The translations under genes and the position numbers were made by a program. The notes beneath the pieces are model-generated. The model saw only the letters and a list, made by a program, of their open reading frames with translations, made no database searches and was not told the origin of the DNA. From the NCBI GenBank assembly GCA_014871385.1, contig CM026426.1, positions 60,178,084 through 60,242,083 on the forward strand: a stretch of DNA of 64,000 bases, read 5' to 3'. This stretch comes from Ceratodon purpureus (Eukaryota > Streptophyta > Bryopsida > Pseudoditrichales > Ditrichaceae). Positions 1 to 64,000 of this stretch are shown here, piece after piece; the stretch's first letter is position 1; each line of letters starts with the position of its first letter.

Positions 1-2922
1 CGCATGAAACGTCTTCATGGCGGGAAAAAAAAGGCACCGGGGAGATACACGGATAAGGAATGGGGATCAATAAATAAGTACTGGGATTCTGCAGACTCCA
101 AGCAGGAATCTGAGAGAATGTCCGAGAGAAGAAGTAAAGTGGCCCACAATCCTCGCGTAGGCCGTCAGGGTTACGCAGGTAAAGCCGCAAAGCTGGTGAG
201 TGTCTACAATGCTGGTTCTTGTGTTTCTCAGTTTCGTGTATCTGATGTAATGAGATTATTGAATACTTTCACCTTGGTATTAAGTTTTTATCCGTAGTAC
301 TGATTCGCATACACTTGAATTTATTTTGATAATGTACATTTCTAGAAGAGAGAGCAAGACGGACAACCTGGATTAGTGGAAGTTGCCGATGAACTAAAAA
401 TTTCACACGAGAACACCCGAAGCCAGGTAGGAACTCTTTCTTCTGCATGTTTGGGAATTGAAGGGAAGTTTCTTAATTCATATCAGTAGGGGTATCAGGT
501 CAATGTTTATGTCGTATGTAATCTACAAAGTTCATTTCCGAAAAATTTATCGATTTCATTGATTCTGTAGATTATGTTTATTTCAGAGTAGGTGCTGAAA
601 GTATGCTGATGAGTGCAATAATATTCGTTTACATGTGGTTGTACGTTTATAAACAAATAAAATGTTAAAGTAGGGGCATGTCTTTAATTGTCGACTCTAT
701 GGTTTTAGATATTGGAGACTGTGTCTTCAGTACTTGTTCTTTATGCAGTAGTGATGGATTACTGACAAAGTATCTGACCCCGACCGAAAAGGACATGGAC
801 TGGAAGAACTCTCGGCGTCTTTCTGCCATGGAGCGCAATCAGGCGGAGACAAACAACCGGCTCGCGAATTTGCAGAACATTTTGGAATCAGTGCTCAGTA
901 GTATTACAGGTAAACATGATGGAGATGTTGGACTTGTGAACCGGACATGCAGTGCAGATGCAGGTGAAGCGAGTGTAAAACTGAAGACACCAACGTCACC
1001 TGTTCTTTACAAAACCGATGGTATACAAGACCAAGACAGGTATTGGGATATCCTCTGCAAATCCTCCGATGAAGAAGGCAATGAACAGGGGGATCTCATC
1101 AGAGAAAATGTCAAGAAATCTGTGTCCAACCAGAAGGTAAGCCATTCAAGTTCAAACACATGGTGACTTGACCATATCCTGTGTATGACAAAGAAGCACT
1201 ATAACCGGCACAATTTTGTGTGAACCCTTATATTACACACTTATATAAAATGGATCAAAATGTTACGTATGCTGAAATTTGGTTTGTTTTTGTGAATGAT
1301 ATTATTTGGGCAGTGAAATTGGCGAAAACGACTGACTACAGAAGGGACTGTATTTGTCTGCATTGCTGTGACTACCCTTAAATGCTTGAAATATTGTCTG
1401 ACTCATTAGATTCATGGATGGGTACTTATCTGCAGATTTGCAGTGATGATGACCTTGTCGAATTTTCGAAAGGGAAATCAAAATCCGCAAAAGTGATGGT
1501 AAAATTACTGGCCTTCCAACAAATTTAACGTTAAATTTGTTTTCTCTGCTTACAAGGAATCTTTGTCCTTATGCGCTTCTAACTTGACTCAACGTAGGAT
1601 GTATCTGGCTAAAGTTGCTAAGATAAGTGACTCTACCTTTCCCATGTGTTTCAATTCTGCAGAATTATATAATTTTTTCGTTTTCAAAGTGGGATGTAGG
1701 GTAATGCCAGTTGCATTCGGATAATAATTATAAACTGTAGCACATGTGAATGCAGGATCGGCTTCGACCGGGACAGATCAATGACAGAGAAACGGTAACC
1801 CAGGTTAGTACCGTCTCGTCCTCACTGGGAGATGTACTGAGCCACACCTTTTTTTGAAATCCAAGATGTTCTTACGTTAGCAATCTGAAACATTTGCCTT
1901 TTTTATGCTTGATTGATTGTAATCTGATGAAACGTAAGAAATGTATGTTATGGTAATTAGTCTAGAACGTCGTAGTTATCTCCGAACCATCTTCTGTCCA
2001 GTAACCATTTCAATAAGTCTACACAACAAAATTACGACTCCACTGGTCTCAGTCTAAACCTAGTATAAGAGTACACTAAGTATAGTGTGGACGTTGTACG
2101 TATGATAGAAATCCTCTTATAACTTGCATACACTGGCATGACTAAACGTTTACCTTGTTGTTGTGAGTCGTTTCCACTTGCGGAGAGTCTAATGAAGATA
2201 GTGAAGAAACATACTATTGTTCATACAGGTCGAATCTTTCAAATTGAATGTCTTATCATAGATAATGAAATAGGCAGTTGCCATTAACACTATGAAGTTC
2301 CAGCGTATATTCTCGTCGCAGTTGATGGCACGTACAATTCCCTCTACGTTTCAGTTCCTCTGATCGAATATGGTGATTGAGGTTGTATGGGTTCATATGT
2401 TACAGGCGAAAAATGGTACTACTGAAGGAGTACAGTCATCGACTTCAAACATCACAAAGGTAACGATATCTACATTGCAATCTTGACTTTAGGCAATGTA
2501 TCAGAGGATGTCATATGCGGGAAACCTATGACATTTTTTGAATTCAATTTTTTTTTTTTTCTTTTGTCTTTTTTTCTATTTTTTATTTTATTTTTAATTA
2601 ATCTGATGACTTCTTCGCGTTCGTATACATAGGCACTGATGTTACAATATTGTCGCAGTTGCAAGTCGGTGACAAAGTCTGGCTGGCGCATAAGGAGGAC
2701 CCAGTGATACGGGTAGCGACTGGCGTTGTCATCGGAATGGGTGGGTCAGGCGTATTTCACAATCGTCCTATCCCACCAAAGTTTGTGCGGGTGGAGTTGA
2801 AGACGGTCGGAGTGAATGTACCTCTATTGGTTCCTGTAGAGGAAGCTGAACAGGAGAATTTGAATGACGCAGTCGGTTCCAGCGTTCTATGGTTGGAGCA
2901 TCTCACCATCTTGGACAAGTGA
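1..2922 (+). CDS. Ptta/En/Spm (TNP-like) transposon protein, 3' half, six exons
   Basis: Partial gene entering from the left. Exons inferred from GT..AG sites and an open frame: 1-195, 346-426, about 771-1136 (acceptor uncertain), 1756-1803, 2406-2459, 2659-2922 (TGA). Every intron that can be placed is phase 0. Exon 1 encodes a basic stretch (SERRSKVAHNPRVGRQGYAG) resembling the conserved core of the plant Ptta/En/Spm transposase family, where Ser-Lys-x-Asn-Arg is followed by His-x-x-Gly. Exon 3 is a short coiled coil (MERNQAETNNRLANLQ). The last exon (WLAHKEDP, VIGMGGSGVFHN, IPPKFVRVELKTV) resembles the small C-terminal domain of plant transposon proteins of this class. In CACTA elements such proteins bind subterminal DNA. 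No stop or frameshift lies inside the proposed exons, so the gene may be functional. Family call is from motif recognition; splice sites are inferred. Confidence 0.62.
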
Positions 2923-3356
2923 TAGATTTCTCCCCGGCTGATTTGTAATGTCTGTTAAAGAATGGATTGTGATAGTTGGGCAACGGTTGGTTATGTGTTG
3001 ACAGTGAGACATGTATTGGGCAAGAATTTGTGGAAGTAGAGTCTACATTTCAGAAAGCCGCCTTTTTTTTGGATGAGGCTGATGTGGCGACACATAGAAC
3101 GAGGGGAGGTAATCTGTGTTTTCAGCTGGGAAGCGGATGTCCCCATGAAAGGGGCTGATTGTTGGTTACTTCATTTCTTATGTAATGGAACTGGTTCCCC
3201 TCGTTGGGGTCATGTTTTAATCTCACGGAAACAAATGGCAGTGACGATATCCAAGTGGCTAGATCTGCTAGAGCTCGATTGTAATATATCAAATTTTAAA
3301 AAAATAAAATAAAATAAGAAAACACCAGAACAGACTAATCAAATTCATCCACGCGG

Positions 3357-3649
3357 CATTCAATTACTAGCGAGGATGCAATCCGAGAGTTACGGGATCG
3401 CCAAGCACTGAATGAGGATTTGTTGCCGGGTGGCACTGTCGGAATCGGAGCAGATAAGATTGCTCTTGGCAAAGACAGCCGTAATGAACAAAACAACTTA
3501 GATGATCAACCGCAGTAGTTCATGTATCGAAACTTGAACAGCGAAAGATTCTGAGTGATTGTCACGGAATCATGGAAATTGTAGAACTCAACAACCGAGA
3601 TGTACAAATTGCAATGTCCCACCTACGCGGATACTCGAACAGGCAGTAA
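3357..3649 (+). pseudogene. Remnant coding sequence, unknown family
   Basis: Two short open stretches in different frames read like one decayed protein end: 3357-3518 (contains ITSEDAIRELRDRQ and GGTVGIGADKIALG, ends TAG) and 3524-3649 (KLEQRKILSDCHGIMEI, then VELNNRDVQIAMSHLRGY, ends TAA). Composition is protein-like and the second part is predicted helical. It lies just left of the gene A transposon block and may be the last exon of a host or En/Spm-type gene cut by that insertion. I do not recognise the family. The interval 2923-3356 is AT-rich with no supported gene. Confidence 0.3.
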
Positions 3650-3654
3650 CTCCG

Positions 3655-3780
3655 AGAAACCAGTTTACGACTTGGGTAAATTGGTCTTAAATGACCCAGT
3701 TACTGGAATGACCAGTCCGTATTGACTAGGTCATTTTTCAGGGACACTGTCCTTAATGACACCAAATTCAGTCATTTTCT
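3655..3780. repeat. Short inverted-repeat cluster (AATGACC/GGTCATT)
   Basis: Several copies of AATGACC and its complement GGTCATT, together with ACCAG/ACTGG words, lie within 130 bp beyond the stop codon of gene A. They could be subterminal repeats at the left edge of the element carrying gene A, or a small foldback element. No clear CAnGGTTGT end is visible here, so the boundary is unresolved. Confidence 0.35.
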
Positions 3781-3785
3781 CAGTC

Positions 3786-5873
3786 CTAAAAGACCAAATT
3801 CCTACTAGTGTCTAGCGCCCAGTCAATGACCCCTTCTTTATTTTTGGAACTATGTAATGTGCGCTCCATCATTTCTCCTACATCGCGCCATATCGTGATT
3901 TTTGTAGCATCCTCCATGCCCTTGGCTGCTGCCTCGTTATACTTCTGTAAAGATGATTGGATAGCTTCTTCGACATCCATGGAAGTAATTGCACATTTCT
4001 TCATATCCTGTTGTGCTCTAGAGACTATTGTCTCCTTATCTCGTAGTTTGTGGACCCAACCAAGCCATGATAATGCCCTTATGGAAGATGGTGTATCATC
4101 TACCATCTGTATGGTGGTCTTCAGCCTTTCCAGTTCCGTACGAGCCTCGTCTCTTTCCCTTCTAGCGACCTCCAAATCCCGTAAAAGAATGTCTAATTCT
4201 TTTGAATCATCCATTGGCCCTTTTCTCCTATCCTCATGTCTTGGTATTGCTTGGCTAGAGCCAATGTCCAGTGGAACTGGACCAGATGTCATTTTAGACT
4301 TCTGAGACGCCATCCCTTGTGTGGCCCCATCTCCACTCTTATTTGAAAATTTAGAAAGGCCAAGGTCATCGGAATCCTCACCATCGCTCAGTACTTCAAT
4401 GATACGATCCTTTCCTTCTACCTTCACCACTTCCTTCTTCACCGTAGGCTTCACTTCTTTTGTTTTGTTTTTCTCCTTATCTACCGGGTGGTAGATTTTG
4501 CACTCTTCCAATTGTGCACTCCAATTCATCTTCACTATGTCCAAGCTTTTTTTCAAACTCTTGATTAGTTGCGTTGCCTCCATTAAATCCTTACTCAGGG
4601 CCACGTTCTCTTCGCCTAATTTTACACGGTCTTCCAGAAGTGGCTTAATGGAAGATGCCAAAGTCCCAAAGCCGAGGGCACCCTGTATCATGCCCGGAGT
4701 GATACTTCCAAATGCATGAGCCATATTTATGAGATTTGGTGCCATAGCGCCTAATACGGAAGCCCCTTCTTTCAGGGTGTGTGCAATCTTCAACACATTA
4801 TGAATTTGTTGCACTTCCTCCGTGGTTTTTCCTGCATCGTCTCCCTCCGTGGTATTCTCTAAGCCCCCACGCTGTTCATCTGAGGACACCTCCGTCAATT
4901 TGATGCTAAAATCTAGTAACTCCTTCAATGATTCGTTGTTTGGCATCGACTTCACCAGCTCCATAATCTCCAAAATGGAATGAACTGCATCCTTTGTGCT
5001 ATCCTCTTCGGTACGCACTTGTACTATTGCCAAGGAACTTGGACCATCATCCACTGAACGAGGCTTGGAGCATCCGGCTTCCGCAGCCGTAAGATGTGTT
5101 GAACAGTCATTGTCCACCTCCACTTCCACCTCATCTACGGCTGCCTTGCCCTTTGTATCGTTGGAAGATTTCACCGTGATTCCCAGGTCTGCTCTAGGAA
5201 TAGTAGGGACATTAGTTTCCGTGGCAACGGGGAACATCGTAGCGATCACATTGGCAATGGCAACGGGCTTCTTTTCCTCTGGACGATGCGGAGTTTCATT
5301 CTGTAATTTTTTTACTTCATTCTTCGGAAAGCTCTTTAGATGTGGCCACTGCCGCTTTCGGAACTCCGCTACGACCTTCTGCGCTTGCAAAGGATCGATC
5401 AGATATAAATCCGGAATGTCTCTTACCATCCATCCAATTTGCAACGGCCTGTCTTTCGTAGTGGGGTACGTACACCAACTAATCTTCCGCTTCAATATTA
5501 GCTCCGCATATACCATACTGCAAATGGTATAATTGAAATGGCCTTTGGTGGGCTTACGTTGCCCAAACATAGTAGTCCAGACCTCATATGCTCGATGCAA
5601 GAAATGGTCATCCATGCATGACCAGGGCTTGCAAGTAAAAGTCCGTGTGTTCAAATCGTGTTCTTCTCGGGGCCACAACTTGTCAATGTGATACATCTTC
5701 ACATACTTCTTGCACTCCTTGAAAGTCCAGAAAATCTCCCCTACAGATTCCCAACCTTCTTCTGCTACAATGTTTTTGTTGTCTGAGATCTCCCAAGAAA
5801 AGTTGTGGCACGTTCCCTTCGGCCAATTCTTCTTCCCGGTTCCTCCAATCTCATCATGTTGCGGATTTGCCAT
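3786..5873 (-). CDS. Gene A: MVYAE-domain coiled-coil cargo protein without RING finger
   Basis: Intact 695-aa ORF starting at ATG 5873. The N-terminal ~150 residues share the layout of the cargo genes at 19552 and 35242: a Cys-led helix (CKKYVKMYHIDKLWP), an aromatic middle, then ICSMVYAELIL followed by W. I call this the MVYAE domain; I know no named family for it. The middle (about 160-330) is low-complexity and acidic. About 360-420 is a small hydrophobic Gly/Ala-rich stretch (GMIQGALGFGTLASS). Coiled-coil segments follow near 430-480 and 555-590. Unlike its relatives it has no C-terminal Cys/His finger. Upstream are a TATA-like box at 6123-6132 and a GGCCGTCC array. It is divergently arranged with gene B across an AT-rich spacer, mirroring kinase/RING in elements 1 and 2. 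Function unknown; an uninterrupted 695-codon frame in a decayed neighbourhood suggests it is, or recently was, expressed. Confidence 0.7.
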   Translation of the reverse strand: MANPQHDEIGGTGKKNWPKGTCHNFSWEISDNKNIVAEEGWESVGEIFWTFKECKKYVKMYHIDKLWPREEHDLNTRTFTCKPWSCMDDHFLHRAYEVWTTMFGQRKPTKGHFNYTICSMVYAELILKRKISWCTYPTTKDRPLQIGWMVRDIPDLYLIDPLQAQKVVAEFRKRQWPHLKSFPKNEVKKLQNETPHRPEEKKPVAIANVIATMFPVATETNVPTIPRADLGITVKSSNDTKGKAAVDEVEVEVDNDCSTHLTAAEAGCSKPRSVDDGPSSLAIVQVRTEEDSTKDAVHSILEIMELVKSMPNNESLKELLDFSIKLTEVSSDEQRGGLENTTEGDDAGKTTEEVQQIHNVLKIAHTLKEGASVLGAMAPNLINMAHAFGSITPGMIQGALGFGTLASSIKPLLEDRVKLGEENVALSKDLMEATQLIKSLKKSLDIVKMNWSAQLEECKIYHPVDKEKNKTKEVKPTVKKEVVKVEGKDRIIEVLSDGEDSDDLGLSKFSNKSGDGATQGMASQKSKMTSGPVPLDIGSSQAIPRHEDRRKGPMDDSKELDILLRDLEVARRERDEARTELERLKTTIQMVDDTPSSIRALSWLGWVHKLRDKETIVSRAQQDMKKCAITSMDVEEAIQSSLQKYNEAAAKGMEDATKITIWRDVGEMMERTLHSSKNKEGVIDWALDTSRNLVF

Positions 5874-6109
5874 AGTAACCTCGTTTTAAACAAAAACGTA
5901 AAGGTTTTGTTTTAAAGAAAACAAGGAGTTGATAAATGACGGTTTACAAAACAACAAATGCAGAAAATTCAAAAACTCCCCCCCCCCCCCCCTCACAATA
6001 AAAATGGACCCCCATCTCCTCACCCCCACGTACCAACAAGCTCCCAAATGAATTGGGAAACTGTAGCAATAGGAGACGGACTATTGAGGAGAGTGAAGTG
6101 AGGAAGTGG

Positions 6110-6640
6110 GGGACGGCCGTCGCCATATATGGCGACGGCCTCCAACCCTACGGCCGTCCCCTCGAGCCTAGGGTGTCGGCCCCCGATCCTACGGCCGCGG
6201 CCAATGGCCGTCGTCCCGAACCTGAAGACGGCCGTTCGGGGCCGTCGGGTCGAAGGCCACGGTGACGGCCGCGGAGGCCCGTGCCTCCGCGACCGTTGGA
6301 TCGGGCCGTCTCCTCGGCGACGGCCGCCGATGGCGGCCATCGCCGAGGGGACGACCTTGGAGGCAACCCCCGAGGGGGCGGCTTGCGGCCCTCCAATAGC
6401 GGCCGTCTCCGCGGCCATCGCCGTCCGATGGCGGCCGACCGCGCGGGGACGGCCGCGGAGACGGCCCCGTCGACGACAGCCCGCGGCCGTCCGATCGGGG
6501 CTGTCTCCAAGGCGACGGCCGTTCGATCACGGCCGCGGTTGAAGGGCCGTCCCCGCGGACGGCCCCTTGCGGAGACGGCCCACGGCCGTGGAGACGGCCC
6601 CCGACCGTGGGGACGAGGCCGTCGCGGCCGCGGGTAATTT
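6110..6640. promoter_or_regulatory. GC-rich GGCCGTCC array and TATA box upstream of gene A
   Basis: About 530 bp of near-continuous GGCCGTC/GACGGCC words, many joined as palindromes such as GGCCGTCCCCGCGG. It lies directly upstream of gene A, with a TATA-like CCATATATGG at 6123-6132 on the gene-proximal side. The same motif sits upstream of gene B (9400-9800) and kinase X (26230-26326 continuing at 38311). Between the TATA box and the ATG is a poly-C tract (about 5977-5992), as in the leader of kinase X (about 26071-26089). Long ORFs here on both strands are artefacts of GC bias. Confidence 0.65.
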
Positions 6641-6649
6641 CCCCCCCCC

Positions 6650-9110
6650 CTTCCCCCCCCCCCCCTTTTTTTAAATACAAATGATAAAAACATATAATGC
6701 TACATCTTCCGACCACATATTAAACTAAACCTGTTAATTTCTTTCACCAATTAAAATCAGAACAGCAGTTAATGTTAACATGAATTAAAATACTTCATGG
6801 TATGCAAAGCATCTTAATTCTTCAACGAGTCATTATTACGTACGCTCCACCGAAGTTAATGTATGTGTCATTTATTCGAATCATTCTTTCTGTTGTTTCT
6901 ATCGTACGCATTTCATGCTGTCTACCATCGCACTCCAGAAGTTCCTTGGAGAAATCGAACTCATCTAAACCTGTTTCAGAAATTGTAATCTTAATAGTTC
7001 TCCGTCTTCTTATTCTCCACTTTGAATTTTTGTTTTTTTAAATACATAAATACTTCTATTATACTTTCATTAAACGGCTTCATATTCTCAATTTAATTCG
7101 AGTTACCATCTCTTTATGTACTTTTAACGTTCCTCCCTCTATACAATTTCCACTTTCGAATATGGTTTTCATTTACTTCTTCTTTATTTTCCTCTATGTT
7201 TATTCCTCCCTAGTTTATGCCCTTTTTTTAACGTCTAATTTGTCTAATCTACCACTCCAACCCTCGAAGCTCCATAAATGTCATTGTTGAATTTCTTCCT
7301 TTCATATTGTTTCGAACGTTCGTATTTCGATTTATTTCCTCCATGACCCATGTCAAAGTATATTTTACTAATTCGACCACTATTCCACCATTTTACTAAT
7401 TCTACCCTACTGCTTTAGTTTTGAATTATATTCTACTAGATGTACCCTTCTGCTTTAGTTTTTATTAAGTACTGTACCCCTCTTTCATATATACGTTTTG
7501 AACTCTCCATGTATCTCTACATCATGGCCGACTTCTATTTCTTCTAATAATTATAATTTCGATTCTTTCCCTCTCAAACTATTTTTTTTCGTCTATTATT
7601 TCGATGGTTCACTCATTTGTTTACTTATGAATATACTTCTACTTCACAGTCTTCCCAAAGTGTATCGATACGTTATTTCTTAATATTACACCCGTCGTCG
7701 TTATAGTTCTAATATTCATATCCGTCCTCAAACCTCTTATTCTTTGTGTTGTTCATTAATTTAATTAATTACTATTCCGAAACAATACCACCCTACCAAA
7801 CATCTTTCATCAGTATGTTTAGTATTCCAATAATATATATATATTTCTAAAATTATGTCCCGTCAATATACGTTTTCGTGTAATAATTTTATTTCCGTAC
7901 TTGTAGCTCCAAGTATTTCACGTCGTGACTTTTTAATTTTTCCTTGGTACAGTATAGTCTATGTGTCTCTATGAATTATCGTGTTTGTTAAATTCTCTCA
8001 TTGTGTCATTAGTAAGTGATTACTTTTGTACGTATATACTATACATTGTACAAGTTAGAATCCAATTCCATATTTATATTTACGTTAAAGTGTATATGAA
8101 TAAACATATATTCCTATAGTATATAATGTAAATGTCTTACCTAATTTATTTATTTTATTTCATATAAGTTGCAAGGTACAACTCAATTCTGGGCGTTGGA
8201 AACTAGAATTGTTTATAAAAACAATGATTTCAATTTTAGTCGTTCACAAATTGGCATTATTCAGTGACGATTGAATGTTTTGTGTTTTTGTTTTGTTTTT
8301 TACTATTATCCCTTCCTCAACTCATAATGTGAGCTAGTGATTTTTTTTTTTTAATGTTAACAGAGTACTAGGTTATGGGAGTGTGTAAAATAAAAGACAT
8401 AAAAGTGCAAGGAGAGTTTTTATATTTCATATAACTCTAAACCAGGCATGAGAAATTAGAATTGGACCATTTGTTATGAAAACAATGATTTGAGTTTTAT
8501 TCCTCCCATGAATTCCATAATCCCAGGAGAATTGAATGTTTTTTTTTTTTTGTTTTTTTAATTTATTATTATCTCCAGTTTCTCTCATAATCTAAACTAC
8601 TATTTATGTTTTTATTTTTGATTTTATCAAAATACCAAAGAACGGGAGTATGTAAAATTAAAGAAATAAAACTGGGGTAAATCATTCCATAAAAAATTAG
8701 AGTCAAAGAATCTATATAAATATTTTCATTGTGTACCACTATTCGAGAAGAAATTGGATCTATATTTCTAGGAGATTTATGAAACCGTAAACCGGTAAAA
8801 TATAAATGCAAATCTCTTAACCATTTAAACAGTTGCACCGCATGAAAAACCAAGTGTGTACATGAATTTATGCGTTGAATTACTTCTAATGCATTCTCTC
8901 CGCGATGTTCCTCTTATCATCTCGATGTTGACATTTACTCTTTTGATTCGTTAGTATAAAATGTTAATTCATTACCGTATGCTAAAACATGAGTAACTTC
9001 GTTTCTTTAAATGAGAATTCGTAAAAACTGTTTTAGTATACCCACAATGTTTATGATTCTTTCCATTCAATAGGATATATATTCTTCTTCATAAACGTGT
9101 TCACATTATT
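6650..9110. repeat. AT-rich, pyrimidine-skewed spacer between divergent genes A and B
   Basis: No convincing gene. The plus strand is rich in T and C (runs of TTCGT, CCTCC, TTTATTT). From about 8160 to 8700 there is an imperfect direct repeat of roughly 250 bp: words around ACAATGATTT, TTGAATGTTTT, a long T run and GGGAGTGTGTAAAAT recur near 8225-8390 and 8480-8660. It occupies the same place as the tandem-repeat spacers of elements 1 and 2. Confidence 0.5.
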
Positions 9111-9399
9111 TGTAGATCTTAGGGGGTTATCCACCCCCAAAGAACCAAAATATCACATAGTTCATTGGATCCCAATTTCAAACGTCGATCCCACCTCCCC
9201 GATCACAGGATCTTCAGGACATTCCCCACAATATCCGGGATATGTCTGAATTTTCCATTTGTAGGAGATATGCTGTCCAAACAATCCCAAGTGGGATTGT
9301 TAAGGACAAGAAGGAAGGGGGAGAGTAGGGGAGGAGAGGGGGGGAGGAGAGGAGAGAAAACACAAGGGAAGGGGAGTTCCTTCGACCCTCCCCCCCCCC

Positions 9400-9862
9400 C
9401 CTCCCCCCCGGCCGTCCCCGGGGACGGCCGCGGCCGACACCGCGGTCGCAGCCCCCCGACCCCAGGGTCGGCCGCGGCCGTCCCCGCGGGGTCGGACAAG
9501 GCCGTCCCCGGGGACGGCCACGGCGGACCCCGCGGTCGGAAGGGCCGTCCGCGTGGACGGCCGTGGCCGACCACGCCGCTGCAGCCTCGGACCGCGGGGT
9601 GGAGCACGGCCGTCCCCGCGGTTGGCCGCGGCCAACCCCGGGGACGGCCGTCCACGTGGTCGGCCGTCCCGATCGCGGGGCGGCGGTCCACGGACGCACC
9701 CTTTGGGAAGCGGTCGCGGCCGCGATCCTGGACGGTCGCGACCGGTCCCGCGACGGACCAGTTACGGCCGTTGGATTCTCCATTCTTCGAGATCCAACGG
9801 CCGTAGGGGGGATGTCGTTTGACCTAAGTCGCTGTCTAGGGGTTTGGGCCAGCATAAAAGGC
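9400..9862. promoter_or_regulatory. GC-rich GGCCGTCC array and TATA box upstream of gene B
   Basis: About 400 bp of GGCCGTCCCCGGGGACGGCC-type palindromic repeats (9405-9800), then a TATA-like CATAAAAG at 9853-9860, then about 340 bp to the ATG of gene B at 10204. The array-TATA-leader order and leader length match the RING genes of elements 1 and 2, where TATA to ATG is 342 bp in both. Confidence 0.65.
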
Positions 9863-10203
9863 TCGCCCTGCTTCCTTTTTCTTCACTTGGGTGCTCGTGC
9901 TACATGTGCTGGATTTACTTCAGCTCAGTTGCGTTCCTCCAAGCTTTTTCTACTTCCCCACGGGTTATCGTGGGATTGTGTTTAGGGTTGTGAGCACCGT
10001 ATGTTGGTTATTATGAAACCAACAATATAGTGCTTCATACGTACGATTTTTTGGCAGGAGTTCTGGGTTTTGTTTCAGTCCTTATGCACTAGATATATAC
10101 GAGATTAAATCAACTTTTATACGGTGGGGAGAAGTTACAGCCATTGTTACAAGGTTGGTTCGATACACGGTATTCACAGCTACTCGCTTACCGGACTTTC
10201 GCC

Positions 10204-10875
10204 ATGCCTCGTAACGACCGGGGAGGATCCTCCACTCATAAAAGGAAACACCCCTTGGATCCATACGCTACGAATGACCCTGATTGTGTAGCAGAGTTTG
10301 GATGGGAGGGGGAACCATCACCATGGCGGATGGTAACTTGCAAGGAATATGTCAAGATGAAGCACCTCATGAAGTAGATCCCAGTACATCTACGTACCGA
10401 GGCTGCGGGGAAACAGGCAACACAGGGAGAGATCAGGACCGACAATTGTGAAAGTAATCATTTTAAAATTAGATACAACGAGGTGTTTCGAGCAGCTAAT
10501 ATCCAGAACTCCCGACCCCATATCATGTTGTATTCGAATATGGCAATGGTGTACGCGGAGATAGTCTTACACAAGAGGGTTGACTGGACCACAGTCTCGG
10601 GCCTGAGGACAGATAGAATGAACAGAGACAGCATGGATCTTGTAAAAGACTGGGTTGGACATAGCGATTGTCCCCCACTACATATTTCAAACCGTCGGAG
10701 TCCACCGGCACAAGATGCAGGAATACAAACTCTAGCCATCGAATATTATGATGAGGAACAGGAGAGACGTCGTCTAAGCTATGATGATGAAGACAACTAT
10801 CGAGGGCGTCGCTCAAACGAAAATCCCAGGAATCGCAGAGGGCATCGTGGCAGAGAGTCATCGCGTACCATCCAT
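10204..10875 (+). pseudogene. Gene B, 5' half: MVYAE-domain cargo protein, split by giant hAT element 1
   Basis: ATG at 10204. The frame runs to 10875 with one internal TAG at 10375-10377, where relatives have a Trp nearby, so a TGG to TAG change is likely. The N-terminal domain has CKEYVKMKHL and MAMVYAEIVLHKRVDW, matching the cargo family of RING1, RING2, gene A and gene C. Downstream it is Arg/Tyr/Asp-rich. At 10876 the coding sequence meets the 5' end of element 1 exactly at a codon boundary and resumes in frame at 22695 if one target duplication is removed. Long ORFs crossing 10876 are spurious. Confidence 0.75.
10868..10875. repeat. Target-site duplication of element 1, left (right copy 22687-22694)
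   Basis: CCATCCAT on the left and CCAACCAT on the right: 7 of 8 identical. Removing the element plus one copy joins gene B in frame. Confidence 0.85.
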
Positions 10876-11091
10876 CAGGGTTGTTCATGGGACAAAAGGA
10901 CCGGTCCGTCCGTTCGGTCCGCTCGTCCGTCCGTTAGGGGTCAGGGGAGGTCCGTTTGACCAGGACTTACGGTTGACCACCCAAATGGTGAAATGGGAGT
11001 TACCTTGGCCACCTAGGATGCCACGCGTCTGACATGTCACCAAATATTCCACATATATAGTTGACTCCGGGGATGACGTGGCTAAGAGGAA

Positions 11092-11218
11092 GGGCGCCAA
11101 CGCCTTGAGTGAGAAGGGCGCGAGCGGCTGTGAGGGGGGGCGCGAGCGTCTTGGGAAGGGGGGCGCGAGCGTCTTGGGAAGGGGGGCGCGAGCGACTGGG
11201 AGGGGCGCGGGCGGGGGA
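11092..11218. repeat. Element 1 left subterminal GC array (G-rich on +)
   Basis: Repeats of GGGGGGCGCGAGCG separated by short spacers such as TCTTGGGAA, just inside the 5' end and beyond the 3' end of the transposase gene. Polarity is G-rich on the plus strand, as in the second array (15040-15372) and opposite to the three arrays in the right half. Confidence 0.7.
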
Positions 11219-11384
11219 CAAGAATCAAGCATTGAAGGAAATTAAGACATGACAGAAGTTTTCATAGTGACATAAATGAGAGAAGTTTCAATTCATGTCG
11301 AAACAAAATTACATTCAATAGCCTTAGCTAATGTTTTATGGACATTGACTAAGGTTAACATATAAGTATCTACGTATAAAATTT

Positions 11385-11387
<3 letters not shown>

Positions 11388-11464
<77 letters not shown>
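11388..11464. repeat. (TA)n microsatellite
   Basis: About 75 bp of uninterrupted TA dinucleotides in element 1. The equivalent site in element 2 (about 27013-27035) has only about 22 bp, showing length drift between the two copies. Confidence 0.95.
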
Positions 11465-11469
<5 letters not shown>

Positions 11470-11520
11470 TTTTTTGTGATTTTTTAAAATTATTTTGGAG
11501 ACATATATATTATACTTTCT

Positions 11521-14500
11521 CTATATAACTTCTATATGTAATATGCTAAAAGATGTATTACTTTTTTTTATTTTTTGGGCGGTGCGCCGCTCTGGATTCC
11601 TTCGAGTAACGGGCATACCCAATGGTACTCTTACAACAATGTCTTCATCATCAGGTGCTTCTTCACGGCTATCTTCCGAAGAGTAATATCCTTCTGAGGA
11701 TTTCGAGCCTTCGTCATCTCCATCTCCCCCCTGATTAGGCACATACTCCTCCACTGTGGAATGAATGTTGCGCAATTCGTGGTCAATTGTACCATCCACC
11801 ACCGTGGTCACAATTCTTTTGACCTTCCGTCTTCTGGTCTTATCGATGATTCCGTTTACATTCATTACGGGTAATCTACGTTTACCCACAGCCACAGGTA
11901 AAGACGGGGTAGTCCCAACAGTATATCCTGAAAAAAAAGGGCGAACGTTTGTTGGACCTTTCCGTGACCGTATCACTCCACGACGCGTCGTAGAAGGTCC
12001 AGCTGGTAGACTTTGTCCAGAAGAAGTGAGTGGAATGCTTGTATTCGGTGTTGGAGTTAGTGAACCTCGCCCAGTAGAAGCGTTTGAACGAGGTGGGGGA
12101 GGTCGACCCAACCCTGCAAGTACTGCTCCGATTGAAGGTGTACTCTGGGGCAGGGGTGTTTGAAACAATCGGCCAATAGGAATTTCATCTTCTTGTCCAT
12201 TTCTGACTGTCTCTGATTGTTCATTTCTTGGAGGGCTTTCATCCAAACCTCCGGACCTGATTGTTTCCTCAACATTTACTGGCAGAGTGCCTTGGAGTTG
12301 TTCAACTTCTTCTCCTCCCTCAACGTCTTCTGGAATTGGAATTTGCTCTCCCATGTTGTTACCCCCTCCTTCATTGTCATTGTTCGAAACGCTACGAACG
12401 GGGTGAATGTCATCATTATCGCCACCATCGTCTCTTTGATGCTGAGTCATTTCGACTTCAAATTCATCGTCAATATCATCGTCTGCCCGATCGTATGCGA
12501 CCTCGCCTCTAGTTCGTAATTCGTTGACAACGTGGTGAGGCGAAGTAGCTGCCTCTTCATCAAATCCTGCCCAGTCAAAAACTCCATTCGGCTGGTTAAC
12601 GGGTTCAGTGCGTGGCATGTCACCATCAGCATTGTCCACGGGTAACTCCTGATACTCATCATCCATAGTAGCAGGAGTGTAATGAACTCCACCGTCATCA
12701 CCATTGCCTTCATTATCTTCAAGTCCGTCGTGGAATCCTTCATCTCCATCATCATCACATACGTCTTCATCGTACATGGCTGGAACTTCTTCATCCGAGT
12801 CTTCGGAGAACGGTTGGTTCTTGTACCAAAGAACAGGATCCGCTCCACGTCGTTCTCGAAGGAGCTTACTGTTGGTGTAAATGTACACCAAGTCCTCTGC
12901 CTTCTTCACGGCCAATTGGTTGCAAACCTTATTGTCAACAAAGGAATACATGCTCCAATTTCGCTCACATGATGATGCCGAGCATGTTAACGAAAGGATG
13001 CGCTTTGCTATCAAGGGCAACGCATCGCCGCCAACCCGCTGCCACCATTGATGAGGTAGCATCTTAGTCTGTCAAATGTTTGGGGCCTCCAAAGGGCTGA
13101 ATGGACCGGTGCGTTCCTCAAAATGTGTCAGCTCGAACATCACACTATCAGGGTCCAGTCCAAGACACTCATTCAAATGAATTAGCACTTGCAAGAGTGC
13201 AGGCTTCGCAGCACTGTTAGTCAATAGCTCGTGGCTCTCCGGGAAAATGTAGGGATTCAAAATGGCGCCTGCGTAATGGAGATCTGTCAACATCATCTTC
13301 CACCTCTTCGTAAAATGTTTCTCAAAGCGCCCTGCTATAGCGGGGTCTAGGAAAAAAGGATCACCCCGTAGACGGAACACATGCTTCTTCAAATTATTCA
13401 TGGCCAACCATGCCCTCCCCATTGCCGGTGTTTGTCCATCAAAGGTCTTCAAGGTCACAACAGCCCGCTTCATAACATGCACAAGATCCTCACATTGTAA
13501 CCAAAATGTCTCATCGAGAATGGTACTCCGTACTTGACATGCTAAGGCGCGAGCTCGATACCCGTTTGACCGATTGAATAAAGTACCCACATATTCGTCC
13601 CATTTCGGACTGGCTACCACCTGGATTAGTGGCTCCCTCAGTTCAAGCAATCGAACAATCATCAAGTACTGGCATCCAAATCTTGTCTCCGCTGGTAACA
13701 ACAGAGACAACTTCGGGCTGAATTGGCGAAACAAAGCCATGGTGACATGACGGCGACGTATAAAATTCGGTATGCGTTTTGCCAAGACAATCAGCTCTTT
13801 GAAGGTTGCTTCCTTCCCCCAATCTTCTATTAAGAGGTCCATGATGTGAGCTGCACAACCTTGCTTGTAAATGTGTGGGTAAGCTTCTACCACCTGGTTT
13901 ATGGCTCCCAACATCGCACTAGCATTGTCGGAGCAAATCTGTATCACATTTTGCGGTCCAACTTCTTTGCTGTACTCTTTCAATTTCCCAACTATGTATG
14001 CCTTTGATTTCTTGTACCCCGTTGTATCAATGGAACCCAGGAATATATCTCCTGCTGGACACACAAGCATGACATTCATCAACGGCCGATGAACAACGTT
14101 GTCCCATCCATCCGAGCAAATAGATGCCCCGTACAAGCTAATACACTGCTTCGTTTTCTCCTCTATTTTCATCTTGAGAAGCTGCTTTGTTGGCTGGATG
14201 TGCTTGGTTCGCATTGGGTTGTATGCTGGTGGACGGTAGACAAAACTTGCTTTCGATGTTGCCTCCACAGCTGCGATAAAAGATTGATGTCTAACCACAT
14301 TGAAAGGCACATTCGCTTCGTAAAAAAAGGACGCCCATTTCTCATCCAATTCATTGCGCATTCCAATCTGATAGGCCTCGGGAAAACTTTGTTGCCGCAT
14401 AGATCTTGGTGTACATGAATCGCCTCTGCTTATAGGCGGAGTTGACTGAGACGGTTGAACTTGAGAAATCCTCTCCTCTTGGACCTCCTCCGTTCTTTGA

Positions 14501-14832
14501 GGCACTTCCGTAGATTGCTCAGCAGGCATAGACTGGCTCGAACATGGTGCCAAGTGTGCCAAGTGTGCCTCGCCATCACCACCGTCAGTGCCGTATATCT
14601 CCGCATGTGTCATTCTTTTTAATATTACATTACCACAATTGGCAAAGCGCCTAAATACAGCGGCAGGGGCCTTGGTACAATGACTCTTGCTTGAACCTTC
14701 ACCCCATCCATAGTGCTTCATTGTTTATAACGAAAAGTGAAATTGCACCATACACATTTAACATGGTCCTCATCAATGAACGTCCACCACGGAGCCCACT
14801 CAGCCGTCGACTGACGCTGTTGACCTGCCATT
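11521..14832 (-). pseudogene. hAT transposase of element 1, broken
   Basis: Same protein as the intact gene at 27130-30423. Expected ATG at 14832. Two lesions: about 10 bp missing near 14721-14730 within the BED finger region (frameshift), and a TGA at 13072-13074 where element 2 has CGA, just before the dimerisation domain. The core region is still readable (CSDGWD, CSDNASA, CAAHIMDLL, SASSCERNWS). The dimerisation motif is also eroded: element 2 has HSKVRNRL where this copy has DNKVCNQL. The C-terminal acidic tail is open but its stop is shifted. Element 1 cannot make full-length transposase and would need element 2 or another copy in trans. Confidence 0.9.
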
Positions 14833-15028
14833 CTCCGTGTCTCTGAAAAAGTACAATGATCTCGTGTCTGCAAGTGTTAGTATGACACATGTGAGAAAAA
14901 AATGGTATGTGTAGACATCAACCACAGGCCAATGTGATGCACATAGTCTCAAGCAAGGAGCCCACAAGGAGTTCTGGGACTAGAGGCCATGATTTCAAAT
15001 GATATTAGGCTTGGGCTAAGTTGGTGGC

Positions 15029-15372
15029 ATTTATACTCATGAGGGGGGGCGCGAGAGTCTCCAGGAGGGGTGGCGTGAGCTTCTCAGGGGGGGCGCAAGT
15101 TTCTCCAGGGGGGCGCGATCTCCACTAGGGGGGGGGGGGGGGGGGGGCGAGCTTCTCTAGGGGGGGGGGCGCGAGCTTCTCCAGGGGGGGGGGGGGGCGC
15201 GAGCTTCTCCAGGGGGGGGGGCGCGAGCTTCTCCAGGGGGGGGGGGGGGGGGGCGCCAGCTTCTCCAAGGGGGGGGGCGCAACCTACTGCAAGGGGGGGG
15301 CGCAACCTACTGCAAGGGGGGGTGCCAGCTTCCAGAGGGGGGGGGGGGCGCGAGCTTCTGTAAGGCGGGGAG
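15029..15372. promoter_or_regulatory. Element 1 GC array and TATA box upstream of transposase
   Basis: Repeats of GGGGGGCGCGAGCTTCTCC on the plus strand with long G runs, bordered on the gene side by a TATA-like box (plus ATTTATAC, about 15029-15036) for the leftward transposase gene. Leftward ORFs rich in APPPLEKL here are translations of the array, not proteins. Confidence 0.65.
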
Positions 15373-15588
15373 GCACCCTTGTACGAGGGGCAGTCCCGGT
15401 GAATGGGCCATACAGTTTTTTAATTTTTTTTTAAAAACATTTTTTCATTCCATTACAAAACCAACAATAGCATTTCATGTTCCACCGAGGCACGTATATG
15501 CCGGAAAAACGATTTATTAAAATATCATAAATGTGCAAACAAGGCCACATAGGCAATCAAAATGTTCCAAACGTAAATCACTATGGAA

Positions 15589-17169
15589 CTACAATGTGTA
15601 TCTAAAACAACCATTGGGAGCTTGGAAGTTGTAAGGGGGGCTCATCAAATCATTCACAACTTTTGCAAGTGAAAGCCTCTTTGTAGGATCTTCGTTAAGC
15701 AAGCCATCCAACTTTAATGAGAATACAATATTTGAGATTGAATCCTTGAAGAGTTCTGGGCAATCTTCTTCTCTCCATATCTTCTTTGCCAAATGGCCTA
15801 CCGAAAATGCATCAGATAGCGTCGTACATGGATGCATCCTCTTCATGCGCTCCAAATTCCGTTCCTCATCATCTTTCTTGCCATATAAAAAGAACAACTC
15901 CGGTGCAACTCCTACCCTCCTCTCCTTTACTCGTACAAGATCATCGGGGTCCATCACACCATATGGGGAGGCCTTCTTCTCAATGACTCTGCTTGCCATA
16001 CCCCAATCGCACACACCAATATATACTTTATCCTTGTCATGAGGTGGAAAGTGGAGTAGAATGTTGGATGGCGTTAAGTTGTTGTGGAGGATTTCAGCCT
16101 TATGGACTATGTCCATAACGTAGATGAGACTCCACGCCAACATTCCCCGGTTCTTTCGATAGGCAACAATTCTTTGGCACTCTTCCATGGGCATTTCCCT
16201 CGACTTCAAAATTTCTTTGTAATCTGTTGCCTCGGTTGCCTTCTCATTTAATTTGAGGAAGTTGCGGAGGCAATCTCCATTCCACCACAGGGTATAAGCT
16301 TCCATGGTCTTAGAGTGAATGGCCCAAAATTTTATCACACCCCGATGCTCTACGGGGTTAAGCGTGGCCTCAATCGCCCGTTGCTCTCACTGCTGCACTT
16401 CAGTTTTAGCCTTGGAAAGTTTTCCCGCAAATTCTATGTGAATTGGAATTTTCTTCATATTGGCTATTCGCACTTTTCGCACTTTGCCATACCCCCCCTC
16501 GGCATTGAAGCCAGATAATGGCACAACTTTGGCCGTAACCGGAATCCATATCAATGCACCATACATGTGTGCTTCCAATGCTGAGTTCAACGCTTGCTCA
16601 TTCCAAGGCATAATCTTTGTTTTCCCCTTAGAACATCTCTGACATGCCTCCTGAACCGCTGTCAGTTTTTGAATAAACACTTTCTCTTGGTTGCTCCATT
16701 CTTCGCCTTGTGGTTTCTTCACATGTGATTCAAACACATGAATGACATTTGTTGTAGCACTACTCACTTGTTGTGTCAACCGCTTTGGGCTGTGAAAATA
16801 CTTCGTCATGCAATCCATGTACAAATCTGATCCTTCCAATGCGCTCCAAAATTCCCTTTCCAAATCACGTTGGAGGTTGTAGATACCATTCTCTCCTTGA
16901 TCAAGGTACATTGCCTTCAACATTCGTATGGTACGGGCCCTGTAGTACTCGACGGTCACCTTCCTTATGAAATGCGTATACTCCAATGGTGGATAACCGT
17001 CATCCTTCTCGTGCGCCGCAATACTCTTCTTCTTTTTACCCGTCGAGCTAGATGAAGGAGTAGAACCTGTAGAACCATGAGGTCTTACACAACTCATAGG
17101 GTCCACCGCATCTGGAGCATCCAAGTCCTCATAGATAGGCCGCTTGCCGGAGCCTTGTCTAGAAGACAT
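15589..17169 (-). pseudogene. Protein kinase-like cargo gene of element 1, broken
   Basis: Collinear with the intact kinase at 31269-32849. ATG at 17169. A TGA at 16387-16389 replaces an Arg codon after the phosphate-binding region (GGYGKVRKVRI and FAGKLSK are upstream). The catalytic loop reads HNNLTPSN instead of HNDLTPSN, so the proton-acceptor Asp is lost as well. The metal-binding CDWG remains. Both changes are G:C to A:T transitions. The gene is dead as a kinase, although an N-terminal fragment could still be made. Confidence 0.88.
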
Positions 17170-17325
17170 CGCAAAGTAAATCCCTGAAAAAAAAAATCAA
17201 CAACTTCCCCCCCTCGCCCCAATGAAGACTTCCCACATAAGCAGTTCCAAGCAAGGCGTGTTTTCACACGTCAGGACAAGGAGCCGCAGTGGGAAGGAGT
17301 GGGGGGGCGAGAGCTTCTCCCCACC

Positions 17326-17510
17326 TTATATAGTCCCCCACGGACCCGCTCGCGCCCCCCCCTGAACCCGCTCGCGCCCCCCCCCCGTACCCGCTCGCGC
17401 CCCCCCGACCCGCTTCCGCCTCTGAACCCTCTCGCGCCCCTACCCGTCCGCGCCCCCTTGACTTGTTCGCGCCCCTTCGAACACGCTCGCGCCCCCCCTC
17501 CCACATTTTC
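17326..17510. promoter_or_regulatory. Element 1 GC array and TATA box upstream of kinase
   Basis: Copies of GACCCGCTCGCGCCCCCC, C-rich on the plus strand, at about 17340-17505. A TATATA box (plus CTTATATAG, 17326-17333) lies on the side of the leftward kinase gene, about 160 bp from its ATG. Polarity is opposite to the arrays at 11092 and 15040. Confidence 0.7.
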
Positions 17511-17689
17511 TTTTACAATTTTTATTTTTTATTTTTTATTTTTTCTGAAAATAGTCGAATCTCTGCACTACTTTCTAAGAGAAAAAAATCAAAAAAAATA
17601 CTTAAAAAAACAAATTAAAAAATAGAAACTCTGGGGATTTTATATATGCACAACCTCTCATTCAGCTCTCTTCCACTCAATGCTATTCA

Positions 17690-18530
17690 TTTAATTTTAT
17701 TTCATTTATCTGCCAAACCAATTGCATCAACCCCCTTCCTAACGGTTTTTTTTTTTTTTAATTATATGTTAGCGCATTGTAGGATCCGTATGTACAATGC
17801 ATTATATAGATGATTTTTTTAAACTCTAATGCAACTCTCTTCCACACCATGCTATTCTTTTAATTTTATTCCCTTTATCTCTTCCACTCAATGCTATTGA
17901 TTTAATTTTAAACCGTTTATCTGCCAAACCAATTGCATCAAGCCCTTTCCTAATAATTCTTTATATTTTTAATTATATGTTAGAGCATTGTAGGATCCGT
18001 ATGTACAATGAAATATATAGATTATTTTTTTAAACTCTAATCCAACTGTCTTCCACACCATGCTATTCTTTTAATTTTATTCCCTTTATCTCTTCCACTC
18101 CATGCTATTGATTTAATTTTATTCCGTTTACCTCCCAAACCAATTGCATCAAGCCCCTTCCTAATAATTCTTTATATTTTTAATTATATGTTAGAGCATT
18201 GTAGGATCCGTATGTACAATGCAATACATAGATTATTTTTTTAAACTCTAATCCAACTCTCTTCCACACCATGCTATTCTTTTAATTTTAATCGCTTTAT
18301 CTCTTCCACTCAATGCTATTGATTTAATTTTAAACCGTTTATCTGCCAAACCAATTGCATCGAGCCCCTTCTTAATGATTCTTTATATTTTTACTTATAT
18401 GTTAGAGCATTGTAGGATCCGTATGTACAATGAAATATATAGATTATTTTTTTAAACTCTAATCCAACTGTCTTCCACACCATGCTATTGATTTTATTTT
18501 ATTCCCTTTATCTCTTCTTCTCCATGATAT
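17690..18530. repeat. Four ~211-bp tandem repeats in element 1 spacer
   Basis: The phrase GCATTGTAGGATCCGTATGT recurs at 17773, 17985, 18196 and 18407 (spacing 212, 211, 211). Each unit also has CTTCCACACCATGCTATTC, CTTCCACTC.ATGCTATTGA and CCAAACCAATTGCATC. The block separates the divergently transcribed kinase and RING genes. No coding potential. The rest of 18530-18970 is AT-rich, without repeats I can define. Confidence 0.9.
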
Positions 18531-18979
18531 TGATTTTATTTTATTCCCTTCGTCTCTTCCAATGTTTTATCCTTTTTTGTTTTCCACATCTCTTCTAATA
18601 TTAATGCACTATTTTTTTTGTGGTCAACATTATATTATTCATCGTGCATTAGATCAGTATTCTGTTATGGCATAACTCAGTTTCTAATCATCATGGGATT
18701 TATTCATCTTGATAACTTCTTTCATCCCATGTTATTCATCCCTTTTTTATCCCGAGTCTCTTATTATAGTCATGATTGTTTTTCTATAATTTGATATCTC
18801 ATCCCCAAATTATTCAAATCAGTATTCCTTATTTTAATATCTCTTTGTAATTTTTTATTTTTTATTTTAATTTTGAGAGAAATGGTGAAAAAATCAATTG
18901 CATTTCTTTGTATTATTGTCTTCCAACCTTCTTCAATGCTACTCCTAAGTAAAATCAGAGAATTTTTCATGGTGCGGAC

Positions 18980-19217
18980 CCTCTCGCGCCCACCCCTGGA
19001 CCTGCTCGCGCCCCCCCCCCAAACTTGCTCGCGCCCCACTAACCCGCTCGCGCCCCCCCCCCCCCCCACGAACCCGCTCGCACCCCCCCTAAACCCGCGC
19101 GCGCCCCCCCCCCCCCCCCCTTTGATCCCGCTCGCGCCCCCCCCTAAGCCGCTCGCGCCCCCCCTTGACCCCGCTCGCGCCCCCCCCCCCCCCCCCCCCC
19201 CCTCCCGACTATATAAG
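18980..19217. promoter_or_regulatory. Element 1 GC array and TATA box upstream of RING gene
   Basis: About ten copies of CCCGCTCGCGCCCCCC with variable C runs (18980-19205), then CTATATAAG at 19209-19217. The ATG of the RING gene is 342 bp downstream, as in element 2. Confidence 0.75.
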
Positions 19218-19274
19218 TGAAGGGGGCGCCCTCCCCCCCCCCCACTTTTTAAGCTCCACCTTGGCACTCAGGCC

Positions 19275-19432
19275 TTGAACTACCTCGTGGTGGCTTATTG
19301 CTGAGTACTTGGGTGGGGTCTACAGCATTTTCACAACGCCACGTACCTCGTTCAACTGTATTTTGTACGCTCATCCAAGGAATTGGGCCCTAAACTACCT
19401 CACGGTGGCTTATTGCTGAATACTTGGGTGGG
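19275..19432 (+). repeat. Duplicated ~43-bp block in RING gene leader
   Basis: A block containing AACTACCTC.GGTGGCTTAT followed by TGCTGA.TACTTGGGTGGG occurs twice, starting near 19277 and 19391 (about 114 bp apart), between TATA box and ATG. The same pair is kept in element 2 (about 34966 and 35080). It is not coding. Conservation of both copies in both elements hints at a regulatory RNA or DNA role, unproven. Confidence 0.7.
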
Positions 19433-19551
19433 CCACAAAGTATAGTTAGAATACCATAATCAACCACGTACGAAATTTGTAAAATCATTTGGGGGAAGTT
19501 TTGAGGAGTTGGTGTGTTTTTTAACACACAAAACTTTACTAGTAGACCACG

Positions 19552-21933
19552 ATGGAGGGAAACCCAGCTCCGGCAGCGGAAACGCCACTCACCAAGGCGG
19601 AAAAGAAAAAAATCAGAGATCGTGAACGGAAGCGTGGTGGTAAGAAGATGAAGAAGCGGCTTCATGTGTTGAACAACCCGACGAAGTTGGCATTTAGAGG
19701 TTGGCAAGATGAGCCGGAACCGTGGAAATATTCCACATGCGAGGAATTCATTGAGTGGTGCCACATCACAAAAATATTTCCACACGATCGGCACAGAAAA
19801 CACAGGATCTCAGACAAGGCTAACCTCTATTATTGCTTGAATGCGGAGTTTGTTGAACGTTCTATACAAGTTTACCAGCATCTATACAAGCAATCTTGTA
19901 TCGAACGCAATGAAGTACCATTCTTCATTTGCAGAATGGTGTATGCTGAGGTGGTGCTTCACAAAGTGGTGGATTGGTCCACCATCAAATCCATGGCGAG
20001 TGTTAGGGCGCCGACAGAGCGTGACATTCCCAAACAAAGGAAATACGCAGATGGTGGCCTGGGGAAAAAAATGAAGGTAAAAACACAAGTGCGGGAGCCT
20101 GATACAGCAGAGTCTGAACCAGATTCTGATTCTGATGGTCGTCGTGGAGAAAGAGTGCCACGTAGAATTGCAGCACCAGCAAATATGGCTGTAGAGCCTC
20201 CAATGAACCATCCAGCGGACGTCATAGAACCTCACGAAGATGCGAGCACCATCTTCGTGGAAAACGATCCAAATACGGCAGCTAATTTGGAGGTGGTCGG
20301 AACTGAACCTACGATGGTTCTTGGCATGCCGGTTGTAGTTAGAAATGACCAGTCTAACCAAACCGAGGAGGTTGGGGAGTTACAATTACAGCTAATAGAA
20401 AAGGATGGCTTCATTGCAGAGTTACAAGAGACCATCCGAAAACTACGATTGGAATCAGCAGCAAAAGATGCAGTAATATCAGATTTGCGCAATCAATTGC
20501 AAGAACAAGAAAGACCTCAGTCTTCTCAAGCCAATGATATACCTGTAGTTCAGGATCCAATGTTGGTGGATGAATCTTACATCAACAACACGGTTGATGT
20601 TGCGACGGCCGGTGTGTTGGAGAATATTTCCACACCAGCAAAACGACGACGAGTTGGAGTGATATTGCCTCCACCAGCCCCATACCCGCGACCCTATGTG
20701 GACATTGATGGACCATTAAGTCAAGATTCCTTGTCATTTCCACCCAATGCTCTATCGGGAGAAGTGGAGACATTGATTAGAGCCAATAATGATTTGCGGC
20801 TCCTTGTTTCTAAGTTTGCTAAAGCATACTACGAGTGGAAAGTGGCAACCATTCTCAGCGTTGATCGCGGTCGCCAAATTGCATTAGAGTTCAAGAAGAT
20901 CGACGAATCGTACTTGCAACACAACAGACGAAGGAATTTTGGCCTCACTTCATGGATTAACGCAGATGATATGTATCCAGATGACATGCCAATGCAAGAA
21001 TCGAATCCTAAACTCATAGATTGGGCCCAGTTGAATTTCGATGTGGAGAACGCAACTTCGTGCCATGATCTTCAAATGAAGGAAGGAGTTAATAGCAGAA
21101 AGCTTTGGCCAAATCCTCAACCGTGGGTGATGGATGGTTCCAAACAATGTATGGTGTGTCTAAACACATTTGGTCCTGAGGGTGGATGGGCAGTTGAATC
21201 ATGTCCCCACATATTCCATCCAATGTGTTTAATTAACATTTTTTTGGTAAGGAGATTTTGCCCGATGTGCAAATCCCCGTTCCATGAATGCTTGTACGAG
21301 GTTTTTGGACTCACTCCATACATGCCACCAAGCCATGAGAGAAATCCCGAAAACACACCAGGTGAACAGTACCGCAACATGTGGGGGGAAGATTTGATTT
21401 GGAGTTGGCCGGCCCAGACTCACTCGGTCTTCAAGAGCAATGTAAGTGACGAGTTGGGGTGGGAGAATAACCCAAATGAGATTGTGAGGGTGGCAAAGAA
21501 GATAATTGGATCAAAGAAGGAGAACCAAGGGAAACGAAATTTCTTCTATCAGACTTTGAATGGATACTGGGATGCGAAGAATAAGAAGTTCCAACTTGGT
21601 ATGCACCCAAAAGGCCTCATATGGAACAAGGACGGGGAATTGGTTACAGACCTCGAAGGTCAATTCATGTCTTTGACCGCCCGAGATGCAGTCCAAATGT
21701 CTCTTTCGGAGTGGAAGTTAATTTTCAAACATGAGGCTGTTGACTTTCTTCTGGAGGAACACTCTCCACAGACATTGCGTACATTGAGAGAATTGAGGAA
21801 CTCGCAAATTTTGCGTTCTCTCAGTGAAAGTGATGGCCCATTCCGGCGGACACGGACGAGAGCCAGGCGCAGCTTGACGCTGGACGATGGAGCGAGACCA
21901 AGTGGCACAGCGGGAGTAGATGCAGATGAATAG
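19552..21933 (+). CDS. RING1: coiled-coil RING-finger cargo protein of element 1
   Basis: Intact 793-aa ORF. Order of parts: basic N-terminus (residues 10-45, KKMKKRLHVLNNP); MVYAE domain to about 150 (CEEFIEWCHITKIFP ... ICRMVYAEVVLHKVVDW); acidic linker; coiled coil about 280-325 (LQLQLIEKDGFIAELQETIR); linker with a KRRR patch; helical region (FKKIDESYL, FGLTSW); C3H2C3 RING-H2-like finger about 530-575 (CMVC, 14 residues, CPHIFHPMC, 10 residues, CPMC); and a conserved C-terminal domain. RING-H2 fingers usually recruit E2 enzymes as ubiquitin ligases; that role is inferred. The ORF is intact although the transposase and kinase of the same element are dead. Confidence 0.85.
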   Translation: MEGNPAPAAETPLTKAEKKKIRDRERKRGGKKMKKRLHVLNNPTKLAFRGWQDEPEPWKYSTCEEFIEWCHITKIFPHDRHRKHRISDKANLYYCLNAEFVERSIQVYQHLYKQSCIERNEVPFFICRMVYAEVVLHKVVDWSTIKSMASVRAPTERDIPKQRKYADGGLGKKMKVKTQVREPDTAESEPDSDSDGRRGERVPRRIAAPANMAVEPPMNHPADVIEPHEDASTIFVENDPNTAANLEVVGTEPTMVLGMPVVVRNDQSNQTEEVGELQLQLIEKDGFIAELQETIRKLRLESAAKDAVISDLRNQLQEQERPQSSQANDIPVVQDPMLVDESYINNTVDVATAGVLENISTPAKRRRVGVILPPPAPYPRPYVDIDGPLSQDSLSFPPNALSGEVETLIRANNDLRLLVSKFAKAYYEWKVATILSVDRGRQIALEFKKIDESYLQHNRRRNFGLTSWINADDMYPDDMPMQESNPKLIDWAQLNFDVENATSCHDLQMKEGVNSRKLWPNPQPWVMDGSKQCMVCLNTFGPEGGWAVESCPHIFHPMCLINIFLVRRFCPMCKSPFHECLYEVFGLTPYMPPSHERNPENTPGEQYRNMWGEDLIWSWPAQTHSVFKSNVSDELGWENNPNEIVRVAKKIIGSKKENQGKRNFFYQTLNGYWDAKNKKFQLGMHPKGLIWNKDGELVTDLEGQFMSLTARDAVQMSLSEWKLIFKHEAVDFLLEEHSPQTLRTLRELRNSQILRSLSESDGPFRRTRTRARRSLTLDDGARPSGTAGVDADE

Positions 21934-22194
21934 GAATAGTTACAACTTAGTACTAAGTGACTAGTTTTCATATACTACAGTTTTTGTAATGTTTTGGTTT
22001 GAATTGGTAATGAAATGCTTTTACTTATATAAATGTATACAACATTGCAAAGTCCATGTATTTTGGCTCACGAGTATCTCATTTTTTCTATACAGAATTT
22101 ACACATTTGTCATTGCGCTTAGCCCCAATATATTATTTTGATGAAAATGTTAGGTTTTTTTGCATTGTCAAAAATTTACTATCTACAAAATGGG

Positions 22195-22440
22195 CCGCAC
22201 GAAAAACCCGCTCGCGCCCCCCCTGAACCCGCTCGCGCCCATTCCCCCTGAACCTGCTCGCGCCCATTCCCCCTGAACCCGCATGCGCCCCCCTTGAACC
22301 CGCTCGCGCCCCCCCTCGTGAACCCGCTCGCGCCCCCCCCCCCCCCCCCCCCCCCCTTGAACCCGCTCGCGCCCCCCTGATCCCGCTCGCGCCCCCCCCC
22401 CCCTGTACCCGCTCTCGCCCCCCTACACATGTTGGCACCC
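22195..22440. repeat. Element 1 right subterminal GC array (C-rich on +)
   Basis: Ten or so copies of GAACCCGCTCGCGCCCCCC between the RING gene and the 3' end. It is the mirror polarity of the left subterminal array. Confidence 0.7.
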
Positions 22441-22579
22441 CTTTTGCATATGTGGAATTCCCCGTCATCGTTCGTTGTCCATGTCATCAATATGTTTCCC
22501 CTATAGGTAAGTTGTAAAAAAAAAAAACTAACTTAGTAATTTTCCTCCTCCCCTCAATGTCCGATTATGTCCGGGGACC

Positions 22580-22686
22580 GACCGGTCCGTCCGTCCGTCC
22601 GTCCGTCCGTCTATGTCCGTCCGTCCGTCCGTCCGTCCGTCTATGTCGGGAAATTTTGCCCATGTCCGTCCGATAAGACAACCCTG
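22580..22686 (+). repeat. Element 1 right end with (GTCC)n blocks
   Basis: Two runs of CCGT tetranucleotides separated by CTATGTC, then AAATTTTGCCCATGTCCGTC and the terminal ACAACCCTG. Element 2 has one shorter run. GTCCG words also lie inside the left ends (10900-10960, 26350-26405) and may be transposase-binding subterminal repeats. Confidence 0.7.
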
Positions 22687-22694
22687 CCAACCAT

Positions 22695-23525
22695 GAGGAG
22701 TATGGACAAAGCTCCGCCCAAGGGGGACACCGTTCGCGAGATCGTCAAGACATGGGACCCCACGAACGGGGCTATGGCCACGGGGAACCGGAAGGAGCTG
22801 ATTTACCCTTTGACTTTACGGATGGTGCCTATGGACCGTATGGGGGACGACTGTGGCCAGATTATGCAACGGGATCAAGATACTTTAGTAACTATGACGA
22901 CGGCTGGTCGGAAATACCGAATCCTCCAAGGAGTGCTAGTCCGCGCCATCGAACACCTGCGAGAGAGGTACCTCACGGTTATTCCCTAGATCGCGAAGAA
23001 GATACGCAGAGACTGGGACGTGATGATTACGCAACTCCCCCTCCATACCGCGGATATGGTGGTCATGCTACCCCATTTGCCCTATTTGCAGAAGATGATT
23101 ACAGATCATCTTCGCAGACTCCGCCTGGAATATTTCCTCCACCTCTAGGTTATCACACCGACGGTACTGATCACAATAGCGGGGACAACCCCAACGTACT
23201 TCATCCCGATGACAGAGTACCACCTCCTCCTTTTGGATACCCTCCCGGTCAAGTTGTAAGAGATAGCTATTTTGAGGAAGAATTAGAGTTGGAGCGGACA
23301 AGGCAAAATTACGTACTACAGATGGAGAATCATGCGTTTCACCTCAGACGAGATAATCGAAGATTGATGGAGGAGAGAGAGAGACTTCTGAGAGCCTCCA
23401 CAAATTCTGCACGGCACGGGCCACAAGAAACGTACGATCGGGGAGGTCCAAGCGAACTCCCCAATGATGGGAACTATTATCATCCATATGACTACAATGG
23501 ATTAGGGTGGAGGGGAGACTATTAG
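22695..23525 (+). pseudogene. Gene B, 3' half
   Basis: Continues the frame of 10204-10875. Codons starting at 22695 read open to a TAG ending at 23525, with the same Arg/Gly/Tyr/Asp/Pro-rich style as the sequence just upstream of the insertion (MGPHERGYGHG, DDYATPPPYRGYGG). Near the C-terminus is a short charged coiled coil (ELELERTRQNYVLQMEN, RRLMEERERLL). No RING finger is present. The compositional and frame match across 11.8 kb is independent evidence that element 1 is an insertion with the stated boundaries. Confidence 0.75.
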
Positions 23526-24461
23526 AATGGGGTGCATGGTAGTACTTTCTACAGCAACGCAGCGTACCAAGTCTTTAACGTGGACATCGCATATTACAAA
23601 TTTACAACGGAAAGTAAAAGATGCAAGCATAGTATGTACGTAGTTTGCAGTTTTGTAGATGGAGATTTAAAATGTACGGACTCAAGAAAATTGGCACGTG
23701 CCACATTTTGCAAACAGAACAGATAGAATTAGTGGAATAGAGTGTAGTTGTGTTGTCTTCTATATTGTAGTTGTCTTCACATTTGAAAGGAATTTACCTT
23801 TTTAATATTCTTCTAGCGGTATTCTAATTGCACATTAATATCAATATCCCTTTTTTGACAACTTACCATTGACATGGGTTACGACTTACGAGCACTAGAA
23901 TATTATGAATCTCAAGACAAGTATGCAAAATAATTTTCAAATATTTTTTTTGCTAAATTAATAAGAATATCGTGAATGATATTTTTTGAGGGATGCATAT
24001 TTATATCTAAGGTATTTGTTTGTACCGGGGATTATGAGCAATCATGTTATGCGGCCCTTACGCTTTCGTCTTCACGAAAAGAACTTGAGTATACGCTTGC
24101 CAATATTTCTAAGAGTAAAACGTACAAAGCATAACGGTTACAATTCACATATCGCATCATTTTCATAATTAGAATTGAGACTATCGACTTTTAGCTGGAT
24201 GTGTGGAGCCAATCCGTTTTCCTCATAATACAAGGGGTAGAAATAGACCAATCTCAGTACAGAGACCATATTTGAACCAAATGCAAGTAAACTTTATAAA
24301 CAAAATATTGACCGGTGTACAAAAATTGAGATTCCATCATCTCATCATAAAATAGAGTCTAAATATAACTAGTCACTGCTGAGAGCTATGTCAGCCGTCT
24401 GATAAGAAAAAAAACATTATGAAATTATAGGAATACAGAGAGGTAGATATGTCTCTCCATA
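23526..24461. other. AT-rich intergenic region between convergent gene B and kinase X
   Basis: Shared 3' flank of gene B (+) and kinase X (-). I see no gene, repeat array or RNA gene here; it probably holds the two 3' untranslated regions. Confidence 0.5.
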
Positions 24462-25936
24462 TCAGTAACCCACGCGGTAGTGCTCGAAGGGAGTGGGCCA
24501 GTTGTGTGTATCTCTGAAACGGTTAATAAGATGTCCGAGTCCACCAATCGTTCCTCTGTTGTTTTGGCAAACTCTCTCAAGGTAACCTTCGAAAACCATT
24601 GTGAGTTCTCCGATATTCTTGAAATGGCGTGTTTCTACTGGCTCCGCTTCGTGGTATGCCGTGCATATGTTGCCCCTGTTGATCTTTGTCGCAATCTTCG
24701 CAGCTGCGAAATCCTCCGATGCAACCGTCAAATCTGGAATGATTTGAATATCTTGGTTTTCGTTGTGTACGTATACCACGCGAGGATCCACCCAGTATCG
24801 CCTCCTCATAGTCTCCTCCTTCTGATGGACACTCTCAAAAACCCAAGGCGACCTTCTGTTCTCTAGTGTCTTCGTCATCAAGCCCCAATCACAAACCCCG
24901 ATGTAGATCTTGGACTCATCTTCCGGAAAGTGAAGTAGGATGTTGTCCGGTGACAAGTCATTGTGGAGGTAACCGTATTTGTGCACAACATCTATGATGT
25001 TTCACAATGCCCAAGCAAGCTCTGTACGCTTACTTCGGAAAAGTTGGAGACGCTTCCCTAGAATCGGACTGTCCTCTGCATTCTCTCTGAAGATGTAGTC
25101 GATGGGGAGGTCACCCGGGGCCTCGTTGTCTCTCTGTAGCATGGCTCGAAGGGTCCCACCGTTCCACCAGAACATGAATCCCACATGTTCCAACTGATGA
25201 ATGGCCATGAAGCGGATGACACCAGGATGGGGAATCCTTATCGCAAGAGATTTATTGTTGTGGTCCACACGTGCCAAATCCGGCCTCATAGACCAATTGA
25301 GCGGCCGTTTCTCAGCAAACTCCCAGTACGGTGGGATTTCCAGGTTTCCCTCGATACGAACCCTACGTATGGTAGCATAACCACCTCTCTGGACTTCCTT
25401 GTCCAAGTAATAGAAATTGCAAAGTCTGCCAAGATAGTCAAATGCCGTTTACGTAAGTCAGCCGCCGTCTCCATCCCAATCGGAGAATTCCACCAAGTAA
25501 TAGACGTCCGTCGATGCTTTCTTGAGCTATGGGGCGCCATTAGTCTCGTGAAGCAATTTGCCTTTGCAATAGTATCCTTGAAGGCCTGGACTCCCCCCCT
25601 TTGCGCCTTTGCATACTTAGTAATAACCTCTTCAGCATTCCATAACGCATCGTGTGCACGTTGTGACACGAAATGATCGTAACCGGGCTTCTGTGTATCC
25701 GAATGCCAGCACGGATCCATCAAACGATCCCTAATCTTTGTCTCCATCTCTGACTTGAATTTCCTGGGCCCATCTTCCTCATACCGAACGTAACGACTAT
25801 TCAATGAAACAAGGGTATTCTCCTGGTAAAATTCCACGATGAATGCCACAATATAATCCCCGCAACATAAGCTCGGCATGTCATCAAATTTGTTCGCCCC
25901 TTCCCCCACATTCTTTTGCTTCTTGTTCTTCGGCAT
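24462..25936 (-). pseudogene. Kinase X: kinase-like cargo gene of element X, broken
   Basis: Homologous to the kinases of elements 1 and 2 but clearly diverged. ATG at 25936. A frameshift near 25410-25440 joins the N-terminal region (FVSQRAHDALWNAEEV) to the kinase fold, and a TGA at 25002-25004 interrupts it. Readable kinase motifs: RGGYATIRRVRI (glycine loop), WEFAEKR (candidate ATP-binding Lys), LHNDLSPDNILLHF (catalytic Asp kept) and IGVCDWG (DFG variant). The catalytic residues are intact, so the lesions look recent relative to family divergence. It lies between gene B and the GGCCGTCC array that element 2 entered. Confidence 0.82.
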
Positions 25937-26213
25937 CGTGGAAAGCCTTCAAGGCTTCAAGAAATCGAAACCGCAACTCCAAAGAAACCCTCAATTCCCA
26001 CAAAGATTAATAAGAGCAATACAAATCCAAAGGGTTTTGAAAAAAACCGTTTAAGATTTCAAAAAGACCACCCCCCCCCCCCCCCCCCCAAATAAAGGAC
26101 CCCTTTCCTCCCGGTGAGAACGACCAACGGAGAAGGAGCGAATCCCCCACCAGTAGCAATGAGCCTCACTCGAAAAGGGAGAAAAAAGGTAAAAAATGAA
26201 GAGGCGGCTTCCC

Positions 26214-26326
26214 CTTATATAGGTAAAGCCGACCTCGCGGCCGTCCCCAAGGCCGTCCCCGCGGCCGTCCGATCTACGGCCCTCGCGGCCGTCCGATTGG
26301 GCGCGAATCCGCCCGAAGGCGCCGGC
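26214..26326. promoter_or_regulatory. Kinase X TATA box and start of GGCCGTCC array
   Basis: TATA box (plus CTTATATAGG, 26214-26223) for the leftward kinase X, followed by the first GGCCGTCC repeats. The array is interrupted at 26327 by element 2 and resumes at 38311. A poly-C tract (about 26071-26089) lies in the leader, as in gene A. Confidence 0.65.
26319..26326. repeat. Target-site duplication of element 2, left (right copy 38311-38318)
   Basis: GCGCCGGC on both sides, 8 of 8 identical, the hAT length. Confidence 0.95.
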
Positions 26327-26544
26327 CAGGGTTGTTCATGGGACAAAAGGACCTGTCCGTCCGTCCGGTCCGCTCGTCCGTCCGTTAGGGGTCAGGGGAG
26401 GTCCGTTTGACCAGGACTTACGGTTGACCACCCAAATGGTGAAATGGGAGTTACCTTGGCCACCTAGGATGCCACGCGTCCGACATGTCACCAAATATTG
26501 TTGACTTGGGGGATGACGTGGCTAAGAGGAAGGGCGCCAACGCC

Positions 26545-26845
26545 TTGAGTGAGGGTGGCGCGAGCACGTGAGAGGGGGGGCGCGAGCGTCTTGGGAAGGG
26601 GGGCGCGAGCGAGGGGGCGCGAGCGACTGGGAGGGGCGCGGGCGCCTGCGAGGGGGGGGGCGCGAGCGCCTTTGATGGTGGGGGGGCGCGAGCGCCTGCG
26701 ATTGCAGGGGGGCGCGAGCAAGGGGTTTGGGGTGGGGGCGCGAGCGCCTGCGAAGGGGGGGCGCGAGCGCCTGCGAAGGGGGGGCGCTAGCGCCTGCGAA
26801 GGGGGGGCGCGAGCGCCTGCGAAGGGGGGGGCGCGAGCTGGGAAC
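26545..26845. repeat. Element 2 left subterminal GC array (G-rich on +)
   Basis: More than a dozen GGGGGGCGCGAGCG units with spacers such as CCTGCGAA. It is longer than in element 1 (about 300 versus 127 bp), so arrays expand and contract between copies. Confidence 0.75.
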
Positions 26846-27129
26846 AAGAATCAACCACTGAAGGAAATTAAGACACTACTGAATTTTTCATAGTGACATA
26901 AATGAGAGAAGTTTCAATTCATGTCGAAACAAAATTACATTCAATAGCCTTAGCTAATGTTTTATGGACATTGACTAAGGTTAACATATAAGTATCTACG
27001 TATAAAATTTAGATATATATATATATATATATATATTATATTTTTTTGTGTTTTTTTAAAATTATTTTGGAGACATATATATTATACTTTCTCTATATAA
27101 CTTCTATATGTAATATGCTAATAGATGTA

Positions 27130-30100
27130 TCACTTTTTTTTGTTTTTTTTGGCGGTGCGCCGCTCTGGATTCCTTCGAGTACCGGGCTTACCCAATGGTA
27201 CTCTTACAACAATGTCTTCATCATCAGGTGCTTCTTCACGGCTATCTTCTGATGAGTAATATCCTTCTGAGGATTTCGACCCCTCGTCATCTCCATCTCC
27301 CCCCTGATTAGGCTGATTAGGCACATACTCCTCCACCGTGGAATGAATGTTGCGAATTTCGTGGTCAACTGTACCATCCACCACTGTGGTCACAATTCTT
27401 TTGATCTTCCGTCTTTTGGTCTTATCGGTGATTCCGTCCACATTCATTACGGGTAATCTACGTTTACCCAGAGCCACAGGTACAGACGGGGTAGTTCCAA
27501 CAGTATATCCTGAAAAAAAAGGGCGAACGTTTGTTGGACCTTTCCGTGACCGTATCACTCCATGACGCGTCGTAGAAGGTCCAGCTGGTAGACTTTGTCC
27601 AGAAGAAGTGAGTGGAATGCTTGTATTCGGAGTTGGAGTTAATGAACCATGCCCAGTAGAAGTGTTTGAACGAGGTGGAGGGGGTCGACCCAACCCTGCA
27701 AGTACTGCTCCGATTGAAGGTGTACTCTGGGGCAGGGGTGTTTGAAACAATCGGCCAATAGGAATTTCATCTTCTTCTCCATTTCTGACTGTCTCGGATT
27801 GTTCATTTCTTGGAGGGCTTTCATCCAAACCTCCAGACCTGATTGTTTCCTCAACATTTACTGGCAGAGTGGCCTGGAGTTGTTCAACTTCTTCTCCTCC
27901 CTCAACGTCTTCTGGAATTGGAATTTGCTCTCCCATGTTGTTACCCCCTTCTTCATTGTCATTGTTCGAAACGCTACGAACGGGGTAAATGTCATCATTA
28001 TTGCCACCATCGTCGCTTTGATGCTGAGTCATTTCGACTTCAAATTCATCGTCAATATCATCGTCTGCCCGATCGTATGCGACCTCGCCTCTAGCTTGTA
28101 TTTCATTGACAACGTGGTGAGGCGAAGTAGCTGCCTCTTCATCAAATCCTGCCCAGTCAAAAACTCCATTCGGCTGGTTAACGGGTTCAGTGCGTGGCAT
28201 GTCACCATCACCATTGTCCACGGGTAACTCTGGATACTCATCATCCATAGTAGCAGGAGTGTAATGAACTCCACCGTCATCACCATCGCCTTCATTAACT
28301 TCAAGTCCGTCGTGGAATCCTTCATCTCCATCATCATCACATACGTCTTCATCGTACATGGCTGGCACTTCTTCATCCGAGTCTTCGGAGAACGGTTGGT
28401 TCTCGTACCAAAGAACAGGATCCGCTCCACGTCGTTCTCGAAGGAGCTTACTGTTCGTGTAAATGTACACCAAGTCTTCTGCCTTCTTCACGGCCAATCG
28501 GTTGCGAACCTTACTGTGAACAAAGGAATACATGCTCCAATTTCGCTCACATGATGATGCCGAGCATGTTAACGAAAGGATGCGCTTTGCTATCAACGGT
28601 AACGCATCGCCCCCAACCCGCTGCCACCATTGATGAGGTAGCATCTTAGTCTGTCGAATGTTTGGGGCCTCCAAAGGGCTGAATGGACCGGTGCGTTCCT
28701 CAAACTGTGTTAGCTCGAACAACACAGTATCGTGGTCCAGTTTAAGGCACTCACTCAAATGAATTAGCACTTGCAGGAGTGCACGCTTCGCAGCACTGTT
28801 AGTCAATAGCTCGTGGCTCTCCGGGAAAATGTAGGGATTCAAAATGGCGCCTGCGTAATGGAGATCTGTCAACATCATCTTCCATCTCTTCGTAAAATGT
28901 TTCTCAAAGCGATCTGCTATAGCGGGGTCTAGGAAAAAAGGATCACCCCGTAGACGGAACACATGCTTCTTCAAATTATTCATGGCCAACCATGCCCTCC
29001 CCATTGCCGGTGTTTGTCCATCAAATGTCTTCAAGGTCACAACAGCCGGCTTCATAACATGCACAAGATTCTCACAACGTAACCAAAATGTCTCATCGAG
29101 AATGGTACTCCGTACTTGACATGCTAAGGTGTGAGCTCGATAACCGTTTGACCGATTGAATAAAGTACCCACATATTCGTCCCATTTCGGACTGGCTACC
29201 ACCTGGATTAGTGGCTCCCTCAGTTCAAGCAATCGAACAATCATCAAGTACGAGCATCCAAATCTTGTCTCCGCTGGTAACAACAGAGACAACTTCGGGC
29301 TGAATTGGCGAAACAAAGCCATGGTGACATGACGGCGACGTATAAAATTTGGTATGCGTTTTGCCAAGGCAATCAGCTCTTTGAAGGTTGCTTCCTTCCC
29401 CCAATCTTCTAGTAAGAGGTCCATGATGTGAGCTGCACAACCTTGCTTGTAAATGTGAGGATAAGCTTCAACCACCTGGTCCATGGCTCCCAACATCGCA
29501 CTAGCATTGTCGGAGCAAATCTGTACCACATTCTGCGGTCCAACTTCTTTGATGTACTCTTTCAATTTCCCAGCTATGTATGCCTTTGATTTCTTGTACC
29601 CCGTTGTATCAATGGAACCCAGGAATATATCTCCTGCTGGACACACAAGCATGACATTCATCAACGGCCGATGAACAACGTTGTCCCATCCATCCGAGCA
29701 AATAGTTGCCCCGTACAAGCTAATACACTGCTTCGTTTTCTCCTCTATTCTCAACTTGAGAAGCTGCTTTGTTGGCTGGATGTGCTTGGTTCGCATTGCG
29801 TTGTATGCTGGTGGACGGTACACAAAACCCGCTTTCGATGTTGCCTCCACAGCAGCGATAAAAGATGGATGTCTAACCACATTGAAAGGCACATTCGCTT
29901 CATAAAAATAGGACGCCCATTTTTCATCCAATTCATTGCGCATCCCAATCTGATAGGCCTCGGTAAAACTTTGTTGCCGCATAGATCTTGGTGTACATGA
30001 ATCGCCTCTGCTTATAGGCGGAGTTGACTGAGACGGTTGAACTTGGGAAATCCTCTCCTCTTGGACCTCCTCCGTTCTCTGAGGCACTTCCGTAGATTGC

Positions 30101-30423
30101 TCAGCAGGCATAGACTGGCTAGAACATGGTGCCAAGTGTGCCAAGTGTGCCTCGCCATCACCACCATCAGTGCCGTATATCTCCGCATGTGTCATTCTTT
30201 TTGGTATTACATTACCACAATTGGCAAAACGCCTAAATACGGCGGCGGGGGCCTTCGTACAATGACTCTTGCTTGAACCTTCACCCCATCCATAGTGCTT
30301 GAAAGCTCTTTGTCGTTTATAACGAAAGGTGAAATTGCACCACACACATTTCACATGGTCCTTATCAATGAACGTCCACCACGGAGCCCACTCAGCCGTC
30401 GACTGACGCTGTTGACCTGCCAT
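27130..30423 (-). CDS. hAT-superfamily transposase of element 2, intact, with long acidic tail
   Basis: 1097 aa from the ATG at 30423 (the frame is open 14 codons further upstream without an ATG). A BED-type zinc finger lies at about residues 10-60 (WTFIDKDHVKCVWCNFTF, then HYGWGEG and SKSHC). The RNase H-like catalytic core contains CSDGWDN (first Asp), CSDNASA (second Asp) and the typical CAAHIMDLLLEDWGK. The C-terminal dimerisation domain has ILSLTCSASSCERNWS (Glu of the triad region), HSKVRNRLAVKK and LVYIYTN. After it comes an unusual ~400-residue tail, first strongly acidic (DEDVCDDDGDEGFHDG), then Ser/Pro/Gly-rich with basic patches (KTKRRKIKRI). Typical hAT transposases are about 600-900 aa and stop shortly after the dimerisation domain. 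It would act in the nucleus to cut and paste elements 1 and 2. Confidence 0.95.
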   Translation of the reverse strand: MAGQQRQSTAEWAPWWTFIDKDHVKCVWCNFTFRYKRQRAFKHYGWGEGSSKSHCTKAPAAVFRRFANCGNVIPKRMTHAEIYGTDGGDGEAHLAHLAPCSSQSMPAEQSTEVPQRTEEVQEERISQVQPSQSTPPISRGDSCTPRSMRQQSFTEAYQIGMRNELDEKWASYFYEANVPFNVVRHPSFIAAVEATSKAGFVYRPPAYNAMRTKHIQPTKQLLKLRIEEKTKQCISLYGATICSDGWDNVVHRPLMNVMLVCPAGDIFLGSIDTTGYKKSKAYIAGKLKEYIKEVGPQNVVQICSDNASAMLGAMDQVVEAYPHIYKQGCAAHIMDLLLEDWGKEATFKELIALAKRIPNFIRRRHVTMALFRQFSPKLSLLLPAETRFGCSYLMIVRLLELREPLIQVVASPKWDEYVGTLFNRSNGYRAHTLACQVRSTILDETFWLRCENLVHVMKPAVVTLKTFDGQTPAMGRAWLAMNNLKKHVFRLRGDPFFLDPAIADRFEKHFTKRWKMMLTDLHYAGAILNPYIFPESHELLTNSAAKRALLQVLIHLSECLKLDHDTVLFELTQFEERTGPFSPLEAPNIRQTKMLPHQWWQRVGGDALPLIAKRILSLTCSASSCERNWSMYSFVHSKVRNRLAVKKAEDLVYIYTNSKLLRERRGADPVLWYENQPFSEDSDEEVPAMYDEDVCDDDGDEGFHDGLEVNEGDGDDGGVHYTPATMDDEYPELPVDNGDGDMPRTEPVNQPNGVFDWAGFDEEAATSPHHVVNEIQARGEVAYDRADDDIDDEFEVEMTQHQSDDGGNNDDIYPVRSVSNNDNEEGGNNMGEQIPIPEDVEGGEEVEQLQATLPVNVEETIRSGGLDESPPRNEQSETVRNGEEDEIPIGRLFQTPLPQSTPSIGAVLAGLGRPPPPRSNTSTGHGSLTPTPNTSIPLTSSGQSLPAGPSTTRHGVIRSRKGPTNVRPFFSGYTVGTTPSVPVALGKRRLPVMNVDGITDKTKRRKIKRIVTTVVDGTVDHEIRNIHSTVEEYVPNQPNQGGDGDDEGSKSSEGYYSSEDSREEAPDDEDIVVRVPLGKPGTRRNPERRTAKKNKKK

Positions 30424-30621
30424 TCTCCGTGTCTCTGAAAAAGTACAATGATCTCCTCTCTGCAACTGTTAGTATGACACATGTGAGAAAAAAATGGTAT
30501 GTGTAGACATCAACCACAGGCCAATGTGATGCACATAGTCTCAAGCAAGGAGCCCACAAGGAGTTCCGGGACTAGAGGCCATGATTTCAAATGATATTGG
30601 GCTTGGGCTAAGTTGGTGGCA

Positions 30622-31055
30622 TTTATACTTCTGAGGGGGGGCGCGAGTTTCTCCAGGCGGGGGGGCGCGAGCGTGTGCAGGGGGCGCGAGTTTCTCCAGG
30701 TGGGGGGGCGCGAGCTTCTCTTTCCAGGGGGGGGGGCGCGAGCTTTTCCAGGGGGGGGCGCGACCTTCTCCAGGGGGGGCGCGAGCTTCTCCAGGGGGGC
30801 GCGAGCTTCTCCAACAGGGGGGGCGCGAGCTTCTCCGAGGGGGGGGGCGCGAGCTTCTCCAAGGGGGGGGGCGCGAGCTTCTCCAAGGGGGCGGGCGCGA
30901 GCTTCCCCAAGGGGGGGCGCGAGCTTTTTCAAGGGGGGGGGCGCAATCTACTGCAAAGGAGGCGCGAGCTTCTCAGAGGGGGGGCGCGAGCTTCTGGAAG
31001 GGGGGGGGCGCGAGCTTCCAGAGGGGGGGGCGCGAGCGGGTTAGGGGGGAGGCAC
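30622..31055. promoter_or_regulatory. Element 2 GC array and TATA box upstream of transposase
   Basis: About 420 bp of GGGGGGCGCGAGCTTCTCC repeats, G-rich on plus, with a TATA-like ATTTATAC at about 30621-30628 about 200 bp upstream of the transposase ATG. It occupies the interval between the transposase and the kinase 3' end. Confidence 0.68.
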
Positions 31056-31268
31056 CCTTGTACGAGGGGCAGTCCCGGTGAATGGGCCATACAGTTTTTT
31101 CATTTTTTTTTAAAAAACAATTTTTCATTCCATTACAAAACCAACAATACCATTTCATTTTCCACCAAGGCATGTATACGCCGAAAAAACGATTTATTAA
31201 AATATTCGAAATGTGCAAACAAGGCCACATAGGCAATCAAAATGTTCCAAACGTAATTCACTATGGAA

Positions 31269-32849
31269 CTACAATGTGTATCTAAAACAACCATTGGGAG
31301 CTTGGAAGTTGTAAGGGGGGCTCATCAAATCATTCACAACTTTTGCAAGTGAAAGCCTCTTTGTAGGATCTTCGTTAAGCAAGCCATCCAACTTTGATGA
31401 GAATACAATCTTTGAGATTGAATCCTTGAAGAGTTCTGGGCAATCTTCTTCTCTCCATATCTTCTTTGCCAAATGGCCTACCGAAAATGCATCAGATAGC
31501 GTCGTACATGGATGCATCCTCTTCATGCGCTCCAAATTCCGTTCCTCATCATCTTTTTTGCCATATAAAAAGAACAACTCCGGTGCAACTCCTACCCTCC
31601 TCTCCTTTACTTGTACAAGTTCAATGGGGTCCATCACACCATAAGGGGAGGCCTTGTTCTCAATGACTCTGCTTGCCACACCCCAATCGCACACACCAAT
31701 ATATACTTTATTCTTGTCATGAGGTGGAAAGTGGAGTAGAATGTTGGATGGCGTTAAGTCGTTGTGGAGGATTTCAGCCTTATGGACTATGTCCATAACG
31801 TAGATGAGACTCCACGCCAACATTCCCCGGTTCTTTCGGTAGGCAACAATTCTTTGGCACTCTTCCATGGGCATATCCCTCGACTTCAAAATTTCTTTGT
31901 AATCTGTTGCCTCGGATGCCTTCTCATTTATCTTGAGGAAGTTGCGGAGGCAATCTCCATTCCACCACAGGGTATAAGCTTCCATGGTCTTAGCGTGAAT
32001 GGCCCAAAATTTTATCACACCCGGATGCTCTACGGGGTTAACCGTGGCCTCAATCGCCCGTTCCTCTCGCTTCTTCACTTCGGTTTTAGCCTTGGAAAGT
32101 TTTCCCGCAAATTCTATGTGAATTGGAATTTTCTTCATATTGGCTATTCGCACTTTTCGCACTTTGCCATACCCCCCCTCGGCATTGAAGCCAGATAATG
32201 GCACAACCTTGGCCGTAACCGGAATCCATATCAATGCACCATACATGTGTGCTTCCAATGCTGAGTTCAATGCTTGCTCATTCCAAGGCATAATCTTTGT
32301 TTTCCCCTTAGAACATCTCTGACATGCCTCCTGAACCGTTGTCAGTTTTTGAATAAAGACTTTGTCTTGGTTGCTCCATTCTTCGCCTTGTGGTTTCTTG
32401 ACATGTGATTCAAACACATGAATGACATTTGTCGTAGCACTACTCACTTGTTGTGTCAACCACTTCGGGCTGTGAAAATACTTCGTCATGCAATCCATGT
32501 ACATCTCTGATCCTTCCAATGCGCTCCAAAATTCCCTTTCCAAATCACGTTGGAGGTTGTAGATACCATCCTCTCCGTGATCAAGGTACATTGCCTTCAA
32601 CATTCGTATGGTACGGGCCTTGTAGTACTCGACGGCCACCTTCCTGATGAAATGCGTATACTCCAATGGTGGATAACCGTCATCCTTCTCGTGCGCTGGA
32701 ATACTCTTCTTCTTTTTACCCTTCGAGCTAGATGAAGGAGTAGAACCACTAGAACCATGAGGTGTTACGCAACTCATAGGGTCCACCGCATCTGGAGCAT
32801 CCAAGTCCACATACATAGGCCGCTTGCCGGAGCCTTGTCTAGAAGACAT
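31269..32849 (-). CDS. Protein kinase-like cargo gene of element 2, intact
   Basis: 526 aa, ATG at 32849. Ser/Lys-rich N-terminus (about 1-60), an alpha-helical region (about 60-200), then a compact kinase domain: glycine loop FNAEGGYGKVRKVRI, candidate ATP-binding Lys in FAGKLSK, catalytic loop ILHNDLTPSNILLHF (HND replaces HRD but Asp and Asn are kept) and metal-binding CDWG (DWG replaces DFG). A PDPE/APE-like segment (GVAPELFFL) and a C-lobe motif (DPTKRLSLAKVV) follow. The substrate is unknown. It is transcribed away from the RING gene across the tandem-repeat spacer. The motif set implies possible catalytic activity; its role in transposition or host manipulation is speculation. Confidence 0.88.
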   Translation of the reverse strand: MSSRQGSGKRPMYVDLDAPDAVDPMSCVTPHGSSGSTPSSSSKGKKKKSIPAHEKDDGYPPLEYTHFIRKVAVEYYKARTIRMLKAMYLDHGEDGIYNLQRDLEREFWSALEGSEMYMDCMTKYFHSPKWLTQQVSSATTNVIHVFESHVKKPQGEEWSNQDKVFIQKLTTVQEACQRCSKGKTKIMPWNEQALNSALEAHMYGALIWIPVTAKVVPLSGFNAEGGYGKVRKVRIANMKKIPIHIEFAGKLSKAKTEVKKREERAIEATVNPVEHPGVIKFWAIHAKTMEAYTLWWNGDCLRNFLKINEKASEATDYKEILKSRDMPMEECQRIVAYRKNRGMLAWSLIYVMDIVHKAEILHNDLTPSNILLHFPPHDKNKVYIGVCDWGVASRVIENKASPYGVMDPIELVQVKERRVGVAPELFFLYGKKDDEERNLERMKRMHPCTTLSDAFSVGHLAKKIWREEDCPELFKDSISKIVFSSKLDGLLNEDPTKRLSLAKVVNDLMSPPYNFQAPNGCFRYTL

Positions 32850-33004
32850 GGCAAAGTAAATCCCTGAAAAAAAAATTCAACAACTTCCCCCCCCCGCCCC
32901 AATGAAGACTTCCCACATAAGCAGTTCCAAGCAAGGCGTGTTTTCACACGTCAGGACAAGGAGCCGCAGTGGGAAGGAGTGAGGGGGGCGAGAGCTTCTC
33001 CCCA

Positions 33005-33235
33005 CCTTATATAGTCCCCACGGACCCGCTCGCGCCCCCCCCCCCTGAACCCGCTCGCGCCCCCCTGTACCCGCTCGCGCCCCCCCTATACCCGTTCGCG
33101 CCCCCCCCGTACCCGCTCGCGCCCCCCCACCCGCTCGCGCCCCCCCCCCTGAACCCGCTCGCGCCCATACCCGTCCGCGCCCCCCCAACCCGTTCGCGCC
33201 CCCTCAGGCACGCTCGCGCCCCCCCCCTTCCATTT
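33005..33235. promoter_or_regulatory. Element 2 GC array and TATA box upstream of kinase
   Basis: CCCGCTCGCGCCCCCC repeats at 33020-33232, C-rich on plus, with TATATA (plus CTTATATAG, 33005-33013) on the kinase side. Confidence 0.7.
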
Positions 33236-33379
33236 CTTTTCTCTCTCATTTTTTATTTTCTATTTCTCTTCTGGAAATAGTGAAATCTCTACACTACTTT
33301 CTAAGAGAAAAAAATGAAATAAAACAAATTAAAAAATACAGAGTATTGGGATTTTATACTTGCACAACCTCTCATGCAG

Positions 33380-34215
33380 CTCTAGCCTCTCTTCCACTCC
33401 ATGCTATTGATTTAATTGTAAAACGTCTATCTCCCAAACCAATTGCGTCGATCCCTTATTTATGATTATTTATAATATGTTAGAGCATTGTAGGATCCAT
33501 ATGTTCAATGCATTATATTTTTTATTTTTTTAAACTCTAATCGAACTCTCTTCCACACCATGCTATTCTTTTTTATTTTAATCCCTTTATCTCTTCCACT
33601 CCATGCTATTGATTTAATTTTATTTTTTCCGTTTATATGCCAAACCGATTGCATCGAGCCCTTCTTTATGATTCTTTATATTTTTTATTATATGTTAGAG
33701 CATTGTAGGATCCATATGTTCAATGCATTATATTTTTTATTTTTGTAAACTCTAATCGAACTCTCTTCCACACCATGCTAATCTTTTTTATTTTAATCCC
33801 TTTATCTCTTCCACTCCATGCTATTGATTTAATTTTATTCCGTTTATATGCCAAACCAATTGCATCGAGCCCTTCTTTATGATTCTTTATATTTTTAATT
33901 ATATGTTAGAGCATTGTAGGATCCATATGTTCAATGCATTATATTTTTTATTTTTGTAAACTCTAATCGAACTCTCTTCCACACCATGCTAATCTTTTTT
34001 ATTTTAATCCCTTTATCTCTTCCACTCCATGCTATTGATTTAATTTTATTTTTTCCGTTTATATGCCAAACCAATTGCATCGAGCCCTTCTTTATGATTC
34101 TTTATATTTTTAATTATATGTTAGAGCATTGTAGGATCCATATGTTCAATGCATTATATTTTTTATTTTTGTAAACTCTAATCGAACTCTCTTCCACACC
34201 ATGCTATTCTTTTTA
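33380..34215. repeat. Four ~211-215-bp tandem repeats in element 2 spacer
   Basis: GCATTGTAGGATCCATATGT recurs at about 33485, 33700, 33911 and 34126 (spacing 215, 211, 215). Same units as in element 1 with scattered substitutions. No coding potential. The remainder to 34600 is AT-rich and collinear with element 1. Confidence 0.9.
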
Positions 34216-34599
34216 TTTTATTCTAATATTAATACACTAATTTTCTTGTAGTCAACTTTATATTATTCATGGTGCATTAGATCAGTATTCCGTTATGGGA
34301 TATTTCAGTTTCTAACCACCATGACATTTATTCATCTTGATAACTTCTTTCATCCCATGTTATTCATCCCTTTTTATCCCGAGTCCCTTATTATAGTCAT
34401 GATTGTTTTTCTATAATTTGATTTCTCATCCCCAAATTATTGAAATCAGTATTCCTTATTTTCATATCCCATTTTAATTTTTAATTTTTAATTTTATTTT
34501 AGAGAGAAATGGTGAAAAAATCCATTGCATTTGTTTTTATTATTGTCTTCCAACCTTCTTCAATGGTACTCCTAAGGAAATGAGAGTTTGTTTTATGGG

Positions 34600-34906
34600 G
34601 GGACCCGCTCGCGCCCCCCCCCCCTGAACCCGCTCGCGCCCCCCCCCCCCTGAACCCGCTCGCGCCCCCCCCATACCCGCTTGCGCACCTCCCCTGAACC
34701 CGCTCGCGCCCCCCCCAATACCCGCTCGCGCCCCCCCATACCCGCTCGCGCCCCCTGCCTCGCTCGCGCCCCCCCCCCCCGAGACCCGCTCGCGCCCCCC
34801 CCCCAAACCCGCGCGCGCCCCCCCTTAATCCCGCTCGCGCCCCCCCTCAGCCGCTCGCGCCCCCCCGACCCCGCTCGCGCCCCCCCCCCCCCCCCCGACT
34901 ATATAA
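34600..34906. promoter_or_regulatory. Element 2 GC array and TATA box upstream of RING gene
   Basis: About fifteen CCCGCTCGCGCCCCCC units (34600-34890), then CTATATAAG starting at 34899. ATG at 35242. The duplicated ~43-bp leader block follows at about 34966 and 35080. Confidence 0.75.
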
Positions 34907-35241
34907 GTGAAGGGGGCGCCCTCCCCCCCCCACTTTTTTTAGCTCCACCTTGGCACTCAGGCCTTGAACTACCTCACGGTGGCTTATTGCTGAGTACTTG
35001 GGTGGGGTCTACAGTATTTTGACAACGCCACGTACCAGCTTTCAGCCTTATTTTGTACGCTCATCCGGGAATTCGGGCCCTAAACTACCTCATGGTGGCT
35101 TATTGCTGAATACTTGGGTGGGCCACAAAGTCTAGTTACAATACCACAATCAACCACGGAGGAAAATTTTAAAATCAATTGGGGGAAGTTCTGAGGAGTT
35201 GGTGTGTTTTTTAACACACAAAACTTTACCAGTACACCACG

Positions 35242-37620
35242 ATGGAGGGAAACCCAGATCCGGCGGAGGAAAGGCCACTCACCAAGGCCGAAAAGAAGAA
35301 AATCAGAGATCGTGAACGGAAGCGTGGTGGCAAGAAGATGAAGAAGCGGCTCCATGTGCTGAACAACCCCACAAAGTTGGCATTTAGAGGTTGGCAAGAT
35401 GAGCCGGAACCGTGGAAATATTCCACATGCGAGGAATTCATTGAGTGGTGCCACATCACAAAAATATTTCCACATGATCGGCACAGAAAACACAGGATCT
35501 CAGACAAGGCTAACCTCTATTATTGCTTGAATGCGGAGTTTGTTGAACGTTCTATACAAGTTTACCAGCATCTATACAAGCAACGATGTGTTGAACGCAA
35601 TGAAGTACCATTGTTCATTTGCAGAATGGTGTATGCTGAGGTGGTGCTTCACAAAGTGGTGGATTGGTCCACCATCAAATCCACGCCGAGTGTTAGGGCG
35701 CCGACAGAGCGTGACATTCCCAAACAAAGGAAATACGCAGATGGTGGCCTGGGGAAAAAAATGAAGGAAAAAACACAAGTGCGGGAGCCTGATACAGCAG
35801 AGTCTGAACCAGATTCTGATTCCGATGGTCGTCGTGGAGAACGTCCACCACGTAGAATTGCAGCATCAGCAAATATGGCTGTAGAGCCTCCAATGAACCA
35901 TCCAGCGGACGTCATAGAACCTCATGACGATGCGAACAACATCTTCGTGGAAAACGATCCAAATACGGCAGCTAATTTGGACGTGGTCGGAACTGAACCT
36001 ACGATGGTTCTTGGCATGCCGGTTCTAGTTAGAAATGACCAGTCTAACCAGACCGAGGAGGTCGGGGAGTTACAATTACAGCTAATAGAAAAGGATGGCT
36101 TCATTGCAGAGTTACAAGAGACCATCCGAAAACTACGATTGGAATCAGCAGCAAAAGATGCAGTAATATCAGATTTGCGCAATCAATTGCAAGAACGAGA
36201 AAGACCTCAGTCTTCTCAAGCCAATGAAATACCTGTAGTTCAAGATCCAATGTTGGTGGATGAATCTTACATCAACAACACGGTTGATGTTGCAACGGCC
36301 GGTGTGTTGGAGAATATTTCCACTCCAGCAAAACGACGACGAGTTGGAGTGATATTGCCTCCACCAGCCCCATACCCGCGAGCCTATGTGGACATCGATG
36401 GACCATTAAGTCAAGATTCCTTGTCATTTCCACCCGATGCTCTAACGGGAGAAGTGGAGACATTGAAGAGAGCCAATAATGATTTGCGGCTCCTTGTTTC
36501 TAAGTTTGCTAAAGCATACTACGAGTGGAAAGTAGCAACCATTCTCAGCGTTGATCACGGGCGCCAAATTGCATTAGAGTTCAAGAAGATCGACGAATCG
36601 TACTTGCAACACAACAAACGAAGGAATTTTGGCCTCACTTCATGGACTAACGCAGATGATATGTATCCAGATACCATGGCAAAGCAAGAATCGAATCCTG
36701 AACTCATAGATTGGGCCAAGTTGAATTTCGATATAAACGCAACTTCGTGCCATGATCTTCAAATGAAGGAAGGAGTTAATAGCAGAAAGCTTTGGCCAAA
36801 TCCTCAACCGTGGGTGATGGATGGTTCAAAAGTATGCCCTGTGTGTATAAATCCATTTGGTCCTGAGGGTGGATGGGCAGTTGGATCATGTACCCACATG
36901 TTCCATCCTATGTGTTTAATTAACATTTTTTTGGTAAGGAGATTTTGCCCGGTGTGCAAATCCCCGTTCCATGAACGCTTGTACGAGGTTTTTGGACTCA
37001 CTCCATACATGCCACCAAGCCATGAGAAAAATCCCGAAAACACACCAGGTGAACAGTACCGCAACATGTGGGGGGAAGATTTGATTTGGAGTTGGCGGGC
37101 CCAGACTCACTCGGTCTTCAAGAGCAATGTAAGTGACGAGTTGGGATGGGAGGATGACCCCAATCAAATTGTGAGGGTGGCAAAGAAGATAATTGGATCA
37201 AAGAAGGAGGACCAAGGAAAACGAAATTTCTTCTATCAGACTTTGAATGGATACTGGGATCCGAAGCATAGGAAGTTCCAACTTGGTAATCACCCAAAAG
37301 GCCTCATATGGAACAAGGACGGGGAATTGGTTACAGACCTCGAAGGTCAATTCATGTCTTTGACCGCCCGTGATGCAGTCCAAATGTCTCTTTCGGAGTG
37401 GAAGTTAATTTTCAAACATGAGGCTGTTGACTTTCTTCTGGAGGAACACTCTCCACAGACATTGCGTACATTGAGAGAATTGAGGAACTCGCAAATTTTG
37501 CGTTCTCTCAGTGAAAGTGATGGCCCATTCCGGCGAACACGGACGAGAGCCAGGCGCAGCTTGACGCTGGACGATGGAGCGGGACCAAGTGGCACAGCGG
37601 GAGTAGATGCAGATGAATAG
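35242..37620 (+). CDS. RING2: coiled-coil RING-finger cargo protein of element 2
   Basis: Intact 792 aa, collinear with RING1 of element 1. MVYAE domain at about 45-150 (CEEFIEWCHITKIFP ... ICRMVYAEVVLHKVVDW), acidic linker, coiled coil about 280-325, and a helical region with EFKKIDESYLQHN. The RING-H2-like finger at about 530-575 reads CPVC, 14 residues, CTHMFHPMC, 10 residues, CPVC: all eight ligands present, C3H2C3. The conserved C-terminal region has YEVFGLTPYMPPS and GLIWNKDGELVTDLEGQF. Probable nuclear or cytoplasmic ubiquitin-ligase-like protein; the substrate is unknown. It is the only gene intact in both giant elements. Confidence 0.9.
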   Translation: MEGNPDPAEERPLTKAEKKKIRDRERKRGGKKMKKRLHVLNNPTKLAFRGWQDEPEPWKYSTCEEFIEWCHITKIFPHDRHRKHRISDKANLYYCLNAEFVERSIQVYQHLYKQRCVERNEVPLFICRMVYAEVVLHKVVDWSTIKSTPSVRAPTERDIPKQRKYADGGLGKKMKEKTQVREPDTAESEPDSDSDGRRGERPPRRIAASANMAVEPPMNHPADVIEPHDDANNIFVENDPNTAANLDVVGTEPTMVLGMPVLVRNDQSNQTEEVGELQLQLIEKDGFIAELQETIRKLRLESAAKDAVISDLRNQLQERERPQSSQANEIPVVQDPMLVDESYINNTVDVATAGVLENISTPAKRRRVGVILPPPAPYPRAYVDIDGPLSQDSLSFPPDALTGEVETLKRANNDLRLLVSKFAKAYYEWKVATILSVDHGRQIALEFKKIDESYLQHNKRRNFGLTSWTNADDMYPDTMAKQESNPELIDWAKLNFDINATSCHDLQMKEGVNSRKLWPNPQPWVMDGSKVCPVCINPFGPEGGWAVGSCTHMFHPMCLINIFLVRRFCPVCKSPFHERLYEVFGLTPYMPPSHEKNPENTPGEQYRNMWGEDLIWSWRAQTHSVFKSNVSDELGWEDDPNQIVRVAKKIIGSKKEDQGKRNFFYQTLNGYWDPKHRKFQLGNHPKGLIWNKDGELVTDLEGQFMSLTARDAVQMSLSEWKLIFKHEAVDFLLEEHSPQTLRTLRELRNSQILRSLSESDGPFRRTRTRARRSLTLDDGAGPSGTAGVDADE

Positions 37621-37865
37621 GAATAGTTACAACTTAGTACTAAGTGACTAGTTTTCATATACTACAGTTTTTGTAATGTTTTGGTTTGAATTGGTAATGA
37701 AATGCTTTTACTTTCATAAATGTATACAACTTTGCAAAGTCCATGTATTTTGGCTCACGAGTATCTCATTTTTTCTATGCTGAATTTACACTTTTGTCAT
37801 TGCGCTTAGCCCCAATATATTATTCTGATGAAAATGTTAGGTTTTTTTGCATTGTCAAAAATTTA

Positions 37866-38092
37866 CTATCTACCTGAACCCCCCTGAACCCGCTCGCGCC
37901 CCCCCCCCCCTGAACCCGCTCGCGCCCCCCCTGAACCCGCTCGCGCCCCCCCTGAACCCGCTCGCGCCCCCCCCCTGAACCCGCTCGCGCCCCCCCCCCT
38001 GAACCCGCTCGCGCCCCCCCTGAACCCGCTCGCGCCCCCCCCTGAACCCGCTCGCGCCCCCCTGAACCCGCTCTCGCCCCCTACACATGCTG
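37866..38092. repeat. Element 2 right subterminal GC array (C-rich on +)
   Basis: Ten copies of TGAACCCGCTCGCGCCCCCC, very regular here, between the RING gene and the 3' end. Confidence 0.75.
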
Positions 38093-38310
38093 GCACCCCT
38101 TTTGCATATGTGGAATTCCCCGTCATCGTTCGTTGTCCATGTCATCAATATGTTTCCCCTATAGGTAAGTTGTAAAAAAAAAAAACTAACTTAGTAATTT
38201 TCCTCCTCCCCTCAATGTCCGAGTATGTCCGGGGACCGACCGGTCCGTCCGTCCGTCCGTCCGTCTATGTCCGGAAATTTTGCCCATGTCCGTCCGAATA
38301 GACAACCCTG

Positions 38311-39117
38311 GCGCCGGCCGTCCGATCGGATGGCCGCGTCGGGCGATGGCACCGCGTGGCCGTCGCCCGACGCGTCCGTCTCCGCGGTCGGCCACATCTC
38401 CACGCCGTCGGCCACGCGGACGGCCGTGTCTCCACGCGGTCGCCCACGCGAACGGCCGCGGGATCGGACGGCCCTCCGCGGCCGCCATTGTCGGCCGGGG
38501 GGGCCGTCCGATCCCGTGGCATTTCCCGCGGCCGACCGCGGAGACGGCCGCCTGATCGGACGGCCCACCTAGGCCCACCATGGCTGCCGCGGGCCGTCCG
38601 ATCCCGCGGCCGTCGCCGTGGCCGACCGCGGGGACGGCCACGGGGATGGCCGCGGGATCGGACGGCCCGCGGTCGGCCGCGGCGATCGGGCGGTCCCTGA
38701 TGGCCCGTGCGGGGGTCGATCCGGGCCGTCGGATCCCGCGGCCGTCCCCGAGGCCGTCCCCGCGGTCGGCCACGGCGACGGCCGTGGGATCCGACGGCCC
38801 AGTAGGGCCGCCCACATCCGACGTCCCGCGATGTGCCAGCACGGCCGCATCTTGGCCGTCGGATCGACGTGCGGCTGTCTCGAGCGACCCCGCGGCCGTC
38901 CCCGCAGCCATTCTGGCGAGCGGACGGCCAAGATGGGGCGTGGTGGCGGGATCGGCCGATCGGACGGTTGGGGAATGTTTTTACCCCTCCGGAGTCGCAA
39001 AATTATTACCGCGACGTAATTCTCGAGCGTCGGGGACGCCAGGTCCGGAACGGGGGACGTCCGGGTCGGACGTCTTAACGTCCGGAGCCGGGGCGGACGT
39101 CTATTTGAACAACCGTG
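38311..39117. repeat. Rest of the X array and right terminus of element X
   Basis: The GGCCGTCC/GATCGGACGGCC array resumes after element 2 and runs to about 38960. It is followed by GGACGT/ACGTCC subterminal words (39020-39105) and GAACAACCGTG ending at 39117. On the other strand this reads CACGGTTGTTC, close to CAGGGTTGTTC of elements 1 and 2, so I take it as the right end of the element carrying gene A, gene B and kinase X. Flanking bases are CACAAAAT. No matching left end was found. Long ORFs here on both strands are GC artefacts. Confidence 0.6.
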
Positions 39118-39733
39118 CACAAAATGCTCTAGTTTAACCAAAATTAAACTAACTCCAAAATCTTCTAATAATGTAATTATCTGTGCCTTTTGCTACTATT
39201 TTTATTCCAATATCATATTACAAAAATGTTCTCATCACTCATCGATCTCCATCACATCGCATACTGAGCAATTGAGTTCCTTGGTCTAGAAACAATTATT
39301 TGTGCATAAAATTGCAATGAACACCTTCTTGATGGAAGTCCGTTGCAAGCTATCGGGCGAGTGCAGATGGGCGCGAGTACTCGGGCCATACCGGCGAGTG
39401 CAAAGGAAGAAGTAGCACCAAAATGAAATGAACAACAACCTGGTGGAAGTCCAACGGACGCCATCGGGCGAGTGCAGAAAAAAAATTAAAACATTAAAAT
39501 AAAAAATAAAAATAAATAAATAAATATATATATTTTTGCATTCGCTCGTTTGCTCGCGCCCAAATGGATGCGCGCGAGCGCGAGCGCGCGCGAAAGTCAC
39601 CGCTAGATAAATTCGTTTTACCCTTACCATGAGTCAATCGGTCAACGCCCTTATCGGACGAACATGGGGGTGTGTCTTGTCACCATGACGGACTAACGGA
39701 CTAACGGACGCTCGGTCTGTTATGACAACCATG
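39118..39733. repeat. Right end of a further hAT-like element (outer element Y)
   Basis: AT-rich stretch, then a GC patch with gcgcgagcgcgagcg (about 39572-39592), GGACTAACGGACTAACGGAC direct repeats (about 39690-39710) and GACAACCATG ending at 39733. The complement starts CATGGTTGTC, fitting a CAnGGTTGT terminus consensus. The next bases (CTGTGGAT) belong to RING gene C, which is cut exactly here. The left end is not in view or not recognised. Confidence 0.5.
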
Positions 39734-40640
39734 CTGTGGATGATACATGCATTGACAGGATCTCAATGACTAGCCTCCCTTTGGCCCAAATGGATTCGTA
39801 CAAATGGGACACTTGATTCCATCCAACACATACTTCTGTGGATTGGGCCAGAGCAATCTTGGCTCTACATTCTTAGGGATTTTCTCATTGGAATTTGCGA
39901 TCTTGTACTCCCAGTCCAACTGCGTCCAATCTATTTCCTTACCATTCATCGGTAAGTCGTCAGGGAACATTTCATCCTCATGTGCCCACGAAGTAAGTCC
40001 GAATTCCCTCTTGGAGTTCGTCTTGAAGTAGTCATGGTCAATCTTTTTGAACTCACTGTACATCTGTCTGTAACAGTCAAGGTTCAGAATGCATGCAATC
40101 TTCCATTAGTAGTACTGTTTGCTCAATGTCTGGATCAGATACGTTTTGAACATCTCGTTGGTAGCTTGCAATTCAGAGACAGTGGGTATCACTGACTGTT
40201 GAAATCACAAAGAATCCAACCTCTCTTGAGAATCCAAGAATTTGACCTGCTGCTGTGAGGGGTGCATCATTTGACTTGATGATGCGAATGGAATCATTGG
40301 CTTACGAGGAACTCAAACCGAGGTATCTTTCAAGACATCGTGCGTGGCCGATTCAATGATGGCATTTATGTCGTCCTTGTTGATTCCAGGGTTGCTAGGG
40401 ATTGGAACCTGGCTCACCTCGGGTACGTTAATCGGATTCCTCGCAGCTTTAAGTTGCTCAATCTCTTCATTTTGCCTCCGGATAATCTCATTCATCCTAT
40501 CAGCTTCGTCATACAAGTTCTGGATTGTCTTCTCCATCTCTGGAATTATTGCATCCTTTCCGTCCCGCTGATTAAGCAATGTGTCGCCTTGCTAGTCTTG
40601 GGCATGTGGAAAGTGATTTCCACGGTTGACACACCGGAAT
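39734..40640 (-). pseudogene. Gene C, 3' part: decayed third RING cargo gene
   Basis: Minus-strand homologue of RING1/RING2. Readable parts: the coiled coil (NQRDGKDAIIPEMEKTIQ, 40313-40580), the helical region (EFKKIDHDYFKTNSKREFG, then FGLTSWAHEDEMFPDD) and the first half of the RING finger (CPICTNPFGPKGG, then TAG where relatives have Trp, then SCQCMYHP). It stops at 39734 at the hAT-like terminus, so the second half of the finger is missing. A TAG lies near 40594 and frame changes separate 39770-40063 from 40313-40579. Confidence 0.82.
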
Positions 40641-41191
40641 ACTAATTCCGGTAGGAAAAGGATAAAAATTTAAAAATTTTGTGTTAGGAATAAAGTAGTA
40701 CTAGTTAGATAAGTGAAACAACCGGTTAAGACGGTTGGCCGAATAAATAAGAGAACCGAAAGGTCAGCCGCGTGAGATCCGGTCGTCTGTGGTGAAGGAG
40801 AGGAAGCACCGTCCATGTGACAGAACCCTGACACCGCAGACTTAAGGGTAACCACCGAAAGGTACGATGCACGCAGGAAGAATGGCTGCGACCATTAATG
40901 CGCCGCCGGTTGCGACCGTCTAATGATGAAAGGCTACGACCGTCCGTCATGATGAGCTACGAACGGGCGGGAGTGAGGACAGGTATAAAAGGAGGAAGAG
41001 CAGCCGGGCTCCTCCTTTCTTTTGTCATTTTGTGGCGCGCTGGATCCTTGTGTTCCACGGCGAAGGGCGCAGTTAGGATTGGACGGTAGGAGAGAGACGA
41101 TGAGACGGAAGTGTTTCCGTTAGGTGAGGGATTGTGGTGAGGATCGTGCGTGCAGGTGTTACCGGAGTGATGGTGACAAAGACTTAGCAGA

Positions 41192-42018
41192 ATGGGTAGA
41201 AAGGGGAAGGAACCGGCGGAGGAAGGACAGTTGTTCAGGGTACAACGGGTCATGCCGTTGATGCCGGTAGACGGCGACAAGAAGGAGCTCCTCCGGACCG
41301 CCTTAGATGCCATGTACTGTGCGCTCCTATTCGACAAGGCATGGGGTTGGAAACATTCTCTTCCGGCCTAGGAGATCCTTGTCAAGAACCCCGAAAATCG
41401 AGGAACCATCCGGGGAGAACCGGAGCAGTGGACGGCACAAGACTGGAGGGATACGTATGGTTTCAAGAACGTTGGGGAGATCTCAGCACCGGAGACCCGG
41501 GAGTTTGTGTGGACGTATATCAAAGGGCCCGGAGACCGGAGAGAAGGGTGGGAGCTGGATGACATCAAGGATCCGGAGGCCCGGAGGTTAGTAGGGTTTA
41601 TGAACCCTATTTTCCATCCGGAAAAGCCCAAACGGATAACCATCAAGTGGGCGTCCATTTTCATTGGGGCCATGATCGGTGAGTTCTCAGTAGACTGGGG
41701 CCTCATGATAAAGACGATAGTCGACCGGCAGGTAGCAAATCTCCGGAAGACCAAGAAACAGGCCACCTGCCTTCCGTCTTTCCTCATTCACCTCTACCGT
41801 CACCGGGGGCTGTTGAACCCTAAGGAGATCCTGGAGTACGATGAAATCAAGAGCCTGCAGCAGTACGCCGAACCGGAAGAGGTGTCCGATCAGGACGATG
41901 ATGAGGATTGTATCGAGGTCTCTCCCACGCCGGCTAAGAGACCCTGTCCTAGCCCGGAGAAGGGGCAGCCGTCCGGATCCCCTCGGACTCCCACCCCGAC
42001 CAAGCGAACCCTGAACAC
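41192..42018 (+). pseudogene. Plant-transposon-type (PF20167-like) protein, one internal stop
   Basis: ATG at 41192. One frame runs to 42022 with a single TAG near 41372 (CAG to TAG is the simplest origin). The central region reads IKWASIFIGAMIGEFSVDWG and LPSFLIHLYRHRGLL, resembling the 'putative plant transposon protein' domain found in extra ORFs of plant retrotransposons. It also resembles the extra ORF of the gypsy element at 61112-63255 (shared KDPE..R...G and I/V-x-WGLM patterns). The C-terminus is acidic/Pro-rich. A GTAAGT at 42019 could be a splice donor to the next ORF, but phases do not agree with the nearest acceptor. Confidence 0.55.
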
Positions 42019-42094
42019 GTAAGTCCAAAAACCCACCGGACCACCGGAGCACACCGGGGACCCGTGCCAGGACTTAGTTTACCTTTCGGAGCAG

Positions 42095-43063
42095 GTGTCG
42101 GCGTATGCTCGGTTCCTACAGTCAACTAGGCAGACGGAGGGCCGGTTGGCTAAGGAGGTAATTGCCCTTACAGGCTCGGACCGGTTGGAGGAGTGCCTGG
42201 GTATTCTTCGCAAGCACCGGGACTTGGCCAGTGTCCAGACCAAGCACATGGACCGGATAGAGCAGTACCGGGAGAGGACTCACAAGCTCGAGGAGGAAGT
42301 GCGTGATGCCCACAAGGATTACAATGACGCCCGTGACCAGGCAGCCTATGCCATCCAGTCGGTCGTCGTGGTCAAAGCCACTTTAGCCCTTCCGGTGGAT
42401 GTGGCAAATCAGTGCGCCGTTTACCAAGCCTTCTTGACCCGTCAACCCGATCCGGTAACCTCAAAGATCGTGAAATTCATGCACGACCGGACGCAGGTGA
42501 TGAGGGACACTTGGGTGCAGATGAAGAACCTTGTGGAGATCATCAGTGCCGCGAAGGCCGGTCCGTCAAGACCACCAGAGCCACCGGCAGATCGGGAGGA
42601 GCCCAGACCACCGGCCCCAACCAGGGAACCGGCGCCGGTGCCACTTCCAGCCTCTCCGGTACGGTCGACCATCTGGTCAGTCCAACAGGATACAGGACAG
42701 CCGCTGGAGGATCCTATCCCGGATACCTTGAGTAGTTTGCACACTCTGCCCAATTTGGCTGGAATCGAGACTGTTAACCCCGGAAGCATCCCTTTGGAAC
42801 CGGACCAAGGCCCACCACCGGAAGACTTTGAGCCGCTACAGGGATCTCCAGAACATCTCCAGGTGGATCTCAGCGCAGTTCCGGAGGCGGCACGATCTCC
42901 ATCCCCGGCGGTTCAAGCAGGACGATCCCGTAAGGGCAGCGACCCGTCCGCAGCTGATGCTCCGGAAGAAGGCCCCTCGTTGAAAAGGCTGAAGAAGGTA
43001 CAGAAGAAGGAACGGATGGATGGAACCCGGCACAATCCCTGGTTCGATAAGAACAAGGAGTAG
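42095..43063 (+). CDS. Coiled-coil, proline-rich protein (second ORF of the insertion)
   Basis: Open frame of about 322 codons with no ATG at its start, so probably an internal exon or continuation of the ORF at 41192. The N-terminal half is alpha-helical coiled coil (YRERTHKLEEEVRDAHKDY). The C-terminal half is Pro-rich and ends in a basic KRLKKVQKKERMDG segment that may be a nuclear signal. This layout (helical N-terminal domain, coiled coil, charged tail) parallels the extra ORF of the gypsy element. Function unknown. Confidence 0.5.
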   Translation: MSAYARFLQSTRQTEGRLAKEVIALTGSDRLEECLGILRKHRDLASVQTKHMDRIEQYRERTHKLEEEVRDAHKDYNDARDQAAYAIQSVVVVKATLALPVDVANQCAVYQAFLTRQPDPVTSKIVKFMHDRTQVMRDTWVQMKNLVEIISAAKAGPSRPPEPPADREEPRPPAPTREPAPVPLPASPVRSTIWSVQQDTGQPLEDPIPDTLSSLHTLPNLAGIETVNPGSIPLEPDQGPPPEDFEPLQGSPEHLQVDLSAVPEAARSPSPAVQAGRSRKGSDPSAADAPEEGPSLKRLKKVQKKERMDGTRHNPWFDKNKE

Positions 43064-44062
43064 AAGTTAGGATAAGGACCGGATAAAATGGCAGCGACTA
43101 ACGATGGGGCTCAAGTGCACCCGGCTGCCAATCCGGATCCAAGATCAGGAAATTCTGGATCTCGGTGGGCCACTTGGTCACTTTAGGATCAATAGGTTTT
43201 AGTATTTAAGCTGGACGTTTTTCCAAGGCCGGGGCCTTGTTTTGTACGCGGTTTTGTTGTTGCAATTGAGAATATACTATTCGGATTTGTTGTGTCGACC
43301 GGCTGCTGACGGGTCCGTTGCCGTATGGTTTGTTGGTACTATTGTCTCCAGTAGTGTTCCGGAGGAGTGTTGAACAGTGGGATAATCTAAAGAGCGCCTG
43401 GAGAGACTGGGGAGGTGTCAAGCGTCGAGTGTTGACGGTTTCCAGTCCCGGAAGGAGTCCGGAGGGAAGGAGAGACGTACTGCAGCAGGGCTGGTAGTCT
43501 CAAAGACATGGAGGGCCGTGTGTACACCGGGATCTGGAAACGGACTGGTCGCTTCCTGTAGATGGGATAAAAGCCGGATGTCCTACTGCGAACCAATCCG
43601 GAAGGGAGATAATATAGTTAGAATACCGTGCAGCCGTAAGGTGATGTCATTGTAGTATGATTTCTGTATCCATAACCGGCACTGAGTAGCTATCCGGACC
43701 GGTACCTAGCCATACGGAAGGATTATTACTCCACTTCTCGGGTGGTAGATAGGAACAGTGGGGTGTCCAGCCACTTTAAGTCACGGGACGGTGGAGAATC
43801 CAGCCACTTGAAAGGATAGACGGATCAGTGGGAACCGGCCACTAATCTAAAAAGCCGGATAAATAGGAACGAGGCAAAAACTACTGGATCAGGCCAACCG
43901 GTCGAGAGACGGAATACGGTTGGATCCGGGTGGTGACTTCCGTTATGATCTAAAAGGAGAAAAACTATAGGTCTTCGTGGGAACGAACACGGAGTGGTTT
44001 ACTTTGGAGGGTATTTAGTGTGAATTAAGTGCCTTCCGGAGGAATACGGATACCACGTCGTG

Positions 44063-44946
44063 CTACAGGGCATCATCCCCTGGTAATGTAGCCTCCAACT
44101 CAGCTGCAAACCTAGCGTTCTTATCTTTACTTACATTGCTCGGGCTCGCAATCTCTGGAATCAATACTGGAGGAGCTACATCAACATTGCTTGGGCCCTT
44201 AACGATTGCTAGGGGAGCCTGACCAGCAATACCCACCCCAGTAGGATTTGCTGGCGGAGCACGATTCCTCGTCGACAAACACGCAGCCAGAACATGGTTC
44301 TTCTTTTTAATCCGCTCGATTCTAGCTGCAGCCCCCGCTCTTGTTTGCGACTGAGGGGGACGTGTTGGCGTACCATCAAAATCATTATCTTCTTTTGAGT
44401 CACTCCACACAACTGGCACTACTGCACCTCTGGTATCGGGATCATCCTAGTATGGCCAGTCCACATTTGAAAATGTTAAATCCCTTGTAGGTATAGTCAT
44501 CTCTCGAGGACGGTGCCGGATGCCTGGAGTCGACGGTATGGTCCTCCAATCCACCTCCCTATGAAGCATTACCTCGGCATATACCATTCTACAAATAAAG
44601 AGAGGAATCTCGTTTTTCGGGTTGATCCACTCCTTGTATATAACCTGGTACACCTCCAAACACCGTCGACCCAACCGACGGTTTTTGCACTATTTCATGT
44701 TTGCCTTGTTTGTAGAACGATTGCGATTATGGCAATGCAATGTGAAGAACTTCCCAATGTGGCACCATTCAATGAATTCCTCACAAGTAGCTAGAGTCCA
44801 CGGTTGCGGTGCAGCTTCCCACCCTCAAAATGCCTGCTTTGCGGGATTCGTTAGGACATGAACCCTCTTACGTTGGTTGTTTCCATGTCTTTCCTGTCCT
44901 TCATCCTTTTCCAATTTCCTCTGTTCTGCCGCCGATGGCGGATTCT
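44063..44946 (-). pseudogene. Gene C, 5' part: MVYAE domain
   Basis: Minus strand, about 44946 down to 44063. Readable: KRVHVLTNPAKQAF, TGA (relatives have Arg), GWEAAPQPWTLATCEEFIEW, then TAG near 44689, then LGRRCLEVYQ and ICRMVYAEVMLHREVDW, an Asp/Ser linker and a stop at 44063. Nearly residue-for-residue alignment with the N-terminus of RING1/RING2 proves a third family copy. The stops are CGA to TGA or Trp/Gln to stop type transitions. Confidence 0.85.
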
Positions 44947-45154
44947 GTCGTTACTGTTTCATCTGAGCGCGAGGCAGATCGTTCTTCAAAGTCTTCCAAA
45001 AGTGCAAAATTAAAAGCCTACAATTACCCCAATTCCTCAATCATATTTACAAATTATAAACATTTACAATATTTTCAAATGTACCACACAACCACCATAG
45101 ATTTTTCAAGCAAAAACGCGGACACGTGTCAAAAGTGCTAGGACCCACGTGAGT

Positions 45155-45650
45155 ACCAAGCAATCAGCTACCCGGAGGCTGTTGACGGCAAGGTGGTCAA
45201 GGGAAGGGAGTGCAAAATGGGGGGCGGATCGCCGTTTTATAGTCACGGGCGCAAGGGGACGGACGCGAGCAGAGACCCTACGCGCCAGCACTGTAGGCAG
45301 GGTTTCAGCCGTTTATACCTCCGCGCTTGCGCAGGTATCAACGGGCGAGAGCGGTTCCCATGGCGGGTATTTGACGGGCAAGAGCGGGTTTTTCCTGGCG
45401 CGCCCAGGTAGTGACCCGTTCTTCATCGGGCGCGAGCGGACTTCGTCCGCGTATTGGAGGGGCGCGCGCGCGGATATCGTCGCGCCCGCGTGGTTATGGA
45501 TCGGGAGTGAGCACGGTTGTACGGGTGCGACCGCGGCCTTCAGGCGCGATCGCTGGATGGACGGGCGTGAACACTGTTCTAGCACGGGCGCGCGCGTTAC
45601 TGAAAACGGGCGCCACTACAAGTCAGTACACGGTTAAAAATCAGAGATAA
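45155..45650. promoter_or_regulatory. Gene C promoter: TTTTATA box and gggcgcgagcg array
   Basis: For leftward gene C: a conserved AAGCAATCAGCTACCC block (45158-45173), TTTTATA at about 45235-45241, then about 370 bp of GGGCG.GAGCG and GGGCGCGCGCG words. The same order recurs 1 kb to the right (46167-46520). Plus and minus ORFs in this stretch are GC artefacts. Confidence 0.6.
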
Positions 45651-45792
45651 ACCAAAAAGAACTTGCAAATTTAGGGTTAATTTTTTTTTTTAATTTATTT
45701 TGTAAATATATCACTTCATTGTAATGTCAATTATAGTGCCATGAACTCTAGGTAGCGGTCCTCTAGGTCTTTCAAGTGCGTCTCAAAATGGT

Positions 45793-46128
45793 TTGTTTGA
45801 GCACAATATTAAAGACACAAAGTATTGCCATCTCCTTCTTCAGCACTTTGATGAGATCGCCAATCTCAGAATCAAGTTCTTTGACGGTTGCTTGAGTTGC
45901 GAACTACTCTTCAGTGGTTGGAGGCAGAGGCCGTCCATTCTTTGCGTATGCCACCAATTTGTCTCGGCGAGAGATCCAATCCTCGAACAACTCAATCAGT
46001 TTCCAAAGACGCTCCAATATGGACCAAATAATTGTGTCCGTTCGCTGTGCAGTGCCCGGTGGAGTGGCACCATTCGTTAAACTCATGTACGACTTCATTT
46101 GTTGGCAATTGCATGAGTTGGAATTCAT
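45793..46128 (-). pseudogene. Small unknown gene, possibly a truncated MVYAE-type cargo gene
   Basis: ATG at 46126-46128, frame open to TAG at about 45904, then continuing in the same frame to a TGA near 45790 (KELDSEIGDLIKVLKKEM, coiled-coil-like). It is Trp-rich (IIWSILERLWKLIELFEDW) followed by KLVAYAKNGRP, faintly like the MVYAE block of the cargo family. Its promoter is a clear copy of the gene C promoter. Assignment is tentative. Confidence 0.35.
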
Positions 46129-46166
46129 GGTGGACACTACAACAATTGTTGTGAAACCCACCGTAA

Positions 46167-46520
46167 CACTAAGCAATCAGCTACCCTTGGGTTGTTGAAA
46201 GCAAAATGCACAACGTTGGGAGGTGCGAATTAGGGGAGGGGGGTGGCATTTTATACTCACGGGGGCGATAGGCTGGTACGAGCGCGAGCAGATTGATCCT
46301 ACGCGCGCATGCGATTCTTGTAGTTAAGGTACCTGCCGGATACAGTTCGCGTGCGCACGGGTCTTGGCGGGAGAGTTTCGGGCGAGAGCGATATGTTACG
46401 GGCGCGAGCGACCTAGATCGGGCGAGAACTGTTGGGCGCGATCACTGCAGATGACGCGCGCGATCAACCACAAATGTCGGGCGCGAGCAGGCGTAGATAC
46501 CCGCACACAAGCGACAACGG
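46167..46520. promoter_or_regulatory. Second gggcgcgagcg promoter module
   Basis: AAGCAATCAGCTACCC (46170-46185), TTTTATA-like box (46248-46254) and CTCACGGG, then a gggcgcgagc array to about 46520. Same order and spacing as the module at 45155-45650, driving the small leftward ORF at 45793-46128. Confidence 0.6.
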
Positions 46521-46747
46521 GCGCCACCAATGGAAAACAGTAGTAAAATGTGAGGACAGTAACTTTACTCGCGCGGGGGAGCTCGTCCAATAAGCGCGTC
46601 CTATACTTAGGGAAAATAACGTTTGGCACGTCTATTACGTGACAAGAGGAAAATTTTATGCCTCGTCGTCTATTATGATAATCCAGGTTTAAAGTTAAAT
46701 AACAAGAACAGCAATTCCACGTTCCTTACAACATTTATGGAACATAC

Positions 46748-47571
46748 CTGAGATTGTGTCTGCGATTCAACATACTCGTTCCAGCTAAGATTGGCAACTC
46801 GATCCAATTCCTCGCTGTTGTCCAATTGAAGTTTATTCCGAACTTCGATATCCTTCTCATGCTGGCGCTCTAGCTCTTGCAATTTTTTGTCTACAAAAAG
46901 AGAGAAATAATAAGAATACAATAAGACTTAGAAATAATATAACAAAAAACAAAACAAAACAGAAAATAAACAAAAATAAATACACTAAGAACAAAAATAA
47001 ATAGAAAAACACTTGGTACGAAATAAACAAAAAAAAATAATAGAAAACTAATAAACAGGATCAAAGTCAGTAGTACCTGGTAGACTGTCAATCTCTGTCT
47101 TGATGTTGAGGATGACGTTGTTGCGTTGCCGAAGGTTGAATGACGGTGGGACAAGCATTTTTGGTACCGGCTCCACATCTGAGTCATTGTTTCCTTCACC
47201 CATTCGCTTGGCACCAGACAAACGATCAGATACGTCCTCGATCTGAAACCAGAGTCACAAAGTAATCATCATTTTAATTGATAACATAACGAGTACATGA
47301 ATAACTTAAAATGCTTACCAGAAATACTGGGACTCAAAAAGAAAAGTAAACAAAGAGAAAATTAAGAGTGACCTACCTTAACATTCACTAACATTCTCGA
47401 CGACGCAGCTTGTGTAATCGACGGCGCCTTAGCATCGTCGTCAACCTACAAAAAAGAAAACCGACATTACACACAACACAAACAAAAAAAAGAAAACAAA
47501 AAGATGAACTCGAGAAAAAGACAGAGAACAAGATGAACTCGAGACACCAAACATACTGGAGCTGCTGACAT
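46748..47571 (-). CDS. Four-exon coiled-coil gene of unknown function, 3' end not found
   Basis: Minus-strand exons defined by GT..AG sites and matching phases: 47557-47571 (ATG, 5 codons), 47377-47445, 47077-47242 and 46748-46890. The intron phases fit exactly, including a phase-1 junction that creates an Asp codon. The joined peptide is about 131 aa: a Ser/Ala-rich start (MSAAP, ITQAASSRMLVNV), a basic/acidic middle (LSGAKRMGEGNNDSDVEP) and a C-terminal coiled coil (KKLQELERQHEKDIEVRNKL). A donor GTATGT follows 46748 but no further exon is recognisable before the array at 46520, so the 3' part is probably lost to the neighbouring element. A TATA box (plus CTATATAC) lies at 48475-48482, about 900 bp upstream, implying introns in the leader. 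Family not recognised. Confidence 0.6.
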
Positions 47572-48474
47572 TTCGGGGTAGCAGTCTTAGTTTAACCAAT
47601 CCAATCGAAGATCCTGAAAATCCAGACATGTGATAGTTAGACACAGTTTCAATAAAAAACAACATCAAAACCAATACCATATAGTATAGCACGTACCAAC
47701 AAACATACACAATACAAATGCAAGAAGCAAAGATAACAAAAACAAAGCACATACCAGAAGATTACGGAACCGCGCGCGTACCAGCGACCTTAACCAAACA
47801 ATCAAGGAACTCTTAAATTGAATAAGAAAAAGACACTGAACACGATAACAATGCGTTTAAATAAAAAACCTACAACGCGATAAACACAGATATTTAGACC
47901 TAACTTACAAAGACACAAAAAAATTCAGAGAACATCACTCCGAAACGCTAACACTATGTCAGTCAGAGAAAGAAAACCAATTGCAGACACAAAATCTATC
48001 GGAGACAGAAAAGCAATCAAAGATAGAAAGCTTAGCGCAGACTGACACCTACTGCAGACAGAAAGACAACCGCAGACAAAAAACCTACTACAAACAGACA
48101 CCTACCACACAGAGAAAAACAACCGGAGACTGAAAACTTACCCCGACTAACACAGAAAAACGTATCACAGATAATACAGACACACCCGCGAAAACGACGG
48201 CGCTCCATTCTAAAACAACGAACACAAAATTAAGCAAACTCTCTCGCAAAAATGAAAAACAAAATCGAACTAACAAAGACCTAACTAAATCAGACAAGAT
48301 CGAGACTCTAAGGACCAAACACGACAACGGTAAGCACTAGGGAAAACTACAAAACGACTCAGGAAAACAAAAACACACACAAAAAACAAGAAATTCGACG
48401 ACGACCACGCACTCGGCAGAGCACACTCGCGCGCTAGGGAGAAGAAAAAGGCTCAGAGCGGCGCCGGGAGCGAA

Positions 48475-48482
48475 CTATATAC
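48475..48482 (-). promoter_or_regulatory. TATA box of the four-exon gene
   Basis: GTATATAG on the minus strand, upstream of a pyrimidine-rich leader (TTCTTCTCCC, then GTTTTTTGTGTG). 47572-48470 holds the leader and introns; no other gene is seen. Confidence 0.45.
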
Positions 48483-48499
48483 TCCAGAATCAACGGTCT

Positions 48500-49600
48500 G
48501 GATCATTTAGGTGAACCTTAGAATGAATCGGACGGCCACAACACTCGAGCTTTTCTCATCCATCCCTCTCTCAACGATTTCCATCTGAATTCAACGATAA
48601 ACAACCAAGGCATTGAACAACGTGGACGAACCGTCTGCTGCCCTGTGGCCAACACCATAAATTAGATTATCCCATATAAATGCAAACTGGGAGTTCGCAA
48701 ATATAATTATCTTTCTTTTTTCTTATCCGTCATTAGTTGTGGTGGAGGTGAAGATTTACTATGCTTGATGGATCGGGTATTAAGAGACCGGGTGTTGACG
48801 CTCCGAGTATTGCAAGGCGAGATAACGATTGTTCAGGTATTTGGAACCGGGTAGCTACGCAGTAGGTCCAGGATAGCGCCCATGACAGTGAAGGTGCATG
48901 CCTGGCTTTGTCACAAGTGTGAGGCCGTGATTGGACAGTGACACATGGCGGTTCTGAACTGGTCTCTTTTGTTCTGTTTTTAAAATTTTCGGAATTATTT
49001 ATCCTATATCGAATGTCTGGAACTAATTCGCATGTATATATTGTTGTTACGCAAGTCAATAGTTCAGAAAATGATCAGTACAGTGTAAATCGGCAATGGA
49101 ACCCATGTTGTCCTCGGCCATGTATGAACGGATATTGTTAATTCGAGTATTAATGGATATGAATTATCTGGGTATCAACCGATAACGCTGGAGGTTATAG
49201 ACTTTGCGTGTGGTTTCAATTCTAAATTGACTATGCCACGTGGAGGACTTTGGTTGGCTGTCTTTGGAGAACCTTAGTAATTAATCCCATATGGTTTGAA
49301 GCTGAGTTGAAATCCATGGATATATTCCTCTGTCACGAGGATTGTCTGCAGCAATGAGTTAGATCGTGGAGACTTGTGAATGGTCGAGAGATCGATCCTT
49401 CTAGAATTGAGTGGAATGGTGCCCAGTTGCTGGGCAGTTCAAGGGAAACACTTGGGCTGTTCAGCGGGCACGCACACAGGTTGCAGGCATGTGGTTGATT
49501 CGCTGGGCAGACGGGCAGTATAGAGGCAATATACGGGCAGCTTCGGGTTGCGCGGGCTGACGTCGTAAAAATCCAATGTGAGTTCCACAGGTTGATCCCC
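48500..49600. other. Intergenic, no gene supported
   Basis: Mixed-composition sequence with only short ORFs and no recognisable protein, repeat or RNA gene. Confidence 0.4.
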
Positions 49601-49607
49601 ACTATCA

Positions 49608-49696
49608 GGGCTCACGCGATGGGACGCCTCCGTTCGCAACGAGTAGGGCTACGCCCTACCCCTTTTGCGACGGCGGGCGTCCCATCGCGTGAGCCC
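49608..49696. repeat. Near-perfect 89-bp hairpin
   Basis: Arms 49608-49628 and 49676-49696 are perfect 21-bp reverse complements (GGGCTCACGCGATGGGACGCC). The stem continues inward with mismatches to a central GTAGGGC-TAC-GCCCTAC (49643-49659). A run of about 23 G follows at 49700-49722. It may be a foldback transposon remnant or a strong structural element. Confidence 0.85.
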
Positions 49697-49724
49697 CTAC
49701 CGGGGGGGGGGGGGGGGGGGGGCT

Positions 49725-52190
49725 CAACCTATACACCTCCCCTTGCCACGCCTTCGCCCGGTCATTTCCCCTCACTCCGGCCGCCGTGATGCTCCGCTGC
49801 TTGTCATGATTCTTCCCTGCTGCGCCCTAGTGCTGCAAAAACGGGCGTTGACAGCCCCCATGTTGTCATGGTAGCAGCTGTCCTAGGAAGATCTGAAGCC
49901 CAGCGGGAGAGGAGTGGCATGTGACATCACGCAGACTTGTGCCATCATTGAGCGGCCATGCATTAAATGCATTGGATGGCCATAGGCGGCGTTCACTCGT
50001 CAAAGGTTCCTCACACCGGGTCCTCCAATCTCTCTTCTCCAGCTTCCTCTACCCCAAGCGACTGCGTAGTTCGAAGCTCGCGCAAGACATCCTTTGGCAG
50101 AGGTGGTAGTGAAGTCCGAGGTCAAGGAAGGTTTCTGAGGTCTTGTGTAGAGGACAGAGGACAACTGCAAGCCCTCTCAAGGTCTAGCTGCATTGTCGCT
50201 ACACTACATCGATCTTTGCCATAGCGGTCAGGGTAAGTCCTCAGATCATCTTTTAGGTTATTGGGGAATTCCTTACCCTGCTCCTTCACTTCTGCCATCT
50301 TTGTTCGCACATACTACCGTCACATTTCTCCTATTCCTCATTGTAGTGTTGGTTTTTCAATGTCGTAGTCTACCTAAGAGCTCCATTAAACTTTGAATTT
50401 TTATCCCCCATGACGTCAATCATAATGCAGTCGACCTCTTAGATTGATCATTTGCTGACGCAGTCGCCTTCCTGCGAGCCCAAGCTACTGTCCTGGACTA
50501 CTTTGCTCTCGGGAAGAAGCAAAAGGAAGCCTTGGGGCCTGAACGCTTCACCTCCAGGCGTCATTGAAGGGGTACGCTCATCCTAACCAGTCCTAGTTAA
50601 ATGTATAACGTTTCCTGTTCTTGTTATTTAATCATGTATAATGTGAAACCTTCACTCTTTGGAGCTCACACATAAAAAACAAGAAGGGCGACATAGAGGC
50701 AGTAACACTCTGCACCACTGTATGGACGAATGAGCCGCGGATGAGGGAAGCGTATACTATCTCGAAGCTCGACTGACTTACACTCAAAGTAAACGCCCTC
50801 TGGAGACGCAAGTATAGAACGCTGAACATGAAGTCGAAGCGGGTTTGGTTTTTTTGCCGTCTTTGCAACCGGGACATGGTCAATGAGTTAGAGCTGGCGT
50901 GGCATTGACAACAAGACAAATGTTGTTGCTATGACAAGAATAAGGACGGGCCCCTCAAAATGTACCCAGTGAACGGTGCCAAGAGAATTCGGAGATCGCC
51001 AGGGTCTTCAAAATGTACAACATTCAGCTTCCTTGACAAAATGGTGGGAAGGGAGGAGAGAGGCCCAAGGACGAGCCTTTTGTGGATTATGAGGAAGAAG
51101 ACATAATTCACATCTCAGACACTATAAGAATCGTGTGATTTTTAAGACATCCCAAATCATATTTAAAAAAACAAGTGGACGTTAGAAAGGATGTCGTGCA
51201 GACATGAGAACATCTAAGACACAGCAAAAACAAATGCGAACATCCAAAAATACAAGCAGACATCTCTATAGCACACGCATCTCCGCGTGATTTTGGGGGC
51301 AGTGAAGCGTGCATTGTGGACGCCACGTGGGTGTAAGTATGCTAGACTCCGTACACTTTGGGCAAAATGTGGTTGTAGTAGATGTACAAATTAGTACAAT
51401 ATTGTACACATGGCATGAGCGCACACCGCATCTCAGCCGTTGAGTGTAGATTGTGAGGGCTAGAGGCGTAGATCTGGATCCTCCAATCATGTTGGAGTCG
51501 TCACTGACTTTCCACGTGGTTGTCAGGGGACATGGATCGACGGTGTGCCAATGCTGGCAAGTGATTAGGTGGGGCAGGGTGAGCTAGCAGCAAGGTCTCT
51601 TGAGGATCCGAGGTGGAATCCAATGTCAACTTTACATCCTATTTTGCATTCGTCAGAGCAAATAATTTTCGTTAGTTTGTTTTAATAAGGCTCTAAGCTA
51701 TGGTTTTGTTAAATCTTAGTACATTATTTTGGATGACGCCTGGATGAAATTTCATTAGGACCATGTCTTAAGATTCCAACTTACCAATATACATGTATAA
51801 TGGTAAACAGGATTATATTACATTTTATGGTGCGACTTTTTAGACACGCATCATTGTTATATTATATTATAAAGGTATTTTGCCACCTAACATTGTTGAG
51901 GATTGGATGATTAAAATTATTTTTTTGTGAATTGCACCTAATTTCCGAACACAATTTTTTGGAACATTCGTATATGTAGATTATATATAATAATACAAAG
52001 TGTTGTATTCATATCCATTGCAATAGTATTAGAATTCTATTTACTATGATTCTAAGATATTAGTTAATTAATAACAAAGTATATAGACTATTAAAGATGT
52101 GTAGGATATAAAATTAATAATAGCTTTAGGTTTAATTGAGAAATATCACCAGATATTTATTGTTATAATAATAAATATGATGAACACGAA
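49725..52190. other. Gene-poor intergenic region
   Basis: I see no supported gene. Short ORFs are scattered without recognisable motifs. From about 51650 the sequence becomes strongly AT-rich. Confidence 0.4.
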
Positions 52191-52197
52191 GAAATTT

Positions 52198-52985
52198 AAT
52201 TATGATATAAGAATATATTCATTATTTTGAAGGCCAAGACTTGTAACTATATTTAAATAAAATTGGATCCATTTAAATTTCATGTGGTAGAGTGAATAAT
52301 TAAAAAGGTATATTTCTATATGATATTCAAAATGTACTATTGGTTTAAATTTGGCAACTACGGATAATTTAATATTTCTGTGCAACGTAATTCAAAAATA
52401 AATAAATCGTAGTTCTATTTCTAGCTGAAGCATGTTCCATTTATACAACTAAAATAAATAAATAAATTCAAAAGAATTTCATTTGTTTATTGATCCATAT
52501 ATCATATTATAGAGAATTTCCTTCAATTAAATAAAACCAAAGCTAGCAAGTCTATTCAAATTTAAATTAAATCTAATTATGATATAAGAATATATCAATT
52601 ATTTATGAATGCAAGTCTAACTATATTTAATTTAAATTAGATCCATATGAATTTCATATTGTTGTAATATTCCATACGGCTAATGCCATTTCTAAACCCA
52701 TATAAATTTCATTTGGTAGAGTGAATAATTAAATTATAGGTGTTATAGACTGGGTATATTTGTATATAATAATCAAAAAGTTCTATTGGTTTAAATTTGG
52801 CAACTAAGGATGACTTAATATATATGTACAACGTAAATAAAAAAAATTAAAATTGTAGTTCCTATTATTCTAGAAGCATGTTCTATTTATACAACTAAAA
52901 TGATTAAAATGTTGGAAAGATTTTTTTTTGTTTATTAATCCATTTATCATATTATATAGAATTTTCTTCAATTAATTAAAGCCTA
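52198..52985. repeat. AT-rich imperfect tandem duplication (~370-430 bp units)
   Basis: TATGATATAAGAATATAT at about 52201 recurs at 52575. GTGAATAATTAAA recurs at about 52292 and 52722, GGTTTAAATTTGGCAACTA at about 52343 and 52789, and the block ending TTCAATTAA near 52530 and 52978. Two diverged copies lie head to tail. No coding potential. Confidence 0.75.
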
Positions 52986-53477
52986 GGCATGGATTTCTAG
53001 AATTCTATTCAATTAATTTAATTTCCAATTAGGTACATTCCATGTACTTATATTTTCAGCCGTTTCTAGATTTTATTAAGAAGGAGCAATTACTCTTGTG
53101 GAAGGGTTGGGCCGGTAAGTGCGGGATAAGGTGTTACTTCGGTAGTGTTAATAACCAGTGATTGCAGGTTCAGGAAACATGGAAATCGGTGACCGCCGGT
53201 ACACCGGTTTAGACTTTCGAGTTTGTTTTAGTATGACCGGTGACGCCAAGTCACCATGATCATTGACCGGTGACTGCCGGTACTCACCGTCTTCCTACCT
53301 TCACGCGCGGGAAGCAGTGGAGTTTGGATTTTCGTCTTCTTGCTTCTCCTCTCTCCAGCGATGGCGGAAGCTCCGCTCTTGATTCTGTAGGGTTTAGGGT
53401 AGAGGTGAGGAGAGGCTTCTGAAGTTGAAGGTGTGGAGTAGAGGGTACGGGTTTCTTCAGGGATTGGTAGGGTTTCC

Positions 53478-55260
53478 ATGGCGGGGCGCATTGGTAGCCA
53501 CCGGTCCGGAAGCACACAGAGCGGGCGTAAGACTGGGAGGAGGGATTCGGCGCCGGCATCCACCATGGAGGACGACGGTGTGGAGACGAGTAGGGAGGTC
53601 GATGCGCCGCACTCTGACAGCAACCGTGAAGATGGTGAGAAGAAGGGGACACCGGGAGGAAGGGGTACAAGGAAACTGTGCCGAGCAAAGCCTAAAGGAG
53701 AGGCGAAGTCGAAGCCGACCTTTTCTAGGATTCAAGATGTCAATGTTGAGATTTCCAAGTTGAGAGCTCCACCGCAAGAGCTCAGTCGCGAGGACTTCAT
53801 GGCAAAGTATCCGAAGTTGCCGAGCGTGGGGGATAATCCGCACCGTTTTTGCAAGGATACGGTTTCATCGGCTTTGATGAAGGAGCTCTTTGGGGCGGCG
53901 TATGGTGACAACGGGCGCCAGGGATACGCGTGGGCAGCTTGCAAAGAAGCTTAGGTGGTGAGGCGCATCGAGTATCTTCACCCGATTTTGTATCAACATC
54001 CGCCTGAGGCCATTCCCAGTACTTGAAGATCAGATTCGCTGAAGGCGTGGCGATGGAGTTCGACAAGGGAGCAGGGTTCGTCGACTGGTGTGCGTTTGGA
54101 GCAGAGACTAACAAGCGCCAACGAAATAGGTTCAAGCAAGACCACGGGAAGCTGATGACGCTGCGGTAGACATTCGAGGAGGAGAAACCCTTGGAGGTTC
54201 GGGGCAGGGAGTCGCGTGCGATAAAGTTGGAGCCCGGATTGAGCTCCACACCAACACAGAGGGGAGGTGGGGCAGGTTTAGGGGGAGATCAGAGGTGGGA
54301 GAGGAGGACAAAGTCGAGGTTAGGGGAATCAAAGGACTTCGAAGACTCTGGAGGAGGTTGGAGGTTGTGTATTGAAGGGGAGGGATCTGACCCGTGCCGA
54401 GTCTTCCTCAGTTTGTCAGGGGTGGACGTTGGAGTCTGGCCTCAGTTTCGGAGCAGAGTCAGGAGATTCAAGAGGTCATGGCGCTGATGTCGGTGGAGAT
54501 GTCCGCAAGCAAAATGGAGGAGAAGACTGCGGCGGAGAAGAAAGAGAAATGTCGGATGGATATGACCCAATCCGAATGTTTGGTCCACAGTTGCCAGCGA
54601 CAGTTGGAGGATAAGGGGAGAAGAATTGAAGTGCTAAGGGGCGAGGGGGTGGCCGTGGACAGAGAAGTGATCAAAATGGAGGGCATTCAGGAGCAACTTG
54701 CGGAGGAGGAGGAGAGGCTCCAGAAATTTAAATCAGATTTCCAGTTTGTAGAGTCTGCGTTGTTGAGCATAGTTGCTGGGGTGGAGGGGCGTGGACTACA
54801 GTTGGAGAATCTGAAGCAGGAGTTGTTGCAACTGAGGAGGGGGAAGAATATAGGCACCTTTTGGCCACGTCCAGTGGTGTATCTAGAAGACAATGGCTCA
54901 ACTGAGAATGAAGGGGACTTCTTGAGGATTACGGTTTGCTCATTATGTCTCTTTCCATTTCCATTGTGTGATATTGTTGTTTCCTCGTGTAGGCACTTGT
55001 ACCATCCATTTTGTGCATTAGTCTTATATATGAATGGTAACAAGTGTTTGGCACGAGGATGCCAACAACTCTCACACCCTGAGTGGCATTGGAGCTTCGG
55101 TTGGGGAGAACCGAGTGCTGAAATGTTGCAGACGGCTCGGATGCTGGGTTGTGCTGAGGAGAGGAGGAAGGTGTTGCAAGTGAGAATGGACGTCGCAAAG
55201 GCAACGTCTCCTACAGTAGGTGAGTACTCCTACTCCTTTGTTGAGTCTTCATTCCCTTGA
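53478..55260 (+). pseudogene. Gene D: diverged MVYAE/coiled-coil/RING gene, broken
   Basis: Fourth finger-bearing member of the family. ATG at 53478; frame 1 gives a Ser/Gly/basic N-terminus and SREDFMAKYPKLPSV to a TAG at 53952-53954. After a shift near 54017 comes IRFAEGVAMEF...GFVDW, the counterpart of ICRMVYAEVVL...VDW. A TAG follows near 54167, then another shift near 54400 into a long coiled coil (EEKTAAEKKEKCRMD, QLAEEEERLQKF). A C-terminal finger reads CSLC, 13 residues, CRHLYHPFC, then two more Cys (CLARGC), preceded by FWPRP like LWPNP of RING1. At least two stops and two shifts make it a pseudogene, unless some are unrecognised introns. Confidence 0.68.
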
Positions 55261-55493
55261 TGACTATTCCATGTACAGCTGATCCATCGAATACTACTCT
55301 AAACTGACAATGTATGCAGAGAACAAGTACTTTTAATGCTAGAGTTCTCTTATGCTACATTTATAATTTGTGACATGTACATTTGGGTATGTTAAGAATT
55401 GTTATTCGGGGTTAGAGTACTCCAGTAACAATTGAGTGGTGTTAGACTTGTATTCCTTGTGAATGAGGATACTAATCATAGGTACTATGATTC

Positions 55494-55498
55494 ATGTA
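55494..55498. repeat. Target-site duplication of the gypsy element, left (right copy 63965-63969)
   Basis: ATGTA on both sides, 5 bp, as expected for LTR retrotransposons. Confidence 0.9.
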
Positions 55499-56161
55499 TA
55501 TTACCGCTCCAGCAAGGCCAGCGAGGATAGCCTAGGACGGTGGGACTGATAGTGCAACAAGGAGTTACAAGGAGAAGTCCAGTTAGGTTAGTATAAACAG
55601 GGTAGTCAGGGTAGAGGACTTACTCCTCAGTTTTGCGGTTAGAGTCGAGTCCGGTCTTAGAGCAGCTGGTTTTCCTAGAGCAGCTTGCCCCCTCATGTAA
55701 GCGCCTGAACCTTGGTGTTCATGGACAGTCTTGGGTTACTCAGCTAATACTACACTATCTCTTCTCCACCCTCTGCCCTCCCTTGTCTTGCTTGTCTGAA
55801 ACTTGCTTGTTGTTGCGATTGCTCTTCTGAACTCACGTGTTTCTAACTCTTGCCTTGCACTGTCCCGGCTACCGAGCCTTCTCGGAATCCATTGCTTTTC
55901 CCTCTCTTGGTAGTCACGGGCTCTTGGTTGGGGCTCCACCTATCTGGCTTCCACGGCTGACTCAGGGTTGAACTGCACGCCCGTGGAAGACCCAACGGTC
56001 CCAGGTCCGGTACCAAGGAGCACCCTGGTGGCCCTATGACCGTGCATCGGGACTAACCTGCACGGTCCCTCTTTGATTCGCCCCACGTAACCAGTCTCGA
56101 ACTTCTGCCCTTGACCCCGATTCTCACCTCAGGCAGCTCCATGTTATGACCCACGCTAACA
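55499..56161 (+). repeat. 5' LTR
   Basis: Begins TATTACC and ends TAACA, rather than the usual TG...CA start. I read one difference from the 3' LTR (G at 55506, A at 63309). Short ORFs within it are repeated identically in the 3' copy. Confidence 0.92.
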
Positions 56162-56164
56162 TTT

Positions 56165-56183
56165 TGGCGACCATGCTGGGGAT
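56165..56183 (+). other. Primer-binding site, tRNA-Asp type
   Basis: TGGCGACCATGCTGGGGAT three bases after the 5' LTR. It resembles the TGGCGCCGTTGCCGGGGA sites of plant Tat/Athila/Ogre elements, complementary to the 3' end of tRNA-Asp. Confidence 0.7.
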
Positions 56184-56232
56184 GGTGTGCTGAGGTTATT
56201 CCAAATACTCCCTTGAAAATTAAACTCTCACC

Positions 56233-58700
56233 ATGCCTCCAAAGAAACTCCCTTTGGAGCAAATTAATGAAGCATAAGATGTTGCTCAACAGGAGGATCC
56301 CGAATCCACGAAAGAATTTCTAGTATGGATGAGACAACAAATGACTGACGTGGTAGCCAAGAACGAGGCTACTAACGCCAAGTTAGAATTACTTAGTGCA
56401 CAATTCACACACTGCAAGAAAGCACAACACAGGAGGCTCTCCACCCCATGGCTCAGACTTCAGAGGCCCTCCTTGAGACTATAAGATCCACAACGTTACC
56501 CCGGGAAAACCATACTGCTGCCATAGCACCTAGCCAAGGGGACCTAAGTAAACATACCAAGTATTTCAAAATCTCTTACCCTGAGTTTGATGAATCAGGG
56601 GATCTAGATTGGCATATTAAACGTTTCAAAGTTATTGCCCGTACAAATGGGGTCACCAGCACTGAAGATCTCAAAAACATTTCCCGCACCACGCTCCAAG
56701 GAAACCAGTTTAATTGGTACATTGATTTTGAAACTGAACACTCCCACGCAACCTGGGAAGACATGGAACGAAGTTTTCTACATAATTTTAGAAAACTTAA
56801 AACCAGTTCCGAGGTCTTAAGAGCTTTGGGTAGCATTACTCGGGACAGAAATGAACCCCTGGACAAGTTCTACGATAGATTCAAACAACTTGCTGACAAA
56901 CTAAGTCAGAGACCTGAAGAACATTATCTTTGCGAATGGTTTAAAAAGGGACTGTTACCATATATTCAACAAGGCATTGTAATCCGTGGGGTTAAGACTT
57001 TACAAGATATTTTGAGTGCGGCAAATGACATTAGCCGAGAGTTAGGAGCCTTAAACAAAACCCAGACACCCTGGCTACCTTTGCCAAATTTACGACCAGA
57101 AAATAGACATTTACAACTTGGAAACCATGAATTAACCAATGTGTTAGTAGATGGAGGATGTGGAGTTAACGTTATGAGCAATTATTTAAGAAAACAATTG
57201 GGATTACCATCACCCAAGTTAGCCCAGTTTATCCTACGCATGGCAAATGATGCCCCAGTAACACCCTTGGGCATAATATCAACCGTAGCTATTACTACAC
57301 ATGGAGTATCTACATCAGCTACCTTTGTAGTAATTGATATGCCTGTTAGCAGTAATTTCCCTGTCATCCGGGAAAGACCATGGCTGAGAGATATGAATGC
57401 TGTACACGACTGGTCCAGGAATCAGATCCAAATCCAGCGACAAGGAAAAACCGTGGTCATCCTAGTTGATAGCTGCATCACCAGGACAAAAGCCAACCAA
57501 ATTCGACACAAGGCAGGAACAAAGTGGAAAGATGGTCTTTCTCCATCACAAGAAGCCTTGGTTTTCCAAGCCAATCCCGACTTGATTCCAGTAGCAAATA
57601 TTCACTTGGCCAGCATGGTAGCTGAGCAAGACAAAATGGACATACCTCCACATTTTTCCCAGGAAACTCAAGAAGCAGTAACCGTAAACGCTATTCCTAC
57701 AAACCAAGCTCTGCAAAAGGAAGTGATTACTGGTTGGTCTCATGGTGCTAAAGACAAAGTGGAGTTAGTAAACTTGGGAACCATGGAAAATCCCAAGTAT
57801 ATCAAAATCAATGCTGATGCTGCTGAGCAAATCAAAAAAGCCGCGATAGCCCTGTTCCATGAATATCAGGACATTTTTGCACGGGGCCACGAAGATCTAA
57901 AAGGGATACCTCCAACGCTAGCAAAACACACTATAGACTTGGTCCCAAATGCCACACCAGTCCAACAACGAAGATACAGAATGAACCCAAATTACGCAGT
58001 ACGAGTCAAGGCTGAACTTGACAAACTCTTGAAAGCCAAGTTCATTTCACCAGTAGACTCTGCACCCTGGTTATCTTCCATGGTGAATATTCCCAAGAAA
58101 AATGGAACCTTGAGAATCTGCGTAGATTTTCGTAACTTAAATGCGGCCACCAAGAATGACCATTACCCCCTGCCTTACATGGAAGAAATCATTGATGAAG
58201 TAGCCGGTCATGAGATGTACTCTTTCTTAGATTGTTTTTTAGGATCTTACCAAGTAGCCATGGCCGAGCACGATAAAAATAAAACGGCTTTCTCTACCGA
58301 GTGGGGACCATATCAGTTTGAAAGAATGCCTTTCGGGGCTAAAAATGCACCCATGACTTTCCAACGTGTCATGGAATTAATTTTTAGACCCTATTTAAAA
58401 AGATTCTTTAGAATATATCTCAATGATGGAACGGTTTATGGACAGATTAAAGATCATGTGTCACAACTCAGGCAAATATTCGAAGCTTGCCGAGTCAACG
58501 GGGTTAGCTTGAATGCAGAGAAATGTATGTATCTCTTCTTTGCGGGTGTGATCCTCGGCTACATCGTATGCAAATACGGAAAACTCCCGGATCCCGAGAA
58601 AATCAAGGATATTCTAGCCATCACCCCTCCCACAGATCAGAAGGGGATACAACATTTATTGGGCTTGTCTCAATTTAACAGAATATATATAGAGAAGTGA
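56233..58700 (+). pseudogene. gag-protease-reverse transcriptase, damaged
   Basis: The likely original start is ATG 56233 (MPPKKLPLEQINEA), with TAA at 56275 and a frameshift near 56410. A 750-codon frame then runs 56448-58700. Gag core: SYPEFDESGDLDWHIKRF and AL.SITRDRNEPLDKFYDR. Protease: NVLVDGGCGVNVMS around 57140-57180. RT: VNIPKKNGTLRICVDFRNLN, SFLD and MPFGAKNAPMTFQ are normal, but the YxDD box is YLND because codon 58422-58424 is AAT, which removes a catalytic Asp. A TGA at 58698 ends the frame where relatives probably have Trp. Confidence 0.88.
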
Positions 58701-59244
58701 GCCCATATCACTGCTCCAATCATAGCATTGAACCACGCAAAATACAAGTATCCTCAGGACTGGACCCCTGCAGCCCAAGCCGCCTTGGAAAAATCAAGAT
58801 AGCTTATTCTCAGGCCCCTATTCTCATAGCTCCAGATTAGTCCAAACCATTCCATGTTCATACCGATGCCTCCTATATCGCTGTTGGCGTCATGCTTGCT
58901 CAGAACTTGAATGGAAAATATGACCAACCAGTGGCATACGCTAGTCGCCTCTTGAACCAAGCAGAAAAAAATTATTCTACCACCAAAAGAGAAGCTTTGG
59001 CCATGATTTATGCTATCAAGAAATTCCGCCATTATTTACTAGGCAACAAGTTCCGTTTTATGGTTGATCATCACAGTTTATCGTACCTGGTCAACCAACC
59101 CTTGGTCACAGGGCAAGTAGCACGTTGGATCATGATTCTCCTGGAATATGACTTTGAAGTGGTTTATGTACCAGGCAATTGACACATAGTGGCTGATTTC
59201 CTATCCAGGGATTCCAAGGCAACCGAGGAAGGCATTGTTGATTA
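58701..59244 (+). pseudogene. RNase H region of pol, damaged
   Basis: After the TGA the same frame continues briefly, then a missing A near 58790 shifts it. The RNase H fold is readable (HVHTDAS, QPVAYASRLL, NYSTTKREALAMIYAIKKFR, DHHSL) with a TAG near 58838 and a TGA near 59180. The tail VADFLSR is normal for gypsy elements. Confidence 0.8.
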
Positions 59245-59293
59245 ATTTAATGAGCCTTATATCCAGACTGCTAGCCTTGAAATTAGTATTCCC

Positions 59294-60570
59294 ATGGACT
59301 GGCGTGGAGACATCATACTCTATCTAACCCAAGGCGTAACCCCAGAGGGCCTCTCAGGGACAAGGAAAGTCAATTTCGTACGCACTACCTTGCCATATAC
59401 CGTGGTTCAGGGACAACTGTACCGCCTCGGGCCAGACCAGGAAACCCGCCTCTGCGTCCCCACAGGAGAAGAGCAAAACATAATCGCCATTCTCCATGAT
59501 GGACCTGCAGGTGGTCACCAAGGCCCTGACACCACGATAAAGAAAATTTTGACTACCCGCTATTGGTGGCCAACATTACACAAAGATGTCCACGAATATG
59601 TTAAGCACTGCCATGCATACCAAATTTCTACGACGAATTTTCAATATCAAGGCCGCGTACTATTAAAATCCATTTCGCCGTTGGAACCATTCCAGCCTTG
59701 GGGGCTAGATTTTGTTGGCCCCATTAGACCCGTAACCAAACAGGGTTACAAGTACATCTCAGTAGCCACGGATTATACCACCAAGTGGGTTGAGGCAAAA
59801 CCTCTCAGAACGAACACAGCCATGGTCACAGCAACTTTCATATATGAAAATATTATTACCCGTTTTGGCTCCCCCTTGGAAATCGTGTCCGACCAAGGAA
59901 GCTATTTTGTGAACGCAATGATAAAACACCTCTTAGATACTCATATCATCAAACAGAGAACTAGCAAAGTTTACTACCCACAGGGGAATGGACAGGCACA
60001 GTCTACCAATAAAACCTTGATCAACATGTTACACAGGTTCATCCATGCAAATCAGAGTGATTGGGATGATTGTCTGCCTGCAGCCCTGTGGGCATACCGT
60101 GTAGCCACAAAAACAGCTACCCAGGTAAGCCCCTTCGAAATGGTAAATGGTACACAACCCCTATAACCTACCGAGTACATAGCCCCCACTTTCCAATCCC
60201 TGGATCCCAAGGACTACACACCCCATCGAGTCCTGGGTGCCCGTCTAAGGGACATCCACCATCTAGAAGAAGTCCGGGCTTTTGCAATTAAAAACATCCA
60301 AAACAAACAAAAGAAGACTGGTAGGTATTTCCAAGCTTCCAAACCAGTCCGGGCTTTTGAAAAAGGTGATCAAGTTTTATGGTGCCCACGAGACCCAAAA
60401 ATCAGGAAGACTAAATTTGAATCAATATGGCATGGACCGTACCGAGTTCAGCTGGTGCTCCCAAACAAAACTGTCCTATTGGTAAATAACGACTACTTTG
60501 ACAAATATGCAACCATTGTTAATTCCACCAAACTTAAACATTATCATTCGGTCACCACGGAAACAGCCCC
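59294..60570 (+). pseudogene. Integrase, damaged
   Basis: Zinc-binding H...H ([10 protein letters not shown]) and KHCHAY, where the second Cys of CxxC has become Tyr. Core: WGLDFVGP (first Asp), VSDQGSYF (second Asp) and PQGNGQAQS, where the catalytic Glu is Gln (CAG at 59999-60001). A TAA at 60164-60166 precedes the C-terminal GPY/F-type region (GDQVLWCPRDPKIRKTKF, IWHGPYRVQ). The same frame runs on without a stop toward the extra ORF. Confidence 0.85.
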
Positions 60571-61111
60571 CGCACTTAGCCTTGGGGAGATTTATAAAAC
60601 CATGGCCACCGAGGCACAAAATGATGAGGAACCCGAGGACACAACTCAGCCCAAGGAACCCATGGACCCCATGGAAATTCACATCAGCCTAGATGGTAGC
60701 CAAGACTCCATAGACAGTCCCATCGAGGGGACATTTCAAGTTCCCCTTAGCCCCCGCACCCATAGGCCCCAGCCGCCACAATCATCGCGGGGCACGCAGC
60801 TAGGCGAGGTCCAGCGAGACTGTCTCCTCCAGCTCCTATCTATCCCGTCACGGCCGCCAAGGTCTCATGGAGCTGTCTCAGCTCACCCTCCAATTCCTTC
60901 CCTCAGCTCCCTTTGCCCTTTGCGTCTGTCCACCTCCCTTTCTTCATGGTTTCTCGGTGCACCATTCTCCACGCATTTCCTTGAGTGCGCACAGACTGCG
61001 TTCCAAGGCATTGACTGCTCTTCGTTTTATTCCTCATCTCCTCAGCTTCTCGCATTACTCTCTCACTGCCACTGCTCCGTACCTGAGACACACTGCACAG
61101 AATTAGCATCC

Positions 61112-63255
61112 ATGGAGAGCCGCAAGGTCCAGCCTCCATTCCATGTTCCACGCATGATCATGGAATGGAAGAGGCAGCAGGACCTCATCTGGCTCACGAA
61201 GACCGGGTTAGCACGTTACTGGACCTTGCTCGATAGGAAGGTCAACATCAAGCATTGCACCAAATTCGTGAACTCTATGCGCACACAAAGCGAGTCAGCA
61301 ACTCACCCGGCTGGTGTCGTGGATGGCGTGCTTGTGGAGTATACCAGCAGGCATCTCCACAAGTTCTTCGGCTGGGACGGACTAGGCGCCACCTTGTGGA
61401 ACGAAGGCTCGCGCTATCCCCAACCAGACGTCTTGGCTCGCGTAGGCAGCTTGGAGCCCCGGAAGGACAGCAGTATGATGTTTTCGCATTAGGCAATCAT
61501 ATGAAGGATCCATGGTTCTCAAGAATGCGTGGTGTTCTATCCCAGGTGTACTTCGAGAACAACTGCAATGGCATCCTGCCATCGCAGTTGTCCGTGCTGC
61601 TCTTGGCTGACCTTGGAGAGAAGATTAATTGGGGCCTCATGGTGGAAGAGAATTTTCTCATCCAAATGCGTGGGTACCGGCAGCGCCTCGATTACAGCAG
61701 CCCCGTGGGTCGCCCATCCAGCAGCGTACGGATTACAGCAGCGTACATCGCCCATTTCTTGGCCTTCCACAAGAGATACAACAGACCGCCACTCATGGGA
61801 AACTTCTTTGACATCCAGTGGAAGATCGCCGCCACCCCGGCTCGAGACCCCGCTCTCCCAGGTCCCAGCAAGCGCCCCAGGAGCGAGGAGTCTATCACAA
61901 CAGCAGCAGCAGTAGCAGCAATCGCCTGGGGACCCATGGCAACCAAATTCCACACAAAAACCACGGCACTCACAGGCTGCATGACAGAGATGCTGGAGTG
62001 GATCTGCATTGCAGAGAAGGAGAAGGAGGAACATCAGGGCATGGAAGACCGGTACAAGCGCAGACAGACTGCTGCAATCCAAGGAGCCAAAGAGCAAGCA
62101 CAACGCCTGCTGGAGCAGGCCCGTACAGAGCATCGCAAACAACAAGAGGAAACAATGCAGACACTATCTAATTTCCGAGACCAGGTTGCTAATTTAGAAC
62201 TAGAGTTAGCCGCCACCCATGCAAGCGTAGAAGTGCTTACCAAGGAGAAGGCGACCGCGTTGGAGCACACCAAGCAGTTGGAGCAGCAGAACCAAGAGTA
62301 CTTGGCCAGGTGCAAGACCTTGGCATCACAGGGGCAGAGTTCACATAGCACCGAGGATGTGGCGCAGATCCAGGAGCAGAAGGTCGCTGCAGAACTTGCA
62401 ATGCAGACATTTGAGGCCAACAAGGTCGGATGGGTGCACAATGCAGCCAAACTGATTGCATCTAATGCATATCACTGGCTGCGCACCAGTCCTCAGACAG
62501 ACATGGATTCCTCGCACGACTTCTTGAACCAGTGCATCGATGAGGCACTCGTCGCCTTGGAGTTAGAGCAGTCCGAAAACGACTGAGACAACATGGAGCT
62601 CGAGGCCATGTCTCCACTGCCGCACATGGAGCTCGCGTCCTTCAGCCCTGCCACACACCCACAGGAAGACCATCAGCTGGCGGCCATCTCCGACATCGCG
62701 ATCCAAGATGACCGAGTCCATATTCCCGAGCACTTCACGGATCCCGAGGATACTCTATAGCCGTCACCTCGCCTGCCTCCTGCAGCCCAAGCTTCGCCAA
62801 GTCTGCCCCCTACAACCCACGCATCACCAAGCCAGGTTACCACGCGACCCAAATCCTTTAGGAAACATAAGGAAGCATTAAAAAAGCTAGAGGAAGATTT
62901 CGGTCTTGAAGATCAGGCCAGTGATGAGGATGAAGCCAGGGACGAGTTAGAAATTGCTGTTGAAGAAGTTAAACGTTATTTTTCTGCAAATCCGGATTTG
63001 ATCAACCTCTATAGTGATCTTGAAGCTGACCATGTGCAATGCCCTGCTTGCAACAAGATCCTAGGAAAAACCGTTTATGACGTATATCAGCATTCCATTA
63101 CTTCCCAGTCTTCACATAACCTAATCCATAAGGGGGTGGGTGCAGCCATAGCAGCCATATACGCAGACCAAGCACCTCCTCGTCGACATGCCCAGGTTCC
63201 ACGAGAAGAGACCAAGCCGGATCGGAGACCTGCTCATAGGCGAATGCGTGGCTGA
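61112..63255 (+). pseudogene. Extra ORF: PF20167-like domain, coiled coil, XS-type zinc-finger-like end
   Basis: Begins around ATG 61112 (MESRKVQPPFHVPRMIM). A shift near 61460-61490 moves the frame to 61255-62586, and stops at 62584 and 62758 interrupt a frame that otherwise runs to 63255. N-terminal domain: INWGLMVEENFLIQ and ITAAYIAHFLAFHKRY, resembling the plant transposon protein domain and the ORF at 41192. Then a long coiled coil (about 61985-62420; KEQAQRLLEQARTEHRKQQ), an acidic segment (EEDFGLEDQASDEDEARDE), and VQCPACNKILG...VYQHS...HNLIHKG at 63034-63135. The last has Cys-x2-Cys and paired His like the zf-XS finger of plant SGS3/FDM RNA-silencing proteins. The finger call is by eye. 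Confidence 0.6.
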
Positions 63256-63283
63256 AGACCAACAATTCGGGACGAATTGCACT

Positions 63284-63301
63284 CTCCGAGAGAGGGCAAA
63301 A
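63284..63301 (+). other. Polypurine tract
   Basis: GAGAGAGGGCAAAA directly before the 3' LTR; mostly purine, as needed for plus-strand priming. Confidence 0.65.
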
Positions 63302-63964
63302 TATTACCACTCCAGCAAGGCCAGCGAGGATAGCCTAGGACGGTGGGACTGATAGTGCAACAAGGAGTTACAAGGAGAAGTCCAGTTAGGTTAGTATAAA
63401 CAGGGTAGTCAGGGTAGAGGACTTACTCCTCAGTTTTGCGGTTAGAGTCGAGTCCGGTCTTAGAGCAGCTGGTTTTCCTAGAGCAGCTTGCCCCCTCATG
63501 TAAGCGCCTGAACCTTGGTGTTCATGGACAGTCTTGGGTTACTCAGCTAATACTACACTATCTCTTCTCCACCCTCTGCCCTCCCTTGTCTTGCTTGTCT
63601 GAAACTTGCTTGTTGTTGCGATTGCTCTTCTGAACTCACGTGTTTCTAACTCTTGCCTTGCACTGTCCCGGCTACCGAGCCTTCTCGGAATCCATTGCTT
63701 TTCCCTCTCTTGGTAGTCACGGGCTCTTGGTTGGGGCTCCACCTATCTGGCTTCCACGGCTGACTCAGGGTTGAACTGCACGCCCGTGGAAGACCCAACG
63801 GTCCCAGGTCCGGTACCAAGGAGCACCCTGGTGGCCCTATGACCGTGCATCGGGACTAACCTGCACGGTCCCTCTTTGATTCGCCCCACGTAACCAGTCT
63901 CGAACTTCTGCCCTTGACCCCGATTCTCACCTCAGGCAGCTCCATGTTATGACCCACGCTAACA
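63302..63964 (+). repeat. 3' LTR
   Basis: 663 bp, offset 7803 bp from the 5' LTR, essentially identical. Followed by ATGTA and then host sequence to the end of the window, too short to annotate. Confidence 0.92.
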
Positions 63965-64000
63965 ATGTACCGCATGTGCATCTTGTTATCGGATTACATA

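What the first reader, a model, noticed from the sequence alone, without database searches (positions are those of the whole stretch)
26327..38310. An intact 12-kb hAT transposon carrying a kinase gene and a RING-finger gene
Seen directly: perfect 8-bp target duplication (GCGCCGGC), 9-bp terminal inverted repeats, an open 1097-aa BED/RNase H-like/dimerisation transposase, an open 526-aa kinase-like gene and an open 792-aa RING gene. Established: hAT elements are normally 3-5 kb, make 8-bp duplications, and seldom carry full-length unrelated genes. Inference: an autonomous cargo-bearing hAT class in which kinase and ubiquitin-ligase-like proteins travel with the transposase.
Basis: partly seen in the sequence, partly recalled or inferred. 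Interest (0 to 1): 0.93.

Follow-up and report, generated by a model that had tools for sequence, protein, structure and literature searches.

The report
Moss hAT transposon with kinase, RING genes
A 12-kb jumping gene in a moss carries, besides its own transposase, a protein kinase gene and a ubiquitin-ligase-like gene, and a distant cousin element in the same genome carries the same kinds of genes, so they look like standard equipment of this transposon lineage rather than accidental passengers.

Summary
Window 26327-38310 is an 11,984-bp hAT element with 9-bp inverted ends, perfect 8-bp duplications and open transposase, kinase and RING genes. A second, decayed copy lies at 10876-22686. The genome is evidently the moss Ceratodon purpureus. 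Of 26 copies with both ends found, 25 have perfect, mutually different 8-bp duplications; all 16 copies of at least 11.5 kb that I read in full carry the three genes. Genome searches scored 41 transposase, 82 kinase and 57 RING copies, mostly open (capped lists). Among recent copies all three genes show pN/pS of 0.20-0.26. Both window copies sit in an older element of a second family; an uninterrupted relative gives the empty site of both, ending exactly at the reported boundaries. That second family (16.6 kb) carries kinase, RING and RING-related genes and a transposase 34% identical. So kinase and RING look like old, integral parts of a hAT lineage. Function is inferred: probably host-directed accessory proteins, perhaps anti-silencing.

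The parts
26319..26326 (.). left target-site duplication GCGCCGGC
   Evidence: single copy at the empty site
26327..38310 (.). family A element WIN1, 11,984 bp
26327..26335 (+). left terminal inverted repeat CAGGGTTGT
26327..26476 (.). left subterminal region with 7 GTCCG motifs (10 more in the right 150 bp; shuffle mean 0.34 for both ends together)
26552..26838 (.). minisatellite array (about 23-bp G+C-rich units)
27130..30465 (-). hAT transposase TNP-A, 1111 aa (1097 from ATG): DUF659 and hAT C-terminal dimerisation domains; DGW (258), CSDNA (317), QGCAAH (341), SASSCERNWS (635) motifs
30634..31037 (.). minisatellite array between transposase and kinase
31269..32849 (-). protein kinase KIN-A, 526 aa; FAGK (247), HNDLTPSN (362), CDWG (387) present
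33016..33227 (.). minisatellite array
33388..34220 (.). 215-bp tandem repeat, about 4 copies
34603..34892 (.). minisatellite array
35242..37620 (+). RING-finger protein RNG-A, 792 aa; C3H2C3 finger from residue 532; conserved N-terminal domain (about 37-162) without a Pfam match
37879..38081 (.). minisatellite array
38302..38310 (-). right terminal inverted repeat ACAACCCTG
38311..38318 (.). right target-site duplication GCGCCGGC
10876..22686 (.). second family A copy WIN2, 11,811 bp, 91-92% identical in its long aligned blocks; flanks CCATCCAT / CCAACCAT (7 of 8); transposase and kinase frames broken, RING frame open (19552-21933, 793 aa)
3811..39117 (.). decayed family B element in which WIN1 and WIN2 are nested; aligned to L061/L062 in three blocks once the two insertions are taken out; the part with the RING finger and the transposase was not matched in the window by blastn
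24462..25948 (-). relic of the family B kinase (KIN-B), frame broken
3786..5873 (-). relic of the family B RING gene, a 695-aa frame that ends before the RING finger

Best explanation
This is a recently amplified, very probably autonomous hAT transposon of a moss (Ceratodon purpureus) that encodes three proteins: a hAT transposase that would cut and paste the element by its CAGGGTTGT ends and GTCCG subterminal repeats, a protein kinase, and a RING-finger protein. Shown: the whole 12 kb has moved as one unit; in the copies read the three genes stay together and, among recent open copies, are constrained; a second family whose transposase is only 34% identical carries the same gene types. Inferred: kinase and RING are accessory proteins of the transposon lineage, kept because the element spreads better with them. 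I think it most likely that they act on host proteins (phosphorylating or ubiquitinating silencing or DNA-repair factors, an analogue of other transposon-coded helpers such as VANC), about 0.45; regulation of the transposase itself comes second, about 0.3; the rest is unknown.
For: 25 of 26 end-paired copies with perfect, different 8-bp TSDs. All 16 fully read copies of at least 11.5 kb have the three genes in the same order; 11 of 16 have all three frames open. Scored genome hits without stops: kinase 80 of 82, RING 53 of 57, transposase 38 of 41. pN/pS 0.20, 0.215, 0.262 for transposase, kinase, RING; Fisher p 1.6e-8, 2.5e-5, 1.5e-5. Paralogous empty site for both window copies. Family B: 16,586 bp, TSD TTTTTTCA, kinase, RING-related gene, RING gene, hAT transposase; of 10 further copies tried, 5 had both ends inside the fetched stretches and all 5 have perfect TSDs; 26 of 45 scored TNP-B have a scored KIN-B at 11.6-13.8 kb on the opposite strand, chance about 0.0024 each. 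A-B identity in the aligned parts: transposase 34%, kinase 29%, RING 27%, active-site and zinc motifs kept in both.
Against: No expression, excision or activity data. One assembly only, so no insertion polymorphism. Copies were chosen by end similarity; only open, near-full-length frames entered the pN/pS count, and the less filtered run gave higher ratios, 0.27, 0.41, 0.46. Only 47 of 82 scored kinases have a scored RING partner and 8 of 40 scored left ends have no scored kinase; the lists are capped, so unscored partners are possible. Pfam is under its cut-off for the RING of family A and for the kinase of family B (24.0 bits against 31.7). The kinase alone matches no solved structure at E<=0.001; its profile does, weakly. 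Host-directed action has no direct evidence here. One paired copy (C2_1639381) has mismatched flanks, and WIN2 7 of 8.
Confidence: 0.8

Rival explanations
1. Passive cargo: an ancestral hAT captured host kinase and RING genes by chance, and they hitchhike without serving the element.
For: Plant DNA transposons do capture genes (general knowledge); a 5.66-kb derivative without the kinase and about half of the RING gene also moved, with its own perfect TSD.
Against: Low pN/pS in both genes among recent open copies; most scored copies open; same gene types in family B with a 34% identical transposase.
Confidence: 0.1
2. Kinase and RING regulate the transposase itself (phosphorylation and turnover, limiting or timing transposition) rather than host proteins.
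For: In the copies read the three genes are transmitted as a set and constrained to a similar degree.
Against: No direct evidence either way; the parts of the RING protein outside the finger have no Pfam match that would point to a target.
Confidence: 0.3
3. The three genes are ordinary host genes in a segmental duplication flanked by chance by hAT-like ends.
For: None found in these calls.
Against: 25 end-paired copies with different perfect TSDs on eight chromosomes, and exact empty sites.
Confidence: 0.01
4. Kinase and/or RING belong to separate transposons nested in a simple hAT.
For: The window does have nested elements.
Against: Same positions and orientation in the 16 fully read copies; inside WIN1 no CAGGGTTG and only a lone CAACCCTG in the transposase gene.
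Confidence: 0.02

Closest known systems
hAT superfamily DNA transposons (Ac, Tam3, hobo/Hermes; DUF659-type hAT)
   Same: 8-bp TSD, short TIR beginning CAGGG, DDE-type residues, CxxH motif, C-terminal dimerisation domain; weak match to Hermes structures, E 0.00049
   Different: 12-17 kb instead of a few kb (usual size recalled), with kinase and RING genes
TET/JBP-carrying hAT7 and IS3EU transposons of rust fungi (PMC12730594, passages read)
   Same: DNA transposons, one group of them hAT, that carry a modifying-enzyme gene; IS3EU families there also carry an alpha-kinase gene
   Different: 7-bp TSD (hAT7), fungi, TET/JBP or alpha-kinase rather than an ordinary protein-kinase domain plus RING
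VANDAL MULEs with VANC anti-silencing proteins (PMC5735166, PMC10398659: starts of abstracts seen in the listing)
   Same: plant DNA transposon with accessory proteins that work against host silencing
   Different: superfamily MULE is recalled; VANCs are sequence-specific anti-silencing proteins, and anti-silencing is only a guess for the present element
ToxhAT / ToxTA of wheat-pathogenic fungi (PMC12506042, passages read)
   Same: 14-kb gene-carrying element once called a hAT
   Different: that paper finds a 2-bp TA duplication, cites 74-bp TIRs, places it nearer Tc1/mariner and calls it non-autonomous
Lanisha (Repbase Reports 2020, seen only as cited in passages of PMC12730594)
   Same: described by authors who, as I recall, work on Ceratodon
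   Different: EnSpm-like transposase, in a clade with 2-5-bp TSDs; the present element has a hAT transposase and 8-bp TSDs

Membership tests
hAT superfamily | 8-bp target-site duplication | tested here: met
   25 of 26 end-paired family A copies; 6 of 6 family B copies with both ends seen
hAT superfamily | short terminal inverted repeats | tested here: met
   CAGGGTTGT / ACAACCCTG in both families
hAT superfamily | hAT transposase with C-terminal dimerisation region | tested here: met
   Dimer_Tnp_hAT and DUF659 above cut-off; Hermes match.
hAT superfamily | DDE triad and CxxH motif (which residues these are is recalled from Hermes) | tested here: met
   D258, D319, C343, H346, E640 invariant in 30 aligned sequences; same motifs in family B
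hAT superfamily | N-terminal BED zinc finger | tested here: inconclusive
   no zf-BED match at E<=1 in TNP-A; E 0.071, below cut-off, in P0167
hAT superfamily | clustered subterminal repeats | tested here: met
   GTCCG 7+10 in the end 150 bp of A, shuffle mean 0.34; GACGTCC 3+3 in B, shuffle mean 0.04 (single-base shuffles)
protein kinase superfamily | catalytic Lys, HxD...N and DxG | tested here: met
   K250, E267, N369 invariant and H362, D364, D388 at 90% or more in 55 sequences; Pkinase above cut-off in family A, below it in family B
RING-type ubiquitin ligases | eight zinc ligands of a RING finger | tested here: met
   C3H2C3 pattern at residue 532 (A) and 726 (B); Pfam just below (A) and above (B) cut-off; profile match to RNF24, E 2.8e-7
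RING-type ubiquitin ligases | E2-dependent ubiquitin transfer | not testable with these tools
   needs biochemistry
Lanisha / EnSpm-like | 2-5-bp TSD and EnSpm-like transposase | tested here: not met
   8-bp TSD and hAT domains

The most novel reading that the evidence does not exclude
An old, multi-gene lineage of hAT transposons in mosses encodes its own kinase and ubiquitin-ligase pathway as a module that reprograms the host cell (silencing, repair or cell cycle) for transposition: a eukaryotic DNA transposon with a signalling toolkit like that of a virus.
Probability: 0.4. Interest if true: 0.9.

Novelty: new variant of a known kind. Interest (0 to 1): 0.75.

Why it matters
hAT elements are usually taken as lean transposase-only units. 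Here a kinase and a RING protein are found with two hAT transposases that are only 34% identical, and in the recently spread family all three genes look constrained. That suggests that transposition in this lineage depends on signalling or ubiquitin functions and gives a tractable moss system for asking how a transposon manipulates its host. The families also add many kinase and RING gene copies to the genome, which may inflate gene-family counts.

Tried and rejected
Viral or bacterial origin: pattern-matched stretches (46, 14 and 24) but no confirmed relative of the kinase in viral contigs or genome contigs, nor of the RING protein in viral contigs. Lanisha: rejected by TSD size and transposase type. 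Enrichment of family A on the large C6 chromosome: 18 of 82 scored kinases against 30.5% expected, not enriched (lower tail p 0.056); family B kinases are enriched (53 of 87, p 6e-9), its transposases not significantly (19 of 45, p 0.10); the lists are the best-scoring ones only. Expression from contig sizes: of 61 near-full-length homologues that I picked from the tables (fragments and other rows left out), 43 lie on contigs less than 1.2 kb longer than the coding sequence; this fits transcripts, but minisatellites between the genes would also break genomic contigs, so I draw no conclusion. Selection: one search included a frameshifted kinase (C2_1639381), an aberrant RING (C1_23171092), a RING with a stop (C6_17904458), a short transposase (C1_2493285) and the RING of WIN2; pairwise dN/dS was 0.20, 0.38, 0.40 and pN/pS 0.27, 0.41, 0.46 for transposase, kinase, RING, and WIN1 against WIN2 alone 0.41, 0.56, 0.48. 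One search left these sequences out (13, 14 and 13 remained). Trees (the kinase tree is the unfinished quick one, the transposase tree has a long family B branch of unlike composition) place families A and B far apart in both genes, but three linked pairs cannot test co-inheritance. I first took the transposase of C6_83055978 for a mosaic because tblastn pieces were 67-76% identical; its DNA is 99.0% identical, so it is a frame broken by small insertions or deletions. Structures could not be predicted. Whether a third family (P0163 + P0060) is in this genome did not complete. Literature: the ten searches (open-licence PubMed Central only) listed no description of this element that I could see; only passages of two papers were opened. 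The Ceratodon genome paper is not held and Repbase could not be searched, so an existing entry is possible.
Full report
What is there. The element runs from 26327 to 38310 and is flanked by GCGCCGGC on both sides; its ends are CAGGGTTGT and ACAACCCTG. It holds three uninterrupted reading frames: a 1111-aa transposase on the minus strand (1097 aa from the first ATG), a 526-aa kinase on the minus strand and a 792-aa RING protein on the plus strand, separated by G+C-rich minisatellites and a 215-bp tandem repeat. Pfam finds DUF659 and the hAT dimerisation region in the first, a protein kinase domain in the second, and a RING finger (just below its cut-off) in the third.

Where it is. The window is G000:C6:60178084-60242083. 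C6 is 110,524,308 bp long, the same length as the longest contig given for homologue P0135, named KC19_VG232100 of Ceratodon purpureus. I therefore take the organism to be this moss; that the chromosome is the male V chromosome is inferred from the tag and from recall.

A second copy next door. A copy 91-92% identical in its long aligned blocks spans 10876-22686 with the same three genes and flanks CCATCCAT/CCAACCAT; its transposase and kinase frames are broken, its RING frame is open.

Copies in the genome. Left-end and right-end searches each scored 40 full-length places out of 525 and 500 candidates. They pair into 26 elements, 25 of them 11.5-15.3 kb long and one of 5.66 kb. Of the 26, 25 have perfect 8-bp duplications and no two of these are alike; one (C2_1639381) has unlike flanks. 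I read 17 elements in full, WIN1 and WIN2 included: the 16 of at least 11.5 kb all carry the three genes in the same order, and the 5.66-kb one is an internal deletion that keeps transposase residues 167-1111 and RING residues 368-792. All three frames are open in 11 of the 16; the exceptions are WIN2 (transposase, kinase), C6_83055978 and C6_56892842 (transposase), C2_1639381 (kinase) and C6_17904458 (RING). Three more copies were read for their first 10 kb only (L009, L012, L018): L009 has a transposase cut off at residue 61 and no kinase in that stretch. Protein searches scored 82 of 1424 kinase candidates, 57 of 1748 RING candidates and 41 of 1545 transposase candidates; 80, 53 and 38 of these have no stop. 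These are lower bounds by the tool's own statement, and they favour the best-preserved copies. Of the 41 transposases, 37 have a scored kinase and 34 a scored RING gene where expected, 31 both; of 57 RING genes 47 have a scored kinase partner, but of 82 kinases only 47 have a scored RING partner; 8 of 40 scored left ends have no scored kinase. Some missing partners are present but not scored (C2_1639381), others are truly absent (C1_2493285).

Selection. Among recent copies, segregating changes per site give pN/pS 0.20 (transposase, 13 copies), 0.215 (kinase, 14) and 0.262 (RING, 13), each with Fisher p below 3e-5. Only near-full-length open frames were used, and WIN2 and aberrant sequences were left out, which biases toward intact genes; with them in, the ratios were 0.27, 0.41 and 0.46. 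Within that limit the kinase and RING genes are about as constrained as the transposase.

The empty site and a cousin element. Upstream of the element lies a broken kinase about 35% identical, in its better part, to the one inside. A search with its relative P0103 scored 87 of 1159 candidate places of a second kinase family. A young copy on C8 (L061-L063) turned out to be a 16,586-bp element with the same kind of ends (CAGGGTTGTTC...TGACAACCCTG) and an 8-bp duplication TTTTTTCA; it carries a 491-aa kinase, a 537-codon frame with the N-terminal domain of the RING protein but no RING, a 1060-codon frame with a RING finger, and a transposase 99% identical to P0167. Pfam scores this kinase below its cut-off (24.0 bits against 31.7) and the RING and hAT domains above theirs. 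Of ten further copies sampled, both ends fell inside the fetched stretches in five, and all five have perfect 8-bp duplications. Of 45 scored family B transposases, 26 have a scored family B kinase on the opposite strand 11.6-13.8 kb away. Both elements of the window are inserted in a decayed copy of this family B. The uninterrupted C8 copy therefore shows the empty site of both: one GCGCCGGC at the WIN1 site and one CCAACCAT at the WIN2 site, with the flanking sequence continuous. This fixes the boundaries at 26327 and 38310.

How far back it goes. Between families A and B the transposases are 34% identical, the kinases 29% and the RING proteins 27% in their aligned parts; the transposase motifs, the kinase FA(G/E)K, HNDL...N and CDWG motifs and the RING zinc ligands are kept in both. 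Homologues of the three proteins occur in public sequence collections, mostly unnamed; in my alignments they are 30-79% (transposase), 25-99% (kinase) and 34-96% (RING) identical to the window's proteins.

How it probably works. The transposase has the residues expected of a hAT enzyme and the ends carry clustered GTCCG (A) or GACGTCC (B) motifs that would serve as subterminal binding sites (inferred). The kinase keeps its catalytic residues and the RING protein its zinc ligands. That two enzymes of regulation are found with such diverged transposases, and look constrained during a recent burst, implies that they help the element spread. Whether they act on host silencing or repair proteins or on the transposase is not shown; I favour host-directed action by analogy with VANC proteins of VANDAL elements (starts of abstracts seen) and TET/JBP enzymes of fungal transposons (passages of PMC12730594).

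Known kinds. It is a hAT by every feature tested except the unconfirmed BED finger. Gene-carrying hATs are known in rust fungi (TET/JBP, PMC12730594). The 14-kb ToxhAT has been moved out of hAT by later authors (passages of PMC12506042). My ten searches of the open-licence library listed no description of a kinase-RING hAT; the Ceratodon genome paper was not held and Repbase was not searchable, so prior annotation is possible.

I withdrew the remark that one copy's transposase is a mosaic (its DNA is 99.0% identical) and added the partner counts, the less filtered selection ratios and the weak Pfam score of the family B kinase.

Noticed in passing
window 56448-60166: Ty3/gypsy-type retrotransposon genes (gag, reverse transcriptase, integrase); the string CAGGGTTGAACTGCACGCCCGTGG recurs at 55963 and 63766, which may mark its two long terminal repeats.
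   Followed up: no
window 39737-40558 and 44483-44863 (-): Relics of another member of the RING gene family, resembling P0122 by eye, broken in pieces.
   Followed up: partly
window 54394-55260 (+): A 288-aa frame with a weak RING-like match to the same family.
   Followed up: no
G000 C6 against the other chromosomes: Scored family B kinases are concentrated on C6 (53 of 87, expected 30.5%), scored family A kinases are not (18 of 82): the older family may have piled up on the large, probably sex, chromosome.
   Followed up: partly
L061:6995-8605 (-): Family B carries an extra protein with the N-terminal domain of the RING protein but no RING finger, a possible duplicate turned decoy or adaptor; no Pfam match at E<=0.1.
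   Followed up: partly
window 33388-34220 and the same place in other family A copies: The element's length varies from 11.5 to 15.3 kb; blastn shows several overlapping placements of the 215-bp tandem repeat in the copies, so changes in repeat number are a likely cause.
   Followed up: partly
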